A stretch of DNA of 64,000 bases from an uncultured Chitinophagaceae bacterium (lineage in GTDB: Bacteria > Bacteroidota > Bacteroidia > Chitinophagales > Chitinophagaceae), in the NCBI GenBank assembly GCA_937873715.1, contig CALMYJ010000005.1:62001-126000 (forward strand), read 5' to 3'. Position numbers and translations under genes: made by a program. The notes below the pieces were generated by a model. The model was not told the DNA's origin. It searched no databases and was given only the letters and a program-made list of their open reading frames with translations. Shown here in pieces: positions 1-64,000 of this stretch (its first letter is position 1; each line of letters starts with the position of its first letter).

Positions 1-571
1 AGTGAATTTTATGATGAAATTCATTGAACTCTTGGGCATGCGTAAATTCCATTAGCTGGTCAAACCTGATTTTTGTCACTAACTCTGTCGCTTTATATGC
101 TTCAATCAGGAAATCAACGTCAAGTCCAAAGGCTTCAATTATTTTGTCTTCAAATGGCAGAAATACGGTTCTGATTTTTTCTAAATCCTGCTCTACATAA
201 CTTAAAACTCCGTTATCGAAATAGTTTCTAAAAGCCATCTCATGTATTGCGGCTTCTTCTGTATAATCTTCAAATTTCTGAATGTGGTAATGACTTCTGA
301 TTTCATTTACTTTATCAGCAAGTGCACCAAGAATTTTGGGGTTAAATTCAAATGATTCAGTTCCTCTTTTTTCTGCGAAGGCGTTGAGAGCAATCAGGTA
401 GAGAAAATCTTTGAGCTTAGATTTGAATTTGTTCAATTCAATGTCATCTCCATCTTCCGGCCTGCGCTTAATAAAGTAAGCAAAAAAGCCAGCAAAGCTT
501 TCAGGGTCATATTTGCTTACTTCACTAATTAAATCATCAATTTTATTCTCCAGTTTTTCATTCCTAATCAT
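1..571 (-). CDS. Unrecognised protein downstream of jetD (3' end cut by window)
   Basis: An open minus-strand frame starts with ATG at 571 and shows no stop down to position 1, so about 190 residues are visible and the C-terminus lies outside the window. The start is 10 nt after the jetD stop, so it is probably cotranscribed with the Wadjet genes. The protein is charged and probably helical, without signal peptide or membrane segment. I see no catalytic motif and do not recognise a family. It is not one of the four standard Wadjet components. It could be an accessory subunit, an unrelated cargo gene, or a second defence gene. The reading frame is well supported; the function is unknown. Confidence 0.7.
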   Translation of the reverse strand, partial: MIRNEKLENKIDDLISEVSKYDPESFAGFFAYFIKRRPEDGDDIELNKFKSKLKDFLYLIALNAFAEKRGTESFEFNPKILGALADKVNEIRSHYHIQKFEDYTEEAAIHEMAFRNYFDNGVLSYVEQDLEKIRTVFLPFEDKIIEAFGLDVDFLIEAYKATELVTKIRFDQLMEFTHAQEFNEFHHKIH

Positions 572-581
572 CTCGCAGGAT

Positions 582-1724
582 TCAGTTTAAGATTGAATTG
601 AGTTGAAGTGAAATGTAAGAATTAGTAATGCGCTCTTGCTCTAATCGTTTACTGTTATTTTGTAAAAAATTGTACAGTTTTGATTCATCAGCATCGAGTT
701 TCTCTAAGGATAGTTTCCGGTAAGTGGAGGAAACGGAGAATTGGTTAAATTGATTGTAAGTTTTTTCATCCATTAAAAAACTTTTTGCATCAGGGTAATA
801 CTGCCGGATAATATTCAGCATTTCAAACCCGGCGGCATCGAGGTCAAACCAGCAATACAAATCAGTATTCTCAAGCCAGGGAATTTGTTTACTTACTCTG
901 CTCTTGAACCCCTCACCAAAAATGGCAATAGCGTTTTTAACTTTTGGAAAAGAAAGGAAACAGGCTTTATTTTCAATAATGAATACTCTTTGAGGTTTCC
1001 AGCTTAGTGATGCAGAATCGTCTATTGTAAGTGCCAATTCATCAAAGCCTATAACAGGTTTTAGGTCCTCATCCAATATTCGTATTTGCGTATAAACATT
1101 TGGTCTCTTAATATAGTACCGGTCAAGAAAATCAGCCGCATTTGGGTCAAACCACCCTGGGGGCAAAATAATGTCGAGAAGCCTTTTCAAAGCAGCCAAA
1201 TTATTTTCAATAAATTTAGAATCTACTTCGATAGGAAGTTCTCTCAGGTATAAATTATGTGGCGGTCTGTTGTCTTTGAAATACTTGCAAACTTTTATTA
1301 ACTCCAGTATACTTTCCGATTGTGATAAAAGGAAAGATGCATTATTCTTTGCCCAATCAGCCAACTCAGGAAACTCATCAATTAGTAGCCGAAGGGATTG
1401 CTGAATATTAGTATAGTCTTTTTCTTTTTTAGTGAAATAAAAGAAGTCCTCAGATGTTTCAAAATAGATTTTAGCAGGTAGTTTTTGTTTTGTCCCCTCA
1501 ATGATTTTATCCCTCCACTCAACACTGTAACCTTTCCCTTTTACCTCTTTTGAATGCTGGTATAAAGGTACAATGGCAGCTTTAAGTTCATTAAAATTTG
1601 TGCCTGACAGCTTTTTGTTTGCAGGTAAAGACAACGGAAAAATATTCTGCTCATTCAAAATTGCTGTAATAACTTTATTAAACAGCTTTTCGGATTTTTC
1701 TAAAAGTTCTTTTGGCGTTATCAT
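582..1724 (-). CDS. jetD: Wadjet nuclease subunit JetD (DUF3322/DUF2220, Toprim)
   Basis: 380 residues. The N-terminal half fits the DUF3322 arm and the C-terminal half the DUF2220 Toprim-like domain. Visible acidic residues are E251 (IIENK) and the DLD pair D294/D296 in WFDLDAAGF, which match the metal-binding Toprim core. In characterised Wadjet systems JetD is the nuclease that cuts closed-circular plasmid DNA after the JetABC loop extruder has sized it. The start overlaps the jetC stop by 4 nt (ATGA), which suggests translational coupling. Length is normal for the family and nothing appears truncated. The assignment rests on gene order plus these motifs. Confidence 0.9.
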   Translation of the reverse strand: MITPKELLEKSEKLFNKVITAILNEQNIFPLSLPANKKLSGTNFNELKAAIVPLYQHSKEVKGKGYSVEWRDKIIEGTKQKLPAKIYFETSEDFFYFTKKEKDYTNIQQSLRLLIDEFPELADWAKNNASFLLSQSESILELIKVCKYFKDNRPPHNLYLRELPIEVDSKFIENNLAALKRLLDIILPPGWFDPNAADFLDRYYIKRPNVYTQIRILDEDLKPVIGFDELALTIDDSASLSWKPQRVFIIENKACFLSFPKVKNAIAIFGEGFKSRVSKQIPWLENTDLYCWFDLDAAGFEMLNIIRQYYPDAKSFLMDEKTYNQFNQFSVSSTYRKLSLEKLDADESKLYNFLQNNSKRLEQERITNSYISLQLNSILN

Positions 1725-4700
1725 TCTCTTGTTTCGGCTAACTGTTTAAAGCTTTCTTTTTTCTCATAATACTGTTCCATAGTAAGATTATATAAAACAG
1801 AACTTTTCTTATTTTTTATCTCTACAAAATGAACAGCATTAATATACGGCTCTGCAATATTGATTTTATCAAGTGGCGTAACCACCAAAATCTGCAGATT
1901 AAGCTGTGCACAGAATTCCATTAAGAACTGACTTTTCTCAGGATCTAATTTGCTGAAGGCTTCATCCACAGTTATAAACCGGAGGCTTTTGTGCTGCTTG
2001 CCAACCTGGAAAATGCCAAACTGGTGAGCTATTGCAGCTCCCAAAATAGCATAAGTAAATTGAGCTTTTTGGCCGCCAGAATAGCTGGCTGTATTGTCGT
2101 GGTATTGTCCGGCTTTATTGTCAACAGCAGAATATTCTCTTGCGCTGAATACAAGCCAGTTTCTTACATCAGTTACCTTTCTACGCCAGCCTTCTTCTTT
2201 TTGCAATTCAGTGATTAGTTCTTTTATCTTATTGAATACTTCTAACCTATATGCTTCATCATTTTTTTGTTTTTCAAAATCAAGTGCGTTAGGAATGGCT
2301 GTGTTCAATTGACCCCTGAATATATTTATCTCATTTTCTCCTCTTAACTGTCGGCATTCCAGTTGCAAATAAGTATCTGGATGCCGGTTGAAGGTGATCT
2401 TCTTTAAAGGCACATTCAATTCTTCAATCATATCCTCAATTTTGTTCAGTTCATTATTGAGCCATGCCCTGTAACTGGTGAGTGCATCGAGCATACTCTT
2501 GTCCATATAATCCCTGAACCTTCGCTTATGTTCAACAAGTCTTTGCGTTTGTATTGTTTTGTAAAGATCTTCCAAATCATCAAGACCGGAAAGGTCTGCC
2601 TTGATGTTCATAACATCACCGCTCCAATTCGCAAATTCATTTGTGATCTTTTCACCCGGGTTTATAAAAGCTGCAATCAGCCCGGTAGTTTCCAATTCAA
2701 GTTTGCTGACCGCATTTCCTGCTGTTTTCTGTTTCCCTTTCAGTTTCACAGCAGCCTGTATCCGCATGTTGTCAAACTGTTCTAACGTACTAATATCAGA
2801 TAGTGTAATTTCTGCATCATTCAGAAATTCAGTAATAGCTTGTTCACCTGACTCTTTCAATTCTTCATAATTGATTTTTAGTTTGCGCAGGTTCTTGTCA
2901 TTATATTCACCATCCAGCTTACTGATTTTTGTGATTAAAGCATCCCGTTTCTTATTCTCATCCTGCAATTCTTTTTCAACTTCTTTCAGTTGGTTAACGA
3001 TGGTTTCATAGGCATCCGATGATTTTTTCAGGTCCTGAACCTGTCTGTTTAGGGCGGTTATTTTTTCCGCATGTTGAGTCCAGTTTATATCGTCGAAATT
3101 CTTTAGTTGTAAAAGATTGGATAATGTTTGGACTTTAGTTTGAAGAGAAACGATAGACGGGTTAAGCTCTTTAATTTTATTTGCCAGTTCGGTGTGAAGT
3201 TTTTCCTGGTTATATTTTTCTTGCTGCAAGTAGTGAACTGTTGCTTTATTATCCCAGCCCAATCTGTACTTTGATTTATTCCATCTTCCCGGCCTGTCAT
3301 CTTTTTCATGACGATTAACATTCCGGAGAAGGCCATTTGAAGTAATGGCTTTAGGAGAGCCGTAGAACACATCTAAATCATCCGTACAATAATAGTTAAA
3401 TCGGTCCAATAAAAATGTTTCAAGCCAATTTTGATAAACAGAATCTTTTAATTCTATCTTGTTTATCATATCGTCATCTCCTGTGGGCCAACGATGCAGG
3501 CTGTTAGAAGGTTTCCGTTCAATTTTATGATATACAATTTTTGTTTGCATATCGTTGTTATATATAAACTGGTTTACAGCTTTACTGAATTTCTCGGGAA
3601 CTAAAAGTTGCATTGAAAAGTTATGCAACAATTTCTCAATTGAATCCTCCCATTTCTGTTCGGTTGATTTCACTTTGATTAGTTCCCCAACAAACGGTAT
3701 TTCATCTTCAGTTGTTTCAAGAATGCTTATCAATCTTGCCCTGGCATTAATTAAATCATCAGGAATACGGTTTTTCCTTGAAAGCAGAGAAGTGATTTGT
3801 TTTTGGAGGTTTTCAATTTTGCTTGCTACACTTTCCTGCTCGATTTTTAACCTTAGCTTTTGTTCTGCAAGTTTTTCCGCTTCGGCAGGTAATGTCTTGT
3901 TTAATTCAAGTATTTTACTGTAGTTATTTTTGAAGATAGGTGCATCAACATCAGTATCAAGATTTAACTCACTACAGTACTTAATATAGCGGGCATTTTC
4001 TGCACTTTTATTATTTCTCTTTTCAGTTTCACTATCTATGTCTTTATTCAGTAATGAAATCTGGCTGTCGATGTTCAATGCTGCTTTTTGTGCAATAAGC
4101 TGTCCCTTTTCTTTGTCAAGTTTTCCTACAGATTCTGTAATTGTGTCTTTATCTTTTTTAGCAATTTCAATATCAAGTTCAAGACGCTCTACTTCTTTTT
4201 CAAGTAATCCATACTCAATCTTGCCCAAATAGAATGGCATTTGTTCCTCCACAAAATCAAGTCTTTCTTTTTTGTCTTTTAGCTCTGTTAACGTCTGCTT
4301 ATTTTTTATTACAGGGGTGAGTAATTCAAGTTGCTTTTCGTCTTTTACAATTTTTTTGTGGCTATCCAGCAAATCGTGATAATGAGTATATAGGTTTTTA
4401 AATTGTTCTTCGGCATCTGATTCTTCTAACATTTCCTGCCTTATAAAATTTGTCAGGTCACCAAGAACTTTAATCCCTACAGTCTGGCTAAAAAGTGAAA
4501 GTGCCTTATCCCTCAGGCCGAATAATTCACTAAACCGGGCTGCATATTCTTTAAAGCTGTTATATACTTCAGTTTTGGCATATTGCTTAACCAGTTTCTT
4601 TTTCCAGTCGCCTTTGAAATCAAAATGGTCTTTACCGAAATGATCATTTATATTCAGGGGATAAGGCGATACAATAAATATTTTCTGTAAACCACCATTG

Positions 4701-5122
4701 CTAAACCAGCGTACTTGTACAAGGGTTATGGTGTGCTGTGTTCCTGAGTTTTGAAAACAGGCAAGTAATACTGAATATGGATTATCTGATTTTGTCCGCA
4801 GTTGCTCTGTCTTTGATTTTTCTTCAGCTTCGGAAAATATTTTACCATGAAAGCCCCAGAAATATGAATTTTCATCCCTTTCTTTTTTCGACTCAGCTCC
4901 TGATGACTGATTGTAAAACCTTTTATTAGTAGGTACAAGAATGGTGAGTAAAGCATCAATCAATGTTGTTTTACCACTGCCATTAGCACCAGTGAGCAGT
5001 GAAGTGCGACCATCTGGCTGCAGTTTATAGACTTTACCGTTAAATGTACCCCAGTTAAACACCTCCAGGTATCTTAACCGGTAGCCATTATCACCATTAT
5101 TATTACTGAACAGGGTTGACAT
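1721..5122 (-). CDS. jetC: Wadjet SMC-like ATPase JetC
   Basis: 1133 residues with SMC/Rad50-like layout: Walker A GANGSGKT at residues 45-52, long charged heptad-rich coiled-coil arms through the middle, the ABC signature SGGQ at about 1015, and Walker B RFITVDEA with D1053/E1054. The Walker A lysine and Walker B acidic pair are intact, so the ATPase should be active. In Wadjet it works with JetA (kleisin) and JetB as an MukBEF-like DNA loop extruder that detects small circular DNA. It overlaps jetB by 20 nt and jetD by 4 nt, so all four genes form one tight operon. Confidence 0.95.
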   Translation of the reverse strand: MSTLFSNNNGDNGYRLRYLEVFNWGTFNGKVYKLQPDGRTSLLTGANGSGKTTLIDALLTILVPTNKRFYNQSSGAESKKERDENSYFWGFHGKIFSEAEEKSKTEQLRTKSDNPYSVLLACFQNSGTQHTITLVQVRWFSNGGLQKIFIVSPYPLNINDHFGKDHFDFKGDWKKKLVKQYAKTEVYNSFKEYAARFSELFGLRDKALSLFSQTVGIKVLGDLTNFIRQEMLEESDAEEQFKNLYTHYHDLLDSHKKIVKDEKQLELLTPVIKNKQTLTELKDKKERLDFVEEQMPFYLGKIEYGLLEKEVERLELDIEIAKKDKDTITESVGKLDKEKGQLIAQKAALNIDSQISLLNKDIDSETEKRNNKSAENARYIKYCSELNLDTDVDAPIFKNNYSKILELNKTLPAEAEKLAEQKLRLKIEQESVASKIENLQKQITSLLSRKNRIPDDLINARARLISILETTEDEIPFVGELIKVKSTEQKWEDSIEKLLHNFSMQLLVPEKFSKAVNQFIYNNDMQTKIVYHKIERKPSNSLHRWPTGDDDMINKIELKDSVYQNWLETFLLDRFNYYCTDDLDVFYGSPKAITSNGLLRNVNRHEKDDRPGRWNKSKYRLGWDNKATVHYLQQEKYNQEKLHTELANKIKELNPSIVSLQTKVQTLSNLLQLKNFDDINWTQHAEKITALNRQVQDLKKSSDAYETIVNQLKEVEKELQDENKKRDALITKISKLDGEYNDKNLRKLKINYEELKESGEQAITEFLNDAEITLSDISTLEQFDNMRIQAAVKLKGKQKTAGNAVSKLELETTGLIAAFINPGEKITNEFANWSGDVMNIKADLSGLDDLEDLYKTIQTQRLVEHKRRFRDYMDKSMLDALTSYRAWLNNELNKIEDMIEELNVPLKKITFNRHPDTYLQLECRQLRGENEINIFRGQLNTAIPNALDFEKQKNDEAYRLEVFNKIKELITELQKEEGWRRKVTDVRNWLVFSAREYSAVDNKAGQYHDNTASYSGGQKAQFTYAILGAAIAHQFGIFQVGKQHKSLRFITVDEAFSKLDPEKSQFLMEFCAQLNLQILVVTPLDKINIAEPYINAVHFVEIKNKKSSVLYNLTMEQYYEKKESFKQLAETRE

Positions 5123-5696
5123 AATTACTTAGCTTATTCTTGATTTCTTCTAATTTATCATTGCTGATAAATGCTTTAATAATTCTTTTTATTTCATATT
5201 GATTATTGTCTTTGTTGGCAACATCTTCACGGTTTAATTTCAGTATGCCAATATTCAGCAAGCTGGTGATTGGTTTTGATAAATCTTTCCAAAGCTTACT
5301 TTTATTGTTGTGCTCTTTGTAAAACAATTCAATGCGTTCTTTAATTTCTTTTTGCGTTAAATAAAACTTTCTGCCATCACTTTTCACATCATTTTCTTCC
5401 AGGCCTTCTCTTAGAATTACTGCAAGCAATGTTGCTTCGTAATTCAAAGATTGTTTCTTCATAAGGCGTGGTAATGGGTTATCATCATTCTCATCTGCTT
5501 CCGGCTGTAATACCCTTGCAAATCCATCCTGTTCGGAGATGATAAGTTCCATTCCTATTTTACGAAAATATTCCTGTATGGCCGACTGCCAGGCAGATAA
5601 TTCCCTCCAGATGTTTTTATCATCCACATATACCGGTCCCTGTAGAAGTTTTATGATAACCGCAGCAAATGGGGCTCTTGAAATTTTAGTTTCCAT
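5103..5696 (-). CDS. jetB: Wadjet subunit JetB (DUF4194)
   Basis: 197 residues, matching the size and position of DUF4194 JetB proteins, the MukE-like KITE (winged-helix) subunit that binds the kleisin JetA. It starts 5 nt after the jetA stop and overlaps the jetC start by 20 nt. The composition is that of a soluble helical protein without membrane segments or catalytic motif. The identification is mainly by context, between a recognisable DUF3375 protein and the SMC-like ATPase. The ATG at 5696 fits the tight spacing to jetA. Confidence 0.88.
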   Translation of the reverse strand: METKISRAPFAAVIIKLLQGPVYVDDKNIWRELSAWQSAIQEYFRKIGMELIISEQDGFARVLQPEADENDDNPLPRLMKKQSLNYEATLLAVILREGLEENDVKSDGRKFYLTQKEIKERIELFYKEHNNKSKLWKDLSKPITSLLNIGILKLNREDVANKDNNQYEIKRIIKAFISNDKLEEIKNKLSNYVNPVQ

Positions 5697-5701
5697 ATTT
5701 A

Positions 5702-7162
5702 TTAAGTTGCCAGTTTAGTATAAATAACCATTGGTACGTTTATTTTTCTATCACCAACTAAAATTGGTTCTTTAGCTTCTTCAAGTATGATATGGTGCGA
5801 CTCTGAAGTGGCTATCGAAAAATAACCAACAATTTCACTTAATCCATTTTCAATTCCATAGGTGTCAACAATCTCTTTTAATGTTACCTGGCTTTTCCCT
5901 TCAAGCATTTCATCTATTCTTCTTAGCAGCTTTTTTCTGTCAATCGTAAACTGGTCAAATAATATTTTTAAATCCGGGTTTGTATCATCTTCACTGCCGT
6001 CCGGGAATAAAATTCCGGTAATCATATCTTTTTCCTCACCGGGTTCCCATCTGTCAAAAAGATTAATGTTAGGTTCATCTTCTATAACAAGAAAATCGTC
6101 TTCCTTTATTTTCGTATCAATTAATGAATAGGCTATTTGCCGAATGTCACCAATCAGTTCCATTGCCCTGCGTCTTTCCAGTAAATTTTTTTCTGATAAA
6201 ACCCTGCTCAATTTTTCGCTTAGCTTCCTGTTTGAATCAATTACCCTTCGTCCTGATACATGCAGGTATCTCTTCAAATGTTTTAAGAACCGGTCATTAT
6301 TATAATCAATGTTTTGTTCGTTTAAGAGTTGATACAGTTTTTCAGTTAACTGAGAAAATTCCTGTTGCCTTCTTTCATCCATCAAAAACTCCCAAAAGGC
6401 TTTAAAGCTTTTGCCCTGTGGCTTCTGGTCAATTTCATCAAGGGCATCCAGGGCGAATACCAGCAAAGTTCCTTTTGCGATATCCTTTTCAGTGTACTTC
6501 CGTTGAATATCTTTTCGTATTTGTTCAAAATTCTGTTCTACTTCACTAAAATCTGCAAGCAGTTCTCTTGCCATTTTATTTAAATCATAGAATTGTTCTT
6601 TTATTTCTGTTTCATCAAATACAGATGGTTTTTTGCCTGACTTCAGCAGGTTTATTTCGTTTTCAATTTCCCATTTTTTATTCTGAAGTTCTTCAATTCT
6701 TGCTTCTGCATCTTCATTTGTCTGCTCAATCATTTTTTGAAGCTTAAAAAAAATATCCCTGAACCGGCTGTTGGTGCCAACATGGTCCCTGCGTTCCAAA
6801 TCTGTCAGCCATCTTAATGCTTTAATTGTATCAGGTGTTAATTCATGAAGGTCTTCACCATCATCGTTCGGATATTTAGAAAGGAACCCACTGTTGCTCC
6901 ATTTTTCAATATACTGAGCTGCTCTTATTGAAAAATCATCGAACAAAGTACCGGCTTCAAGTTCTTCATCTTTTTCTTCATAAGAGAGTTCTTCCATATA
7001 ACCTTCCAGCTTGCTTCGCAACTCACTATTTGAAATGGTAGTGATATTAGCATTTGAGAATACTTTCTGGAAAAAGGAAATAATAAAGGGGGCATTTTTT
7101 GCCCTTAAAAGCAGTAGCGGTTTTGCTGTTTTAAACTGTAAAAGTATTTCCTCAAAGGTCAT
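5702..7162 (-). CDS. jetA: Wadjet kleisin-like subunit JetA (DUF3375)
   Basis: 486 residues, the usual length of DUF3375 proteins. JetA is the MukF-like kleisin that closes the ring of the JetC ATPase. A coiled-coil stretch at about residues 145-225 and acidic linkers are visible, with no signal peptide. It is the first core gene of the operon and lies 55 nt downstream of a RadC-like gene, so the promoter may be upstream of radC or in that 55-nt gap. No frameshift or truncation is evident. The family call comes from overall sequence character and the four-gene order typical of type I Wadjet. Confidence 0.9.
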   Translation of the reverse strand: MTFEEILLQFKTAKPLLLLRAKNAPFIISFFQKVFSNANITTISNSELRSKLEGYMEELSYEEKDEELEAGTLFDDFSIRAAQYIEKWSNSGFLSKYPNDDGEDLHELTPDTIKALRWLTDLERRDHVGTNSRFRDIFFKLQKMIEQTNEDAEARIEELQNKKWEIENEINLLKSGKKPSVFDETEIKEQFYDLNKMARELLADFSEVEQNFEQIRKDIQRKYTEKDIAKGTLLVFALDALDEIDQKPQGKSFKAFWEFLMDERRQQEFSQLTEKLYQLLNEQNIDYNNDRFLKHLKRYLHVSGRRVIDSNRKLSEKLSRVLSEKNLLERRRAMELIGDIRQIAYSLIDTKIKEDDFLVIEDEPNINLFDRWEPGEEKDMITGILFPDGSEDDTNPDLKILFDQFTIDRKKLLRRIDEMLEGKSQVTLKEIVDTYGIENGLSEIVGYFSIATSESHHIILEEAKEPILVGDRKINVPMVIYTKLAT

Positions 7163-7217
7163 ACCTCTAAAATAAGATATTTAGATAAAGAAATGAAAAA
7201 GAATGATTTAGAATGGG

Positions 7218-7691
7218 TTATAACAGCCCCTCATCCGCAAAGCTGTAATAGCCCTCGGTAGTAATGATAATGTGCTCTATCACCCTTATATCATGGTAAG
7301 CGGCGGCAGTTTTTATCTTTTGGGTTAGTTCTTCATCAGCCTTGCTGGGTTTGAGATTTCCAGAAGGATGATTGTGTGATAAAATTATACTTACTGCAAG
7401 ACATTTGATGGCAGCAGCCAATATCAATCTTGGGTCGGCTACTGTACCTGTAATACCTCCTGATGAGGCGTCATAAACTCCCGTTACCCTGTTTGCCCTG
7501 TTCAGAAATACTACCTTAAATTCTTCCAGCATTTCAATTTTGTTTTCATCCCAAACCTGTTTGAGCACATTATAAATATCTCTTGAATCTCTAATCAATG
7601 GCCTTTCAGAAGCTTTTACTTTTGTTTTGTACACCAATTCTACTTCTGCCACTCTTGTCCATTCCGGAAATTGCATTGTCATCTGTTCCAT
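7218..7691 (-). CDS. radC: RadC-like JAB/MPN domain protein
   Basis: 157 residues, shorter than chromosomal RadC (about 220-230) because the N-terminal helix-hairpin-helix region is absent. The JAB metal site is visible as HNHPSGNLKPSKADE (H-x-H with downstream S and D) at about residues 105-120. Short RadC-like proteins are common on plasmids and conjugative elements, often beside SSB, DUF932 and anti-restriction genes. Their biochemical role is unproven and the name does not imply DNA repair. It heads the minus-strand run that continues into jetA, so it may be part of the defence transcript or simply element baggage. Confidence 0.88.
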   Translation of the reverse strand: MEQMTMQFPEWTRVAEVELVYKTKVKASERPLIRDSRDIYNVLKQVWDENKIEMLEEFKVVFLNRANRVTGVYDASSGGITGTVADPRLILAAAIKCLAVSIILSHNHPSGNLKPSKADEELTQKIKTAAAYHDIRVIEHIIITTEGYYSFADEGLL

Positions 7692-7905
7692 AACTTAACT
7701 TTTTACTTGTTTTAAAAATTAATTACAGAACATGCCCTGCCTTTTGGCAATAAAGGCCATGAAGCAACGGAATAAATAGTGTCTGTTGCTTTGTGGGACT
7801 ATTTTATTTTTATGCCGGAATTTCATGGCCGCTTCAGCAGCCAAAAGGCGAACTTTGTGGGAGGAATTAATACTAAAGATTACATTAAATACAAAACATG
7901 TTCTT

Positions 7906-9237
7906 ATGAGAGAAGAATTACACTCCAGCATTGGCTTATATTCTCCAAGCTTTCTGAAAATGCATATTGATGTGAATGAATATTTGGATGATATTTTCGA
8001 AATTTCTCCACTCGCATCCGCTGCATATATTCATGAGTATGTTCATTTCTTACAGGATATTACTACCGTTTATGGTCAAAAAAACATTATTTCAGTGGTT
8101 GATTATATCAAATCAGTAAATTTTAATCAACGCAATGCTGAAGAACGGATTTTATCAATACCCTATATCCCAGAGGAGAAAAGAGATCCTGGCGCTTACT
8201 ATAATGGAGAATTACAAAAAATACATATCGGCACTATAAGAGGAGACGGTATTAATACCATATCAGAAATCAATAAAGAAATTGTTCAGGCCATTCTTAT
8301 TGATAAAAAAATTGATGTAGAAATAGTAAAACTGGTTGTCACAATTGGGCAACCACCCAAGGAGCATATTTACCAATTTGGTTCACATGCTATTATAGAA
8401 AGTATGGCATTTGCTATAGAGCAATCAATCTATCCAGGTATTGTTGAGGAGCCAAATGATTTTTGCTATCGTGCGGCTTCTGAAATTATTCATTTTTGTT
8501 ATCCAGAATTAATGCGTGATCCATTAAATGTTATAGCGTTGTGCGATGCATCCCTTATGTATTTTAACCCTGCTGCGATATTCTATAATACGTTGCTTAA
8601 AATGAAAGATATCGGATATATACCTACCTCAGCCTTTGACATTTATCGGTTTGTTCATTCGCATATAGAAATCGAATTTTGGGGACTAACCCAAATTGAT
8701 CAAATTTTTAATAATCATACACTTACCGCACTTTCTCAACTAAACGATTATTTTACTACTGATTTGTTTGCCCCAAATCGAGTGTGGATCGATTACACTT
8801 TCCGGAAAGCCAATGAGATTAGAAGTAAGGATTGGGGCTTTTTTATTAAACTGGCATCGGACGGACCCATTAAAAATAATCCTACGTTCAAAAAAATATT
8901 TGCTTCAATCGGAATACCCTTAGTTACTAATCGTACAGGAAATGCTGTATTTGCGTCACCTGTAGAAGATGAGACGGTAGTGCGACCTGATATTTTGTGG
9001 GCGATTAACCAGATTTATAATATTTATATAAATTCAGCAAAATCACAAATCCGGAGATGCGGTATGGAAGATTGGTGCAGGGCATCCTGCCTGAATAGTA
9101 ACACCGAAGATTATACTGATTACCGGTGCATTGAAAGTCCGTGGGAAAGAGTAAAAGATAAAGACAATCTTTGTGTATTTTCCCAAATCTGGAGAACGTG
9201 GGGGATGGAAAATGAAATACCAACTATTAAACGATAA
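7906..9237 (+). CDS. Putative HExxH metallopeptidase, first gene of pair
   Basis: 443 residues from ATG 7906; an upstream TTG at 7786 would add 40 residues of unlikely composition. It has HEYVH at residues 43-47, a metallopeptidase-type zinc site, with a possible third ligand E165 in HAIIESMAF. The C-terminus has a Cys cluster (CGMEDWCRASC, then RC about 18 residues on) that could bind a metal. There is no signal peptide or membrane helix, so it should be cytoplasmic. The stop is 11 nt before the next gene, whose product also has HExxH. I do not recognise a named family. Divergent from Wadjet and next to a Lit-like gene, a defence role is plausible but inferred. Confidence 0.75.
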   Translation: MREELHSSIGLYSPSFLKMHIDVNEYLDDIFEISPLASAAYIHEYVHFLQDITTVYGQKNIISVVDYIKSVNFNQRNAEERILSIPYIPEEKRDPGAYYNGELQKIHIGTIRGDGINTISEINKEIVQAILIDKKIDVEIVKLVVTIGQPPKEHIYQFGSHAIIESMAFAIEQSIYPGIVEEPNDFCYRAASEIIHFCYPELMRDPLNVIALCDASLMYFNPAAIFYNTLLKMKDIGYIPTSAFDIYRFVHSHIEIEFWGLTQIDQIFNNHTLTALSQLNDYFTTDLFAPNRVWIDYTFRKANEIRSKDWGFFIKLASDGPIKNNPTFKKIFASIGIPLVTNRTGNAVFASPVEDETVVRPDILWAINQIYNIYINSAKSQIRRCGMEDWCRASCLNSNTEDYTDYRCIESPWERVKDKDNLCVFSQIWRTWGMENEIPTIKR

Positions 9238-9248
9238 AAAAGGGAATT

Positions 9249-10241
9249 ATGCCAACTTACAAAGAAGTCATTGTCGAGCTGAAATCAAAACCTATTAGCG
9301 CCAGATATGGCGACTTTTATGATTTCGAAGGATTTCCTTTGGAAGAAGAATTTCAGAAATTCTTTACGTTCGGACAAGGATTTTTAGACAGGGATGATTT
9401 GGGATATGACATCAAGCCAGCGAGATTATATTTTAATACAGATACACGTATCAATGGCCTTGCGTATAAATCAAAAACGGATTATTTCCTGATCGAGCTA
9501 TTCAAAGGAGCTTTCTATCAGTTATACGATTATTATACTAGCCGGGAAGATGTTTTTCATCAGCCTCAATTTAAAAAATATAAGGATTTGATGGATAAAA
9601 AGGATTTAAGTTGTTCTTATATCCTTTTCCAATTTGTCATGTTGTACATTTTTTATCACGAGGTCGGGCATTTAATACAGCGGACGGGCGACGACCCCGA
9701 TTATCTGGAGTTTATCACAGGCCCCGTACTTGGTAATTCATCAAAGGAACGGCATATGAGAGAACATGATGCCGATTGGTTTGCGGCAAGCCAAATGGCG
9801 TTTCATGTTATTGAGTCCGTCAAAACCGGAACACCCGAAAGTCCCGTTATTGATCCGGATGAACTGGCAACGGCGACTGAATTGGCTCTGGCTGGCATTT
9901 ACACCTATTATATCCGGCAAGCTGAAGGGAGCCCTGAACTTTATTTTTCAGAAAAATCACATCCACACCCCGCCGTAAGAATCTGCTATCTGATAATATA
10001 TCTGCTGGATACCTTACCAGCAAATGTGTCTGCTCAAATAAATCAAAAGGTAATACTAACAAATGCCATTCGGCTGGCTGAAGCTTTGTTGATCGAACCA
10101 GGGAAAAATATTGTAGAAGAATTCAGTGTGGGTATAATGAAAAGGATTGATGAAATTGAAACCTATATTAGTAAAATTCGGCACGAAAGTGAATCGTATC
10201 CACATCTGGCGCTTAAAAAAATCAAGAACGTGAGTTCCTGA
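9249..10241 (+). CDS. Lit-like (peptidase U49-type) HExxH zinc metallopeptidase
   Basis: 330 residues, cytoplasmic. The zinc site is HEVGH (137-141) followed by REHDADW, with E172 as likely third ligand, and a downstream HPHPAVR at 238-244. From memory, E. coli phage-exclusion protease Lit has the same order: HEISH, then READSHATKW, then HPAAYER. Lit cleaves EF-Tu when triggered by a phage T4 peptide. M48-type peptidases also have HExxH / ExxxD / HPxxxR, so a generic M48-like enzyme is the alternative. It follows the previous HExxH gene by 11 nt, so the two should be cotranslated. A 12-bp-stem hairpin lies just downstream. Confidence 0.72.
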   Translation: MPTYKEVIVELKSKPISARYGDFYDFEGFPLEEEFQKFFTFGQGFLDRDDLGYDIKPARLYFNTDTRINGLAYKSKTDYFLIELFKGAFYQLYDYYTSREDVFHQPQFKKYKDLMDKKDLSCSYILFQFVMLYIFYHEVGHLIQRTGDDPDYLEFITGPVLGNSSKERHMREHDADWFAASQMAFHVIESVKTGTPESPVIDPDELATATELALAGIYTYYIRQAEGSPELYFSEKSHPHPAVRICYLIIYLLDTLPANVSAQINQKVILTNAIRLAEALLIEPGKNIVEEFSVGIMKRIDEIETYISKIRHESESYPHLALKKIKNVSS

Positions 10242-10264
10242 TTAAAATTCATTTTCAGAAACCC

Positions 10265-10314
10265 AAGCTGCCCCGCCATTTTCCAACATCTGCCACAATG
10301 TAGCGGGGCAGCTT
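10265..10314. terminator. Hairpin between convergent genes
   Basis: Perfect 12-bp GC-rich arms (AAGCTGCCCCGC at 10265-10276 and its complement at 10303-10314) enclose a 26-nt loop. It sits between the convergent ends of the Lit-like gene and the DUF932 gene. There is no long T-tract on either side, so it may act as a stable 3' stem rather than a textbook intrinsic terminator. Confidence 0.6.
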
Positions 10315-10362
10315 TCCAAACAAAAAAAGGAGCATTTTGCAATGCCCCATTTTATCAAATCA

Positions 10363-11397
10363 TCAATTATAAATCCCCACCATTTCACCCTTTACATAAT
10401 CCTCACAAAGCTGAAAGGCTTTTTGTGTTTTTAACTGTGCTGTGCCGCCATATAGCAACGATTTCATTTTCGCTTCATCATCTTTATATGTTCTTACATT
10501 TTGAAAGTAACCTGTTATAGCATTGTATGCGCCAAACACTGTTCCTTTAGTGGCTTCTGTTTGCTGTGTTGGGCTGGCAAAATTGTATTCATACACCGCA
10601 TCACACATATTTTTAAAACAGGTGCTTAGTTCATCCAGTTCACCGTTTTGGATACTCTGCAACACTTCTTTGTTTGGAACCATTGCCATTTGTATCAATT
10701 TCTGCACTTCCTTATCAGTGATGCGAACCTTTGCCCATTGGTTAAAGATGCCGTCTAACTGCTGGCTTAGCTGGCTGGAGATACCTAACACTTTGTGGGC
10801 TTCTTCTAACCGTTCTTTTACATTAGCTGTGTGGCGGATTTTAATAGAATTGGTATGATTTCTTAAAGCGGCATTCAACGTATTGTTGCAAACAATCCTT
10901 ATGGGAGTGAATGCAGCTACAATACTTCCAAACCCATCATGTGAAGTTGTAAGGAACAGATACTTTTCAATACAATCTGTATTGGCTACTTTGATATAGC
11001 CGGGCAGTTTTGCTGTTATAAAAATTTTTTCTCCTTTGCCCAATGCTCCGGCGGTTTCGTATTGTATGCCCTCGCCCCCAACAATAGCATCAAAGAAACT
11101 GAACGCATCAATATTTTGCACCACTTCATAATCTTTGCCCAACCGGTCGCCTAATATAGCATTAGTATCTGGGCGGTAAGTATAGAAGGATGTTTTTGAT
11201 ATTACCTCTGTTCCATTATCGAGCTTGTGTGCATTGGGTCTTTTCAAGACTTCAAAATCAAGCCCTGCAAATTGCAATGCTTCTTTACTTGTTGGATAGT
11301 CTTGCACTATCTGCCCCAAACCATGCCATGCTTTTTCTTTTACGCTGAAAAAACTGTGCTGCTGTGTTTGTTCGTTGAAATTGATATTGTGTGCCAT
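10363..11397 (-). CDS. DUF932 / phage-plasmid-like protein (TIGR03299 type)
   Basis: 344 residues from ATG 11397, chosen because the sequence beginning MAHNINF is the usual DUF932 N-terminus and the 30 codons upstream look non-native. Conserved features include AWHGLG near the N-terminus and VVAAFTPIRIVCNNTL in the middle. Proteins of this family are found on phages, plasmids and integrative elements; the function is not established. It follows the SSB gene by 70 nt on the same strand. Together with SSB and RadC it marks the stretch as mobile-element backbone rather than chromosome. Confidence 0.9.
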   Translation of the reverse strand: MAHNINFNEQTQQHSFFSVKEKAWHGLGQIVQDYPTSKEALQFAGLDFEVLKRPNAHKLDNGTEVISKTSFYTYRPDTNAILGDRLGKDYEVVQNIDAFSFFDAIVGGEGIQYETAGALGKGEKIFITAKLPGYIKVANTDCIEKYLFLTTSHDGFGSIVAAFTPIRIVCNNTLNAALRNHTNSIKIRHTANVKERLEEAHKVLGISSQLSQQLDGIFNQWAKVRITDKEVQKLIQMAMVPNKEVLQSIQNGELDELSTCFKNMCDAVYEYNFASPTQQTEATKGTVFGAYNAITGYFQNVRTYKDDEAKMKSLLYGGTAQLKTQKAFQLCEDYVKGEMVGIYN

Positions 11398-11467
11398 AGT
11401 TATAAATTTTTTGTTTGATGAAATAAAATGCAGCATCACACATTTGTTATGATGCTGCCCTGATTGT

Positions 11468-11863
11468 TTAAAATGGTAAATCGTCACTAACTTCTGCCAT
11501 AGCTGCTACTGGTGCGATACTAACAGGTGCGGTAACTTCTGCATATACTTTGTTACCACCGCCATGCAGTTTAACTTTGCTTGCATTGAATGTAAGGCTG
11601 GCTTTCACTTCGCCTTCCTTGTTTGTCCAGGCGTTTGCACCAATGCGGCCTGCACACTCTACTAAAGTGCCTTTGGTTAAATACGGAGCTACACCCGGAT
11701 TAATCCAGTATGAGCAATTAATGTAAGTAACCAGTTTTGTTACTTCATTGCTGCCTTTTGTTTTGTAAGTGTCATTAATAGCAATAGAAAAGTTCACCAC
11801 TTTTTTCCCTGCTTTGGTTTCGCTAATGGTTGCGTCTGCTGTTACTCGTCCGATGATTTCCAT
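11468..11863 (-). CDS. ssb: Single-stranded DNA-binding protein
   Basis: 131 residues with an OB fold: N-terminal MEIIGRVTADATI, the central YINCSYW strand and a GRIGANAW region. The C-terminus ends DDLPF, the acidic tail that recruits partner proteins in bacterial SSBs. It is shorter than a chromosomal SSB, typical of element-borne copies that protect single strands during conjugal transfer or replication. It is the first gene of a two-gene minus-strand unit with DUF932. The gap upstream is long and rich in inverted repeats. Confidence 0.92.
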   Translation of the reverse strand: MEIIGRVTADATISETKAGKKVVNFSIAINDTYKTKGSNEVTKLVTYINCSYWINPGVAPYLTKGTLVECAGRIGANAWTNKEGEVKASLTFNASKVKLHGGGNKVYAEVTAPVSIAPVAAMAEVSDDLPF

Positions 11864-12347
11864 AACTGAAATTTTAAATGTTTAGAAAATGATTATTACA
11901 TGAAGTCAGCTTCGCTTCATTCATTTACCCTTAGCGACCAGCCATTAGGACTGCGGCGGAGAAACAAGGTTTTTCAAATAAAATACTACCCCGTGTGGGC
12001 AGCTATTGAAATATCTGGTGGAGATTTTTTTGAAAACCTCTGGCGATTGACGGCTCTTTACCATGTGGGAACAAGACCTTGTTTCGCACATAGCAGGACA
12101 ATAATTTTGCGGCAGGGTTAGTTGAATGAGCAGATTGAAAATTATTGTTGCAGTGTCTTTTTTACAATATCTTTTCCTTGAAGTTTGGGGAATTGTGTTG
12201 GCTGAGGAACGAGGCCATCTCAATTCCCAATATCATTATCCGGCGCAATGGTTTCGCCGTTTCGTTATGACGAAGGAGTAACGATTAATATAAACGGTGG
12301 AAGGATTGCGCCGGGTCTTTTGCTATTTTCATGAATTAATAAAAAAA
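11864..12347. other. 484-bp gap with nested long-range inverted repeats
   Basis: No gene is clearly supported here. Two long-range 10-bp perfect inverted repeats are present: GAAACAAGGT at 11961-11970 with ACCTTGTTTC at 12076-12085, and CCGGCGCAAT at 12240-12249 with ATTGCGCCGG at 12305-12314. A small hairpin, TTCGT/ACGAA, lies at 12261-12274 inside the second. The ssb promoter must be near the left side. A 73-codon plus-strand frame at 11900-12121 occupies the first repeat; its composition (Arg, His and Trp-rich) is not convincing. The region could encode a structured RNA or hold transfer or replication sites. Confidence 0.45.
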
Positions 12348-12776
12348 ATGAAAGACAGGTTATTTAAGGATCTATTGCATAATGCTGAAGGCTATTCGCT
12401 TCTCAATTCAGGAGGGCAACTTACGAAAGGATATAAGCCCGATACCGTATTACAAAACAAAAATAATTATATCATTATGGAGTGTGATACCTGCACAAGC
12501 AGGAAGGGGTATCTGGGAGCAATGCTGAAAGCAAGTAAGTTTTTGACAAATGAGAAAGAGGGAATATTAATTCTTGTGATTAAAGAAAAGCAGAATACCA
12601 CGGTTAAACAAATAGCAGAACATCTTCGGGAATATCTTAAATGGTTAAAGCCGCTTACGAACCTCAACGTTGTTTACTTGATAGAAACAAAAAAGTATTG
12701 CCCTGATAAAGTGCCTTTGGATATTTTGAGTGAAGCATTCAAAAAAAATGCAATTGTAATTGATGCTGATATTTAG
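12348..12776 (+). CDS. Small unrecognised protein, possible nuclease-like fold
   Basis: 142 residues from ATG 12348; a GTG at 12297 would add 17 residues. The segment KPDTVLQNKNNYIIMECD resembles the PD...(D/E)xK spacing of restriction-type nucleases, but the ExK lysine is replaced (ECD), so catalysis is doubtful. Later stretches alternate hydrophobic strands with charged helices (GILILVIKEK, VVYLIETKK). There is no signal peptide. The stop overlaps that of the convergent porin gene by 3-4 nt, so there is no room for a terminator. Translation is plausible; the function is unassigned. Confidence 0.55.
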   Translation: MKDRLFKDLLHNAEGYSLLNSGGQLTKGYKPDTVLQNKNNYIIMECDTCTSRKGYLGAMLKASKFLTNEKEGILILVIKEKQNTTVKQIAEHLREYLKWLKPLTNLNVVYLIETKKYCPDKVPLDILSEAFKKNAIVIDADI

Positions 12777-13999
12777 AAATAAGTACTTACTCCAAACTGA
12801 AACCCCGCCAGTTTGGCCGGTGGGTTACCTAATATATCTTTCTGCCAGTTGTAACGATAATTGAGCCGGATTACAGTTTGTGCAGTTGGCCGCCAGCTAA
12901 TAGCAGGAACAATGGAGAACAACTCATCTGAAATATTACCGCCTGTTGATTTGAATGTTCCTTTATTCCAGTCAACATATTCTAACCGGAGTGCTGCATT
13001 AATCACTGATTTATCAAAACCAAATAATGGTTTTTTGAAAACAGGTTGTACAAAATCAATAAATCCTCCTTGCTGTTTTCTACCAAACTGTTCGGTATAA
13101 GTATCCGGCACATTTACGTTTACCCATGCCCATTCTGCGTTGATATAAGTATTAAGTTTAGGCAGGGTGGTATTAAAATCCACAGCATATACATTCACTT
13201 TTCGCTTTTCATCAAGCTCCAAACCATCTTCCTCATATTTGTTATAGATACCGCCCATATAAGACAATCCCAACTCACCAATATTCCTGTTTCTTACAGC
13301 CACTTTGCCGGTGAATAAAGGACTTCCGTTAAAGCTTTCTTCAAATCTGTCTTTGTTTTCTTTACTTGCAGGCAGAAAGGTTTTGTTTTCAGCATTGTCA
13401 ATAATCTTATCGTCAAAGCCATTGGTCAGATATGCTTCATAAGCATAGACCCAATCCTTTGTATATTTTTTTCCGAAGATGCCAAACCCGACATTGCTCC
13501 AGGTGGCCGGTAGCATTTGTGTAGCTGATATTGGTCTGTCAACAAACTCCCATTTCGGGCCATCGTGATTTTGATTAAAAGCACCAATAGGATTCATGAC
13601 AACACCGGCACGGAGGTTGAGCAATGGAGCAAATTCAAAGTCAACAGAAGCAAATTCAATATTAATTTCCTTTGTGCCATCTTCAAATTCAATTTCACTT
13701 AAAAATTTAATACGCTTGGCAATAGATGATGATACAAACAAGGTTAACCGCCGCATCTGGAACTGATGGCCTTCTGTAATACCATCTTCCTGCAAGTATT
13801 GATAATTTGCTTCTGCATATCCGCCTAATGCCACCGGCAGTTTTCCTAATTGCAGAAAAGGCCTGTTATAAACGGCATCCATATTCATGATCATCCCGGA
13901 TGTATCTCTTACCGTTTTTCGCAGCAAAACAGGGTCTATCTGCGAATAGCTTGCAGTAGATAAAATAGCTAAGAGTAAGATTGTAATTATTTTTCTCAT
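12773..13999 (-). CDS. OprO/OprP-type outer-membrane porin
   Basis: 408 residues with a signal peptide (MRKIITILLLAILSTASYS). Beta-barrel character is clear: alternating aromatic strands and a C-terminal FGVSTYF ending in phenylalanine. GGYAEANYQY and the RRLTLFVSSSIAKRIKF stretch are typical of the phosphate-selective porin O/P superfamily found in Bacteroidota. It starts where the Rieske gene ends (4-nt overlap), so the two are cotranscribed. With the di-haem cytochrome and the divergent DtxR regulator, the likely role is passage of an ion or metal complex across the outer membrane. Confidence 0.85.
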   Translation of the reverse strand: MRKIITILLLAILSTASYSQIDPVLLRKTVRDTSGMIMNMDAVYNRPFLQLGKLPVALGGYAEANYQYLQEDGITEGHQFQMRRLTLFVSSSIAKRIKFLSEIEFEDGTKEINIEFASVDFEFAPLLNLRAGVVMNPIGAFNQNHDGPKWEFVDRPISATQMLPATWSNVGFGIFGKKYTKDWVYAYEAYLTNGFDDKIIDNAENKTFLPASKENKDRFEESFNGSPLFTGKVAVRNRNIGELGLSYMGGIYNKYEEDGLELDEKRKVNVYAVDFNTTLPKLNTYINAEWAWVNVNVPDTYTEQFGRKQQGGFIDFVQPVFKKPLFGFDKSVINAALRLEYVDWNKGTFKSTGGNISDELFSIVPAISWRPTAQTVIRLNYRYNWQKDILGNPPAKLAGFQFGVSTYF

Positions 14000-14436
14000 A
14001 CTTTTCGCAAGTCAATAAATAGTTGGTGATTGTTTACTGTTACAGGAAAAGTTCTTAAATCACGGTCGGCAGGTCCGTTTGTAACCTTTCCCCTGTTGTT
14101 ATATTCGCTTCCGTGTGCGGGGCATTGCAGGTATTCACCAGCAACATTTAATTCTGCACCCTGGTGAGCACATTGCATCCATAATGCAGCATAGTCATTT
14201 TCACTAAAGCGGTAAACACATACAGGATAAAGCAATTCATCGTTACGAACAACGATGTACAGGCGATATTTTCCTTTTTCTTTTGTTTCAAATTCCTTTG
14301 TATCTACGAGCAGGCCATCTTTGGTAAGCCGTCCTGTTGTAAACTGCGTAGCAGCACAAGAACTGAGCAGCCCCGAGATTGCCGCTGCACCTAAACATGC
14401 ACCACAGGTTTTTACTATAAATTCTTTTCTATTCAT
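13996..14436 (-). CDS. Rieske [2Fe-2S] protein, membrane-anchored
   Basis: 146 residues. The Rieske cluster ligands are complete: C89-A-H91 and C105-P-A-H108 in QCAHQG and QCPAHGSEY. The N-terminus is hydrophobic and ends LLSSCAAT, consistent with a lipoprotein lipobox at C27, which would place it on the periplasmic face. It overlaps the porin start by 4 nt. A redox role with the upstream di-haem cytochrome is inferred from the operon. Domain identity is secure; the electron partner and substrate are unknown. Confidence 0.9.
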   Translation of the reverse strand: MNRKEFIVKTCGACLGAAAISGLLSSCAATQFTTGRLTKDGLLVDTKEFETKEKGKYRLYIVVRNDELLYPVCVYRFSENDYAALWMQCAHQGAELNVAGEYLQCPAHGSEYNNRGKVTNGPADRDLRTFPVTVNNHQLFIDLRKV

Positions 14437-14549
14437 TTCTTTATTGACATCAAGATGATTTCACCAAGTGTGACATACTATTTTTTCAATTCATGCTACT
14501 AAAGAAAAAGATCAGCAGACTTGTTACAGTACAAGAGTGGCTCTCACAT

Positions 14550-14568
14550 AATCTTCCACCGGAAGATT
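14550..14568. other. Short hairpin in Rieske upstream gap
   Basis: Perfect 8-bp arms AATCTTCC / GGAAGATT with an ACC loop lie between the di-haem gene and the Rieske gene. There is no T-tract, so it is more likely an mRNA stem or protein site than a terminator. It could tune expression of the downstream Rieske-porin pair. Confidence 0.35.
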
Positions 14569-14638
14569 ATGTTGCGAACAAATTTTTGATTGCAACAGAA
14601 GTTTCATAGCAGTACATAAGCCCGGCCCATCATTATTT

Positions 14639-15835
14639 TTACAGCGATTCTAAAAATTTAATCAGTTTTTGTTTTTCTGCGGATGATAGTTGCTGAAAAT
14701 TGTTTTTACTACGCTGACCTTCTCCACCATGCAGGATAATGGCTTCTTCAATACTCTTTGCACGACCATCATGCATCAGAAAGTATTGGCCTCCCTGCGA
14801 ATTAGGCGAAAGCCCCAAACCCCACAGCGGCGGCGTTCTCCATTCTGCTGTTTTGGCATTTCCTTCTGTGTATCCATCATCTAAACCCGGTCCCATATCA
14901 TGCAGCAATAAATCAGTGTAAGGATGAAATGTTTTATTGGATAAAGGGGTGATTGAAGAAAAACCTGTTTTTAAAGATTGCTTATGACAACTTTCGCAAC
15001 CTGATTGAATAAATATGCTTTTACCTGCTATTACATCTGCATCATTCTGTTTACGCTGAACCGGCGCTTTTAATGTTTGCAGGTAGAATACTACGTTTTG
15101 CACTGTGACATCTGAAACTTCGGGGTCAATATTCTGACCGGTATAAACATCCTTTGGTTCAAAAGTAGAAGTGATGCCTATGTCCTGGTTATAGGCATTT
15201 ACCGTTTGATGCAGCAAATTATAAGCCGCGGCTTTTTTACCAAAACGATGAATGTATTTTCCGTTACGTGGAATAGCGTTGGCAACGGGTGTAATGAACG
15301 ATGGGAGAAACGCATAGTTAGGCACACCAGAAATCCCGTCGCCGTCTGAATCCATTGGGTCGGCCATTGCCAGTATATCTGCATCGCTTACCAATTCTAA
15401 AAAACCCAGGCCGGTATTGGCAGGAGGGGTAAATTTGGAGAAAGTTGCCCCGGCAGGTATTGTTTCCGGCAGATAGCCGGGCAGCGCCCTATTTTGCAAT
15501 TGCGGCCCTCCCAAATGGAGGAATTGATTACCTGTGCTGTCGGTCTGCCCAAACCTTGTAAGAGTCGTAAATGGATGGCCTTTACCATCACCCGCATGGC
15601 AACTGCCGCAACTGGTGGCAACAAAGATGGAACCTAAACCGGTTTGAGAGGTGAATACCTCATCATTAAAAGCCACATCGCCTGCAAGGAAACGCCTGTT
15701 TTGTTCATAGCTGAGGCCTTCAACAGGCCCGTCGAGCAATTCATCGTCGGGGGGTGCTTGAGGCAACATTTTCTCACAGGCAACAAGTCCCGTAATGACC
15801 AACACAATTACCAGTATTATCTTAAACTTTTGCAT
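14639..15835 (-). CDS. Di-haem c-type cytochrome (DUF1111 / thiol oxidoreductase-like)
   Basis: 398 residues from ATG 15835, chosen because MQKFKIILVIVLVITGLVAC gives a proper lipoprotein signal; the upstream frame adds 18 unlikely residues. Two haem c sites are visible: CGSCH near residue 75 and CESCH near residue 280. The family was first called thiol oxidoreductase and is related to MauG/CCP di-haem enzymes. Location is periplasmic and lipid-anchored. It is the first gene of a di-haem, Rieske, porin series opposite a DtxR-type regulator, which suggests metal-responsive redox handling. The substrate is unknown. Confidence 0.88.
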   Translation of the reverse strand: MQKFKIILVIVLVITGLVACEKMLPQAPPDDELLDGPVEGLSYEQNRRFLAGDVAFNDEVFTSQTGLGSIFVATSCGSCHAGDGKGHPFTTLTRFGQTDSTGNQFLHLGGPQLQNRALPGYLPETIPAGATFSKFTPPANTGLGFLELVSDADILAMADPMDSDGDGISGVPNYAFLPSFITPVANAIPRNGKYIHRFGKKAAAYNLLHQTVNAYNQDIGITSTFEPKDVYTGQNIDPEVSDVTVQNVVFYLQTLKAPVQRKQNDADVIAGKSIFIQSGCESCHKQSLKTGFSSITPLSNKTFHPYTDLLLHDMGPGLDDGYTEGNAKTAEWRTPPLWGLGLSPNSQGGQYFLMHDGRAKSIEEAIILHGGEGQRSKNNFQQLSSAEKQKLIKFLESL

Positions 15836-15854
15836 ATAGACGGGTAAAATTATG

Positions 15855-15915
15855 TATTTAGAACAATATAATAATATATTTAGACTCATCTAATTTAAAA
15901 ATTATACCTATTTAG
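15855..15915. promoter_or_regulatory. Probable DtxR-family operator region
   Basis: The 109-bp divergent gap contains TATTTAG three times, at 15855-15861, 15877-15883 and 15909-15915 (steps of 22 and 32 bp, close to two and three helical turns). The middle copy is part of TTAGACTCATCTAA (15880-15893), an imperfect palindrome resembling DtxR/IdeR boxes (TTAGG...CCTAA). The last copy runs into the palindrome TTAGCTAA. This is consistent with autoregulation and control of the cytochrome operon. Confidence 0.5.
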
Positions 15916-15944
15916 CTAACTTCGGGGGATTAAATTTTTCTATT

Positions 15945-16598
15945 GTGCATTCATTTACCGAAGAAAACTATCTGAAGGCTATTTATAAGTTGCAGGAAAC
16001 CAATGGCGAAGTGGTGGCCACCTCTGCACTTGCCCAGGTGATGGGGGTTCATGCTCCCTCTGTGACAGATATGCTCAAGCGGATGGGTCAGAAGAAACTG
16101 GTGAGCTATCAAAAATCCAAAGGTGTTAAACTAACGGAGAAGGGAAGACAGGTGGCCATTGGCATTGTTCGCAATCACCGGCTTTGGGAAGTATTTCTGG
16201 TTGAAAAATTAGGCTACGGCTGGGATGAAGTGCATGATATTGCCGAACAACTGGAGCACATACAGGGTGAAGAGTTAATAAACAAGCTGGATGCTTACCT
16301 GGGTTTCCCAAAGACTGATCCTCATGGCGATCCTATACCCGATGCAAAAGGAGTGTTGCCAAAGTTGAAATCGGTTTTACTATCGAGTTTAAAGGAAGGG
16401 GAAGAGGCAACTTTCACTGGTGTTTCAGACCACAGCACTTCATTTCTGCATTACTTAGATAAAGCCGGTATTGCTTTGGGTGATATGCTTAAAGTAAAAA
16501 GTATTGAGCAATATGATCAGACTTATACGCTTGCTTTGAAAGGTAAAAGAGAAGTGACGGTGAGCCACAAAGTAGCGAACAGTATTCTGGTAAGCTAA
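15945..16598 (+). CDS. DtxR/MntR-family metal-dependent repressor
   Basis: 217 residues beginning at GTG 15945 (MHSFTEENYLKAIYKLQE), the classical DtxR N-terminus. The winged-helix domain covers about residues 1-70 (VHAPSVTDMLKRMGQKKLVSY is the recognition region), followed by the metal-binding dimerisation domain and a FeoA/SH3-like C-terminal domain from about 145. The family represses iron or manganese genes when metal is bound. It is transcribed away from the di-haem operon across a 109-bp gap with likely operators. Fe2+ versus Mn2+ preference cannot be read safely from the sequence. Confidence 0.93.
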   Translation: MHSFTEENYLKAIYKLQETNGEVVATSALAQVMGVHAPSVTDMLKRMGQKKLVSYQKSKGVKLTEKGRQVAIGIVRNHRLWEVFLVEKLGYGWDEVHDIAEQLEHIQGEELINKLDAYLGFPKTDPHGDPIPDAKGVLPKLKSVLLSSLKEGEEATFTGVSDHSTSFLHYLDKAGIALGDMLKVKSIEQYDQTYTLALKGKREVTVSHKVANSILVS

Positions 16599-16638
16599 AT
16601 ACCCCCAAATGCAGATAACTTTTTTTGCTCCTGGCAAA

Positions 16639-16860
16639 TCAGTTTTTCGAACAGCAGGAACTGTTCATCTGAATTGGCGGGCACTTTACTGTACCATAGC
16701 TGCAAAACACACAGCAATCTCCGTGCTGAGGTTTAAGTATGGATTCGCAATTTGTACACTTATAGAAATATTGACAAGCATCTACAGGCATGGTTTCTTC
16801 TTTCTGAAAACCACAATGAGGGCAAGTGACTGTTGATTGCAAAGTGATTGTTTTCTCCAT
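16639..16860 (-). CDS. GDCCVFCSYG-motif small Cys-rich protein
   Basis: 73 residues with 11 cysteines: a CPHC...CTNC zinc-ribbon-like pair, then GDCCVFCSYG followed by VKCPPIQ, and a terminal CC. The GDCCxxCSYG signature defines a family of small proteins commonly encoded next to MerT/MerTP, consistent with binding of Hg2+ or another soft metal. It starts 5 nt after the merTP stop, so it is the last gene of the arsR-merTP unit. Cytoplasmic. Family recognition is from the motif; the biochemical role is unproven. Confidence 0.85.
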   Translation of the reverse strand: MEKTITLQSTVTCPHCGFQKEETMPVDACQYFYKCTNCESILKPQHGDCCVFCSYGTVKCPPIQMNSSCCSKN

Positions 16861-16865
16861 AATGT

Positions 16866-17558
16866 TTACTCCTTTTTACAGCATGACTTTGTTGCATTAG
16901 TACAGGATGTATCTACTGCTGCACCGATATTGTTAGCATCGCCGATAACATCATGGCTTTTTACTTTATATCCCGTTTTATTAATAGCCGATTCGATTTC
17001 CCTTATGTCAACTTTTGATTTGTCAAAAGTTACCAGACTACTCCGGTGAGCATACGAAGTTTTATAAGCCAAAACACCATTGACTTTGGAAAGTTGACTA
17101 TTTACATGTTCTTCGCAACCCTCACAAGTCATGCCCTGAATGATGAACTTTACTTGTTGCTTGTTATCAACAGTTGCGATAGAGGTCGCCTGAACTTTTG
17201 GCGCTGGATAAAACATCTTTGCGTACAAAGGAAAGGCCATCATCAAAATTGAAAATATTGTAACAATGCCTAAAAATGTTCTGGATTGTAAGAATGATGG
17301 CTTCTTCGTTGTTTCGCAATCGCAATTCAAATCATTTGGCTTCGCAGGACTCAATTTCAGGTACCATGCTAATGCCAGTACGGCAACAGATAAACCGATT
17401 AAATAAGGTCTTGCCGGTTCAATCCATGAGAAGTTTGCGGCTATGCTGCTGCTACCCGCAAGTAAAGCAATCACTGGTGTAATACAACAAAGCGAAGCTG
17501 CAATAGCGGTAAATAACCCTGCACCTGAATAAGCGCCTGATGACTTTAAGTTTATCAT
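16866..17558 (-). CDS. merTP: Mercuric transport fusion protein MerTP
   Basis: 230 residues. The N-terminus is MerT-like, with the conserved CC pair in the first membrane helix (ASLCCITPVIALLAG, C24-C25) and three membrane segments. The C-terminus carries a MerP-like HMA domain with GMTCEGC at about residues 144-150, and ends in a SCCKKE tail. The protein takes up Hg2+ across the inner membrane by cysteine relay. No merA reductase is visible in the window, so imported metal may be handled by the GDCC protein or efflux pumps. The start overlaps the arsR stop by 4 nt. Confidence 0.9.
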   Translation of the reverse strand: MINLKSSGAYSGAGLFTAIAASLCCITPVIALLAGSSSIAANFSWIEPARPYLIGLSVAVLALAWYLKLSPAKPNDLNCDCETTKKPSFLQSRTFLGIVTIFSILMMAFPLYAKMFYPAPKVQATSIATVDNKQQVKFIIQGMTCEGCEEHVNSQLSKVNGVLAYKTSYAHRSSLVTFDKSKVDIREIESAINKTGYKVKSHDVIGDANNIGAAVDTSCTNATKSCCKKE

Positions 17559-17932
17559 ATCGTTTCCAGTATTTGAGTTTGCTGGTTGATGTGTTTAAAG
17601 AAGGGCCTTAAAATTTTCAGGTTCTCCTGAGTCAGGGTATAATAAATGGTTTGGCCTTCTTTTCTTGTTTCAACGATATTGCTATCCTTTAATTTTCTAA
17701 GATGCTGTGATACCGCCGGAATGGTCATGCCTAAAATGTCTGCAAGGTCGCAGGGACATAGCTCACTTTCTTCTTCCAATAAATAAATAATTTTTAGCCT
17801 TACTTCATTGCCTGTTAAGGCCAAAATGTTTGACAGGCTGGCAAAAGACTTTTGTGCAGTTTTCAACTTTCTTTTACAATTCTTTATTTGCACAGGGTCT
17901 GCAAATAACCTGATACAAGAATTATTTTCCAT
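17555..17932 (-). CDS. ArsR/SmtB-family metal-sensing repressor
   Basis: 125 residues from ATG 17932 (MENNSCIRLF). A longer open frame extends upstream but would overlap the operator, so it is rejected. The winged helix is plain: LTGNEVRLKIIYLLEEE, then CPCDLADILGMTIPAVSQHLRKL as the recognition helix, then the EGQTIYYTL wing. The CPC at the start of the DNA-binding region and C6 are candidate metal ligands (ArsR alpha-3-type site). It is the first gene of arsR-merTP-GDCC, 20 bp downstream of a perfect inverted repeat. The likely inducer is Hg(II), Cd or a related metal. Confidence 0.92.
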   Translation of the reverse strand: MENNSCIRLFADPVQIKNCKRKLKTAQKSFASLSNILALTGNEVRLKIIYLLEEESELCPCDLADILGMTIPAVSQHLRKLKDSNIVETRKEGQTIYYTLTQENLKILRPFFKHINQQTQILETI

Positions 17933-17951
17933 GAAGCAAAGATAGCCTAAA

Positions 17952-17973
17952 TAAGTATTTAAGCAAATACTTA
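17952..17973. promoter_or_regulatory. ArsR-type operator
   Basis: TAAGTATTT-AAGC-AAATACTTA forms perfect 9-bp arms around a 4-bp spacer, 20 bp upstream of the arsR start. Size, AT-richness and position fit ArsR/SmtB operators, so autorepression of arsR-merTP-GDCC is likely. It also lies just beyond the 3' end of the Zn/Cd ATPase gene. Confidence 0.8.
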
Positions 17974-18006
17974 AATAATGAGAATGGTGTGCATCGCCTA
18001 TCTTTT

Positions 18007-19974
18007 TTAAACCTTCATCCTTTGGATTCTTACCGCATTCATTATCGCCAGCAAAGCTACCCCCACATCCGCAATCACCGCTTCCCATAAAGTAGCCACA
18101 CCACCGGCACCTAAAACCAGTACGAACACTTTTACTGCCATTGCCAGGATGATGTTTTGCCAGACGATATTTCTTGTGATTTTTCCTATTTTAATTGCCG
18201 AAACAATTTTATGCGGCTGGTCATTCTGAATGACCACATCTGCTGTTTCGATAGTGGCATCACTACCTAAGCCACCCATTGCGATACCAGCATCTGCTAA
18301 TGCAACTACCGGGGCATCATTTACACCATCGCCAACAAAAGCAATATGTCTTCCTTCATTTTTCAACTGTTGCACTTTTTCTACTTTCCCTTCCGGCAAT
18401 AAATCCCCATAAGCATCATCTATGCCTACTTTGCTTGCAACCACATCTACTACTGATTGCTTATCGCCTGAGAGCATTACCGTTTTTATATTGAGGCCAT
18501 GCATGTCTTTTACAGCTTGCACAGCATCTTCCTTTATTTCATCGGCAATGGTGATGTAACCAGCATACTCATTGTTGACAGCAGTTACTACAATCGTGTC
18601 AACGATAGTTTCAATTTCTGCCGGATAACTGACATTGAATTTCTTCATCAACTTCACATTGCCTGCAAATATTTGTTTTCCTTCCACATTTCCTTTCAAT
18701 CCATGCCCTGAAATTTCTTCTACTTGTTCTGCTTTTATTTCATTATTTATATTGCCTGCATAATCTGTAACCGCTTTTGCAATCGGATGGGTTGAGTTTT
18801 TCTCTAATGCCGCTGTCAGTTTAACCAACTCCTTTTCATCTATGCCATTTGCCATTACCTGCTGCACTTTAAACACACCCTTGGTGAGTGTTCCGGTTTT
18901 GTCCATTACCACTGTATTTACTTTCGTCATAACGTCCAGGAAATTCCCTCCTTTAAAAAGGATTCCATTTCTGGAAGCAAGCCCAATACCACCAAAATAT
19001 CCCAACGGAATCGAAACCACCAATGCACAAGGACAACTGATTACCAGGAAAACCAATGCCCTGTAAAACCATGTTTCAAAAATATATTCTGCAACAAAAA
19101 AATAAGGTACAAAGCAAAGAGCAACCGCAAGGAAAAAGACAATCGGCGTATATACTTTTGCAAATCTTGAAATGAACAACTGTGTCTGCGATTTTCTTGC
19201 TGTTGCATCCTGCACCATTTCCAGAATCTTACTGAGCTTACTGTCTTTAAACAGTGATTTTACTTTTACCTCTGCTACAGTATTCAGGTTAATCATACCG
19301 GCAAAAATAGTTTCACCTTTATATTTCGTATCAGGTTTGCTTTCCCCGGTTAAAGCAGCAGTATTGAATGAAGCTGTTTCTGAAATTAACTCACCATCTA
19401 ATGCCACTTTTTCACCGGGTTTTATTTGAATGATTTCGTCCAGTTCAACAATGGAAGGATCTGCTACCAGTGGTGAACCGTTGCGAATAACCGTTACTTC
19501 ATCGGGTCTTACATCCAGCAATGCTTTAATGCTGCGTTTGGCATTATTGACAGCCGCATCCTGAAACCATTCGCCAATCTGGTAAAATACCATTACAGCC
19601 ACACCTTCTTCATATTCTCCTATGACAAATGCACCAATAGTGGCAACACTCATCAATACAAATTCATTAAAGAAGTCGCCCCGTTTTGACTTACGAAAAG
19701 CAAGGTCTAATACTTTGCGGCCTGCCAATAAATAAGCAACAAGGTTAATAGCAAGAGAAGGGATTTTAGGCAGTTCAATTTTAAAACCATACTCCAAAAC
19801 CAGCAAAACAATCAGGATGGATAGTGCTAACAGCAAATCCCAATGTGTTTTCCATCCCGGTTGATCTTTCACCACAGCTCCGTGGTCGTGGCCATCATCC
19901 GCTGTGTGAATAGGGACAATCTTTGCTTTATCCTTTACTTCGTTTTCAGTATGTTCTTCGTGATTGTGTTCCAT
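18007..19974 (-). CDS. Zn/Cd/Pb-type P1B ATPase (CPC motif)
   Basis: 655 residues, without an N-terminal HMA domain; instead the first 35 residues are His/Glu-rich (MEHNHEEHTENE, DGHDHG). Motifs in order: TGES at 209-212, the transmembrane SCPCAL with CPC at 314-316, DKTGT phosphorylation site at 358-362, HP motif near 395, and GDGVNDAP. This is a complete P-type ATPase of the ZntA/CadA group, exporting divalent metals from the cytoplasm. It lies 6 nt downstream of the NicO-like gene and 75 nt upstream of arsR, whose operator probably does not control it. Confidence 0.92.
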   Translation of the reverse strand: MEHNHEEHTENEVKDKAKIVPIHTADDGHDHGAVVKDQPGWKTHWDLLLALSILIVLLVLEYGFKIELPKIPSLAINLVAYLLAGRKVLDLAFRKSKRGDFFNEFVLMSVATIGAFVIGEYEEGVAVMVFYQIGEWFQDAAVNNAKRSIKALLDVRPDEVTVIRNGSPLVADPSIVELDEIIQIKPGEKVALDGELISETASFNTAALTGESKPDTKYKGETIFAGMINLNTVAEVKVKSLFKDSKLSKILEMVQDATARKSQTQLFISRFAKVYTPIVFFLAVALCFVPYFFVAEYIFETWFYRALVFLVISCPCALVVSIPLGYFGGIGLASRNGILFKGGNFLDVMTKVNTVVMDKTGTLTKGVFKVQQVMANGIDEKELVKLTAALEKNSTHPIAKAVTDYAGNINNEIKAEQVEEISGHGLKGNVEGKQIFAGNVKLMKKFNVSYPAEIETIVDTIVVTAVNNEYAGYITIADEIKEDAVQAVKDMHGLNIKTVMLSGDKQSVVDVVASKVGIDDAYGDLLPEGKVEKVQQLKNEGRHIAFVGDGVNDAPVVALADAGIAMGGLGSDATIETADVVIQNDQPHKIVSAIKIGKITRNIVWQNIILAMAVKVFVLVLGAGGVATLWEAVIADVGVALLAIMNAVRIQRMKV

Positions 19975-19980
19975 AATTTG

Positions 19981-20598
19981 TTAATTGATGAAAAATGATA
20001 TAATTCCTGTCATGATTAATACAAGACCGGTTATGATACCGGCATTATGTTCCCATTTATGCCAGTTCAGTTTTAATACTCCTTTGTAGGCAATGCGTAT
20101 CCAAATAAGCATACCGGCAATGGTGATGATGGCATACATTCCTGCAATAAGCGCCATGAAATACCAGCCCTTACTTCCGGCCAGGAGAAAGTAGGCTTCT
20201 ATTTCCATACAGGGAGAAAGAAACATGGCAATGACCAACGCCATAATCACAGCACTCTTACTTTTCTTCTCAATCTGTTTTTTCTCCAGATGAAAATGGT
20301 GGTGTGTGTAATGTTGCTTTACAAAGTATAACCCGATTAATACAAGGACTGATGGCCCTATAATTTTGGTAAAATCTTCAATATGTATTGCGAGTTCACT
20401 GCCAATCAATGCCAGTAAAATGCCAATTGCAACTGTGCTGATAACATGCGACATACCTGCGATAAATGTTATTCGTGTAGTTTCAGCCAGGCTCCAGCCT
20501 TCTTTACGGCCAATGGCCAGTACCGGCAACCAATGGTTGGGTATTACTGCATGAAGCAGGCTGATTAATAGACTTCCTATAAGTATCTGGTTCATCAT
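19981..20598 (-). CDS. NicO/UreH-like metal transporter
   Basis: 205 residues with about six membrane helices. The first helix has HAVIPNHWLPV, like the Hx4-5H(D/W) signature of nickel/cobalt NicO-type (HoxN/RcnA/UreH) transporters. A His-rich cytoplasmic loop (HYTHHHFHLEKK) sits between helices 3 and 4, where RcnA exporters also have His loops. Cotranscribed with the CPC ATPase (6-nt gap), so export of Ni/Co/Zn is more likely than uptake. Substrate and direction are inferred. Confidence 0.72.
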   Translation of the reverse strand: MMNQILIGSLLISLLHAVIPNHWLPVLAIGRKEGWSLAETTRITFIAGMSHVISTVAIGILLALIGSELAIHIEDFTKIIGPSVLVLIGLYFVKQHYTHHHFHLEKKQIEKKSKSAVIMALVIAMFLSPCMEIEAYFLLAGSKGWYFMALIAGMYAIITIAGMLIWIRIAYKGVLKLNWHKWEHNAGIITGLVLIMTGIISFFIN

Positions 20599-20668
20599 TT
20601 ATGTTTAAATAATATAATCTCTGCTTTATATGGCTTGGTTCATCATCTTTCTTAGTCAGTTAATCAGT

Positions 20669-20803
20669 TCATTTATGCTCACTATGTTTGTTTTTCATGG
20701 CTTCTTTCCATCTTATATACCATTTATAATGGTGCAGCGACAAAAGAAAATACAAGGCCGCTAAAACGGGACAACAAATGCAGGGCTCCGACCCATGTAA
20801 AAT
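20669..20803 (-). other. Open 44-codon frame immediately after adaptor stop
   Basis: Directly after the TAG of the RND adaptor gene (20804-20806), the same frame stays open for 44 codons to TGA at 20669. It reads PCICCPVLAALYFLLSLHH followed by a basic tail, i.e. a Cys-rich start, one hydrophobic helix and a His/Lys tail. There is no ATG; the first codon is ATT. It may be a small metal-related membrane peptide, a stop-codon readthrough extension, or chance. Confidence 0.3.
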
Positions 20804-22018
20804 CTATTCCTCTTCCTCCACATTATTCATTTTCGAAAGCAAATCATAAGCACCATTAATTACAATTTTTGAATTTTTATCAAATCCTTCCGGCAATATC
20901 ACTTCGGTGAAACCATTTTCAGACACACCGGTTGTCACTTCAATCCTCTTAAACGGAATATGCTTTTCAGTAGCTGCATCCTTTTTTGCATCAGCGGTTT
21001 TGGTTTCTTCTTTTGTTTCATCTGCTGCAATGAAAATGTAAGATTTACCTGCTGATTGCACAATCGCTTTGTCAGGCAGGGCGGTAGTGGTAGCAACACC
21101 TGTTTCTACAATTCCTTTTAGATACATGCCCGGCAACAGGTTTTTATCCTCCTGCAACAGATGCCCATGTACACGAACGGTTCTTTCAGTACTTATTTCA
21201 CGACCTATTAAATGTACTTCTGCAAAACGCTCCTTTGTTTCATTATTCAATACAAAACGGATTTTCTGCCCAATTTTTAATTTCGGTACATCTTTTTCAA
21301 AAATGATAAGTTCTGCATGGAGGTGGCGGGTATCTACAATTTCAAATAATTCCTGGTTAGCATTTACAAACTTGCCTATGTTCACAAGCACCTTAGTAAC
21401 ATAACCTGAAATGGGTGCATAGATATTTGCCCTTCCTGAGATGTTTCCCGGATTGATTTTATCAGGATTAATATTGATGAGTTGCAGTTTTGATTTTAAG
21501 CCCTGTACCCTTGCCATCATACTATTGTACTCGCTGCTGGCTTTTTGCAATGTTTTTTTTGCATTCACATTTTCTTTTGCCAATTCCTGTTGCCTCTCCA
21601 ATTCTTCTTTCAGATACACTAACTGGCTTTTATAATCCAGATAATCCTGCTGAAGCTGGATAAATTCAGGATTTTCGAGTACTGCTATTACTTCGCCTTT
21701 TACTACTGGTTTACCTTGCAGCAAATCGGTACTTTTTAAAGTACCTCCATAGGGAGAAGACACCGTTAGTAGTTGTTGTGGAGGAACATCCAGCACTCCC
21801 GATGCCCTGATAACACTGCTGAGATTTTTTTCCTCAACAGCGCCGTACTGAATATTTACCGTTTTAAACTGGTCTTCTGACAGGTCCACCATATCAGCTT
21901 CCTCTTTTTTAGGTTCCTCCGCCGGCGATGCCTCTGCATTTCCTTTGGAAGAACAGGAGGAGAATATTACAGCAGCAAGAAAAATGATAACTATTGAACT
22001 AAAGATTTTATGTTTCAT
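20804..22018 (-). CDS. Efflux RND periplasmic adaptor (CzcB-like)
   Basis: 404 residues with a lipoprotein signal (IIFLAAVIFSSCSS). It has the usual adaptor order: beta-barrel half, lipoyl half (residues about 75-110), a long alpha-hairpin (QQDYLDYKSQL to SKLQLI), second lipoyl half (ANIYAPISGYVTKV) and membrane-proximal barrel. A charged insert EETKEETKTADAKKDAATEKH lies near the C-terminus. It links the CzcA inner-membrane pump to the outer channel, and sits 30 nt downstream of the fused CzcA-TolC gene. Confidence 0.9.
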   Translation of the reverse strand: MKHKIFSSIVIIFLAAVIFSSCSSKGNAEASPAEEPKKEEADMVDLSEDQFKTVNIQYGAVEEKNLSSVIRASGVLDVPPQQLLTVSSPYGGTLKSTDLLQGKPVVKGEVIAVLENPEFIQLQQDYLDYKSQLVYLKEELERQQELAKENVNAKKTLQKASSEYNSMMARVQGLKSKLQLININPDKINPGNISGRANIYAPISGYVTKVLVNIGKFVNANQELFEIVDTRHLHAELIIFEKDVPKLKIGQKIRFVLNNETKERFAEVHLIGREISTERTVRVHGHLLQEDKNLLPGMYLKGIVETGVATTTALPDKAIVQSAGKSYIFIAADETKEETKTADAKKDAATEKHIPFKRIEVTTGVSENGFTEVILPEGFDKNSKIVINGAYDLLSKMNNVEEEE

Positions 22019-22048
22019 AATAATGATAATTTAATTCCTGTTTTATTG

Positions 22049-25000
22049 TTAGTTAATGCCAGCAATAAATTCGATGGCAATGATAGTTTGATTATATTGG
22101 CTGAGTACTTTGGTAAATTCCTGTTTCACGGTAACTGCATTATTCAAAGATTGGGTAAGCTCATAATAGCCGATTTCACCGGCAGTAAATGCTTTTTGTG
22201 ACTGACTGATAATTAAATTGGCCTGCGGCAATGCCGTATTGCGGTAATAATTTATTTGCACTCTTTGCTTTTGCAATTCTCCAAACAACCTTGCCAGTTC
22301 GGCCTGCAGATTGTATTGATAGTTGGTCAGTTCCGCTTCTTTTTTAACCCGGTTTACCTCTGCCGCTTTTACCCGTTCCTTTTGGGCTTTGGCAAATATG
22401 GGTATGCTGATGCCCAGGTTAACACCCTGGAAACGACGGCCAGCGCCATAATATTTATCAACGCCGTTTACTGTTTGATAACCTACTAACGACTGATTGA
22501 AATATCCTACTGAGAAATCGGGCTTTAATCTTGATTGCTCAACAGCCTTCTCCCTATTGGCAATATCAATCTGCTGTTGAATAAATGCCAGTGTAGGGTT
22601 GGCTGCAATGGCAGCAGTATCAAAATTTACTTGTATCTGCTTTTGAACAAGTGAAGTATCGGCAATGGCCGTAATAGAAGAATCTGCCGTAAATACCTTC
22701 AAACGGTTCAATTCAATCCAGTAATCTTCCTCTGCACTTCGCAATTGCGCCTTTATCTCATTCACTTTGCTTTCGGCATTGTAATTTTCCAGCGCATTCG
22801 TTTCGCCGGTTTTATAGCGTAAGGCTGATGCTTTCAGCACATTTTCATAAATGGCCAGTAATTCTTTGAGGAGACGTATTTCCTCTGTCCAAAACATTAA
22901 TTGATAATAGGATGTTTTAGTGTTGGCCGCTATTTCGCTCTGATAAACTTTTAATTGCAACTCGCTGCCCTTAATATTAGACTCAGATAGTTTTATAAGA
23001 CTTTTAAAATAAGCAGGATTGGGTATGCCCTGATTGATGGTAAAATTATTATCGTAAGCAATGCGGCTGTTATACTGGCCAAACGTTAGCCCTACGTTTG
23101 TTTTCCCATAATCCTTCACAGTTTTTTTCAACTGCTGCTGGTAGCCAATATCCAATGTCCCTACTTTTACAAGAGGGTTATTTTTTATGGAAGAGGCAAC
23201 AGCTTCATTTAAATTTACCACAGGCTTTGTTTGAGCATAACCTGAATAAGCTGAAACTGCTAAGAGAATCACCAAAGAAGCCAATCCTTTCGCTGCCGAA
23301 GACCTTTTACCCTTTGGCCTGATTTTTTCAAACCATGTATATAACACCGGCAAAACTACCAACGTAAGAAAAGTGGCTGTTATTAACCCGCCTATTACAA
23401 CTGTTGCTAAAGGTTTCTGTACTTCTGCACCTGAACCTGTAGATAAGGCCATTGGTAAAAAGCCTAATGACGCTACTGCGGCAGTCATTAAGACGGGCCT
23501 GAGCCTCACCGAAGTGCCTTTCAGGATAATTGCATTTATATCTGTCATTCCTTCTTTTTTTAGCCGGTTAAATTCACTAATGAGTACAATACCATTTAAA
23601 ACCGCCACACCAAACAATGCAATAAAACCAACACCGGCAGAAATACTAAAAGGCATACCCCGGAACCAAAGTGCAAATACTCCACCAATAGCACTCATGG
23701 GGATTGCGGTAAAAATGAGTAAGGAATATTTTATAGAACCAAATGTGAAGAATAGCAGCAGGAGTATCAATGCCAATGCTACAGGAACGGCTACGGATAA
23801 TCTATTGTTTGCTTCTTCCAGGTTTTTAAATTGTCCGCCATAAGTAATAAAATAACCGGGTGGTAATTTTATTTGCTTGTCTATTTTTTCCTGCATTTCT
23901 TTGACAACAGAAGAAATATCCCTTCCTCTTGTATTGAAGCCAACGATAATTCTTCGCTTTGCATCCTCTCTTTGTATCTGGTTAGGGCCCAACTGCAAAT
24001 TGACATCTGCTACCTGTTCCAACGGAATCTGGTTGCCATCCGGTGCTGCAATGAACAATCCTTTGACATCATCAATGCTCTGGCGACCTGTTTTTTCTAA
24101 CCTCACCACCATATCAAATCTTTTCTCGCCTTCATAAACTATTCCTGCGGCTTCACCTGCAAAAGCGGCGCTGATGGTACGGTTTATATCTTCTACATTT
24201 AATCCAAACTGTGCAATCTTATCCCGGTTTAGTTTAACCACAATCTGGGGCAGCCCGGTTACCTGCTCCACATATAGGTCTTCTGCACCTTTTACAGTAG
24301 GTACAATCACACCGATTTTTTTTGCCAAATCGGCCAGCACATCAAGGTCTTCTCCAAAAATCTTTATACCAACATCCTGCCGCACACCAGAAATCAATTC
24401 ATTAAAACGAAGCTGTATAGGCTGCGACAACCCATAGGAAACACCGGGAATTTTCTCCAGTTCCTTTTGCATCAGTTCTGCCAGTTCTTCCCGGTTATGT
24501 GCACTTGTCCATTCCTTTTTATCTTTTAAAAGGATGGTAATGTCACATGCTTCTATGGGCATAGGATCGGTAGGTATTTCAGAGGCGCCAATCTTTCCAA
24601 TCACTTCTTTTACTTCAGGAAATTTTTTCATCAGTAAATCAGAAGCCTGGGTTATTTTTTCAATCGTTTGGCTCAGAGAGCTACCGGTAAGTAATCTTGT
24701 TTCTACTGCAAAGTCCCCTTCTTCCAAAGTGGGAATGAATTCGCCTCCTAATGTTTTAAAAATAATCAGGCTGATGATAAACACCCCGACAGCAATACTT
24801 ACTACCAGCAATTTCATCTTCAGTGCGCCACGTATTAATGGTGTATATAGCCGTTGGAAAAATTTCATCATTTTATCAGAAAGGTTTTCTTTGTGGCTTA
24901 TTTTCTTGCTTAATACAAGGGCACTCATCATGGGGACATAAGTAAGAGAGAGCAGGAATGCGCCAAGAATTGCGAATGAAACTGTTTGTGCCATAGGGCC

Positions 25001-26419
25001 AAACATTTTTCCTTCAATACCAACCAAAGCAAGAATAGGCAAGTACACAATCAAAATAATGATTTGGCCAAAGGCTGCCGAGTTCATCATTTTACCTGCA
25101 GATTTATATACTTCATCATCTAATTGCTCCTGTGTCAGTCTTCCAGGTTTTCGATGCCCTAATTGATGCATGGTAGCTTCTACAATAATCACAGCCCCAT
25201 CTACAATTAGCCCAAAATCAATAGCCCCCAAACTCATGAGGTTTCCTGATACACCAAACATATTCATCAGAGCAATGGCAAAAAGCATGGCTAACGGGAT
25301 AACTGACGCTACTATTAACCCAGAGCGGATATTGCCAAGAAAAATCACTAACACAAAAATTACAATCAACGCTCCTTCAATCAGGTTGGTTTTTACAGTG
25401 CCAATGGCCCTGCTTACCAACGCACTTCTATCGAGGAATGGTTCAATTACTACACCTTCGGGCAGGCTCTTTTGTATTTGTGTTATTTTATCTTTTACGC
25501 TGTTAATAACAATGCTTGAATTAGCGCCTTTAAGCATTAATACAATGCCGCCCACAACTTCACCTTCAGCATTACGGGTAAGGGCCCCATATTGAGTGGC
25601 ATGTCCTAATTGCACAGTTGCTATATCTCTTACTAAAACAGGTATGCCTGCCGGGGTTCTTGTAACTACAATTTTTTCTATGTCAGTAATTGTTTTAATG
25701 AACCCTTCGCTGCGTATAAAATAAGCATTGGGCTTTTTATCAATATAGGCGCCGCCGGTATTCTGGTTATTTTTTTCCAAGGCATTAAAAATGTCAGCAA
25801 CAGAAAGATTATAGCTTCGTAATTTGTCCGTGTTTAATGCTATTTCATACTGCTTTAAAAGACCGCCAAAACTGCTTACATCTGCTATGCCGGGGGTGCC
25901 AAGCAATTGCCGCCTCACAATCCAGTCCTGAATGGTTCGCAGCGACATGGCATCATACTTATCCTCATATCCTTTTTTGGCGTGTAAGACGTACTGATAA
26001 ATTTCTCCAAGCCCGGTTGAAATAGGGGCCATTTCGGGGTTGCCAATGTTATTAGGTATTTGATTCCTTGCTTCAACGAGGCGTTCACCTACCTGTTGCC
26101 TTGCCCAGTAGATATTGGCATCATCATGAAAAACCACCGTTACAACGGATAATCCAAATCTTGAAATGGAACGGATTTCTTTTATTTCAGGAATGGTAGC
26201 CATTGTTTGTTCCACCGGGAATGAGATTAATTGCTCTACTTCCTGGGCAGCCAGTGAAGGGCTTAACGTAATAATCTGCACCTGGTTATTGGTAATATCC
26301 GGCACGGCATCGATCGGCAGTTTTTTTGCCGAATACACACCCCAGATAATTAAGGCAAGTGTGAACAGGCCTATTACGAGTTTATTTTTTATAGAGAATA
26401 AAATGATTTTATTAAGCAT
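22049..26419 (-). CDS. czcA: CzcA-type RND metal pump fused to TolC-like channel
   Basis: 1456 residues, about 400 more than a normal CzcA. Residues 1-1040 form a full heavy-metal RND pump; the TM4 proton-relay signature DFGLIVDGAVIIVE (401-414, with D401, D407, E414) is the HME1 type associated with Co/Zn/Cd/Ni. A second hydrophobic signal-like segment at about 1040-1062 (ending SGYAQT) leads into a TolC-family domain at 1065-1456 with two coiled-coil repeats. Fused pumps of this kind are known in Bacteroidota. The fusion implies the TolC part is either cleaved and exported or a translational convenience. No frameshift is seen. Confidence 0.92.
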   Translation of the reverse strand: MLNKIILFSIKNKLVIGLFTLALIIWGVYSAKKLPIDAVPDITNNQVQIITLSPSLAAQEVEQLISFPVEQTMATIPEIKEIRSISRFGLSVVTVVFHDDANIYWARQQVGERLVEARNQIPNNIGNPEMAPISTGLGEIYQYVLHAKKGYEDKYDAMSLRTIQDWIVRRQLLGTPGIADVSSFGGLLKQYEIALNTDKLRSYNLSVADIFNALEKNNQNTGGAYIDKKPNAYFIRSEGFIKTITDIEKIVVTRTPAGIPVLVRDIATVQLGHATQYGALTRNAEGEVVGGIVLMLKGANSSIVINSVKDKITQIQKSLPEGVVIEPFLDRSALVSRAIGTVKTNLIEGALIVIFVLVIFLGNIRSGLIVASVIPLAMLFAIALMNMFGVSGNLMSLGAIDFGLIVDGAVIIVEATMHQLGHRKPGRLTQEQLDDEVYKSAGKMMNSAAFGQIIILIVYLPILALVGIEGKMFGPMAQTVSFAILGAFLLSLTYVPMMSALVLSKKISHKENLSDKMMKFFQRLYTPLIRGALKMKLLVVSIAVGVFIISLIIFKTLGGEFIPTLEEGDFAVETRLLTGSSLSQTIEKITQASDLLMKKFPEVKEVIGKIGASEIPTDPMPIEACDITILLKDKKEWTSAHNREELAELMQKELEKIPGVSYGLSQPIQLRFNELISGVRQDVGIKIFGEDLDVLADLAKKIGVIVPTVKGAEDLYVEQVTGLPQIVVKLNRDKIAQFGLNVEDINRTISAAFAGEAAGIVYEGEKRFDMVVRLEKTGRQSIDDVKGLFIAAPDGNQIPLEQVADVNLQLGPNQIQREDAKRRIIVGFNTRGRDISSVVKEMQEKIDKQIKLPPGYFITYGGQFKNLEEANNRLSVAVPVALALILLLLFFTFGSIKYSLLIFTAIPMSAIGGVFALWFRGMPFSISAGVGFIALFGVAVLNGIVLISEFNRLKKEGMTDINAIILKGTSVRLRPVLMTAAVASLGFLPMALSTGSGAEVQKPLATVVIGGLITATFLTLVVLPVLYTWFEKIRPKGKRSSAAKGLASLVILLAVSAYSGYAQTKPVVNLNEAVASSIKNNPLVKVGTLDIGYQQQLKKTVKDYGKTNVGLTFGQYNSRIAYDNNFTINQGIPNPAYFKSLIKLSESNIKGSELQLKVYQSEIAANTKTSYYQLMFWTEEIRLLKELLAIYENVLKASALRYKTGETNALENYNAESKVNEIKAQLRSAEEDYWIELNRLKVFTADSSITAIADTSLVQKQIQVNFDTAAIAANPTLAFIQQQIDIANREKAVEQSRLKPDFSVGYFNQSLVGYQTVNGVDKYYGAGRRFQGVNLGISIPIFAKAQKERVKAAEVNRVKKEAELTNYQYNLQAELARLFGELQKQRVQINYYRNTALPQANLIISQSQKAFTAGEIGYYELTQSLNNAVTVKQEFTKVLSQYNQTIIAIEFIAGIN

Positions 26420-26422
26420 AGC

Positions 26423-26599
26423 CTATTTATAGTTTATAAGACGATAGTATTTAATCATAATACCGGCGATAGCCATCAGCAACACTATGGAAAGCAGAAT
26501 TACCGTGATGAGCTTAGTGATACGCATCCAACGAGGCTTTTTCTTATTCCATATTTTACCTGGAGCTATATAGCGGGTTGATGACTTTTTTTTAGCCAT
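26423..26599 (-). CDS. Small basic single-pass membrane protein
   Basis: 58 residues from ATG 26599 (MAKKKSSTRY); GTG 26605 is the alternative. It has a very basic N-terminal half (KKKSS, NKKKPRWMR), then one hydrophobic helix (LITVILLSIVLLMAIAGIMI). It ends 3 nt before the czcA start, so it is translated just ahead of the pump. A similar basic-then-helix peptide is encoded at 27184-27351. It could be a pump-associated small protein; no named family recognised. Confidence 0.6.
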   Translation of the reverse strand: MAKKKSSTRYIAPGKIWNKKKPRWMRITKLITVILLSIVLLMAIAGIMIKYYRLINYK

Positions 26600-26672
26600 A
26601 ACCACAGTAAATAATCAATGAGTAAATGGGAAACAAAATGTACTGCGAATCACAGTACGCCGCCAGGAATAA

Positions 26673-26993
26673 TTAAGCGGCTAATTGCGGCGGTTGCCAA
26701 ATAGGTAATGCAACCTTCCTGACAGAAGAAGGAATAAATGCAGAGATATGCTTAGTGTTATAGAAAACAATATTATCAACAGATAACTGGGTAAAAGAAA
26801 AATTTACTCCGGCACAGCAAGAGCAAATGCAGAATGGAGAACAGGCATCTGTCTTATGATTTTCTTGCTGACTGTTTGAAGATTTTGCAAACTCGATTTT
26901 ATTTTTTCCGGACCGTACAACTACATCATCCCTGCAGGGCATACAGCTCAATACAAGTACAATGAATGATAATATAAGTGCCGAAAATTTCAT
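26673..26993 (-). CDS. DUF6660-like small secreted protein
   Basis: 106 residues from ATG 26993; a TTG frame start upstream adds 10 residues. The signal peptide is MKFSALILSFIVLVLSCMPC, with a lipobox-like cysteine. The mature part has a cysteine cluster CSPFCICSCCAGV typical of Bacteroidota proteins annotated DUF6660, usually found beside heavy-metal RND operons. It would lie in the periplasm and could bind soft metal through the CxCSCC cluster. It precedes the small membrane protein and czcA on the same strand and probably starts that transcript. Confidence 0.72.
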   Translation of the reverse strand: MKFSALILSFIVLVLSCMPCRDDVVVRSGKNKIEFAKSSNSQQENHKTDACSPFCICSCCAGVNFSFTQLSVDNIVFYNTKHISAFIPSSVRKVALPIWQPPQLAA

Positions 26994-26995
26994 TG

Positions 26996-27067
26996 GTTGC
27001 AAAAATAGGTTGTTTTGTTGCAAAAAACATTCGCTTTCACCCTCTAAAATAGTAATACTGTTGCAAA
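26996..27067. promoter_or_regulatory. Three GTTGCAAA repeats upstream of DUF6660-czc operon
   Basis: GTTGCAAA occurs at 26996-27003, 27017-27024 and 27060-27067, with steps of 21 and 43 bp (about two and four helical turns). Two copies lie in the short leader and one near the expected promoter. They could be binding sites for a regulator of the czc-type operon, or leader elements. Confidence 0.35.
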
Positions 27068-27183
27068 TCAGGGGCTTATTAGGCCAAAATTCCCTAATTC
27101 GAAGAGATTTTTAAACCATTTCCCTTCAAGTTAATGCAAAGCTATCTTAACGATTGCTTATTTTGCTTCAACTGCTCCATTAA

Positions 27184-27351
27184 TTATTTATGTTTAAGAT
27201 TTATATTTTGCATGAGAAATATCAGTAAAAAAAGAGCTAACAGGAAAAGACCCAGCAATATCAAAAAGACATACCGGATAATTTTAGAGCGAAAGCTCTT
27301 GTTTTCTTTCTTGGTCTTTCCTTTTGTAGCTGGTTGTTTCTTTCTTTTCAT
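27184..27351 (-). CDS. Small basic single-pass membrane peptide
   Basis: 55 residues, ATG 27351 to TAA 27184. The first 26 residues are highly basic (MKRKKQPATKGKTKKENKS), followed by a strongly hydrophobic helix (YVFLILLGLFLLALFLLIFL) and a short polar tail. The layout matches the 58-residue protein ahead of czcA. It lies 19 nt downstream of the PepSY gene on the same strand. The frame on the opposite strand (27134-27460) overlaps the PepSY gene and looks like a shadow. Confidence 0.6.
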   Translation of the reverse strand: MKRKKQPATKGKTKKENKSFRSKIIRYVFLILLGLFLLALFLLIFLMQNINLKHK

Positions 27352-27370
27352 AGCAAGAATGTACCATTAC

Positions 27371-28168
27371 CTATATTTTAATATTTATATCTGGAAAGTA
27401 ATTGATGCTTTTTCTTCTCTTCCATTTTGCACTAATAAAGAACAGTACAAACCCACTTAATACCGTCACCAAGCCAAAAATGGAGAAAATCCGAAGCAGG
27501 ATATTGCCAAAATTATCCCTGCCTTCATAATCCATTGTGTGCATCATCCATAGAAAATCAAATACCCTCCATTTACTGTTACGAAATTTTTGAACCGTTC
27601 CCAATTCACTGGATACATATACTGAAGTTTTTGATGGATGCTTAAATGTAATGGCATAAGCAGGCAATGGGCTTTCCCGGTATTCATGATGACCATTGGT
27701 GGTTGTAAGATATTCTACGGATGCCACTTTGGGCTCGCCGTTAAACCGCATCTTAGCTACTTCAATTGCTTCTTCTTGCGTTAATGAACCCCTGAGTTGT
27801 CCGGTTTCTGCATCAGCCAGGTGATTCATGGATTGCATCTCATGCTCATGGCCGCCTTCATTATGCAAAACAGATATACAACGCACCTGGTAAAATGGTT
27901 TTCCCAATATTTCAATCAACTGGATAGCTACTACTGAATCAATCCGGTGAACCTTCTTAATTGTGTCTAACACTACTGTTGGACTTACCAATGAAATGTT
28001 GGAAGAAAGCAGTGGTGCATTTTTCTTTTGAAAATCACCATGCACTTCATCCATATTACTCCAACTGAAATAAAGACCACCGATTGTCCACATCAGAAAT
28101 TGAATGCCTAACAAAACACCAAGCCACCGATGCGTTTTTCGGATATAATAATGTTTGCTTTTTGCCAT
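27371..28168 (-). CDS. PepSY-associated membrane protein
   Basis: 265 residues with an N-terminal membrane helix (HRWLGVLLGIQFLMWTIGGLYFSW) and a C-terminal helix (ILLRIFSIFGLVTVLSGFVLFF). The central periplasmic part contains a PepSY-like region (LTQEEAIEVAKMRFNGEPKVASVEYL). The His-rich stretch EGGHEHEMQSMNH could bind metal. Such proteins are often found with copper or iron transport genes and may act in metal reduction. It follows the CPH-type copper ATPase by 20 nt. Confidence 0.82.
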   Translation of the reverse strand: MAKSKHYYIRKTHRWLGVLLGIQFLMWTIGGLYFSWSNMDEVHGDFQKKNAPLLSSNISLVSPTVVLDTIKKVHRIDSVVAIQLIEILGKPFYQVRCISVLHNEGGHEHEMQSMNHLADAETGQLRGSLTQEEAIEVAKMRFNGEPKVASVEYLTTTNGHHEYRESPLPAYAITFKHPSKTSVYVSSELGTVQKFRNSKWRVFDFLWMMHTMDYEGRDNFGNILLRIFSIFGLVTVLSGFVLFFISAKWKRRKSINYFPDINIKI

Positions 28169-28188
28169 AAACAGATTTGCTTGTTGGG

Positions 28189-30459
28189 TTATTTTACTTT
28201 TAAAAGACTTGCATTAATAGCTACCACAACTGTACTAACACTCATCAATACAGCGCCTGCAGCAGGGCTTAATAGGATTCCCATTTTGTACAATACTCCT
28301 GCCGCCAAAGGCAAAGCCACTACATTGTAACCCGTTGCCCAAATTAAATTCTGAATCATCTTTCTGTAAGTGGCTTTGCCAAACTGAATCAGTGAAACAA
28401 CATCTTTGGGGTTGCTGTTCACCAACACAATCCCCGCTGTTTCGGCGGCTATATCAGAACCTGAACCAACTGCTATTCCTACATTGGCCTGTGCTAATGC
28501 AGGTGCATCATTTACTCCATCGCCTGTCATGGCAACATATTCGCCTTTATCCTGTAATTCCTTAATTTTCTCTAATTTTTGATGCGGTAATACTTCCGCA
28601 ATAAAGCTGTCCATCCCTAATCTTTCACTTACACCTTTCGCTACTGTTGCATTATCACCCGTTAACAAAATAGCCTTAATATTATTTTGGTGCAATGTTT
28701 TGATGGCATCGTATGACTCTGGCCTTATTTCATCTGCCAGAGCAATTGAACCGGCTATATCATCATCTATCAAAACGAATACAAGGGTTTCTTCTGCCTT
28801 TACCATATCATCTTTTGTGAGAAAAGCAAACTTTTCTTTTAGATAACCGGGACTTACTACCATTACATCTTTCCTGTCTATAATTCCGGTAATCCCTTTT
28901 CCTGTAATCGCTTCAAATCCGGTTGCATGGGGAAGAGCCAGATTCAATTCTTTTGCTTTATCTACAATTCCAGTTGCAATGGGATGTTCAGAATTTTGCT
29001 CCAATGCAGCAGCATATTGTAAAATCTGCTCCGCAGTATATTTGTCGTTGTGTGTTACATACCTCACCACCTGAAATTTACCTACGGTAAGCGTTCCGGT
29101 TTTATCAAATACAAGTGTGGTTATTCTCCTTGAGTTTTCAAAGGCCGTTCTGTTTTTTATCAGGAGACCATGTTTTGCAGATAAAGCAGTTGATTTAGCG
29201 ACAACCAACGGAACTGCCAATCCTAAAGCATGAGGACAACAAATAACTATGACGGTTACCATTCTTTCAATGGAAAATGCCAAATCCTTTCCTGATAAAT
29301 ACCATACAAGAAATGTGGTAATACCTGCCACAATAGCTATCAGCGTCAACCATCTTGCTGCTGTATCTGCAATCAGTTGTGTTTTGGATTTTGATTTCTG
29401 TGCATCCTGTACCAGTTTTATCACCTGGGATAGATAAGAATCTTTTGCTCCATGAGCAACTGCCACTTTTATTGCACCATTACCGTTGATAGAACCGGCA
29501 ATTACTTTATCCCCCTTGCTTTTTCCAACAGGTTTTGATTCACCGGTAAGCATACTTTCATTAAGATAACTTTCCCCTTCTGCGATGATACCATCAGCTG
29601 CAATTTTCTCACCTGGCTTTATCAGAATTGTATCGCCTTCTTTAAGCGATTCTGTTTTTACATCCGTTACTTTATCTCCATTCACTAAATGTGCATCATC
29701 AGGCATTAGCTGAACCAGTAATTCCAGTTCCCTCGAAGCACCGGCTACCGATTTCATTTCTATCCAATGCCCCAATAGCATGATAAGGATAAGTGTTGCT
29801 AACTCCCAGAAAAAATCCATCCCCTGCAATCCAAAGACGGTTGCCACGCTGTAGATATACGCCGCTGAAATGGCAAACCCCACGAGTGTCATCATGCCGG
29901 GATTTTTTGCCCTCATTTCACCAACCAATCCTTTCAGGAAAGGCCAACCTCCGTAAAAGAAAACAACAGATGATAAAAAGAACAGCACATATTTTGAACC
30001 CGGGAAACTGAAATGAATATTTAACCAGTGTTGTATCATTTCTGATAACAACATAACAGGTACTGTGAGAATTAATACCACATAAAATCTCTTCTTGAAA
30101 TCGGCAATGCCCGATGTGTGAGCTTCATGTCCGCTATGTGCTCCCGGTTTTTTTAAAGGAACTAAAGTCATTCCGCACAAGGGACATTTACCTGGCACAT
30201 CCTGAACTATTTGCGGATGCATGGGGCAGGTGTATTTGGTAAATCCCTGTTGTGCTGTATTGATATTTACAACAGGTGCATGTTGCTGTTCATGAGCTTC
30301 CTGCTTTTGTGTTTTATGTTCTGCATGGTGATGATGTGAATGGCTGTTATCTGATTCCTTGGTAACAGGAATAAGTTTCATTCCACATTTGGGGCAATCA
30401 CCCGGTTTATCCTGAATGATTTCAGGATGCATCGGACAGGTATATTGCTGCTGTTGCAT
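28189..30459 (-). CDS. CopB-type copper P1B ATPase with two metal-binding repeats
   Basis: 756 residues from ATG 30459; the longer frame begins with TTG and overlaps the preceding gene. Two YHS-like heavy-metal-binding repeats (YTCPMHPE...CPKCGM and YTCPMHPQ...CPLCGM) at about 7-28 and 77-98 flank a His-rich segment (38-60). The membrane motif is CPH (408-410), characteristic of P1B-3 CopB-like pumps, rather than CPC. TGES at 305-308, DKTGT at 452-456 and GDGVNDAP are intact. It exports copper and probably silver. It starts 7 nt after the DUF2911 stop. Confidence 0.93.
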   Translation of the reverse strand: MQQQQYTCPMHPEIIQDKPGDCPKCGMKLIPVTKESDNSHSHHHHAEHKTQKQEAHEQQHAPVVNINTAQQGFTKYTCPMHPQIVQDVPGKCPLCGMTLVPLKKPGAHSGHEAHTSGIADFKKRFYVVLILTVPVMLLSEMIQHWLNIHFSFPGSKYVLFFLSSVVFFYGGWPFLKGLVGEMRAKNPGMMTLVGFAISAAYIYSVATVFGLQGMDFFWELATLILIMLLGHWIEMKSVAGASRELELLVQLMPDDAHLVNGDKVTDVKTESLKEGDTILIKPGEKIAADGIIAEGESYLNESMLTGESKPVGKSKGDKVIAGSINGNGAIKVAVAHGAKDSYLSQVIKLVQDAQKSKSKTQLIADTAARWLTLIAIVAGITTFLVWYLSGKDLAFSIERMVTVIVICCPHALGLAVPLVVAKSTALSAKHGLLIKNRTAFENSRRITTLVFDKTGTLTVGKFQVVRYVTHNDKYTAEQILQYAAALEQNSEHPIATGIVDKAKELNLALPHATGFEAITGKGITGIIDRKDVMVVSPGYLKEKFAFLTKDDMVKAEETLVFVLIDDDIAGSIALADEIRPESYDAIKTLHQNNIKAILLTGDNATVAKGVSERLGMDSFIAEVLPHQKLEKIKELQDKGEYVAMTGDGVNDAPALAQANVGIAVGSGSDIAAETAGIVLVNSNPKDVVSLIQFGKATYRKMIQNLIWATGYNVVALPLAAGVLYKMGILLSPAAGAVLMSVSTVVVAINASLLKVK

Positions 30460-30466
30460 ACGCTGA

Positions 30467-31033
30467 TTATTTAATGACGAAAGGAAGTTCAATTTTTATC
30501 TTCTCCCATGCTACTGATATTTTTCCCTTATTGCTGCTATTCGTTTCAATAAAATACTGCAGCCTTTCCGTATGTGCATTTTTTCCGGGTTTTACTTTCA
30601 GTCTTATCACATCCTCTTTCTCATCATACTCTGTCGCCAAATGCTGCTTCCATTGTTTGTTGATGATAATCGTCCATTCATTTTTTCCCGGTATGGTAAA
30701 GAGAGCATATTTACCGGCAGGTATTTCCTTGCCATTAACAATAAATGCTTTGGGCATTTCAAGTGTAGTAGCATCATGAGCCCCGGTTACCCATACTTCA
30801 TCATAAGGAACAAGACCACCCCAGATAATTCTTTTACGAACACCTGGTGAATGGTAATTGATTTTAATGCTATCACCATTTACAATAGCATAAGCCATTG
30901 ATTTAATACTTTTCTTAGAAGTATCTTTAACCAGATTGGGATTATAGCATACTTCATCAGTCTTTTGTGCTACCGAGTTAAGTGAACTAATTAAAATAAT
31001 AGCTGATAATACAAGTTTCAAAATGGTATTCAT
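30467..31033 (-). CDS. DUF2911 secreted protein
   Basis: 188 residues with a signal peptide (LVLSAIILISSLNSVAQ). The core matches DUF2911: YHSPGVRKRIIWGGLVPYDEVWVTGAHDATTLE, then GKEIPAGKYALFTIPGKNEWTIIINK. The family is common in Bacteroidota, periplasmic or secreted, and of unknown function. It lies between the second CusB-like adaptor and the copper ATPase with short gaps (20 and 7 nt), so it belongs to the copper operon. Confidence 0.88.
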   Translation of the reverse strand: MNTILKLVLSAIILISSLNSVAQKTDEVCYNPNLVKDTSKKSIKSMAYAIVNGDSIKINYHSPGVRKRIIWGGLVPYDEVWVTGAHDATTLEMPKAFIVNGKEIPAGKYALFTIPGKNEWTIIINKQWKQHLATEYDEKEDVIRLKVKPGKNAHTERLQYFIETNSSNKGKISVAWEKIKIELPFVIK

Positions 31034-31053
31034 GTATTTGATTTATGAATTTA

Positions 31054-32250
31054 TTAATGATTATGTCCCGCCATCGGGTCGGCTCCTTTTTTAAATACAT
31101 ATTCACTGTGCAGTAAATAAGCTCCTGTAAGTACTACTACATCACCGGACTTTAATCCTGATTTTATCTCAATACGGTCATCACTTTCAAGTCCAGTTTG
31201 TACCATTGTGCTTTTGAATGTATTCTTCCCGGTTTGTATCCAGACTGTTGCTCCCTTACCATCTCTTATTACTGCGTCAATGGGAAGTGTGAGTGACTGC
31301 CGTTGCGGACTTTTCAACAACACATAAGCAGGCATACCGGGCTTTAACTGGTTACCCGGATTAGGAATTGAAACCCGGATTAGATTTATTCTTGTATCGG
31401 GATTGATTTCGGGGTTAACAAATTCAATGCGGCCTTTGATTTCCTTATTCTCAAAATCCGGTAGCTGAACTGTAGCTGCACTGTTTCTGTTTACTTCTGC
31501 AAGCTGTGAAGTATATACTTGTGCCTCTGCCCATAAAGTTGACAGGTCGGCCAGTTTTACAATGGTTCCGCCTTCCATTACATAACCTCCTTCTCTGATG
31601 TCTGATTGAGTAATATATCCGCCTGCTGTACTGTAAAAGGTAGTGGTGGGTGTTGCTTTTTTTGTTGTTGCCAGTTCGTTTATCTGTGTTTCACTTAAAC
31701 CCCAAAGCAGCAGTTTGTTTTTTGCACTCTGAATTAACTGGTCAAAGTCGATGGCGGTTTCATTGGTAAATGTTTTCTTTTTATCCAGTGCCAGCAGGTA
31801 CTCCTGTTTAGCATTGTTCAATTCTTCACTGTACAAATCATAAAGGGGCGAACCTTTTTTTACATAGTCACCCAAATTTTTATAATACAGCTTTTCAATC
31901 CTGCCCATTATTCTTGAACTCACTGAACTTGCTTTCATCTGGTCGAAATTCAATGTAGCGGTCAATACTAACTGGTCGCCGATAGTACCGTTGCGGATTG
32001 TGTCAGTTTGTATATTTCCTAATTGTATTTGCTGTTCACTTAACTGTAACTCATCCTTACTTTCACCATTCTTTTTTTTCACCCGAGTTAAATCCATTTT
32101 ACAAATAGGACATTTGCCCGGCTTATATTCCACTACCTGCGGGTCCATCGAGCAGGTATAATAAGTATCCGGGTCTTTCGGTATCTCCGTTTTGTTTTTG
32201 CATGAAATAAAAAAGAGAAAGGCTATTGCTATGATTATAGTATATCGCAT
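31054..32250 (-). CDS. CusB-like RND adaptor with one metal-binding repeat
   Basis: 398 residues with lipoprotein signal (IAIAFLFFISCKN). One heavy-metal-binding repeat YTCSMDPQ...CPICKM at about 30-55, in which the usual CGM is CKM, is followed by a standard adaptor fold with a lipoyl domain, helical hairpin and beta-barrel. It ends GADPMAGHNH, a Met/His tail. CusB proteins deliver Cu(I)/Ag(I) to the CusA pump and bridge to the outer channel. It is one of two adjacent CusB-like genes (3-nt gap), unusual for a single CusA. Confidence 0.9.
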   Translation of the reverse strand: MRYTIIIAIAFLFFISCKNKTEIPKDPDTYYTCSMDPQVVEYKPGKCPICKMDLTRVKKKNGESKDELQLSEQQIQLGNIQTDTIRNGTIGDQLVLTATLNFDQMKASSVSSRIMGRIEKLYYKNLGDYVKKGSPLYDLYSEELNNAKQEYLLALDKKKTFTNETAIDFDQLIQSAKNKLLLWGLSETQINELATTKKATPTTTFYSTAGGYITQSDIREGGYVMEGGTIVKLADLSTLWAEAQVYTSQLAEVNRNSAATVQLPDFENKEIKGRIEFVNPEINPDTRINLIRVSIPNPGNQLKPGMPAYVLLKSPQRQSLTLPIDAVIRDGKGATVWIQTGKNTFKSTMVQTGLESDDRIEIKSGLKSGDVVVLTGAYLLHSEYVFKKGADPMAGHNH

Positions 32251-32252
32251 AA

Positions 32253-33722
32253 TCAGTTTTTTATTTTGATGAAACTTTCACTGTCCATTAAATACTGGGC
32301 ATTTGCAGCAACCGAATCTGTTACCGTTAATCCATATATAATTTGTATGTGTTTCTGATGAATGATGCCGGTATTAATCTTTACTGCCTTAAATCCTCCA
32401 TCTGTTTTACTGAAGACCACTTTATCCATACCTAAAGAAAGCACTGCTTCTTTTGGTAACCAGTAGGCTTCTTTGCTATTTCCAAAAATGGTAGCCCTTA
32501 TCTGGCTTCCGATTGGTATTTTCAGGCTGCTGTTATTAAAGTAAACTCTTGCAGTGAGTGTTTTACTTTCTTTCCTGTAAAAAGGTTCAATGAAATCAAT
32601 GCCTGCCCTGAAATCTTTACCCGGTGCAGTTTCAGGAACTATTCTTACGGTATTACCAACTTTTACCAACGACTGATTATCTCCATATATATTGAGAATT
32701 GCCCAAGCCCTGTCAGGATTAAAGACAGTGAAAACAGATTGTCCTTTCTGAATATACATTCCCTCTTTTAAGGAAAGCTCCTCTGTTATCAGCGAAATAT
32801 CTTTCATGATTCCTGCTGATGTGTTCATTGTTCCGCCATTTGCCGCTTCATGAATATGACCACTGTAATTGCTGTAAACAGTAATGGTCAGTGATGGCTT
32901 GCCTGATTGAATGACCTGTTGTAATTGCTCATTACTCATGCCAAGCAGTAATAGTTTATCTTTTGCTGCCTGTATGAAAGTTGAGTTTTCTGCGTCGTTC
33001 TTTAACAGGAATAATAAATTCTGTTGTGCGGTTAGTAATTCAGGACTGTAAATGTCGAATATCTTTTGCCCTTTGTTTATCTTCTGATAACGGTATCGTA
33101 CATACAACTTTTCAATTCTGCCTGATACTCTTGCCGAAATACTTCCCACCTGTCTTGTATCATACGCAATATTTCCTAACGCCTCAATTTCAATTTGCTC
33201 ACCTCTTTTCTCCATTGTTGTTACAGGAATGGATGATATTACAAATTCGTTGGTAGGTTTTAGTAATGATTCAAGTTCCACATCACTTACTTGCTTGCTG
33301 CCCGTTTCCTTTTTTACCAAATCCATTCCGCAGATTGGGCAGGTGCCGGGTTTATCCTTTATGATTTCGGGATGCATGGGGCAGGTATATTCCACTTTAT
33401 CATGCTCATGATTATCCTGATCCATCTTCACTAAATTCATCCCGCATTTAGGACATGTACCCGGTTTGTCGCTGAATATGGAATCTTCAGGCATGGGGCA
33501 GGTGTACATTTCTTTATTACCCTGCTGCATCTTCACTAAATCCATTCCGCACTTAGGACAAGTACCCGGCTTGTCGCTGAAAACAGAATCTTCAGGCATG
33601 GGACAGGTGTACATTTCTTTTGGTGCTTCTGGCTTATGTTCTGCATGAGGGTCTTTATTATTGTTGCAGGCCACCGCAGCAACAATCAGTATCACACAAC
33701 TTATAAAAAATAGTTTCTTCAT
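32253..33722 (-). CDS. CusB-like RND adaptor with three metal-binding repeats
   Basis: 489 residues with lipoprotein signal ([11 protein letters not shown]). Three consecutive metal-binding repeats occupy residues 35-141: two nearly identical YTCPMPEDS...CPKCGM units and one YTCPMHPE...CPICGM unit. The adaptor fold follows from about 160 with lipoyl, hairpin and barrel segments. The repeats should raise periplasmic Cu/Ag binding capacity. It sits between the multicopper oxidase gene and the second adaptor in the copper operon. Confidence 0.9.
33411..33620 (-). repeat. Tandem 105-bp repeat inside CusB-like gene
   Basis: Two in-frame 105-bp units (33516-33620 and 33411-33515) each encode 35 residues of metal-binding repeat. 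They are nearly identical in protein (V/I and D/N changes plus the linker) and similar in DNA, which indicates a fairly recent duplication. A third, more diverged unit follows. Confidence 0.85.
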
Positions 33723-33731
33723 CTTTTTTGT

Positions 33732-35234
33732 TTAACTCAATTGATATTGTAACATCATGCCATCGTCTTCATGTTCGAGATTATGACAATGGAAAACAAA
33801 TTTGCCTATGTTGCTTTCAAATGGAACAATCACTTTCACTGTTTCTCCCGGCATTACCAGCACTGTGTCTTTCCACCCGGTTTCTGATGCTATCAGGTTA
33901 CCTCTTCCGCCACTTCGTTGCACTACCTGGAAGAACACTCCGTGCAGGTGCATTGGATGCGGCTCATCACCTTTGCTGTTATCAAACACCCATAGTTCAT
34001 TGGTGTTTGCAGCTACATTTTCATCAATACGACTGCTGTCAAACAATTTTCCATTAATGCGGTGACGCATCTGCATTCCATCATTCATAGGATAGCCATG
34101 ATGTTCCATTGCATTTGAAATTTCAAATGTTCTTGACTTAACAGCAGATGAAGCAGGAACAGTTGTGATGTTTGAAAGGATTGCAGGAACAGTGAATGTA
34201 TCCGTAACAGTGCTGGCTACTTTAAACTTCATGATTTTGAATTGCTGTTTGCCCTGTGCATCTCCACCATTGCCAAACTCTTTGCTGATTAAAAATATTT
34301 CTGTACCAATAGCATTGCCGGAAAAATTTACCAATACATCTAATCGTTCTCCGGGAGCAATCAATATTTCTTTTACTGGTGATGGATTCTTCAATAAGCC
34401 TCCGTCATTACCGATTATTGTTATATCTGCATTGTTACTTAGTGCAAGATTGTACACTCTTGCATTGGAACCATTCAAAATGCGAAGACGATAAAACCGT
34501 GTGGCAACCTCCGTATAGGGTGAATAAACACCGTTTACGATAATTGATTCGCCCATGTAACCAGCCATCACTTCTTCCATTGACGGATTATAAGTAATGC
34601 CATTTGATGTAATACGTTTATCCTGTATCACTAATGGAAGTTCAAACTGACCGGATGGAAGATTGAGTGTTGCTTCTTCTGCATCATTAATGATAAACAG
34701 ACCAGCCAATCCCTGGAACACCTGCTTGCCAGTCATTTCATGCGGATGCGGATGATACCAGCTTAAACCGGCCCGCTGGTTTACGGTAAACTGGTAACGG
34801 AATGTTCCTCCTGCATTTGCAAGCTGGTCTGGATGCCCGTCCATCAATGCAGGAATTTTTAATCCATGCCAGTGAATATTGGTATGCTCAGATAAATTAT
34901 TCTGTAGTAAAATATTTACGGTGTCGCCTCTGTTTGCTTTGAATGAAGGACCCAATAAACTATTGGACTGATAACCCAATACAGGAATATTAGTTCCTTT
35001 GAGATTGGCGATGGTTGACTGTGCTGTAAGTGTATGATTTAATCCTGCCTGCGATGGAACAGAAAGCAGTCTTGAAAAATCCCCTTCAGATACCATTACC
35101 GGCTCCGTCATCAATCCCCTGTGATGTTCTTTTTTACATCCTGAGCAACTGGCAAGAAAACCAGCAACTGTTCCACCGGTAATAACGGTTCCGGCGCTAA
35201 GCCCGGACATCTTTAAAAAGGTTCTTCTTTTCAT
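33732..35234 (-). CDS. Multicopper oxidase (CopA/CueO-like)
   Basis: 500 residues from ATG 35234 (MKRRTFLKMSGLSAG), which gives a proper export signal; the longer frame overlaps the TolC gene. Copper ligands are visible: HWH at 121-123, HPHPH at 161-165, HPMHLH at 426-431 and HCHNLEHEDDGMM from 482, the last giving the type 1 cysteine and axial methionine. The N-terminus has an RR pair but is not a full Tat box, and SCSGC near residue 30 could be a lipobox. A periplasmic cuprous oxidase role fits its place between the CusB and TolC genes. Confidence 0.92.
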   Translation of the reverse strand: MKRRTFLKMSGLSAGTVITGGTVAGFLASCSGCKKEHHRGLMTEPVMVSEGDFSRLLSVPSQAGLNHTLTAQSTIANLKGTNIPVLGYQSNSLLGPSFKANRGDTVNILLQNNLSEHTNIHWHGLKIPALMDGHPDQLANAGGTFRYQFTVNQRAGLSWYHPHPHEMTGKQVFQGLAGLFIINDAEEATLNLPSGQFELPLVIQDKRITSNGITYNPSMEEVMAGYMGESIIVNGVYSPYTEVATRFYRLRILNGSNARVYNLALSNNADITIIGNDGGLLKNPSPVKEILIAPGERLDVLVNFSGNAIGTEIFLISKEFGNGGDAQGKQQFKIMKFKVASTVTDTFTVPAILSNITTVPASSAVKSRTFEISNAMEHHGYPMNDGMQMRHRINGKLFDSSRIDENVAANTNELWVFDNSKGDEPHPMHLHGVFFQVVQRSGGRGNLIASETGWKDTVLVMPGETVKVIVPFESNIGKFVFHCHNLEHEDDGMMLQYQLS

Positions 35235-35244
35235 ACAACTGGTT

Positions 35245-36498
35245 TTATTTTTTCTCAATAATTCTTTCAATAGTTACCTGCAAGCGAAGCGACTGATTGA
35301 GCAACTCTATGTATTCAAGTTGTTTCATGTTCAATCTTTCCCAGGCATCATAGAGCATAAATAATTCCTCTGTGTTTTGCTCATAACCCAATTGCATGGT
35401 TTTATAATTATTCTTCAATGCTGGAATAATATTTTCTTCATACAGCTTTAATTGTTTTTTCTTTAGTTCCAGTTCATTTCTCATACCATAAGCCATGCCG
35501 CTGTATTCGTTCACCATCATTTCTTTTTGCGACTGAATGGCATAGCTTTTCCATTTTAGGCTTTCGATATTGGCCTTGTTCATCTTTGATGACCATTTCG
35601 CCATTGGAATCCGCACCATGCCCATGATGGTGTATTGCATAGGCTGGCCTCCAAAACCAAACATATTATCGTAACGGATTCCGAATTGAGGTTTGAGTGC
35701 TGCTTTTTCTGTTTCCTGTTTCAACCTTGTAAGATTAATTTCCTGGTCAAGTGATTTTAAATCGCTCCGGTTAGTGTAAAAAAGAGTGCTGTCGAATACA
35801 ATGGCTGAATAATCATTTAACTGATACGTGGTGTCAATATCAAAATCAATCATGGCATTTCTTCCCATCAGTGCATTCAACCGGATTCTTTTCTCCCGGA
35901 TGTCGTTCTCAAACATCAACTGCATATTCTTAACATCACCCAATGCAGCTTTCGCTTTATAGTAAGCACTGATTTTCTCCAATCCGTTTTTATAACGTAT
36001 CTCCGCATTCTTAATCATGAAATCAAGAATCTTTTCATTCTCTGCCAGTATCACCAGTTTCTTTTCCAGGATTATCCATTCGTAATAAAACTGTTTTGCA
36101 TCATTGATTAATTCGTTCAGCGTGGCGTTTTTCTTTTCCTTCTCCACTGATGACATCGCCTTCATGTAGGTTTCATCTGCATCCAGTTTTTTTCTGTTGG
36201 GAAACATCTGTTCACCGGACACCATCACGGAACCCATGCCCGGAATATCACCTTCTCTATGCCAGAGCCGAACATCATAGGGTGTCATAAACTGGCCGAT
36301 GCCAACCTGCGGCGGCATCCAGCTTCTTGCACCTTTGGCCGCTTCATCCATTGAGCGGATTTCATTGTCATACATTTTCACTACCGGGTGTGAAGCTTTG
36401 ATGCTGTCAATAACAGCATCAAGCTTTAGCGTTTGCGAACGGCTGCTGAAAGCAACCATTATTGCAAACAATGTTGGGAGTATTTTATTCTTTAACAT
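35245..36498 (-). CDS. TolC-family outer-membrane efflux channel (CusC-like)
   Basis: 417 residues with a signal peptide (LPTLFAIMVAFSSRSQ) and two TolC repeats rich in long helices (NELINDAKQFYYEWIILEKK; EYSGMAYGMRNELELKKKQL). It is the outer channel for the split CusA pump, whose second part ends just upstream with a 14-nt overlap. It has more methionines than the TolC domain fused to CzcA, in keeping with a Cu/Ag route. Confidence 0.88.
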   Translation of the reverse strand: MLKNKILPTLFAIMVAFSSRSQTLKLDAVIDSIKASHPVVKMYDNEIRSMDEAAKGARSWMPPQVGIGQFMTPYDVRLWHREGDIPGMGSVMVSGEQMFPNRKKLDADETYMKAMSSVEKEKKNATLNELINDAKQFYYEWIILEKKLVILAENEKILDFMIKNAEIRYKNGLEKISAYYKAKAALGDVKNMQLMFENDIREKRIRLNALMGRNAMIDFDIDTTYQLNDYSAIVFDSTLFYTNRSDLKSLDQEINLTRLKQETEKAALKPQFGIRYDNMFGFGGQPMQYTIMGMVRIPMAKWSSKMNKANIESLKWKSYAIQSQKEMMVNEYSGMAYGMRNELELKKKQLKLYEENIIPALKNNYKTMQLGYEQNTEELFMLYDAWERLNMKQLEYIELLNQSLRLQVTIERIIEKK

Positions 36499-38410
36499 CT
36501 ATTAATTCAATTTTGCCTTTACGTTTTAATTCTCTTTCCTTAATCATTTCAAATATTACAGGTGTAATCAGTAATACATAAATGGTGGATGAAATTGTTC
36601 CCCCGATTAATGGAATGGTGATGGGACGCATAATATCACTGCCTACACCTGTTGCCCAAAGAATGGGTATCAAGCCAAACAGACCCACTGAAACAGTCAT
36701 CAGCTTTGGCCGCAATCTTTTTGCGGAACCTTCAATAACAAATTCCCTGATGATAGCAGGAGTAAGAGTTGCTTTTGAATTTCCATGTTTAGCAACCATA
36801 TTGTTCATTGCTTCATTCAGGTAAATGGTCATCAGCATAGCGGTTTCTATTGCCATTCCGAAAAGTGCGATAAACCCAACAGCTACTGCAACTGATAAAT
36901 TGATGCCATAGAAGTAAACCATGAATACGCCGCCAATCAATGCAAACGGAACAGTAATCATTGTAACAGTGGCCTCTTTAAAAGAATGATAAGTGAAGTA
37001 GAGCACCATGAAGATGATGATAATCACGATGGGTAAAATCATTTTCAACGTACGGTTTGCTCTTATTTGATTTTCCCATTGTCCGCTCCATTCCAGGAAA
37101 TAACCTTTGGGTAATTTGGTTATCATCTGGTTCAATCTCTCCTGTGCTTCTTTTACCGTGCTGCCCAAATCTCTTTCTCTAACATTAAACAGCACCGTTC
37201 CTCTCAGCATTGCATTTTCCGAGTTAATCATCGGGGGGCCATCACTCAGTTTTATATCCGCTACTGCTTCCAATGGAACAGGACCGAAATTCATTGTCTG
37301 TACCTGTAATCGTTTCAATGCTTCAAGATTGTTTCGGAAATCCTGTCCGTACCGTGCATTCACTGAAAAACGCTGACGGCCTTCAATAGTAGTGGTAAGT
37401 TTCATTCCTCCCAATGCACTTTCTATTACGGTGTTCACATCATCCACACTTAAACCATAGCGGCCTATTTCTTCCCGCTTTACAGCAATGTCAACATATT
37501 TACCGCCTGTGATTGGTTCTACATACAAATCTTTTACACCGTCAATTCCTTCCAACTGTTTTTTTATTGTTTGTGCAAAGGCATAAATGCTGTCAAGGTT
37601 TTGCCCGTACACTTTTAATCCCACATCAGTACGGATGCCAGTTGAAAGCATATTAATCCGGTTGATGATGGGCTGTGTCCATCCATTCGTAACACCGGGT
37701 ATCTGCATTTTTGAATTAAGCTCATTGATGATTCCATCCTTCGTCATGCCTTTCCGCCATTCAGATTTTGGTTTAAGCAAAATGATTGTTTCTATCATGC
37801 TGATTGGGGAGTTGTCAGTAGCCGTATTTGCCCTTCCTGCCTTGCCCAATACATGCGACACTTCGGGAACAGTACGAATGAGTTTATCCTGCACCTGCAG
37901 CAAACGCTTTGCTTCAGAGTTAGAAACATCAGGCAGTGTAACAGGCATAAACAGTAGTGAACCTTCATCCAGTGGCGGCATAAATTCAGAACCGAGACGG
38001 GTCATCATAATGATGCCGGTAGCCAACGCAATAATGTTAACTGCAATGGTGGTTTTACGCCACTTCAGACACCATTTTAAAATGGGAGTATAGATTTTTT
38101 CCAGTGTTCTTGTAATCGGATTTGCACTTTCCGGGTTTAATCTTCCCTTTAGAAAAAATGAAATCAGTACCGGCGTTAATGTAATGGCTAAAAAAGCATC
38201 AATCAAAAGAATGAATGTTTTTGTCCAAGCCAACGGATGAAAGAGCTTACCCTCCATTCCTGTTAATAAAAAAACAGGAAGAAAAGAGGTAACTACTATG
38301 ATGGTAGAATAGAAAACGCCGGGGCCAACTTGTTTAGATGACTTTTCAATAATCGCATTCCTTTCTTCTGCTGTCAACGGGTCTTTATTTCTTTTGAACC
38401 AGTTTGCCAT
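36485..38410 (-). CDS. cusA: CusA RND pump, C-terminal part of split gene
   Basis: 641 residues covering the CusA region from TM5 to the end. It opens MANWFKRNKDPLTAEER, then VGPGVFYSTIIVVTSFLPVF, which in full-length pumps follows the cytoplasmic loop after TM4. The ATG at 38408-38410 lies 2 nt after the stop of the N-terminal part and is in a different frame. No other domain is missing. It should pair with 38413-39702 to make a complete pump; see the finding on the split. Confidence 0.85.
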   Translation of the reverse strand: MANWFKRNKDPLTAEERNAIIEKSSKQVGPGVFYSTIIVVTSFLPVFLLTGMEGKLFHPLAWTKTFILLIDAFLAITLTPVLISFFLKGRLNPESANPITRTLEKIYTPILKWCLKWRKTTIAVNIIALATGIIMMTRLGSEFMPPLDEGSLLFMPVTLPDVSNSEAKRLLQVQDKLIRTVPEVSHVLGKAGRANTATDNSPISMIETIILLKPKSEWRKGMTKDGIINELNSKMQIPGVTNGWTQPIINRINMLSTGIRTDVGLKVYGQNLDSIYAFAQTIKKQLEGIDGVKDLYVEPITGGKYVDIAVKREEIGRYGLSVDDVNTVIESALGGMKLTTTIEGRQRFSVNARYGQDFRNNLEALKRLQVQTMNFGPVPLEAVADIKLSDGPPMINSENAMLRGTVLFNVRERDLGSTVKEAQERLNQMITKLPKGYFLEWSGQWENQIRANRTLKMILPIVIIIIFMVLYFTYHSFKEATVTMITVPFALIGGVFMVYFYGINLSVAVAVGFIALFGMAIETAMLMTIYLNEAMNNMVAKHGNSKATLTPAIIREFVIEGSAKRLRPKLMTVSVGLFGLIPILWATGVGSDIMRPITIPLIGGTISSTIYVLLITPVIFEMIKERELKRKGKIELIDVKE

Positions 38411-38412
38411 GT

Positions 38413-39702
38413 TTATACTTTGTCAGATGAATTAATTTTTGCTGATTGTGCTTCGCTGATATGCCGGTAAGCATTTTCCACCATTACAATGCCATCATCC
38501 ACCACCACACCAATGGCCAGAGCAATTCCTGTTAGTGACATGATGTTGGAAGAAATGCCAAACATTTCCAGAAAAATGAAACCTGCAGCTACAGAAATAG
38601 GTAGTTGGATTAAAATAATGACGGCACTTCGCCAGTGAAAAAGGAAAATAAGCACCACTAAAGAAACTACGATCATCTCCTCAATCAGTGTTCCTTTTAC
38701 TGAATCTATTGCCTCTTGTATTAATGTACTGCGATCATAAGAAGTTTTAAAAGTTACTCCCTCAGGCAATCCCTTTTGCACCTCTTTCATCTTTTCTTTA
38801 ACTGCTTCTATAACTTTATTTGCATTTTCATTGTAACGCATCACAACAATGCCGCCAACCACTTCGCCTTTTCCATCCATATCGAAAATGCCGAGGCGTA
38901 AATCGCCTCCCATTTGTACGGAACCTATATCTTTTACCCTTACCGGTATACCATTGTAATTGCTCAATGCAATATTTTCTACATCTTCTTTGCTTTTGAT
39001 ATAGCCCAAGCCACGGATGATATAAGCCATATCAGCCATTTCAAATTTTCTGCCGCCCACATCATTGTTATTCGCTTTCACTTTATTCATTACATCCATC
39101 AGGGAGATATTGTAATATTGCAACTTTACCGGGTCAACCACTAACTGGTACTGTTTTTCAAAACCACCAAAAGAAGCTACTTCCGCAACACCGGGAACTG
39201 TCTGCAATGCAAACTTGATGTACCAGTCCTGCAATGCCCTTTGTTCACCTAAATCCATTTTAGGTGCATCCAAATGATACCAGTAAATATGCCCGACACC
39301 AGTACCATCGGGACCCAATGTTGGAGTAACTCCCTGTGGTAGTAAACGCTGGGCAAAATTCAACCGTTCCAATACCCTTGTTCTTGCCCAATAGATGTCT
39401 ACATTATCTTCAAAAATCACATAGACAAAACTCATCCCGAACATAGATGAACCACGGATGTTCTTGATTTTTGGAATACCCTGCAGGTTGCTCACCAGCG
39501 GATAGGTGACCTGGTCTTCCATCACCTGCGGACTACGGCCCATCCACTCTGTAAAAACGATAACCTGGTTCTCACTTAAATCAGGAATCGCATCAATCGG
39601 ATTTTTCTTAACAGAGTAAATGCCATACGCAAACAGGCCCGCTGCGAATAGGAGCACAATAAGCCTGTTGCGTAAAGCGAGTTCAATTAATTTTTGAACC
39701 AT
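38413..39702 (-). CDS. cusA: CusA RND pump, N-terminal part of split gene
   Basis: 429 residues covering TM1 to TM4 and the first periplasmic loop. The TM4 signature AIGVVVDDGIVMVEN (396-410) matches HME4-type Cu(I)/Ag(I) pumps, unlike the DFG type in the CzcA fusion. The protein stops (TAA) in the cytoplasmic loop just after TM4, and the rest continues in another frame after 2 nt. It lies 17 nt downstream of a DUF3347 gene. Confidence 0.85.
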   Translation of the reverse strand: MVQKLIELALRNRLIVLLFAAGLFAYGIYSVKKNPIDAIPDLSENQVIVFTEWMGRSPQVMEDQVTYPLVSNLQGIPKIKNIRGSSMFGMSFVYVIFEDNVDIYWARTRVLERLNFAQRLLPQGVTPTLGPDGTGVGHIYWYHLDAPKMDLGEQRALQDWYIKFALQTVPGVAEVASFGGFEKQYQLVVDPVKLQYYNISLMDVMNKVKANNNDVGGRKFEMADMAYIIRGLGYIKSKEDVENIALSNYNGIPVRVKDIGSVQMGGDLRLGIFDMDGKGEVVGGIVVMRYNENANKVIEAVKEKMKEVQKGLPEGVTFKTSYDRSTLIQEAIDSVKGTLIEEMIVVSLVVLIFLFHWRSAVIILIQLPISVAAGFIFLEMFGISSNIMSLTGIALAIGVVVDDGIVMVENAYRHISEAQSAKINSSDKV

Positions 39703-39719
39703 GATGTTTGGTTAAATCA

Positions 39720-40352
39720 TTATTTAATTACTTCTTCCACACGGCCACACTTGAACATTTCAGCACCGAAATAAGGGTTCTTAATTTCCTTTACTTCGCT
39801 AATCCACATAGCACCTTTATTATCGTTTGCCATTGGGCAGTGATCGTGGAATAAAGGTCTACCGCCCCCGAAATTTTTCACTAGAGAATAAACATCCTCA
39901 CTCATGAGTATAAAATGCGAACGCTGGTGCTTAATGTCTCCCGCATTCTTTGCAATATGCTCACCATGATCCTGCAGTTCAGATGTTATTTCATCATACG
40001 CCTTTTTTTGTTCTGCGCTTAGCAGTGATTTATCAAACTTTTTTATAACATCTGCTATTGCCCTTCCACCACGGGCTGCTTCCTCAGGATTGTCGTTTGC
40101 CAGGGCATTTTTGATATGGAGGTAATGGTCAACAATTGCGTTGATGGAGGCGGCAGCGTTTGCATCCACATTTGTATAAACCACTGCAACGGCTTTCACA
40201 TCGTTGTCATCGGTAGTTGCAACATGTTGTGTTGTATCCTTATCCATTTTGCTCATGTCATGCCCTTCATGTTCATTTTTACTGCCACCACTATTGCAGG
40301 CGGCAAATACTATAGCGCTGATAGCTAACATGCTGAAGAATATCTTTTTCAT
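39720..40352 (-). CDS. DUF3347 periplasmic lipoprotein
   Basis: 210 residues with lipoprotein signal (LAISAIVFAACNSGG), a Met/His-rich linker (EHEGHDMSKMDKD) and a DUF3347 helical domain from about residue 70. Its C-terminal part contains FHDHCPMANDNKGAMWIS and GAEMFKCGRVEEVIK, motifs also found at the end of CusB proteins that carry this domain. A periplasmic metal chaperone role for the CusA complex is inferred from operon position. Confidence 0.88.
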   Translation of the reverse strand: MKKIFFSMLAISAIVFAACNSGGSKNEHEGHDMSKMDKDTTQHVATTDDNDVKAVAVVYTNVDANAAASINAIVDHYLHIKNALANDNPEEAARGGRAIADVIKKFDKSLLSAEQKKAYDEITSELQDHGEHIAKNAGDIKHQRSHFILMSEDVYSLVKNFGGGRPLFHDHCPMANDNKGAMWISEVKEIKNPYFGAEMFKCGRVEEVIK

Positions 40353-40373
40353 TGAATTGTAGTTTTATTGAGA

Positions 40374-40832
40374 TTAATGTTTATGGTTAGGATCTTCTTT
40401 TTTTGTTTCCTTTAACTTCATTCCGCATTTAGGGCATTTACCCGCTTGCGCATAGGTTTTATCGCCTTCACATTTCATCGGGCATGAATATGCTTTTACC
40501 ACTTCCATTTTCATTTTTTCTTTTGCGGAAAGGGTTAAGTTCATTCCACATTTTGTGCACTTACCGGGGCTTTCGCTTGTTACATCGGCGTGCATGGGGC
40601 AGGAGTAGTTTTTTGTAACCTCCGCTTTCATTTGTTCTTTTTTGGAACGCTCCAGCTTCATTCCGCATACAGGACAGTTGCCGGGCTTTTTCATGGCTAT
40701 TGAATCATGCATTGAGCAGGTATAGAGGATTGTATGCTTGAGTGTATCCTTCTTACCAGCTTTTTCCTGGGCAAACACAGTAACAGACATGATGGTGAAG
40801 GCTGCCATCATCAGCATTTTTAATGATTTCAT
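40374..40832 (-). CDS. Triple metal-binding-repeat periplasmic protein
   Basis: 152 residues from ATG 40832, which gives the signal MKSLKMLMMAAFTIMSVTVFAQ; the longer frame adds 23 unlikely residues. Three YHS-like metal-binding repeats follow (YTCSMHDS...CPVCGM, YSCPMHAD...CTKCGM, YSCPMKCE...CPKCGM) with Lys/Glu linkers and nothing else. A soluble periplasmic copper or silver buffer is the likely role. The same repeat type is fused to the ATPase and both CusB-like proteins in this island. Confidence 0.85.
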   Translation of the reverse strand: MKSLKMLMMAAFTIMSVTVFAQEKAGKKDTLKHTILYTCSMHDSIAMKKPGNCPVCGMKLERSKKEQMKAEVTKNYSCPMHADVTSESPGKCTKCGMNLTLSAKEKMKMEVVKAYSCPMKCEGDKTYAQAGKCPKCGMKLKETKKEDPNHKH

Positions 40833-40887
40833 TTTATATAATTTAATGTGTGAAAAAGAAATATATGGGCATAAGGAAATGCCAATA

Positions 40888-40910
40888 GCCCGACAAGTCA
40901 TTTGTCCGGC
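40888..40910. other. Imperfect hairpin in small gene gap
   Basis: GCCCGACAA and TTGTCCGGC pair with one mismatch across a 5-nt loop, between the HYC_CC_PP gene and the metal-binding-repeat gene. There is no T-tract. It could be a leader stem or mRNA processing site in the operon. Confidence 0.35.
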
Positions 40911-40929
40911 TTCAGAAAGGGTGTAATCT

Positions 40930-41328
40930 TTAAATCAGGAAAGTGCGATTGAGGATATATACAGCAATGCCAGTACTTCGGGGAGGTGCATTACTTACCG
41001 GGTTTGCTTCAGTTAAACTTGAAATATGTATTAACGGAATTTCAGCGTATCCGGGAATGAGTGCTATCCCAGAGATTTGCATTAGCTGAAAAGAAGATTC
41101 AATAATCTTTTGGTCGGAACTGTTCTTTACAAATTTGTGTTCATCTTTACAGCAGCCATTGTCTTTTTCGCTGCTTTTTTCCATGCCACAATTGCCACAT
41201 GTTTTTGACTCCTTATGTCCCCAGCCCCAATCGGCCAATTCGCCCATACAATAGTGCATGTGCAAGGTGGCGCCTGTTGAGCTACCCAGGTACAATAAGG
41301 CGATTATGACAGTAAGAACCTTTTTCAT
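40930..41328 (-). CDS. HYC_CC_PP family protein
   Basis: 132 residues from ATG 41328 (MKKVLTVIIALLYLG), which gives a signal peptide. The name-giving motifs are visible: HMHYCMG (HYC), CGNCGME, and GCCKDEHKFVK (CC), with a proline-rich C-terminal part (NAPPRSTG). The family is Bacteroidota-specific, periplasmic and usually found near copper-resistance genes. The gene is the first of its transcript: a TACTTTTG -7 box lies at 41343-41350 and a 16-bp palindrome at 41372-41387. Confidence 0.82.
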   Translation of the reverse strand: MKKVLTVIIALLYLGSSTGATLHMHYCMGELADWGWGHKESKTCGNCGMEKSSEKDNGCCKDEHKFVKNSSDQKIIESSFQLMQISGIALIPGYAEIPLIHISSLTEANPVSNAPPRSTGIAVYILNRTFLI

Positions 41329-41342
41329 ACTAAAACCTGTAA

Positions 41343-41387
41343 CAAAAGTATAGGTATTTCCGTGCACGTATTTACAAAATTTTGTAA
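41343..41387 (-). promoter_or_regulatory. Promoter with 16-bp palindromic operator (site A)
   Basis: The perfect palindrome TTACAAAATTTTGTAA (41372-41387) lies 21 bp upstream of a Bacteroidota-type -7 box TACTTTTG (minus strand, 41343-41350), 14 nt before the HYC_CC_PP start. A smaller palindrome CGTGCACG sits between them. A near-identical arrangement precedes the HMA-MauE gene, so both are probably bound by one regulator over the -33 region. Confidence 0.7.
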
Positions 41388-41498
41388 CACTTTTATAGTT
41401 TAATGACTTTTATCTACTTGCAGCAATCCCTTTTTCGTACAAAAGGTGCTTTAAGCAACCGCCAAAGGAAACCTCTTATCGTTTTAATTGTCAACATT

Positions 41499-42239
41499 TT
41501 ATAACATAGCTATGAACATTATACCGCTCATTCCAATCATCAGGGCATCTTCAATAATTGTTATGGTACTCATGGGCAGGTTAAAGACATCACCGAGGCA
41601 GGCACATTTTATTTTTCGTTTGTTCAGCACACTTTGCAATACCCCGATAATGCTTACCGTCATTACCGTAAAGGTAACGATATTGGTAAGGATGGGATTG
41701 AAACCTGTAAGGAACGCTGCACCCAGAGCCAGCTCGGTGAATGCATAAATATAGCCCCATGCACTCCATTTTTTTGCCACAATATCATACATGCTGTAGC
41801 TTTCTGCAAAACCTTTCAGGTTAAGCAATTTGAAAAAAGAAAAGACCAAAAAGAACCCGGCCATAAAATGGTTCATCCACCGCATCCAAGCAAACTCTCC
41901 CTGCATCCATTCTACTAACAATGTAATACCGGTAATGTAAGCAAAGATTAGCAGTATAGGTTTGTATGTTACTATCCATGATTTGTTTTCTATTTCATCA
42001 ACTTCCACAACGGCAGCATAAGGACTGTGATTGTTTTCTGACAATTGATATTTTGGATAATCTTTCAGTGCAGCCTTTAACTCAGCAGTTGCAATGTGTT
42101 TGTCCATTTCAATCGTTGCTTCGCCTTTTGATAAATCAATGCTTACATTTTTAACCCCTGCTATTTTTGATAAAAGACCCTGCACTTTTGCCTCGCATCC
42201 GCTACAGGTCATTCCGGTTACGCTATATGTATGTGTCAT
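41499..42239 (-). CDS. HMA domain - MauE/DoxX-like membrane protein
   Basis: 246 residues. The N-terminal HMA domain has GMTCSGC (residues 8-14) and a normal length of about 68. A linker leads to four membrane helices with MauE/DoxX-like features, including KCACLGDVFNLPMSTITIIED, which includes a CxC pair near the membrane. The design suggests passing a soft metal or redox equivalents to or from the membrane. It has its own promoter, with palindromic site B upstream, and is followed by the HYC_CC_PP unit. Fusion of HMA to MauE is known in Bacteroidota but not functionally characterised as far as I know. Confidence 0.82.
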   Translation of the reverse strand: MTHTYSVTGMTCSGCEAKVQGLLSKIAGVKNVSIDLSKGEATIEMDKHIATAELKAALKDYPKYQLSENNHSPYAAVVEVDEIENKSWIVTYKPILLIFAYITGITLLVEWMQGEFAWMRWMNHFMAGFFLVFSFFKLLNLKGFAESYSMYDIVAKKWSAWGYIYAFTELALGAAFLTGFNPILTNIVTFTVMTVSIIGVLQSVLNKRKIKCACLGDVFNLPMSTITIIEDALMIGMSGIMFIAML

Positions 42240-42256
42240 AGTAATATACTTTGATG

Positions 42257-42302
42257 CAAAGCTACTATGACACCATGCCGCCGTTATTACAGAATTTTGT
42301 AA
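42257..42302 (-). promoter_or_regulatory. Promoter with 16-bp palindromic operator (site B)
   Basis: TTACAGAATTTTGTAA (42287-42302) differs from site A by one base. It lies 22 bp upstream of a -7 box TAGCTTTG (minus strand, 42257-42264), 17 nt before the HMA-MauE start. Sequence and spacing match site A (21 bp), which argues for shared regulation. The nearby AraC gene product is one candidate regulator. Confidence 0.7.
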
Positions 42303-42307
42303 AAAGT

Positions 42308-42823
42308 TTATATCGATTTGTTCTCTTTGCCTATTGCATCAAAATGTCTTTTTCTTCTTTCTTTGTCCAGATCCTCAATAGCCTGAGAACTTTCCAGTTT
42401 ACTTATGTATCCTTCAGGCAATTTATTTTCCTTAGCACCTGAAACAACGTACTCTTTATACCAGTCGTATGGATGAAGTGAGTTGTCAATTGCAGATGAA
42501 TCGGCTATATATACCTGTGCTTTTATTAATTGACCGTCTGTATCCAGAACGTCTATCATTGTTTCATTGTATCCATTTCCCAAACCTTCTGCATCATCCA
42601 GTTTCTCTTTTTCTTTTTCGACTATCTCAAATACAACACCCCATACTTTATCATCAACGTTATTTGTTTGCACAATGTTTCCTTTCACAGAACCATCTTT
42701 ACTTTTTTTGTTAAAAGCAAATGAATACCCATCTAATGAGGCATTGCAAACTTTGGTTGATGATGGTACTCTTTTTCTCAGCCTGCCGATGTTCATGTTT
42801 GAACCGTAAGCGAATATTTTCAT
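42308..42823 (-). CDS. Gamma-glutamylcyclotransferase-like (AIG2/GGCT) protein
   Basis: 171 residues beginning MKIFAYGSNMNIGRLRKR, the YGSN signature of the GGCT/AIG2 fold. The catalytic glutamate is probably in the DDAEGLGNGY segment (about residue 77). These cytoplasmic enzymes release 5-oxoproline from gamma-glutamyl amino acids or peptides such as glutathione. It starts 2 nt after the AraC stop, so it is cotranscribed with the regulator. A link to thiol metabolism during metal stress is possible but inferred. Confidence 0.82.
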   Translation of the reverse strand: MKIFAYGSNMNIGRLRKRVPSSTKVCNASLDGYSFAFNKKSKDGSVKGNIVQTNNVDDKVWGVVFEIVEKEKEKLDDAEGLGNGYNETMIDVLDTDGQLIKAQVYIADSSAIDNSLHPYDWYKEYVVSGAKENKLPEGYISKLESSQAIEDLDKERRKRHFDAIGKENKSI

Positions 42824-42825
42824 AG

Positions 42826-43389
42826 CTATTTTTTTACTTCATCCAAAAATTTCCGGTGGCCACCTAACTTTTTAAACTCACTTGGTGTGAGCCCTGTCAC
42901 TTTTTTAAACTGAGAAGATAAATGTGCCACACTGCTATATCCTAATTGGTATGAAATTTCGCTGGTATTCATTTCACCATAAATTAGTAGCTCTTTTACT
43001 TTTTCAATCTTTTGCAGGATGAAGTATTGCTCCAGAGTTATTCCCTCTACCTCTGAAAAAAGGCGTGAGATATAGCTGTAGTCTTTGTGCAATGCTTTAC
43101 TTAAAAAATCACTGATACTGAAATGTTCTTTGATATCGCCGGTTTGTACCTTTTGGATAAGCAGCGTTTTAATCTTTTCAATCTGCTTTTGCTTCTGGTT
43201 GTCCAATATTTCAAAACCCAAACCAGCCAACCGTTTGTTGAGTGTATTTAAATGATTTTCAGATGGCGGCGTTTGTAATTCCACTTCTCCCAGGCGGATT
43301 GCTTTTATTTCAAGATCCAGCTTTTCCAGTTCCTGCCCTACAGCCATTACACAGCGGCTGCAGACCATATTCTTGATGTACAATATCAT
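42826..43389 (-). CDS. AraC-family regulator with N-terminal CxxC domain
   Basis: 187 residues from ATG 43389; the longer frame starts at TTG. The N-terminus (NMVCSRCVMAVGQELEKL, then GFEIL) resembles an HMA-like metal-binding fold with a CSRC site, and the C-terminus is an AraC HTH pair (SEISYQLGYSSVAHLSSQFKKVTGLTPSEFKK). It is therefore a probable metal-sensing activator. It is the first gene of the minus-strand block, in front of the GGCT-like and HMA-MauE genes. A 12-bp palindrome, AGTTTTAAAACT, lies at 43429-43440 upstream. Confidence 0.85.
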   Translation of the reverse strand: MILYIKNMVCSRCVMAVGQELEKLDLEIKAIRLGEVELQTPPSENHLNTLNKRLAGLGFEILDNQKQKQIEKIKTLLIQKVQTGDIKEHFSISDFLSKALHKDYSYISRLFSEVEGITLEQYFILQKIEKVKELLIYGEMNTSEISYQLGYSSVAHLSSQFKKVTGLTPSEFKKLGGHRKFLDEVKK

Positions 43390-43701
43390 TATCAGCAATT
43401 TTCTTTAAAAGATAAGAGTTGTTGTTTAAGTTTTAAAACTAAACGAATCCTGTCATTCACAAATATCCTCCTTGTGCAGCATATAGGTCAACACAACAAA
43501 ACATTGGAAATCAACGGGTAAGTAAATAGTCTCCTTTTTTAGACGAATTCTCTATACTTATGTGTTCTGCATAGACTGTTACTAACATCCCTTTAACCTT
43601 AAAAACAGATTTATTAAATTTGATTCAGACCCATCCCGTTGTAAGACTGAGAGGCATTATTAATTCTTGGCTGCTGAGATAGTAGTATCTGAGATAATTG
43701 T
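43390..43701. other. 312-bp divergent intergenic region
   Basis: The gap between two divergent AraC-type genes contains the palindrome AGTTTTAAAACT (43429-43440, extended by GTTT/AAAC) near the minus-strand gene and a TATCTTTT -7-like box (minus, 43407-43414). No RNA gene or other element is recognised in the remainder. Confidence 0.4.
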
Positions 43702-44670
43702 ATGCATATGGAATTGATCTTATCTAATGGAGGGATTCTTGAATTTCAACCAGGCCTGCCTGAAAAATATGCCGGACCGGTTCTGCGTGGCGCAGTAGCT
43801 CACTGTGCAAAATCAAATCTTACCGAAGTAGTTGTGCAGGAATTATCCGGCGACGGTTACTGGATAAGATTTAGCATCGGCAGGTTTCTAAAAAAAGTCA
43901 GCGCAAGCAAATGGCTCCATACAAAAGGATTTTATAGCTCCTTTATGCTGAAAAACGGAGCCCACAAAGAAATTGATTCAATCGGTAAGTTTCATCTTCG
44001 GCAAGATCAATACACCTGCTTTTTTTCCAATTCTGCAAACTGTAACGCCACTTTTGAAAAGAACAACGAATTTCGGTTGCTTGATGTCTTTTATTCTCCG
44101 TCTGTGTTGAAGGAATTAGCTCCATACTTTCCGGAGCTTAATGGGTTTTTAAATTCAACATCACCGATGTTTTTAAATGGCAAGAAGGGATGGACATTGC
44201 CAACCATGAAAGAGATCTATAATCAAATACTCGAATGTCCGTATGATGAAGCGACGAGGCAATTCTACTTCGATTTAAAAGTAAGAGAATTGTTGTATCA
44301 GTTATTAGAAAAAGCATTTAAACGAAATGCAGCAGAGCCAAATTTCACACCATTTGAAATATCACGGATTCACGAGGCAAAAACAATACTCGAAAGTTAC
44401 ATAGACAAAAAACCTCCTTCTATCCGCCAGCTTTCACGCCGGGTGGCCATTAATGAAAACAAATTAAAGAACGGATTTAAAAAATATTTCAGTGCCGGAT
44501 TATTTGAATGGCTGATGGAAAGAAAGATGCAACATGCAAAGCAACTTGTTTTAACTACCAATAAACCTATCAAAGAAATAAGCTCTTTGGTAGGCTATCC
44601 CCGTACTACCAATTTTATAACAGCCTTTCGCAGACGTTTTGGAATGACGCCTGGTTCTTTAAGACGATAA
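43702..44670 (+). CDS. AraC-family transcriptional regulator
   Basis: 322 residues. The N-terminal 200 residues are a ligand-binding region without a recognised fold. The C-terminal AraC HTH pair is clear (IRQLSRRVAINENKLKNGFKKYF and IKEISSLVGYPRTTNFITAFRRRFGMTPGSLRR). An ATG at 43708 is the alternative start. It lies 98 nt upstream of the MauE-like gene on the same strand and probably controls it. The N-terminus lacks the CxxC domain of the other AraC protein, so it likely senses something else. Confidence 0.88.
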   Translation: MHMELILSNGGILEFQPGLPEKYAGPVLRGAVAHCAKSNLTEVVVQELSGDGYWIRFSIGRFLKKVSASKWLHTKGFYSSFMLKNGAHKEIDSIGKFHLRQDQYTCFFSNSANCNATFEKNNEFRLLDVFYSPSVLKELAPYFPELNGFLNSTSPMFLNGKKGWTLPTMKEIYNQILECPYDEATRQFYFDLKVRELLYQLLEKAFKRNAAEPNFTPFEISRIHEAKTILESYIDKKPPSIRQLSRRVAINENKLKNGFKKYFSAGLFEWLMERKMQHAKQLVLTTNKPIKEISSLVGYPRTTNFITAFRRRFGMTPGSLRR

Positions 44671-44768
44671 TAATTCTTTTCGCAAAACTTCAGGCATATC
44701 TGGCAAACAACAATAGGAAAAAGTGAAGTGAGTTTATCGTGATCTTTATAGTGCACAATGACTGCACT

Positions 44769-45233
44769 ATGAGAAAACAGGAAAAGAACACACCTTTATT
44801 TATTGAGATAGTTTCCGCTCTCTTACTCTTCCTGTTTCTGTACACCAGCATCAGTAAGCTGAAAGATCATCATGCTTTCCAGGTTGTCTTAGCAAAATCT
44901 CCGTTATTGGGTACATATTCAGTTTTACTATCTTGGGCAATACCCGTAGTAGAAATAATTACATCTGCTTTGTTATTTATTCCAGCAACACGTAAAAGGG
45001 GGTTGCAATTGTCATTTACACTGATGCTTTTTTTTACCACTTACATAGCATACATGATTTTGTTTGCATCAAACCTGCCTTGCTCATGCGGCGGTGTGCT
45101 GCAAGAGCTGTCATGGACGCAGCATCTTGTGTTTAATATCATTTTTCTATTGCTAAACATATTTGCCCTGTGGCACTACCGAAGAAATGAACTCTTTATT
45201 GCAATAAACAGGAATAGCCGAACACCTGTATAA
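44769..45233 (+). CDS. MauE/DoxX-like membrane protein
   Basis: 154 residues from ATG 44769; the longer frame begins at GTG and adds 10 odd residues. Four membrane helices, with LFLYTSISKLKDHHAFQ and NLPCSCGGVLQELSWTQHL matching MauE-type redox-associated membrane proteins. The CxCGG between helices is the conserved cysteine site. It is followed 37 nt later by a small DUF6520-like secreted protein, a frequent pairing in Bacteroidota. The function is undetermined; disulfide exchange at the membrane is the usual guess. Confidence 0.82.
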   Translation: MRKQEKNTPLFIEIVSALLLFLFLYTSISKLKDHHAFQVVLAKSPLLGTYSVLLSWAIPVVEIITSALLFIPATRKRGLQLSFTLMLFFTTYIAYMILFASNLPCSCGGVLQELSWTQHLVFNIIFLLLNIFALWHYRRNELFIAINRNSRTPV

Positions 45234-45270
45234 AAAAGTAGGCAACAATTAATCAACTAAATATTATTTT

Positions 45271-45558
45271 ATGAAAAAGTACTTGTTAGGAATTATGGCA
45301 ATTGTTTTTGCTGTAGTATTCAGCGCTTTTACAAAGACTGAAACGGTAAAACCAATGGATGGCGAAAAATGGTTTGAGCTGGAAGCTGGTGGAGATCCGT
45401 CTGTGGCTGCTGATTATTCTCTTTATGGGAATGGTTCTACAGAACCTTCCTGCACCGGCAGCAATGTATGTGCAAAACTGGCTGTACCTGATGCACAGAA
45501 CCCTGACATCCCCAATCTTAGCACAACAATTTCTACTAAATTCAGGCCTACACCTTAA
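45271..45558 (+). CDS. DUF6520-like small secreted protein
   Basis: 95 residues with a signal peptide (MKKYLLGIMAIVFAVVFSAFT). The mature part ends with two cysteines in EPSCTGSNVCAKL, the pattern used to define DUF6520 proteins. Located downstream of the MauE-like gene; the two cysteines would be natural substrates for a membrane disulfide system, which is inference. A strong terminator follows 24 nt after the stop. Confidence 0.7.
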   Translation: MKKYLLGIMAIVFAVVFSAFTKTETVKPMDGEKWFELEAGGDPSVAADYSLYGNGSTEPSCTGSNVCAKLAVPDAQNPDIPNLSTTISTKFRPTP

Positions 45559-45581
45559 TCAGCGCCGTAGTTGGGAAGTTA

Positions 45582-45611
45582 AAAATAGCCGCCTGAAAAG
45601 GTGGCTATTTT
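45582..45611. terminator. Bidirectional intrinsic terminator
   Basis: 13-bp arms AAAATAGCCGCCT and AGGTGGCTATTTT pair with one G-T wobble around a 4-nt loop, with T-runs on both strands. It ends the plus-strand MauE-DUF6520 transcript and the minus-strand SusCD transcript. The TAG stop of the minus-strand thioredoxin-like gene (45605-45607) lies inside the right arm. Confidence 0.85.
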
Positions 45612-46921
45612 ATTAGTAAAAAATCAATTTCTCTGACTTCCTGGACTACCTGTAAATTATATTTCCTTAGCAGTTGATTGAGTTCATTAATACTATTCAC
45701 TTTTGATGGAAACGGAATGTAAACATCAGTGTTAAAGCTTGTTTGATCTATAAACGGGAGATTGAAATCTTGCGTTAAGTAGATCAGCGATTCAATCGTT
45801 TTTGCCATTTGTTTCCTTTTTGTATAAGGCAGATATTCATCTTGAATATGCAATGGCGGTAACTGTTTTTGTTCTTCATTGAATGTTTTTGGAAAGTTTG
45901 CCGTATTGATAAGAACAAGGCAGGATGTTCTTCTTTTCTGGATGCTCACGTCAAGGTCGAAAAAACGACGCAAATCCTGCTGCATCCACGAGAAAATAAG
46001 ACTTGATTTCTCTTTTGGCAATAAAAGTTCATAGCAAAATAGCTGTGTATTCCTCCATGAATCAAGCTCATCTATCTCCTTTGGCATTATTAATGAGTCT
46101 GCTCGTTTTGAACCCAGGATTATTCTGTTGTTTTTATTTAATTGAAACATATTCAAATCAACACCATAGAGTTTACGGTTATAAGCGATTTGAAAAAGAG
46201 TCAGAACTTGTGCATTTACTGCTTTTATAGAATAGGGTTCACCACTTATCTTATCCTTAGTCATTTCAATTCTATATGTATTTGTCACATTATGTAATCC
46301 TTTTGTAAAAATTGAATAGGAAGCTGTATAAAATTTCAATCGATTTGACGCCTCATCAATTAAAGGTTTGCTGGCATCGAAGTCCTTTAATTTTGCCTGA
46401 AGTGAAACATTTAGGGGTTCATTATTTATGAACTTTCTGATGTTCGCTTCTGTTGTGTTATAACCACCGGTTATATACTTTATCGTTCTTGAAGTGTCAA
46501 TCCATATGTGGAGAGGATCGCCGTCATGTGGAAAGAATACATCGTAGATTGTTGTATCGCTAACTATAATCGGTAGATCAGGGCGCTGTATATTTTTCCT
46601 TGAGAATAGTTTGTCAATTTGTTCTTTCGAGTTTTTAGTAACCAAAATTATCTGGAGCGTTTCCCTATATTGTTTTTGTAACGAGTCCAGCTTTTTCATT
46701 CCATTGATGCAACCTAAACAATAAACATTCCAGAGGTCTATGATAATATGCTTCCCGTTGTATTTATCAAGAGTGAATTGATAAGATGAATCTTTATCAA
46801 TGGCCTTAAAATTATATTCCGGGAATTTGTCACCAATTAAGCGGGAACTGTCTTTTTCCTGCGCATTGCTCCTAATAAAGCAAAGGCCGAATAGAATTAT
46901 AATACTAAGATATTTTAGCAT
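45605..46921 (-). CDS. Secreted thioredoxin-like protein (TlpA/AhpC type)
   Basis: 438 residues from ATG 46921 (MLKYLSIIILFGLCFIRSNAQ, a signal peptide); the longer frame adds 21 residues. The N-terminal half has a thioredoxin fold with IIIDLWNVYCLGC, in which CLGC replaces the usual CxPC. The C-terminal half resembles domains that follow TlpA in Bacteroidota and ends near EVREIDFLLIK. It lies downstream of SusD in the TonB-dependent locus, 82 nt away. A role in reducing or processing imported material in the periplasm is inferred. Confidence 0.8.
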   Translation of the reverse strand: MLKYLSIIILFGLCFIRSNAQEKDSSRLIGDKFPEYNFKAIDKDSSYQFTLDKYNGKHIIIDLWNVYCLGCINGMKKLDSLQKQYRETLQIILVTKNSKEQIDKLFSRKNIQRPDLPIIVSDTTIYDVFFPHDGDPLHIWIDTSRTIKYITGGYNTTEANIRKFINNEPLNVSLQAKLKDFDASKPLIDEASNRLKFYTASYSIFTKGLHNVTNTYRIEMTKDKISGEPYSIKAVNAQVLTLFQIAYNRKLYGVDLNMFQLNKNNRIILGSKRADSLIMPKEIDELDSWRNTQLFCYELLLPKEKSSLIFSWMQQDLRRFFDLDVSIQKRRTSCLVLINTANFPKTFNEEQKQLPPLHIQDEYLPYTKRKQMAKTIESLIYLTQDFNLPFIDQTSFNTDVYIPFPSKVNSINELNQLLRKYNLQVVQEVREIDFLLIK

Positions 46922-47003
46922 GAGTGAATAGTATTGATACAACGATGCAATAGAAGCATCGATGCACCTGTGAATGAAAAGCAATTATTTTACAGGGAGG
47001 TAG

Positions 47004-48383
47004 TTAGTACCCTGGGTTTTGAGTTAATGCAGTATTTAAAGTGATCTGCGAAATCGGGATTGGCCACAATGCGTCAGTTGCCTGCCATGTAGAAGGGTTT
47101 AAAGCACTTAGTATCGTGTTTGCTCTGTTTGTTCGTTTGAGATCAAACCAGCGATGTCCCCACTCTGCAAATAATTCAACTTGTCGTTCATGTTCAACCG
47201 CAAGTAATAACGAATTTTTATCGGTTGCTGATGTATTGGCTAACCCAGCCCTGTTGCGAATTATGTTTACATCCGCTTGAGCACCCACAATGTCGTTCAA
47301 TTGTGATCTGGCCTCCGCTCTTATCAAGTATTGTTCAGCTAAGCGCAAATAGAGATAGTATTCTGTCAAGGTAGAACTCATCTGTACTTTGTACTTATAA
47401 GGGTAATAATATGTTTGACCGTTAAAAGTCCTCGATTTAACCCAGTTGGTTTTCCGCATATCACCCGGTTCAAACGAATTCAAAAGCGTATGAGTCAGTA
47501 AGTAAGTCGGCATTGCCGTATTCGTTGCCGGAATAATTGCATTTCCTTCATATGTATTGATGGTACCTGAACCGGGTTGGATTTGAAAGATGGTTTCGTT
47601 GCAGTTCTTTAGGAACGCATTTTCAAGGTTTGCTGATAGCGAATAGATTCCTGAATTAATAACTAAGGATGCCTGTTGCGCCGCATTAGCCCACTGCTCC
47701 ATATAAAGATATGTTCTTGCCAGTAGTGCTGTGGCAGTCCACTTATTTGGGCGAACCCTTTCTGCTGTCGGATAGGCTGGGGTCAAAAGATTTTGAGCAT
47801 CCTGTAAATCCGCAACAATTTGATTGTATATAAGTGATGTAGCTACCCTCGGCATTGTTGAGTTTACCTCATAATTTGTTGAAGTAATCAACGGAACATC
47901 ACCAAACAAATTAACAAGATAGAAATAACAATAGGCCCTTATAAATTTTGCTTCGCCTATCAATGAATTTTTTACCGAAGATGTAAGTGATTGTGATTTT
48001 TCCAAGCCTTCTATACAGGCATTTGAAGCGTAAATATATTTGTATGCAGCACTCCAGAAGCTAGAAGAAATTAAATCATGGTTATTGGTAGTAATCTCAT
48101 TTTTAATAAACTCCTGTCTCCAATCATTAGAATAGTAAGTTAATTCACCCGCAGACATGCCTGCATAAAATGTTGTGTTGCCAGATGTAAATAAATTGTT
48201 ACTGCTGATCATTTGAATATAAATCCCTGTGACTGCTCTCGTAGCAGTACCATCATTTTCAAATACTTTATAACTCATTATTTGAGTTGGTGAAGGCGGG
48301 ATTTCCACAAACTTTTTGCAGGATAATGTCATCAAAATAATAAGGCAACCCGACAACAACTGAAATATTTTTATTCTTTTCAT
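47004..48383 (-). CDS. susD: SusD/RagB-family nutrient-binding lipoprotein
   Basis: 459 residues with lipobox LSC at about residues 20-22. The N-terminus KKFVEIPPSPTQ and the helical TPR-like core (TGIYIQMISSNNLF, LIGEAKFIRAYCYFYLVNLFGDVPL) are typical, as is the C-terminal HERQVELFAEWGHRWFDLKR. SusD caps the SusC channel and captures ligand at the outer membrane. It starts 10 nt after the SusC stop. No carbohydrate-active enzyme is next to it, so the ligand need not be a sugar. Confidence 0.92.
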   Translation of the reverse strand: MKRIKIFQLLSGCLIILMTLSCKKFVEIPPSPTQIMSYKVFENDGTATRAVTGIYIQMISSNNLFTSGNTTFYAGMSAGELTYYSNDWRQEFIKNEITTNNHDLISSSFWSAAYKYIYASNACIEGLEKSQSLTSSVKNSLIGEAKFIRAYCYFYLVNLFGDVPLITSTNYEVNSTMPRVATSLIYNQIVADLQDAQNLLTPAYPTAERVRPNKWTATALLARTYLYMEQWANAAQQASLVINSGIYSLSANLENAFLKNCNETIFQIQPGSGTINTYEGNAIIPATNTAMPTYLLTHTLLNSFEPGDMRKTNWVKSRTFNGQTYYYPYKYKVQMSSTLTEYYLYLRLAEQYLIRAEARSQLNDIVGAQADVNIIRNRAGLANTSATDKNSLLLAVEHERQVELFAEWGHRWFDLKRTNRANTILSALNPSTWQATDALWPIPISQITLNTALTQNPGY

Positions 48384-48393
48384 TTTTTAATGT

Positions 48394-51300
48394 TTAAAAG
48401 GTCATAGTAAAGCCAAAAGTGAATATTCTTAAGGGTGGTAAAACCTGAAGATTCTGATTTTCTGGATCTGCTCCCACATATTTCGTAATAGTTAACAGGT
48501 TTTGACCTTGTAAGAAAAATTTACAAGATTGGCTTTTAATTTTTTTCATTAATCTTTCCGGCAGCGAATAATAAAGCACAACATTCTTTAGCCTTATGAA
48601 CGAAGCATCGGTTAATGCTGCATTGGAGAAGATTATACGTGATGCAGCAGTTGAAGCAGGCGTTCCGGAAGCCTGCGTATATTTTTGGTACGTTGTAATG
48701 TCTCCTGGTTTTCGCCAACGGTCGAGAACAGCTATCGGTTGATTAATAAAAGTCCCGGGCGTATTGGAATGGCCAAAAATTGCATGTCTGCCCATTTGCT
48801 TTCGGAACTCAAATAGAAAACTCAACTCAATACCTTTATATTGAAGTGTATTATTTAACCCGCCAAAAAAGTCAGGGTCAGTTGTCCCTTGATACTTGTA
48901 ATCCCTGGTATTTAATATGCCATCCTGGTTCGCATCATCATAATCATAAATTCCCGTTTGTTCATCTACACCTAAATATGTGAACCCAAGAAATAAATTG
49001 AGAGGTTTTCCGATAATGTAGCGATTTGCATAACTCGAATTATTTAGGTTGTAAAATTCTAATAGCTTGTTTCGCTGAACAGTCAGATTAAAAGATGATT
49101 TCCATGAAAACCTCTCTTTCTTGATATTTAAGGTATTAATTATAATTTCTACTCCTTTGTTCTGAACTACTCCGGGTATGTTTTTTATAACACTGGTAAA
49201 ACCAGTTTGGTCAGGTAAGCTGTACATCAATAGTTGGTTGTCGCTCCTGTGTTGAAAAAAGTCGGCTATGAAAAATATCCGCTCATTTAAAAAGCCTAAT
49301 TCTAACCCGAAATTTAGTTTTCGTATCTGCTCCCATCCATAGTTTTCATTAAACAGACGAGTAGGACGAAGACCTGACTGACCCTGATATAGGTTAAGGG
49401 TGTTACTCCAGGTATCTAAATATTGATAGTCCCCGATTCTGTCATTGCCAGTAGTTCCAAAACTTGCCCTTAGTTTCCCAAAACTTAACGCTTTGAATTT
49501 TGTTTCAAATAATGTTTCATTTGAAAAAATCCATGAAAGTCCAAGAGCGCCAAATTTAGCTTGCCTGTTCGCAGGGCCAAACCTTGTAGACGCATCCTGG
49601 CGAGCAACCAAGTTGATCAGATACTTCTCATTCCAGTTATAGTTAATGCGGCCATAGATGGAAGCAAACCGGTACACAGAGTAATCATGCTGAACACTGA
49701 TTGTTCCTGCCCCCGCAATAGAGGTAATTTGAGCATCGTTGGTATAGCCCGATCCTGTCAGGTAAATTCCATTATCCTTTTTTTGTTGCCAGGTTGTCCC
49801 TGCCAGCACCTGTAGTATACCCTTTTTTAATAGCGGCGTACTGTAGTCGATTTGTGGTTCAATATTCCAGATTTTCGATGAAGAGTTATAGAATGTAGCA
49901 GACCCTCTTGGATTAAATGCCGGGTTTTGAGAAGCAATGGGTCTTGTGCTGTATTGATCAAACTGAACAGAATTAAAATTGAAGGTTGACCGAATTACTA
50001 ATTTATCTGAGATTTTGTAACTCAGGTTGGCATTCGCAATTAAGCGATCAGAGTTGGCTTTATATTGCTGGTATAGATATGATAAAGAATTTCCGTAAGA
50101 AAAACCTCCCTCTTGCCATTGAAGACGGCCTGTTGAATCGTAGGGTTCATACATATTTGGAGGATTAGTTATGAAAACCGATATGTCCTGTGGAGGTAAA
50201 CTGTTTTCGTCAGCTGTATAGCTCGAAGAAATAACCGACGAAAATTTGTTGTCGGGAGAAAGCATTGAAACATTAAAACTGGTTGATCCTCTTTTGTATC
50301 TCGAACTTCCGGGAAATACGGCTCCCTCTATATAGTAGCCTGTGCTGAGAGTGTAATTAATATTCCTGGTTCCGCCTGAAATTCTTACATGAGCGTTTGT
50401 GGTGTTAGATATATTTCCAATTATCCTTTTTTTCCAGTTAATATATCTTGATGTATCCCATAGTAAAAGGTCAGGTGCGTTTGCAGCATTTGGTACTACA
50501 GCATCATTACTAAATGCTTCTTTTCTCATTTCAAGATACTGGCTTGTATTCATATAGTCCATCGTTCTGGTAGTGCTGCTCCAGCCAGTGAAAAAATTTG
50601 CATTGATAGATATTTTGCCGGTTTTAGCTTTTTTTGTTGTGATCAATACAACACCATTTGCTCCCCGGCTGCCGTAGATGGCAGTAGCATCTGCATCTTT
50701 CAACACCTCAATGCTTTCAATGTCAGATGGGTTTATTGTATTAAATGGACTAGTAGCATTAAGCAGGATACCTGTTCTTTCCATGTTCTCAGAAGCAAAA
50801 GGAACACCATCCACAATAAACAAAGGTTCATTTCCTTGTTGAATAGAATTTTGGCCTCTTATTCGGATGATCAAATTCGAGCCTGGCAAGCCGTTCCGCT
50901 GCGTTATTAAAAGTCCCGGCACACGCCCCTGCAGAGCACTTATTGGATTTGAAACTGGCTGTTTTTCTATTTCGCCAGCACTTACTTTTGAAACACTTCC
51001 GGTATTTAATTTTTGCGTTGTGGAATAGTACCCTTTGTTTATTACAACTGTGCTTAAAGCTTTAATAGATGTTTTGACAATAATGGTAGACAACTGTGTT
51101 CTTCCATTTAATTTTACTTCGAGGGTTTCAATATTGGTTGAGGTGATAATAAGCGTTACGTCCGGAGCTGGAACGGTAAGTTTGAAATCTCCATTTTCAT
51201 TTGTGCTTGTACCAACATTTGTGCCCTTTACTTTAACTGATGCCCCAATTACCGCTTCTCCATTCTCATTAACAACTCTACCGGTAATATCAACTGGATC

Positions 51301-51669
51301 GAAATTGGTAACGCTGGATTGAATTGGAATCGTTTTCGTTTGTACAACGATATATTTATCTTCAATCAAAAACGAAAGCGGTTGATTTCGGAAGCATTGC
51401 TCCAGTGCATCTTTTAATGCGCCGTTGGTGATGCGGCAGGTAACAGGCTGGGTATTTTTTAATTGTACACGGGTATAAACGAAAGAGTAACCGGTTTGCT
51501 TTTTTATTTCTTTGAAGGCCTTTTCAAGCGGGGCATTTTCAAGCGATAGGGTGACCGTTTGGCCATAGCCATTGGCGGATACCTGCAGGCAGGCAGCAGT
51601 CATGAGCAGGATTAAAAGTTTCATAGTCAATAAGGTTGCAAATCGGATTCCAAAAACTTTTAATTGCAT
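48394..51669 (-). CDS. susC: SusC/RagA TonB-dependent receptor with STN domain
   Basis: 1091 residues. In order: signal region, STN domain (about 40-110, secretin/TonB short N-terminus, here PLEKAFKEIKKQTGYSFVYT), carboxypeptidase-regulatory beta sandwich (about 125-200), plug (ALQGRVPGLLITQRNGLPG and DADATAIYGSRGANGVVLITTKK) and a 22-strand barrel ending in TFGFTMTF. The STN domain signals to a FecR-type anti-sigma factor; the FecR and ECF sigma genes are immediately upstream. It is a complete outer-membrane importer. The substrate is unknown. Confidence 0.94.
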   Translation of the reverse strand: MQLKVFGIRFATLLTMKLLILLMTAACLQVSANGYGQTVTLSLENAPLEKAFKEIKKQTGYSFVYTRVQLKNTQPVTCRITNGALKDALEQCFRNQPLSFLIEDKYIVVQTKTIPIQSSVTNFDPVDITGRVVNENGEAVIGASVKVKGTNVGTSTNENGDFKLTVPAPDVTLIITSTNIETLEVKLNGRTQLSTIIVKTSIKALSTVVINKGYYSTTQKLNTGSVSKVSAGEIEKQPVSNPISALQGRVPGLLITQRNGLPGSNLIIRIRGQNSIQQGNEPLFIVDGVPFASENMERTGILLNATSPFNTINPSDIESIEVLKDADATAIYGSRGANGVVLITTKKAKTGKISINANFFTGWSSTTRTMDYMNTSQYLEMRKEAFSNDAVVPNAANAPDLLLWDTSRYINWKKRIIGNISNTTNAHVRISGGTRNINYTLSTGYYIEGAVFPGSSRYKRGSTSFNVSMLSPDNKFSSVISSSYTADENSLPPQDISVFITNPPNMYEPYDSTGRLQWQEGGFSYGNSLSYLYQQYKANSDRLIANANLSYKISDKLVIRSTFNFNSVQFDQYSTRPIASQNPAFNPRGSATFYNSSSKIWNIEPQIDYSTPLLKKGILQVLAGTTWQQKKDNGIYLTGSGYTNDAQITSIAGAGTISVQHDYSVYRFASIYGRINYNWNEKYLINLVARQDASTRFGPANRQAKFGALGLSWIFSNETLFETKFKALSFGKLRASFGTTGNDRIGDYQYLDTWSNTLNLYQGQSGLRPTRLFNENYGWEQIRKLNFGLELGFLNERIFFIADFFQHRSDNQLLMYSLPDQTGFTSVIKNIPGVVQNKGVEIIINTLNIKKERFSWKSSFNLTVQRNKLLEFYNLNNSSYANRYIIGKPLNLFLGFTYLGVDEQTGIYDYDDANQDGILNTRDYKYQGTTDPDFFGGLNNTLQYKGIELSFLFEFRKQMGRHAIFGHSNTPGTFINQPIAVLDRWRKPGDITTYQKYTQASGTPASTAASRIIFSNAALTDASFIRLKNVVLYYSLPERLMKKIKSQSCKFFLQGQNLLTITKYVGADPENQNLQVLPPLRIFTFGFTMTF

Positions 51670-51697
51670 AGTTTTGTATTGTTTGGGTTTCTGAATT

Positions 51698-51737
51698 CAG
51701 TTGATAGTCTCAGTTGATAGTAAGGGTTAACCCAAAC
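51698..51737. promoter_or_regulatory. Direct and inverted repeats upstream of susC
   Basis: CAGTTGATAGT occurs twice, at 51698-51708 and 51711-51721, a 13-bp step. Next to it, the palindrome GGGTTAACCC (51724-51733) includes one arm of a wider inverted repeat, GTTTGGGTT (51681-51689) with AACCCAAAC (51729-51737). The group lies 30-70 bp upstream of susC and is the likely promoter/regulatory region for the SusC-SusD-thioredoxin transcript. Confidence 0.45.
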
Positions 51738-51803
51738 TTCCGCCGGAGGTGCTCGTAACACTTTCGGCTTTTTGTTTGCATTAACCTATGGGTATTTTAA
51801 TCG

Positions 51804-53003
51804 TCAGGGTAATACATAAATCGTTTTGTTTTCAATTTTAAAATGAACATATCCGTTAAGCTCTAAGAGCCGCAAAAGTTTTGATAAAGGCTCACTGCGC
51901 AAAATAGTTGCGTTGAATTGCTGTTTGATTGTTCCCTGGAACACTACCTTCGCATCATACCATCTTTCCACCTGCTTCATAATGCTTTCAATAGGTGCAT
52001 CATGAAAAACAAACAATCCATTCTTCCATCCTGTAATTTCATCTGTATCTATTCCGGTTCTTTTGGTTATTGCATCTGTTTTAACAATCGCCTGTGTACC
52101 CGGTTCAAGATTTTCAACACTATTATTTTTTTCAACAGCTACTTTTCCTTCCAATAAGGTTATTTCTTTTTCTGTTTCATTGCTGTAAGCCATCACATTA
52201 AAATGAGTGCCTAACACTGTAACGGTTGAACCATCCTGCAACCCTACACGAAACGGCTGCTTATCATTTTTTGCAACTTCAAAATAAGCTTCACCATCAA
52301 TTTCCACTTTGCGTTCATTAGAAGCAAACCTTGATGGGTACTTCAATTTTGTTGCCGCATTTAACCATACTTTCGTTCCATCTGGCAGTGTTAACTGGTA
52401 TTGCCCACCCACCGGTGTGGAGAGTGTATGAATAGACGGGGTTTCAATTGGAGAAACACCCGCATCATACAGCAACTCTCCATCGGCCGGTTTGTTCACA
52501 TGAGAGCCTTTACCAATTTCAATTATTCCGTTGTTAGCCGTTGTTAAATCAATAACGGAACCATCAGCAAGGGTCAGTGTTGCACGGTTGCCACCAGGTT
52601 TTAACTGGGTGGTATCAGAAACAGTTATGTTATTATTGTTCGTACTGCCGTTTCCTGCATACCGGTAAATAAAAAATATACCTACCACTAACACTACCGA
52701 TGCGGCAGCCATCCATACAGGATTTAGCCGAAACTTTTTTCGTGGCAGATCAAATGCTCCTTTCTCTTTTTGTGTATGGAAAGATTGTTCCGTTTGCACC
52801 TTGTCCATCCATTCAAGATTGGCTTCAAGATTTTTTTCATCCGTCAATTCTTCAAAGAGCCGCATATTATCATCGCTTTCGTTTACCCAATCATCCAGTT
52901 CCTCATGCTCCTTTTCTGTAATCGTATTCCTGATAAAACCTGCTATGAGATAGGCAATGCGGTATGCCGGTTGATCCATATCGCTGTAAGGATTTTGTTT
53001 CAT
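51804..53003 (-). CDS. FecR-family anti-sigma factor
   Basis: 399 residues. Cytoplasmic N-terminus (about 1-90), one membrane helix (VWMAAASVVLVVGIFFIYRY, about 93-112), then a FecR domain (TPVGGQYQLTLPDGTKVWLNAATKLKYP is the classic core) and a C-terminal DUF4974 domain that contacts the STN domain of SusC. It transduces the signal from the loaded receptor to the ECF sigma factor encoded just upstream. Gap to susC is 134 bp, to the sigma gene 53 bp. Confidence 0.93.
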   Translation of the reverse strand: MKQNPYSDMDQPAYRIAYLIAGFIRNTITEKEHEELDDWVNESDDNMRLFEELTDEKNLEANLEWMDKVQTEQSFHTQKEKGAFDLPRKKFRLNPVWMAAASVVLVVGIFFIYRYAGNGSTNNNNITVSDTTQLKPGGNRATLTLADGSVIDLTTANNGIIEIGKGSHVNKPADGELLYDAGVSPIETPSIHTLSTPVGGQYQLTLPDGTKVWLNAATKLKYPSRFASNERKVEIDGEAYFEVAKNDKQPFRVGLQDGSTVTVLGTHFNVMAYSNETEKEITLLEGKVAVEKNNSVENLEPGTQAIVKTDAITKRTGIDTDEITGWKNGLFVFHDAPIESIMKQVERWYDAKVVFQGTIKQQFNATILRSEPLSKLLRLLELNGYVHFKIENKTIYVLP

Positions 53004-53056
53004 GCTATTAAGTTAAAGCAAGCTGATAAGAAGAAGGCTGGAAGCTGAAAAAAGGT

Positions 53057-53656
53057 TTACACCTGTGGCAATAAAAATTTCACCAAAAAATAAAACAGAA
53101 TTAATACCGGACGCATTAATTGTTTACGCAATGCCTGTAAACCCCTGTTTTTTTGTGTTTTAACGGTGCTGGGGTGTACATTAAGTTCCCTTGCTATCTG
53201 GCCGGTAGTTTTACCCTCCAGGTAATGCATTACGATGACCTTCCGGTTGGCGGGGGAAAGATCTTTAAGGGCGGTGTGGATGAGGCGGTACACTTCGCTG
53301 CGTACCACATGGTCAAATGGAGTATCCGTAGTAGTTTGGGCTGGCTTCGATTGCTGGTGAACGGCAGCTCTTTTCTTTTCCCGGCTGATATGGCGAAGAC
53401 TGTCCCGGTGAACGATTTTGTAGAGATAGGCCCGGATAGCGCCGTAGCTATCAAGCTTCCAGTGCATCTTCCATGTTTTTACAAGGGTTTCTGCGGCTAT
53501 TTCCTCGGCAATAGAGCGGTCCTGCACCCATTGGTGGGCATAGTGAGCCAATGCGGGGTGAAAATCCCGGTAAATGAAGGCCAGCGCCTGCTCGTTACCT
53601 TGCTGGAAGGCGGCTGCATAGTCTTCCTTCGTCCAGTTGTGATCGCCTGCTTCCAT
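53057..53656 (-). CDS. ECF sigma factor (FecI-like)
   Basis: 199 residues. Region 2 (QALAFIYRDFHPALAHYAHQWVQDRSIAEEIAAETLVKTW) and region 4 (LKDLSPANRKVIVMHYLEGKTTGQIARELNVHPSTVKTQKNRGLQALRK) are both present. Regions fit Bacteroidota ECF sigma factors paired with FecR/SusC. The C-terminal hydrophobic tail PVLILFYFLVKFLLP is common in these. It probably directs transcription of the susC operon after release from FecR. Confidence 0.93.
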   Translation of the reverse strand: MEAGDHNWTKEDYAAAFQQGNEQALAFIYRDFHPALAHYAHQWVQDRSIAEEIAAETLVKTWKMHWKLDSYGAIRAYLYKIVHRDSLRHISREKKRAAVHQQSKPAQTTTDTPFDHVVRSEVYRLIHTALKDLSPANRKVIVMHYLEGKTTGQIARELNVHPSTVKTQKNRGLQALRKQLMRPVLILFYFLVKFLLPQV

Positions 53657-53761
53657 GGGAGGCAGGCAACCTAACTATTTGGGAGGCAGAATTAAAGCTT
53701 TTGGGGTTGACTTTTACCTAACTTTGGTTGACCTTTACTATATTTACAAAAACAATTTCTT

Positions 53762-54172
53762 ATGGCAACAGAAACAATGGAAAAGCCGGTTAAAAGACAT
53801 GTAGGCCAGAATTTGCAAAGGGTTCGTGTCTATTTGGGAGTAAAACAAGATGCTCTTGCTTCCGAAGCTGGCATTAGTCAACAAGCGATTTCTAAAATTG
53901 AACAACAGGAAGAAATAGAAGAAGGCTTATTAAAACAACTTGCCGATGCTTTAGGAGTTTCGCCAGAATTAATTAAGAATTTTGATTTAGAAAGAGCTGT
54001 TTACAATATCAATCACAATAATTACCGGGATGCTACTATTTCTGATGGAGCTACAACATTTGCGATTGCTCAACAGATAAATCCTGTCGAAAAAATTGTT
54101 GAGCTTTATGAGCGACTATTAAAAAGTGAGAGGGAGAAAATAGAAATCCTAATGAATGCTAAACAATCATAG
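53762..54172 (+). CDS. XRE-family regulator (first of tandem pair)
   Basis: 136 residues with an HTH at about 15-70 (QNLQRVRVYLGVKQDALASEAGISQQAISKIEQQEEI) and a C-terminal coiled helix NPVEKIVELYERLLKSEREKIEIL that probably mediates dimerisation. It is a paralogue of the next gene, 27 nt away. The pair stands just upstream of an Abi-like gene, so control or antitoxin activity toward it is possible. Confidence 0.85.
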   Translation: MATETMEKPVKRHVGQNLQRVRVYLGVKQDALASEAGISQQAISKIEQQEEIEEGLLKQLADALGVSPELIKNFDLERAVYNINHNNYRDATISDGATTFAIAQQINPVEKIVELYERLLKSEREKIEILMNAKQS

Positions 54173-54199
54173 TACTCTTCTTTATAAAATTGAAATAAT

Positions 54200-54598
54200 A
54201 TGGAAACAAAGGATTATACAAATATGCTCCACATGGGCAGAAAGATAGAACGAGTTCGTCGGCTTCGGGGAATGACGCAAACTGAATTAGGAGATGCTTT
54301 AGGAATTACCAAACAAGCGGTTTCTAAAATGGAACAGACTGAGCAAATAGATGATGACAGATTAAAGCAAATTGCGGAAGCATTGGGAGTAACAGAAGAT
54401 GGATTGAAAAAATTTAATGAAGAAACTGTACTTTATAACACGATTAATTTTTATGAAAATTGCGGCGTAAAAACCAGTGCGGTAAGCAACAATCATACGT
54501 TCAATAATTTTCCTATAGAGCAAGCCATTGAGATGTTTGAAAAGCTATTGGAAAAGGAACGGGAGAAGTATGAGAAGGTGAAGGATGGGAAGAAATAA
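54200..54598 (+). CDS. XRE-family regulator (second of tandem pair)
   Basis: 132 residues, same plan as the preceding gene: HTH (ERVRRLRGMTQTELGDALGITKQAVSKMEQTEQI) then a linker containing VSNNHTFNNFP and a C-terminal helix IEQAIEMFEKLLEKEREKYEKV. The duplication is old, as the proteins share layout more than identity. A 112-bp gap separates it from the Abi-like gene on the same strand. Confidence 0.85.
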   Translation: METKDYTNMLHMGRKIERVRRLRGMTQTELGDALGITKQAVSKMEQTEQIDDDRLKQIAEALGVTEDGLKKFNEETVLYNTINFYENCGVKTSAVSNNHTFNNFPIEQAIEMFEKLLEKEREKYEKVKDGKK

Positions 54599-54710
54599 AG
54601 GCTCCTACAAAAAACGAAACCCGATAGTTTGACCGAAATCAGGGACTACCGGGAATAATATGATACAAATTTACTAATCTTTTAGTTATCTTCAAAACCT
54701 AATTTCTCCT

Positions 54711-55394
54711 GTGATATATGCTGATTTTGAGAGAATTATGTCTGTACAGCGAATGAATCGCTACCTAAATGCCTGCGCTGGAAATTCAAAAAAGGCAATG
54801 ACACTTTACAGGTATAATTTGAGGCTATCGCAGGAATTATTTACACTTATCAGTTGCTATGAAGTTGCAATGCGAAATGCAATAGACCGGCATTACACTG
54901 GAATACACGGGTCAGATTGGTTAAGAGATGCAATACAACCTGGAGGAATGTTCGATAACAATAATTGTCGCATAACTGCTGGCTTTATTCGCAGTGCAGT
55001 AAACACATTTGCACACCAGTATACACATGCGAAGGTTGTAGCCAAAATGGATTTTGGATTCTGGCGGTATATGTTTGCTCAACCTCAATATTTTTCAGGT
55101 GGACAAAGTTTGTTGCACATTTTCCCTTCAAAGCCAACAAGCACACCTGCCATTCAATATAATCAATCATTTATTTTCAATGAACTCGCCAAAATAAATG
55201 ATATCAGAAACCGTATAGCGCATCATGAACCTATTTGTTTTCAACAGGGGCATCCAGTAATTAATACGACATATGCAAGGCAGCATCATGCATTAATACT
55301 CCAGCTTTTCCAATGGATGAATATAAACGAAGCAGCATTGCTTTATGGCCTCGATCATATAACAACAGTTTGCAATCAAATTGATCAGTTGTAA
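54711..55394 (+). CDS. Abi-like HEPN protein
   Basis: 227 residues, starting at GTG 54711 or ATG 54738 (MSVQRMNRYL). The N-terminal YRYNLRLSQELFTLISCYEVAMRNAIDRHY and late NDIRNRIAHHEPI match the Abi_2/AbiD-like family. The R-x4-H motif in RNRIAH is the HEPN RNase signature. Such proteins act in abortive infection or as toxins. It lies downstream of two XRE genes. Whether these genes form a functional unit is untested. The decayed frame after it overlaps its end slightly in another frame. Confidence 0.82.
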   Translation: MIYADFERIMSVQRMNRYLNACAGNSKKAMTLYRYNLRLSQELFTLISCYEVAMRNAIDRHYTGIHGSDWLRDAIQPGGMFDNNNCRITAGFIRSAVNTFAHQYTHAKVVAKMDFGFWRYMFAQPQYFSGGQSLLHIFPSKPTSTPAIQYNQSFIFNELAKINDIRNRIAHHEPICFQQGHPVINTTYARQHHALILQLFQWMNINEAALLYGLDHITTVCNQIDQL

Positions 55395-55395
55395 G

Positions 55396-55632
55396 AACAA
55401 CAACCTGATTGTTTCTGACATAGAACGTTTCATTTTTAAATGTCTGGCCGATGCAGGACTATCTTCGGTTGACTTTGAACTTCCTGAAGATTTGGAATTA
55501 TTTCGTAAATAATCAAAGACCATTAATAGTAAAGATGACGAAAGATTCAGAAGACTATTTAAAGCATTGAGAAATGCGGGTGCAGAAGATATTCTACGGC
55601 TTTCTGAAGTAATTAAATATCTAAAAGACTAA
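55396..55632 (+). pseudogene. Decayed reading frame with one in-frame stop
   Basis: A single frame of 79 codons reads as protein-like sequence (VSDIERFIFKCLADAGLSS, then DDERFRRLFKALRNAGAEDI) but is broken by TAA at 55510-55512 and has no ATG start. Both parts have normal coding composition. It is probably the remnant of a longer gene. The parent family is not recognised. Confidence 0.5.
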
Positions 55633-55908
55633 AACTATAAGGCAACTGATAGCGACTTGAAGAAAATGTTTAATTAAAACAGAGTTTGTTACAAATTTTC
55701 CTAAAAATGTAACAAATCGGACATTTGTAGACATTCCTTTCAACAAAATCCAACATTAACAGTCTTGGTATTTTATACAACCATCAGAATTTAGTCGAAA
55801 AAAATCCCGATTGCAAAACTTTTCTGCCATTCCCCAAAACTTTTTCTAAACAAAAGGTATAAGTTTTGAGATTTAATAAGGAGGAAATTTGTTTCTAAAA
55901 AAGGTATT
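55633..55908. other. AT-rich gap with 9-bp inverted repeat
   Basis: TTTGTTACA (55685-55693) and TGTAACAAA (55708-55716) form perfect arms around 14 bp. AAGGAGG, a strong Shine-Dalgarno sequence that is unusual in Bacteroidota, appears about 27 nt ahead of the acetyltransferase start. Otherwise no gene is seen. With the decayed frame just before it, this may be an old insertion junction. Confidence 0.4.
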
Positions 55909-56478
55909 ATGATAAAAGCAGGCATTGAAGATAAGAATCGAGTCGTTGATATTCTTTCAAAATCATTCGATGATAATAAAAGTGTCAACTATATCATTCA
56001 ACAGGATGCGAAAAGAAAACAACGAATCAGGACATTAATGGCTTACTCTTTTGAAATCTGCTACCGGTTCGGAGATGTTTTTGTTTCTGATAACAAAAAA
56101 GGTTGCGCCCTGCTTCTTGCACCGGATAAGAAAAAAACTACAATAAGCACCATTCTATGGGATATTAAACTGGCACTTTCAGCAATAGGGTTATCTAATA
56201 TCATGAGAGCAGTGAAAAGAGAAGCTGCGATAAAAAAAGTTCATCCTGATGAAAAGATTTATTACCTGTGGTTCATTGGTGTTGACGATTCAGAGCAAGG
56301 CAAAGGAATCGGGAGCGACTTAATGAATAGTATTATTAAGGAAAGCTCTTTGCAAAACAGAACGATCTGCCTGGAAACTTCCACTGTAAAAAATCTGCCC
56401 TGGTATGAAAAATTTGGTTTTATAACTTACCGGGAGTTGGATTTTGGATATACGTTGTACTGCATGAAAAGAGGCTAA
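55909..56478 (+). CDS. GNAT-family N-acetyltransferase
   Basis: 189 residues. The acetyl-CoA loop is visible as GVDDSEQGKGIGSDLMNSII (Q/R-x-x-G-x-G/A type, here QGKGIG), with the typical C-terminal ETSTVKNLPWYEKFGFITY. The N-terminus VDILSKSFDDNKSVNYI is like other GNAT proteins of the same size. The substrate is unknown. It is 15 nt ahead of the LuxR-type regulator. Confidence 0.88.
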   Translation: MIKAGIEDKNRVVDILSKSFDDNKSVNYIIQQDAKRKQRIRTLMAYSFEICYRFGDVFVSDNKKGCALLLAPDKKKTTISTILWDIKLALSAIGLSNIMRAVKREAAIKKVHPDEKIYYLWFIGVDDSEQGKGIGSDLMNSIIKESSLQNRTICLETSTVKNLPWYEKFGFITYRELDFGYTLYCMKRG

Positions 56479-56493
56479 GAAAATTGTTGGGCT

Positions 56494-57477
56494 ATGCTTT
56501 TACCGGGTACAGAAATGCATTGGGTCACCTTCGGGTTTGTCTGTGTGGAGTTGGTAATTCTTTTTTACCTGCTCATTCATCAGTTTGCCAGGCCCGATGA
56601 TAAAACAATACGGTTAAATATTGTACTCATTATTTTGTTGCTGGCGTATAATGTTACCGGCGGGCTGCTACCTGATCCCGATTTGCCCGGCTCATTTTTT
56701 ATACAGGAATGCATAGCTTATGCTACCGGGTTTATTACACCTGCTTATTTTCCCTATTATGTTTACAAGGCTTTCAGTCTTGAAAAAATGAAATTTCATG
56801 CAAGACGTGGTGTGTTCTACTTCCTTGTGTTTCCTTACTTCATGTTTGTAACAGTATTTGCCATCAGCAATGATCTTGAACATGCCAAAAATATACTTGT
56901 AATACCGGTGCTCTATGCGCTATGGGTACTGCACTCGTTACAAAAATCCATCCGTTATAAATACAGAACTACCGACAGTAATACTCACAATGGAAAGGAA
57001 GAAGCCGGTGTTTTGTTCTTTAGTTTAACGCCGTGGGTTGGGTTACCTTTTATTACGTATTTCAATTTAAGCCAGTCAGTAGAGGCGACGGTAACCAATA
57101 CAGGTTTTCTCTTATTGCTGGCCCTTCATGTGAAGCAACACGTCGCACAAATAAGAATTGAGCATGAAAGATTGATAGCCTCTGAAATACAATTATTATC
57201 GTGGAATGAACAACTGCAGGAAGAAGTAAATAAACGGACACGGGAGCTGGAACAAATTACTAAAGAAGAAAGGTTTTATAAAAACTGTAAATACTATCAG
57301 CTCACCAGCCGTGAAGAGGAAATTGCGTTGCTTATTTACAAAGGGTATAGCCATAAACAAGTGGCCGAAGCGTTATTTATAGCTGAGCGTACAGTAGCTA
57401 AGCATGTACAAAATATTTTTGAAAAAGTGAATGTATCTAACCGGTTAGAACTCAGCAGAAAATTGGAAGTAGTTTAA
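56494..57477 (+). CDS. Membrane LuxR-type transcriptional regulator
   Basis: 327 residues with about seven hydrophobic helices in the first 215, a coiled segment (WNEQLQEEVNKRTRELEQI) and a C-terminal LuxR/GerE HTH (LTSREEEIALLIYKGYSHKQVAEALFIAERTVAKHVQNIFEKV). It should sense a signal at the membrane and bind DNA from there. No kinase or receiver domain is visible. It is probably in the same transcript as the acetyltransferase gene. Confidence 0.85.
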   Translation: MLLPGTEMHWVTFGFVCVELVILFYLLIHQFARPDDKTIRLNIVLIILLLAYNVTGGLLPDPDLPGSFFIQECIAYATGFITPAYFPYYVYKAFSLEKMKFHARRGVFYFLVFPYFMFVTVFAISNDLEHAKNILVIPVLYALWVLHSLQKSIRYKYRTTDSNTHNGKEEAGVLFFSLTPWVGLPFITYFNLSQSVEATVTNTGFLLLLALHVKQHVAQIRIEHERLIASEIQLLSWNEQLQEEVNKRTRELEQITKEERFYKNCKYYQLTSREEEIALLIYKGYSHKQVAEALFIAERTVAKHVQNIFEKVNVSNRLELSRKLEVV

Positions 57478-57601
57478 AATGCGTAGAAAAGGGTTTGCAC
57501 TGTAAATAGTCATTTTTGCGAACACAATTACTAAGATTTGAGTACATAAAAAGGTTCATTGTTTGATAATTGATTTGGGTTGTTCATCCAAATCAATTGT
57601 T

Positions 57602-58810
57602 ATGATTAAGACAGAAAATGGCACTAAGACAATAAAGAAAGTCAACAATGAAAATTACCCTGCATCTGTAACATATCTGCTGTATAAATGGGTTACGAGG
57701 TTTGATGCCGTCCTAAATCATGAAGATTTAGAAACTGCCCCTGTTACACTTGAAACATTGCAGAATATAGTTGACCAGCAGTTGGCCGGCAATTTACAAC
57801 GTCTCATCCTTGATGAGATGATTGGCAGGAATACGCCGGGAGATAAAGAGCAGTTTATCCGCACGGTACAATTGATGCTTACCCGCTTATTGAACAGGTT
57901 TGGTTACTGCCTGGATAAGATGACAAATGACCCGTCATCAAATTTGTTGAAAGAGCTTTCACAAACGCTGTTGAACACGATACACTTTCTACAAGAATAT
58001 TACAGCGCTTATTTCGACATGAATGAGAAGGCTCCCACTTTGCTTATTTCAATTCACGAAGCAAAAATCCGGAGACTGGCTCAGGAGTTGACAAATAAAT
58101 GGTCAAATTCTTCTCTTGCCAATACTGATCTTATAGAGTTAATTAAAAATGGCTTTATAGATACATCAACCAATGGTGATGATGGTTGTACATATAGGCA
58201 ACTCTTTTACAGGAAAGAGTTGCTGTTGGAATTATTGAAAGGCAACAACGATACTATCGAAACTATATCAAAAATATTTTACCATTTCAATTTTAATTAC
58301 TCCGGTTATGTAAGAGGTGAATTTAAACGGCTGACAAGTCAACTGAGTTCCTTAAGCACAAAATCTGAACGGGTTAACATGCTAAGAACCGAAATGAAAA
58401 TGATTAACCAGATTCCTGCTCGATTGCAATATGCTTATGATGAAAACATGCCTTCGTTAAAGGAGCAGTTAAGTGTATGGATCATCGAAGAGATTAGCTA
58501 CTGTGAAGCAGGCTTCGTTGCACATCTGTCCAACAACACGGTATCTACTGACACAGAATGTAAAATTCATACGACACTGTCTGTTGCAAAACTTGCTGTT
58601 TTAATAAGGCTACTAGTAGTTGATAAGATTATAATTAATCCCGCCGTAGCGCCAATGATCAGGACTGTGGCAAAAACGTTTACCACCTTGCAACGAGAGG
58701 AAATATCATTTGGCAGTCTCGAAACGAAATATCATGCACCGGATAAGGCCACCATTAATACAATGAAGGAAATGCTGCAGAAGTGGATTAATATATTGGG
58801 TAAACTATAA
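57602..58810 (+). CDS. RteC-like regulator of conjugative element
   Basis: 402 residues from ATG 57602; the longer frame begins at TTG. The layout and segments such as IFYHFNFNYSGYVRGEFKRL and the C-terminal helical region ending MKEMLQKWINIL are reminiscent of RteC proteins of CTnDOT-type elements, which control excision and transfer genes. Similarity is by eye and weak. Its place ahead of DUF4134/TraE and the methylase-helicase supports the reading. Confidence 0.6.
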   Translation: MIKTENGTKTIKKVNNENYPASVTYLLYKWVTRFDAVLNHEDLETAPVTLETLQNIVDQQLAGNLQRLILDEMIGRNTPGDKEQFIRTVQLMLTRLLNRFGYCLDKMTNDPSSNLLKELSQTLLNTIHFLQEYYSAYFDMNEKAPTLLISIHEAKIRRLAQELTNKWSNSSLANTDLIELIKNGFIDTSTNGDDGCTYRQLFYRKELLLELLKGNNDTIETISKIFYHFNFNYSGYVRGEFKRLTSQLSSLSTKSERVNMLRTEMKMINQIPARLQYAYDENMPSLKEQLSVWIIEEISYCEAGFVAHLSNNTVSTDTECKIHTTLSVAKLAVLIRLLVVDKIIINPAVAPMIRTVAKTFTTLQREEISFGSLETKYHAPDKATINTMKEMLQKWINILGKL

Positions 58811-58959
58811 TTAATAGGTCGGCATACCAGAGGAAAACAAAGAATCTGCTATACGGTAGTACTACCTGCCTTATTGAAATTGCAGCGTTTTGGAAATGTT
58901 TTTGCATTCTATTGTTAAATAGTGAATCAGTATTTCGTAAACTATAAAATCATTTCTAT

Positions 58960-59421
58960 ATGCTACAATCAATTTCCTGGAGCCAATACCTTACCTCACT
59001 CATTCTATTGTTGGTTTGCTATTATGTTTATGTGGGTTACAAATTTTACAGTTGGGAATTGTTAAACCTGGTTGGAATAAAGAAGATAGAACCAGGTGTT
59101 GCAGACATTCCAATTGAAGAATTTAAAGCAAAACTGGTTTCGGAAAATCATGCTGCTTATTTACCAAAAGAAACTGTAGATGGAGCCAATGTATTGCAAT
59201 CCATTAAAGATGAAATAACAGCCTACCTTATCGCTACGGTAGATTCTATCCCTTCAAAAAATGAATTACTAAATGCCTTGCAGGTTATTATTGCCAAATA
59301 TCCGGCGAAAAATCTTTCCGGGAATAACAATAGCCTGCACCAATTTATCCTTGCTGAAACGGAGGCGATACATCCGGGAGTTATTACACAGGACGACCTG
59401 CCTGTTATTTTCTCTGTCTGA
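58960..59421 (+). CDS. Conjugative-element small membrane protein
   Basis: 153 residues with one N-terminal membrane helix (YLTSLILLLVCYYVYVGYKF) and a soluble cytoplasmic or periplasmic remainder. It precedes the DUF4134/TraE-like gene by 97 nt. Similar proteins precede TraE in Bacteroidota conjugative elements, but I cannot name the family. Confidence 0.65.
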   Translation: MLQSISWSQYLTSLILLLVCYYVYVGYKFYSWELLNLVGIKKIEPGVADIPIEEFKAKLVSENHAAYLPKETVDGANVLQSIKDEITAYLIATVDSIPSKNELLNALQVIIAKYPAKNLSGNNNSLHQFILAETEAIHPGVITQDDLPVIFSV

Positions 59422-59518
59422 AAAACTTTGCTTCATGGTAATGGCGGGTAAGTTTATGTGAGAGGGCAAATTACCATGAAGCCTTTTTTGATTGTTCAAT
59501 CTTTAAATAGTGTGTTGT

Positions 59519-59851
59519 ATGAAACGTGTAAAAGAGAAATTCTTTGCTTGTAGCTGGTTCAGGAGAATTACAGTTACTTCCTTGTTACTGTTGTTTAAAC
59601 TGCTGGCAGTTGCACAAGACGGTAATGCAGGGATCAACGAAGCAAATACTAAAGTAAGAAGCTACTTTGCTTCAGGCACTAACCTGATGTATGCCGTTGG
59701 TGCAATTGTTGGTTTGATTGGCGCAGTAAAAGTTTATCAGAAATGGAACAGCGGAGATCATGATACCGGCAAAGTGGCTGCCGCCTGGTTTGGCAGTTGT
59801 GTATTTCTTGTGATAGTAGCAACCGTTATCCGTTCATTCTTTGGTGTGTAA
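59519..59851 (+). CDS. DUF4134 / TraE-like conjugation membrane protein
   Basis: 110 residues from ATG 59519; an in-frame GTG lies three codons earlier. After a signal-like helix, the conserved DUF4134 block is visible: GINEANTKVRSYFASGTNLM, GAIVGLIGAVKVYQKWNSGD and WFGSCVFLVIVATVIRSFFG. Two membrane helices; in Bacteroidota conjugative elements this protein belongs to the inner-membrane part of the transfer apparatus (VirB2/pilin-like position is debated). Confidence 0.9.
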   Translation: MKRVKEKFFACSWFRRITVTSLLLLFKLLAVAQDGNAGINEANTKVRSYFASGTNLMYAVGAIVGLIGAVKVYQKWNSGDHDTGKVAAAWFGSCVFLVIVATVIRSFFGV

Positions 59852-59865
59852 TAAAATTCTATGCT

Positions 59866-60360
59866 ATGCTTGACGAATTACGAAACAAATTGCTTGAGTA
59901 TATCAGGGATAATAACCCTGATGTATTGTTCCAATTGGAGCAGGAAGCCGGGCTTACGCAATATCTCAATCAAAAATTGAATGATGTTGCAGATTTAATT
60001 GAAAGAATGAAGAAGGAGCGGCAACCCGGCTACCTGATTGAAACAATCTGTCTGGACCAAATGACTAATGAACTCCGTCCATCAAAGTATAACTACATCT
60101 GCAACATTTTAAGTGAGGAATTTGAAAAAGAGTTTTCTCAGATGGTTAATGCAGGATTGCTGCAATACGAGGTCATCAATATTGTGACCTATTGCCTTCC
60201 GATTTTTGAAGATTTACGGTTTTCGGAAGAAACAGCAGACAACAGGTTTACCCGGTATGCGATAGCCGGAATGATAAGTGAATACCTGGAAAGTAACAGT
60301 GTGAAAGAAAAAGTGAGCAATGGGTTACAACAGTCAGCAAAAACTCAGGGACAATATTGA
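59866..60360 (+). CDS. DUF1896-like protein
   Basis: 164 residues from ATG 59866 (MLDELRNKLL); the longer frame overlaps the previous gene and is rejected. Soluble, helical, with YIRDNNPDVLFQ at the start and PSKYNYICNILSEEFEKEF in the middle, resembling DUF1896 proteins of Bacteroidota mobile elements. Its last 41 bp overlap the start of the methylase-helicase gene in another frame, a sign of compact element organisation. Confidence 0.6.
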   Translation: MLDELRNKLLEYIRDNNPDVLFQLEQEAGLTQYLNQKLNDVADLIERMKKERQPGYLIETICLDQMTNELRPSKYNYICNILSEEFEKEFSQMVNAGLLQYEVINIVTYCLPIFEDLRFSEETADNRFTRYAIAGMISEYLESNSVKEKVSNGLQQSAKTQGQY

Positions 60361-63300
60361 AGCTATTCAAACTGCACTTGAATGGAAACCTGGGGCGCTT
60401 ATCACCAATGAGCAAGCCGGGGTATTGAAAAAATACTCCGGCTTTGGTGGTTTAAAAGCAGTCTTATATCCCTACGAATCAAAAGAAGACTGGATTCGAC
60501 TGAAAGCATCCAAACAGGATTTGGCTTTGCGTCCACAGATAATGGAACTGCATCAATTGTTGCGGGAGCATTTAACTGATGATGATTACAAAAGAGCAAT
60601 TGATTCACTAAAGAACAGCATCCTCACCGCTTTTTATACTCCCGAAATAGTTCCCCAAACATTGTTTGCTGTTTTAAGAGAGAAAGGCATTGAACCGAAA
60701 ACAATCTACGAACCATCAGCAGGTGCAGGTATTTTCATAACGGAAGCAGCAAAAATATTTCCTGATTTAGCAGCTATAACTGCTGTTGAAAAAGATTTTC
60801 TCACAGGTAAAGTGTTAACAGCTTTGAAAGAATCTGTTTCAGTTCCTGTGGATATTGACATAAAAGGCTTTGAAGAAACAGATAATAAGGATGATGGCAA
60901 ATACGATTTGATAGTCAGTAATATCCCATTCGGCAATTTTTCTGTTAACGATGATGCAATTGCCGATAAAGATTTAAAGGATAAAATCCACAACTACTTT
61001 TTTGCAAAGGGTTTATCCAAAATAAAAGAAGGCGGCATACTTGCTTACATTACTACCGATGGATTTTTAAACAGCCCATCAAATAAAGCAGCCAGGGAAT
61101 ATCTCTTTCATAACTCCAATTTCATCAGCCTTTCTATAATGCCTGATAACCTGATGAAGGATACAGGAAACACAGAAGCTCCTTCACATTTGTTGATTGT
61201 TCAAAAACAAACTGGTAAGAAAGACATCACTACTCATGAGCAAACCCTTATTGAAACATCAGAACAGCAAAATGAGTTTGGTGTGTATCATATTAACCGA
61301 TATATAGTATTACATCCCAAAATTATTTTGGGTAATGAAATTAAGCCCGGAAAGAATCAATACGGCAGGGCTACGGAAACAATCTGGCAAAAGGGCGACA
61401 TACATCTGATTGCTGATAAGCTGGCGTCAACAATTGCGGAAGGAATTCAAAAGCGGTTTAATCAACAATCATTTTCACTTTCACCAGTAGATAGGAAGCA
61501 AACACCTGGCAAGCTTCTTACTTATACTTCTATGCCGGAGAATAAAGCTGATGGCTCATCCGTGCAGTTGGGGTTATTTGATGTAACTCCTGCCGCATCC
61601 ATCAACCGTGCTGCCGCTTACATCAATTCATTGGATGAGACAGTAGTTGATAGAAAGACAGCCAGGCTGCTAAATATCATCCGAACCAAAGATAAACCCG
61701 AACATGAGTTACTTGTAATGGTCACAGCAAAATCCGTTGCTTTCAAGCAGTATGTTTATAAAATTTATTCTAATGCAGAAGAAATACAGCCCGTTGTAAA
61801 CTGGACGAGTGCTGCCGGTTTTCAAAATGAATTAAAAGGATTATCGAACATCCTTGCAAAATACGACCATGATTATTATAACGAAGGCGAAACGGTTTTT
61901 CACTTGTCTTTTGGTAAAGATGATGATGACATCATTCAGGAACCAAATCCCTATCACAAAGAAGCTACTTTAATAATTCATGATAACCGGGTTGGATTTC
62001 TTTCCTTTCTGTCCGGTGAAAATGAAAAACCTTTATTTCTTCCATCGCTGTATGATAAAAAAGACCTGGCTTTTTACCAGCAATATACTTCTGTCCGGGA
62101 CAATTACTTATTGCTTTCAGATAAAGAATTAAATGAAAAAAAGGAATATCCGGAGTTGCGAAGAGAACTGAATGATGCGTATGAAGCATTGATAAAAGGT
62201 TATGGTTTATTAAATAACAATATTAACCGCCAGCGGATATTAAAAGATGAAGCCTTTGGCCTGATGATGCTTTCGTCTTTGGAGAGAAAAGAAGGCGAAC
62301 AGTTTGTGAAAGCTGATATTCTTACTCACTCTTTAGTACCTAAGCAGGAAGCCTTTCATACGGCAGATCCATTAGAAGCTTTGGCAAAAAGCCTGAACGA
62401 TAATGGTAAGGTGGCTATGGAATTTATAGCTGCAGCAACGGATAGCACCGAAGATGAGGCTATTGCTGCATTAGGAAATCATATCTATCTCAATCCATCA
62501 ACACTTTTGTGGGAAACAGCTGACCAGTTCCTTAGCGGCAATGTGGTTATAAAGTTTCGCCGGGCTGCAGAAGTAGTAAATGCCAATCCTGATAATGCTC
62601 AACTATTGCGAAGTATGCAGGCATTGGAGAAAGTGCAGCCTGAAAAAATTCCTTTCGAACTATTGGATTTTAATTTAGGAGAAAGATGGATTCCTTTAGA
62701 TTATTACAACCGTTTTGCTTCGCAACTCTTTGAATTAAATACTGAAGTAAACTATTTCGCTTCTGTTGATACATTCAAGGTAAAGTTGAGTGCTTCTAAC
62801 GCAAAGACTAACCAGGAATACATGGTGAATCCAAAGGACGGCCGCAGGATGTACGGAGATAAGTTGTTAGAACATGCATTGGAGAACACCACACCATTCT
62901 TTACTTATGAAGTTGATTTAGGTGATAAAACAATACGGGTACCCGATAATGATGCTATACAATTAGGTCATCAGAAAGTAGATAGCATTCGTAATCACTT
63001 TCTGGAATGGCTTAAGGACTTACCTAATGATGAAAAGAAGTATTTAGAAACCCTCTACAATGATACGTTCAACTGTTATGTATTAAGAGAATACGATGGC
63101 AGTCATTTACAGTTTCCCGGTTTGGATAAACGAAGATTGGGCATTGATGATTTGTACAGCTCGCAGAAGAATTCAGTGTGGCGAATTGTGCAAAACCGGG
63201 GTGCCTTGATTGATCATGAAGTGGGATTGGGAAAAACCTTAACAATGGTGGTGGCATCCCATGAAATGAAAAGATTGGGCATTGCCACCAAACCAATGAT

Positions 63301-64000
63301 ACTTGCATTAAAGGCCAATGTGCGGCAGATAGCAGAGACTTACAGAAAAGCTTATCCCAATGCAAGGATATTAGCTCCCGAAGAAAACGATTTTACTCCT
63401 GCCAAACGTTTGCGTTTATTCCATGAAATAAAAAATAATAATTGGGACTGCATCATTCTTACACATGACCAGTTTGGAAAAATTCCGCAAAGCCCCGAAA
63501 TACAACGGCAGATATTTCAGGCAGAGCTGGATAATATTGAAAGAGATTTGTACACTATTAAGGACATGGGTGGTGAAATATCCCGGCGAATGCTGAAAGG
63601 ACTGGAAGTAAGAAAAAATAACCTGGGTGTTAAGCTTCAGGAATTAAGGAAAGCTATCGAAGAAAAGAAAGATGCCGGTATCAACTTTAGAGAGTTAGGT
63701 GTTGATCATTTGTTTGTTGACGAAGCTCACAAATTCAAAAACCTCACCTTTACCACAAGACATACAAGAGTGGCCGGATTGGGCAACCAGGAAGGAAGTC
63801 AAAAGGCATTGAATATGCTGTTTGCGGTAAGAACCCTGCAAGAGAAGTTTCAAAGTGATTTGTGCGTTACTTTTCTTTCGGGTACACCCATCAGTAACAG
63901 CCTTACTGAAATGTATCTGCTGTTTAAGTACCTGCGACCAAATGAAATGGAACGGCAGCGTATTGAAAACTTTGACGGATGGGCAGCGGTGTTCGCCAGA
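60320..64000 (+). CDS. Fused adenine methylase / SNF2-like helicase (3' end cut by window)
   Basis: Open from ATG 60320 to the window end: 1,227 codons with no stop, so the gene is incomplete. The N-terminus has YSGFGGLKAV, then a class-I methylase region with EPSAGAGIF (SAM-binding) and SNIPFGNF, an NPPF-like N6-adenine motif with I replacing the first P. From about residue 950 a superfamily-2 helicase begins: HEVGLGKT (Walker A), FVDEAHKF (DEAH) and SGTPISN (motif III). Large proteins of this design are typical of Bacteroidota conjugative elements and plasmids, possibly as anti-restriction or replication factors. Confidence 0.88.
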   Translation, partial: MGYNSQQKLRDNIEAIQTALEWKPGALITNEQAGVLKKYSGFGGLKAVLYPYESKEDWIRLKASKQDLALRPQIMELHQLLREHLTDDDYKRAIDSLKNSILTAFYTPEIVPQTLFAVLREKGIEPKTIYEPSAGAGIFITEAAKIFPDLAAITAVEKDFLTGKVLTALKESVSVPVDIDIKGFEETDNKDDGKYDLIVSNIPFGNFSVNDDAIADKDLKDKIHNYFFAKGLSKIKEGGILAYITTDGFLNSPSNKAAREYLFHNSNFISLSIMPDNLMKDTGNTEAPSHLLIVQKQTGKKDITTHEQTLIETSEQQNEFGVYHINRYIVLHPKIILGNEIKPGKNQYGRATETIWQKGDIHLIADKLASTIAEGIQKRFNQQSFSLSPVDRKQTPGKLLTYTSMPENKADGSSVQLGLFDVTPAASINRAAAYINSLDETVVDRKTARLLNIIRTKDKPEHELLVMVTAKSVAFKQYVYKIYSNAEEIQPVVNWTSAAGFQNELKGLSNILAKYDHDYYNEGETVFHLSFGKDDDDIIQEPNPYHKEATLIIHDNRVGFLSFLSGENEKPLFLPSLYDKKDLAFYQQYTSVRDNYLLLSDKELNEKKEYPELRRELNDAYEALIKGYGLLNNNINRQRILKDEAFGLMMLSSLERKEGEQFVKADILTHSLVPKQEAFHTADPLEALAKSLNDNGKVAMEFIAAATDSTEDEAIAALGNHIYLNPSTLLWETADQFLSGNVVIKFRRAAEVVNANPDNAQLLRSMQALEKVQPEKIPFELLDFNLGERWIPLDYYNRFASQLFELNTEVNYFASVDTFKVKLSASNAKTNQEYMVNPKDGRRMYGDKLLEHALENTTPFFTYEVDLGDKTIRVPDNDAIQLGHQKVDSIRNHFLEWLKDLPNDEKKYLETLYNDTFNCYVLREYDGSHLQFPGLDKRRLGIDDLYSSQKNSVWRIVQNRGALIDHEVGLGKTLTMVVASHEMKRLGIATKPMILALKANVRQIAETYRKAYPNARILAPEENDFTPAKRLRLFHEIKNNNWDCIILTHDQFGKIPQSPEIQRQIFQAELDNIERDLYTIKDMGGEISRRMLKGLEVRKNNLGVKLQELRKAIEEKKDAGINFRELGVDHLFVDEAHKFKNLTFTTRHTRVAGLGNQEGSQKALNMLFAVRTLQEKFQSDLCVTFLSGTPISNSLTEMYLLFKYLRPNEMERQRIENFDGWAAVFAR

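Follow-up and report, generated by a model that had tools for sequence, protein, structure and literature searches.

Do two neighbouring genes that each encode a predicted zinc protease beside a Wadjet operon make up one two-protease system, or are they separate proteins that share a locus? The question is raised by a stretch of 64,000 nucleotides from an uncultured Chitinophagaceae bacterium (called the window for simplicity), in which an earlier note had described two plus-strand open reading frames with HExxH sites, HEYVH in the first (P1) and HEVGH in the second (P2), separated by an 11-nt gap; coordinates and motifs are all present in the sequence. The locus contains the following features, where L001 and L002 denote the closest other P1 loci:

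582..1724, minus strand: Wadjet JetD (PADLOC)
1721..5122, minus strand: Wadjet JetC (PADLOC)
5103..5696, minus strand: Wadjet JetB (PADLOC)
5702..7162, minus strand: Wadjet JetA (PADLOC)
7218..7691, minus strand: RadC-domain gene, divergent from P1 (Pfam PF04002)
7906..9237, plus strand: P1, unclassified HExxH protein of 443 aa, HEYVH at 8032-8046, invariant E165 and four invariant C-terminal Cys
9222..10258: P2-bearing segment without counterpart in L001 and L002, flanks alignable
9249..10241, plus strand: P2, M48/Lit-like HExxH protein of 330 aa, HEVGH at 9657-9671, E172xxxD176, H238Px4R244
10265..10314: hairpin rich in G+C (fold -24.6 kcal/mol, z -5.4), probably the terminator of the P1/P2 unit
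10363..11487, minus strand: DUF932 gene, kept in L001 and L002 (Pfam PF06067)
11468..11863, minus strand: SSB-like gene, kept in L001 and L002

The start of P1 was placed at the ATG at 7906 and not at the upstream TTG at 7786, based on the aligned N-termini of its relatives. A 214-bp gap separates P1 from the RadC gene, which lies on the minus strand together with a complete Wadjet operon (JetABCD, 582-7162), in agreement with the divergent arrangement noted earlier. On its 3' side, P2 is followed by the DUF932 gene and then by a gene that we take to be SSB-like from its sequence. The G+C content of P2 is slightly higher (0.395 vs 0.354). A Bacteroidota promoter pattern matched the window 6 times (6.1 expected), with no match near P1.

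Just upstream of the window, the contig carries genes that we presume, from their sequence, to be integrase-, coupling-protein-, relaxase- and mobilisation-like, and P1 and P2 therefore appear to be cargo carried by an element that can be mobilised; the relaxase- and mobilisation-like genes were matched to genes of L002. In L002, which also lacks P2, three other long genes (L002:2320-9191) are found between the relaxase-like gene and RadC, where L001 and the window carry Wadjet; this position is an exchangeable cargo slot. On the same contig upstream of the window, a gene judged from its sequence to encode a 1019-aa PHP-plus-SMC-like ATPase (L151:3818-6877) is possibly another defence gene. 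A copper P-type ATPase and an RND/TolC-type gene of the metal-resistance type lie within the window (28189-30492 and 36485-38410) and match one Haliscomenobacter plasmid at 76% and 90%, respectively, so that defence and metal resistance may ride together.

P1 (HEYVH, residues 43-47) had been described as an unrecognised family with a Cys-rich C-terminus, and this description was confirmed. P1 was unmatched in every library tried, and four C-terminal Cys (C385, C391, C408 and C423) are invariant in 118 of 118 relatives (120 listed minus two shorter than 390 aa), as are H43, E44, H47, Q50, G159, E165, Y188, G336 and W413. The combination of HExxH with a downstream conserved Glu (H43, E44, H47 and E165) is that of gluzincin-type peptidases, and E165 would be the third zinc ligand of P1, as judged from conservation. 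Fold searches with P1 against the PDB and viral models yielded no informative match, and PDB sequences searched with the P2 and P1 profiles gave no match and matches at chance level, respectively. The family comprises at least 182 sequence clusters, mostly from Bacteroidota. P1 and P2 were rejected as paralogues (hhalign Prob 1.4, HExxH motifs unaligned).

In diverse bacteria P1 genes adjoin antiviral defence genes, and the defence-island setting suggested for the window was borne out by enrichment: 88 PADLOC models were matched near P1 vs 17 in a matched set of control regions (E 1e-10; 103 vs 106 proteins), these tallies being of models and not of loci, as one protein can match several. Among the matches listed near P1 (25 of 88), 15 are Jet models fitting one Wadjet locus, L104, i.e. 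the window's relative L001, and the other ten are Upx, QatA, LmuA, LmuB (two), AbiEi, AbiEii, PifA and PDC-S05 (two); the matches listed for the control regions are mainly PDC-M candidates, ZorB, DolB and a subtilase. At E 1e-15 (no control at this threshold), 174 models pass for 85 near neighbours of P1, part of 175 listed proteins, at 45 of 51 other loci, and the matches listed (25 of 174) include IetA, AriA, restriction-modification genes, pAgo, HamA/HamB, NsnA/NsnB and AbiLi. No conserved neighbour or partner gene of P1 was seen across its loci, and the neighbours vary by locus. JetABCD relatives were present at only 2 of 76 other P1 loci (L001 and L004; some of the 76 are duplicates and some are short), and P1 was rejected as a Wadjet accessory.

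P2 (residues 137-141, HEVGH) had been regarded as Lit-like on account of the order of its motifs. The order is indeed shared, HExxH followed by ExxxD and HPx4R, with motif starts at 137, 172 and 238 in P2 and at 160, 181 and 232 in Lit, which we take to be peptidase U49 of the E. coli K-12 e14 prophage (b1139). The third motif, given earlier as HPAxxR, had to be corrected to HPx4R (H238-P-H-P-A-V-R244), with the same spacing as in Lit at H232. This set of three motifs is not known to be specific to Lit. In 40 of 40 P2 relatives (those of at least 300 aa, out of 47), H137, E138, H141, Q144, E172 and D176 are invariant, together with H238, P239, H240, P241 and R244. Membership in Lit did not stand: P2 scored 16.4 bits against the Lit model NCBIfam PRK09672 (E 0.004, residues 122-183 only), far under the curated cut-off of 274 bits, and hhalign covered the HExxH helix only, both with E. 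coli Lit (Prob 1.2) and with L126, with no full-length homology seen. L126 was the only Lit relative in a search of 98 family genomes, and 14 control genomes and the phage records gave none. Within the P2 family, 4 of 19 members matched the Lit model (E 0.1 or better; best 5.8e-7).

In the structural comparison proposed earlier, the best fold match of P2 was to M48 peptidases (BepA and the Zn-peptidase Q74D82), a weak match of a mostly helical model. P2 had no match in Pfam at E 1, M48 included, and in NCBIfam matched the Lit model only and no M48 model. No P2 was found in plasmids by tblastn or in viral contigs with the P2 profile. The uncharacterised A0A8S5NTQ9, a phage protein, is predicted to fold much as P2 does (Foldseek E 1e-7, TM 0.64), and on the strength of this resemblance phages may carry P2 relatives.

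At other loci, the neighbours of P2 relatives differ and no conserved partner gene was seen next to P2. PADLOC gave 63 models for 74 of 84 neighbouring proteins, many of them kinase models (no control at the threshold used), and no defence-like neighbour was recognised at L096, L097, L102, L138 and L140. In L137:7779-10426, a P2-type protease gene comes immediately after an AAA_15 (OLD-like) ATPase gene, and the two may form an ATPase-protease defence system. At L136:5110-13839, kinase, FHA-trypsin, PP2C and P2-type protease genes form a run on one strand.

The relation between P1 and P2 was judged from their distribution. The window aligns with L001 from base 14 to 9221 (Wadjet, RadC and P1) and again from 10259 to 11897 (76-78%); because the alignment holds on both flanks, the P2 segment is the part missing in L001. 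A similar hairpin sequence is found directly 3' of P1 in L001 and L002 and 3' of P2 in the window, which indicates that P2 was gained into, or lost from, the P1 transcription unit. P2 was near P1 in 1 of 66 P1 loci (61 genome and 5 viral-contig loci; this set and that of 76 include duplicate places, e.g. L021/L100 and L046/L108, and short contigs, and L061 is a fragment only), and P1 was not found in 14 of 17 P2-positive genomes. The proposed pair did not recur as a unit, and an obligate P1-P2 system was rejected because the closest collinear locus cleanly lacks P2 and the two genes rarely co-occur. Yet P1 and P2 are neighbours in both co-occurring genomes where adjacency could be judged, which argues that they may cooperate. 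Among 394 family genomes, P1 is present in 14 and P2 in 9 (including G625, whose match is likely YpfJ-type as judged by eye, and G446, whose P2 copy is in two pieces); both are present in 2, with 0.32 expected (P about 0.04). The second pair, at L100 in G522, is convergent with a 4-nt overlap and shares 28% (P1) and 26% (P2) identity with the window pair; in a third genome, G835, the two genes are on separate contigs and adjacency was not judgeable. The L100 pair (L100:7663-11966) has a gene judged from its sequence to be sigma-factor-like on one side and fecR on the other, an arrangement resembling a cassette inserted into a nutrient-uptake regulon. At two of the four paralogous fecR sites of G522 a sigma-factor-like gene is 58 and 85 nt away, and no such match was obtained at the other two.

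The likely role of P1 and P2 is to block phages or other DNA invaders by proteolysis. We lean, with about equal measures of belief and doubt, towards reading them as mobile-element cargo, unrelated stand-alone zinc proteases that probably serve as abortive-infection effectors and are stacked rather than joined in an obligate two-part system. The stand-alone effector reading draws on protease sites that do not vary, on genes that stand alone and on defence neighbours that change from locus to locus: the zinc-site residues are conserved, P1 occurs among different known defence genes, P2 alone is absent from an otherwise collinear locus, and relatives of P2 lie by an OLD-like ATPase or among kinase/PP2C genes. 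Each predicted protease would stay inactive before a cue from a phage or plasmid, and the trigger might act via the protease's own binding site or via a partner such as an ATPase or kinase; for P2 in other genomes, the cue may arrive through partner ATPases or kinases. Once triggered, the protease would cleave an essential host or phage protein, comparable to Lit acting on EF-Tu. In the window P1 and P2 would be expressed together, since P2 lies between P1 and the hairpin that elsewhere directly follows P1. A point against the effector reading is that regulators and passenger genes are found in defence islands too.

It seems unlikely to us that P1 and P2 make up a genuine two-protease defence system, in which both members are required or one switches on or holds back the other, with the pair frequently broken up or lost. 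Such a system would account for co-occurrence above expectation, for adjacency both times in pairs so far diverged, and for the position of the L100 pair between genes that are closely spaced at paralogous sites; P2 is, however, absent from the closest P1 loci and nearly all others, orientation is not kept, most P2-positive genomes showed no P1, and the sigma-factor-like gene had no match at the remaining fecR sites. The main single-gene rival is a regulatory role, quite unlikely in our estimate, in which P1 and P2 cleave a repressor or inhibitor and thereby turn on defence or transfer genes nearby, a mode of action proposed for CapP-type peptidases. No conserved partner, regulator or other, was seen beside P1 or P2 (HTH genes lay outside the profile search). 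It is very unlikely, in our view, that P1 and P2 serve the mobile element itself (anti-restriction, maintenance or transfer) and not antiviral defence. Nearby lie RadC, DUF932, relaxase-like and integrase-like genes, and P1 is also found on a Hymenobacter plasmid and on five viral contigs; elsewhere, however, P1 lies beside defence genes where neither RadC nor DUF932 is present, each of which occurs at only 3 of the 76 P1 loci (RadC at L001, L002 and L036; DUF932 at L001, L002 and L051).

P1 is a directly testable candidate, an unnamed family among defence genes with a fully conserved predicted zinc site. A speculative and improbable extension is that P1 represents a new family of defence metalloproteases that act alone, whose fold differs from all solved structures and whose C-terminal four-Cys metal site senses invasion, and that in some genomes it forms a two-protease suicide cascade with an exchangeable P2. 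Relatives of P2 lie by different apparent sensor genes and, if functional, would extend the Lit principle to an effector module that can be exchanged. Protease effectors are an established class; to our knowledge, few are known in bacterial immunity. No name for either the P1 family or the P2 module was found in the libraries and literature searched. No paper matching a described protease pair or U49-type defence system was found, in a search whose coverage excluded most subscription journals and bioRxiv.

Lit is the textbook phage-triggered suicide metalloprotease, cutting EF-Tu between Gly59 and Ile60 with the Gol peptide present. It is described in PMC3014915 as a latent zinc protease that cuts EF-Tu upon T4 infection. 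Lit is carried on a mobile element, as P2 also seems to be. Compared with M48 peptidases, P2 lacks a Pfam match and sits in defence-like or mobile contexts. The YpfJ-type neutral zinc metallopeptidase model (NCBIfam NF050010) was matched by 8 of 19 P2-family members (E 0.1 or better), the best score of 2.5e-112 likely stemming from one outlying member (L103), whereas the window P2 was unmatched at E 1. As in ATPase-plus-effector defence (PARIS, OLD-type), the P2 relative at L137 lies directly 3' of an AAA_15 ATPase; in contrast to these systems the effector would be a protease, and the window P2 has no such ATPase alongside. Comparable gene placement is seen in the EPEC RptR-RMS-DarTG-M48 (RRDM) island, which is functional in phage defence and where, according to PMC12255303, an M48-family peptidase is likewise encoded by a lone gene at one edge.
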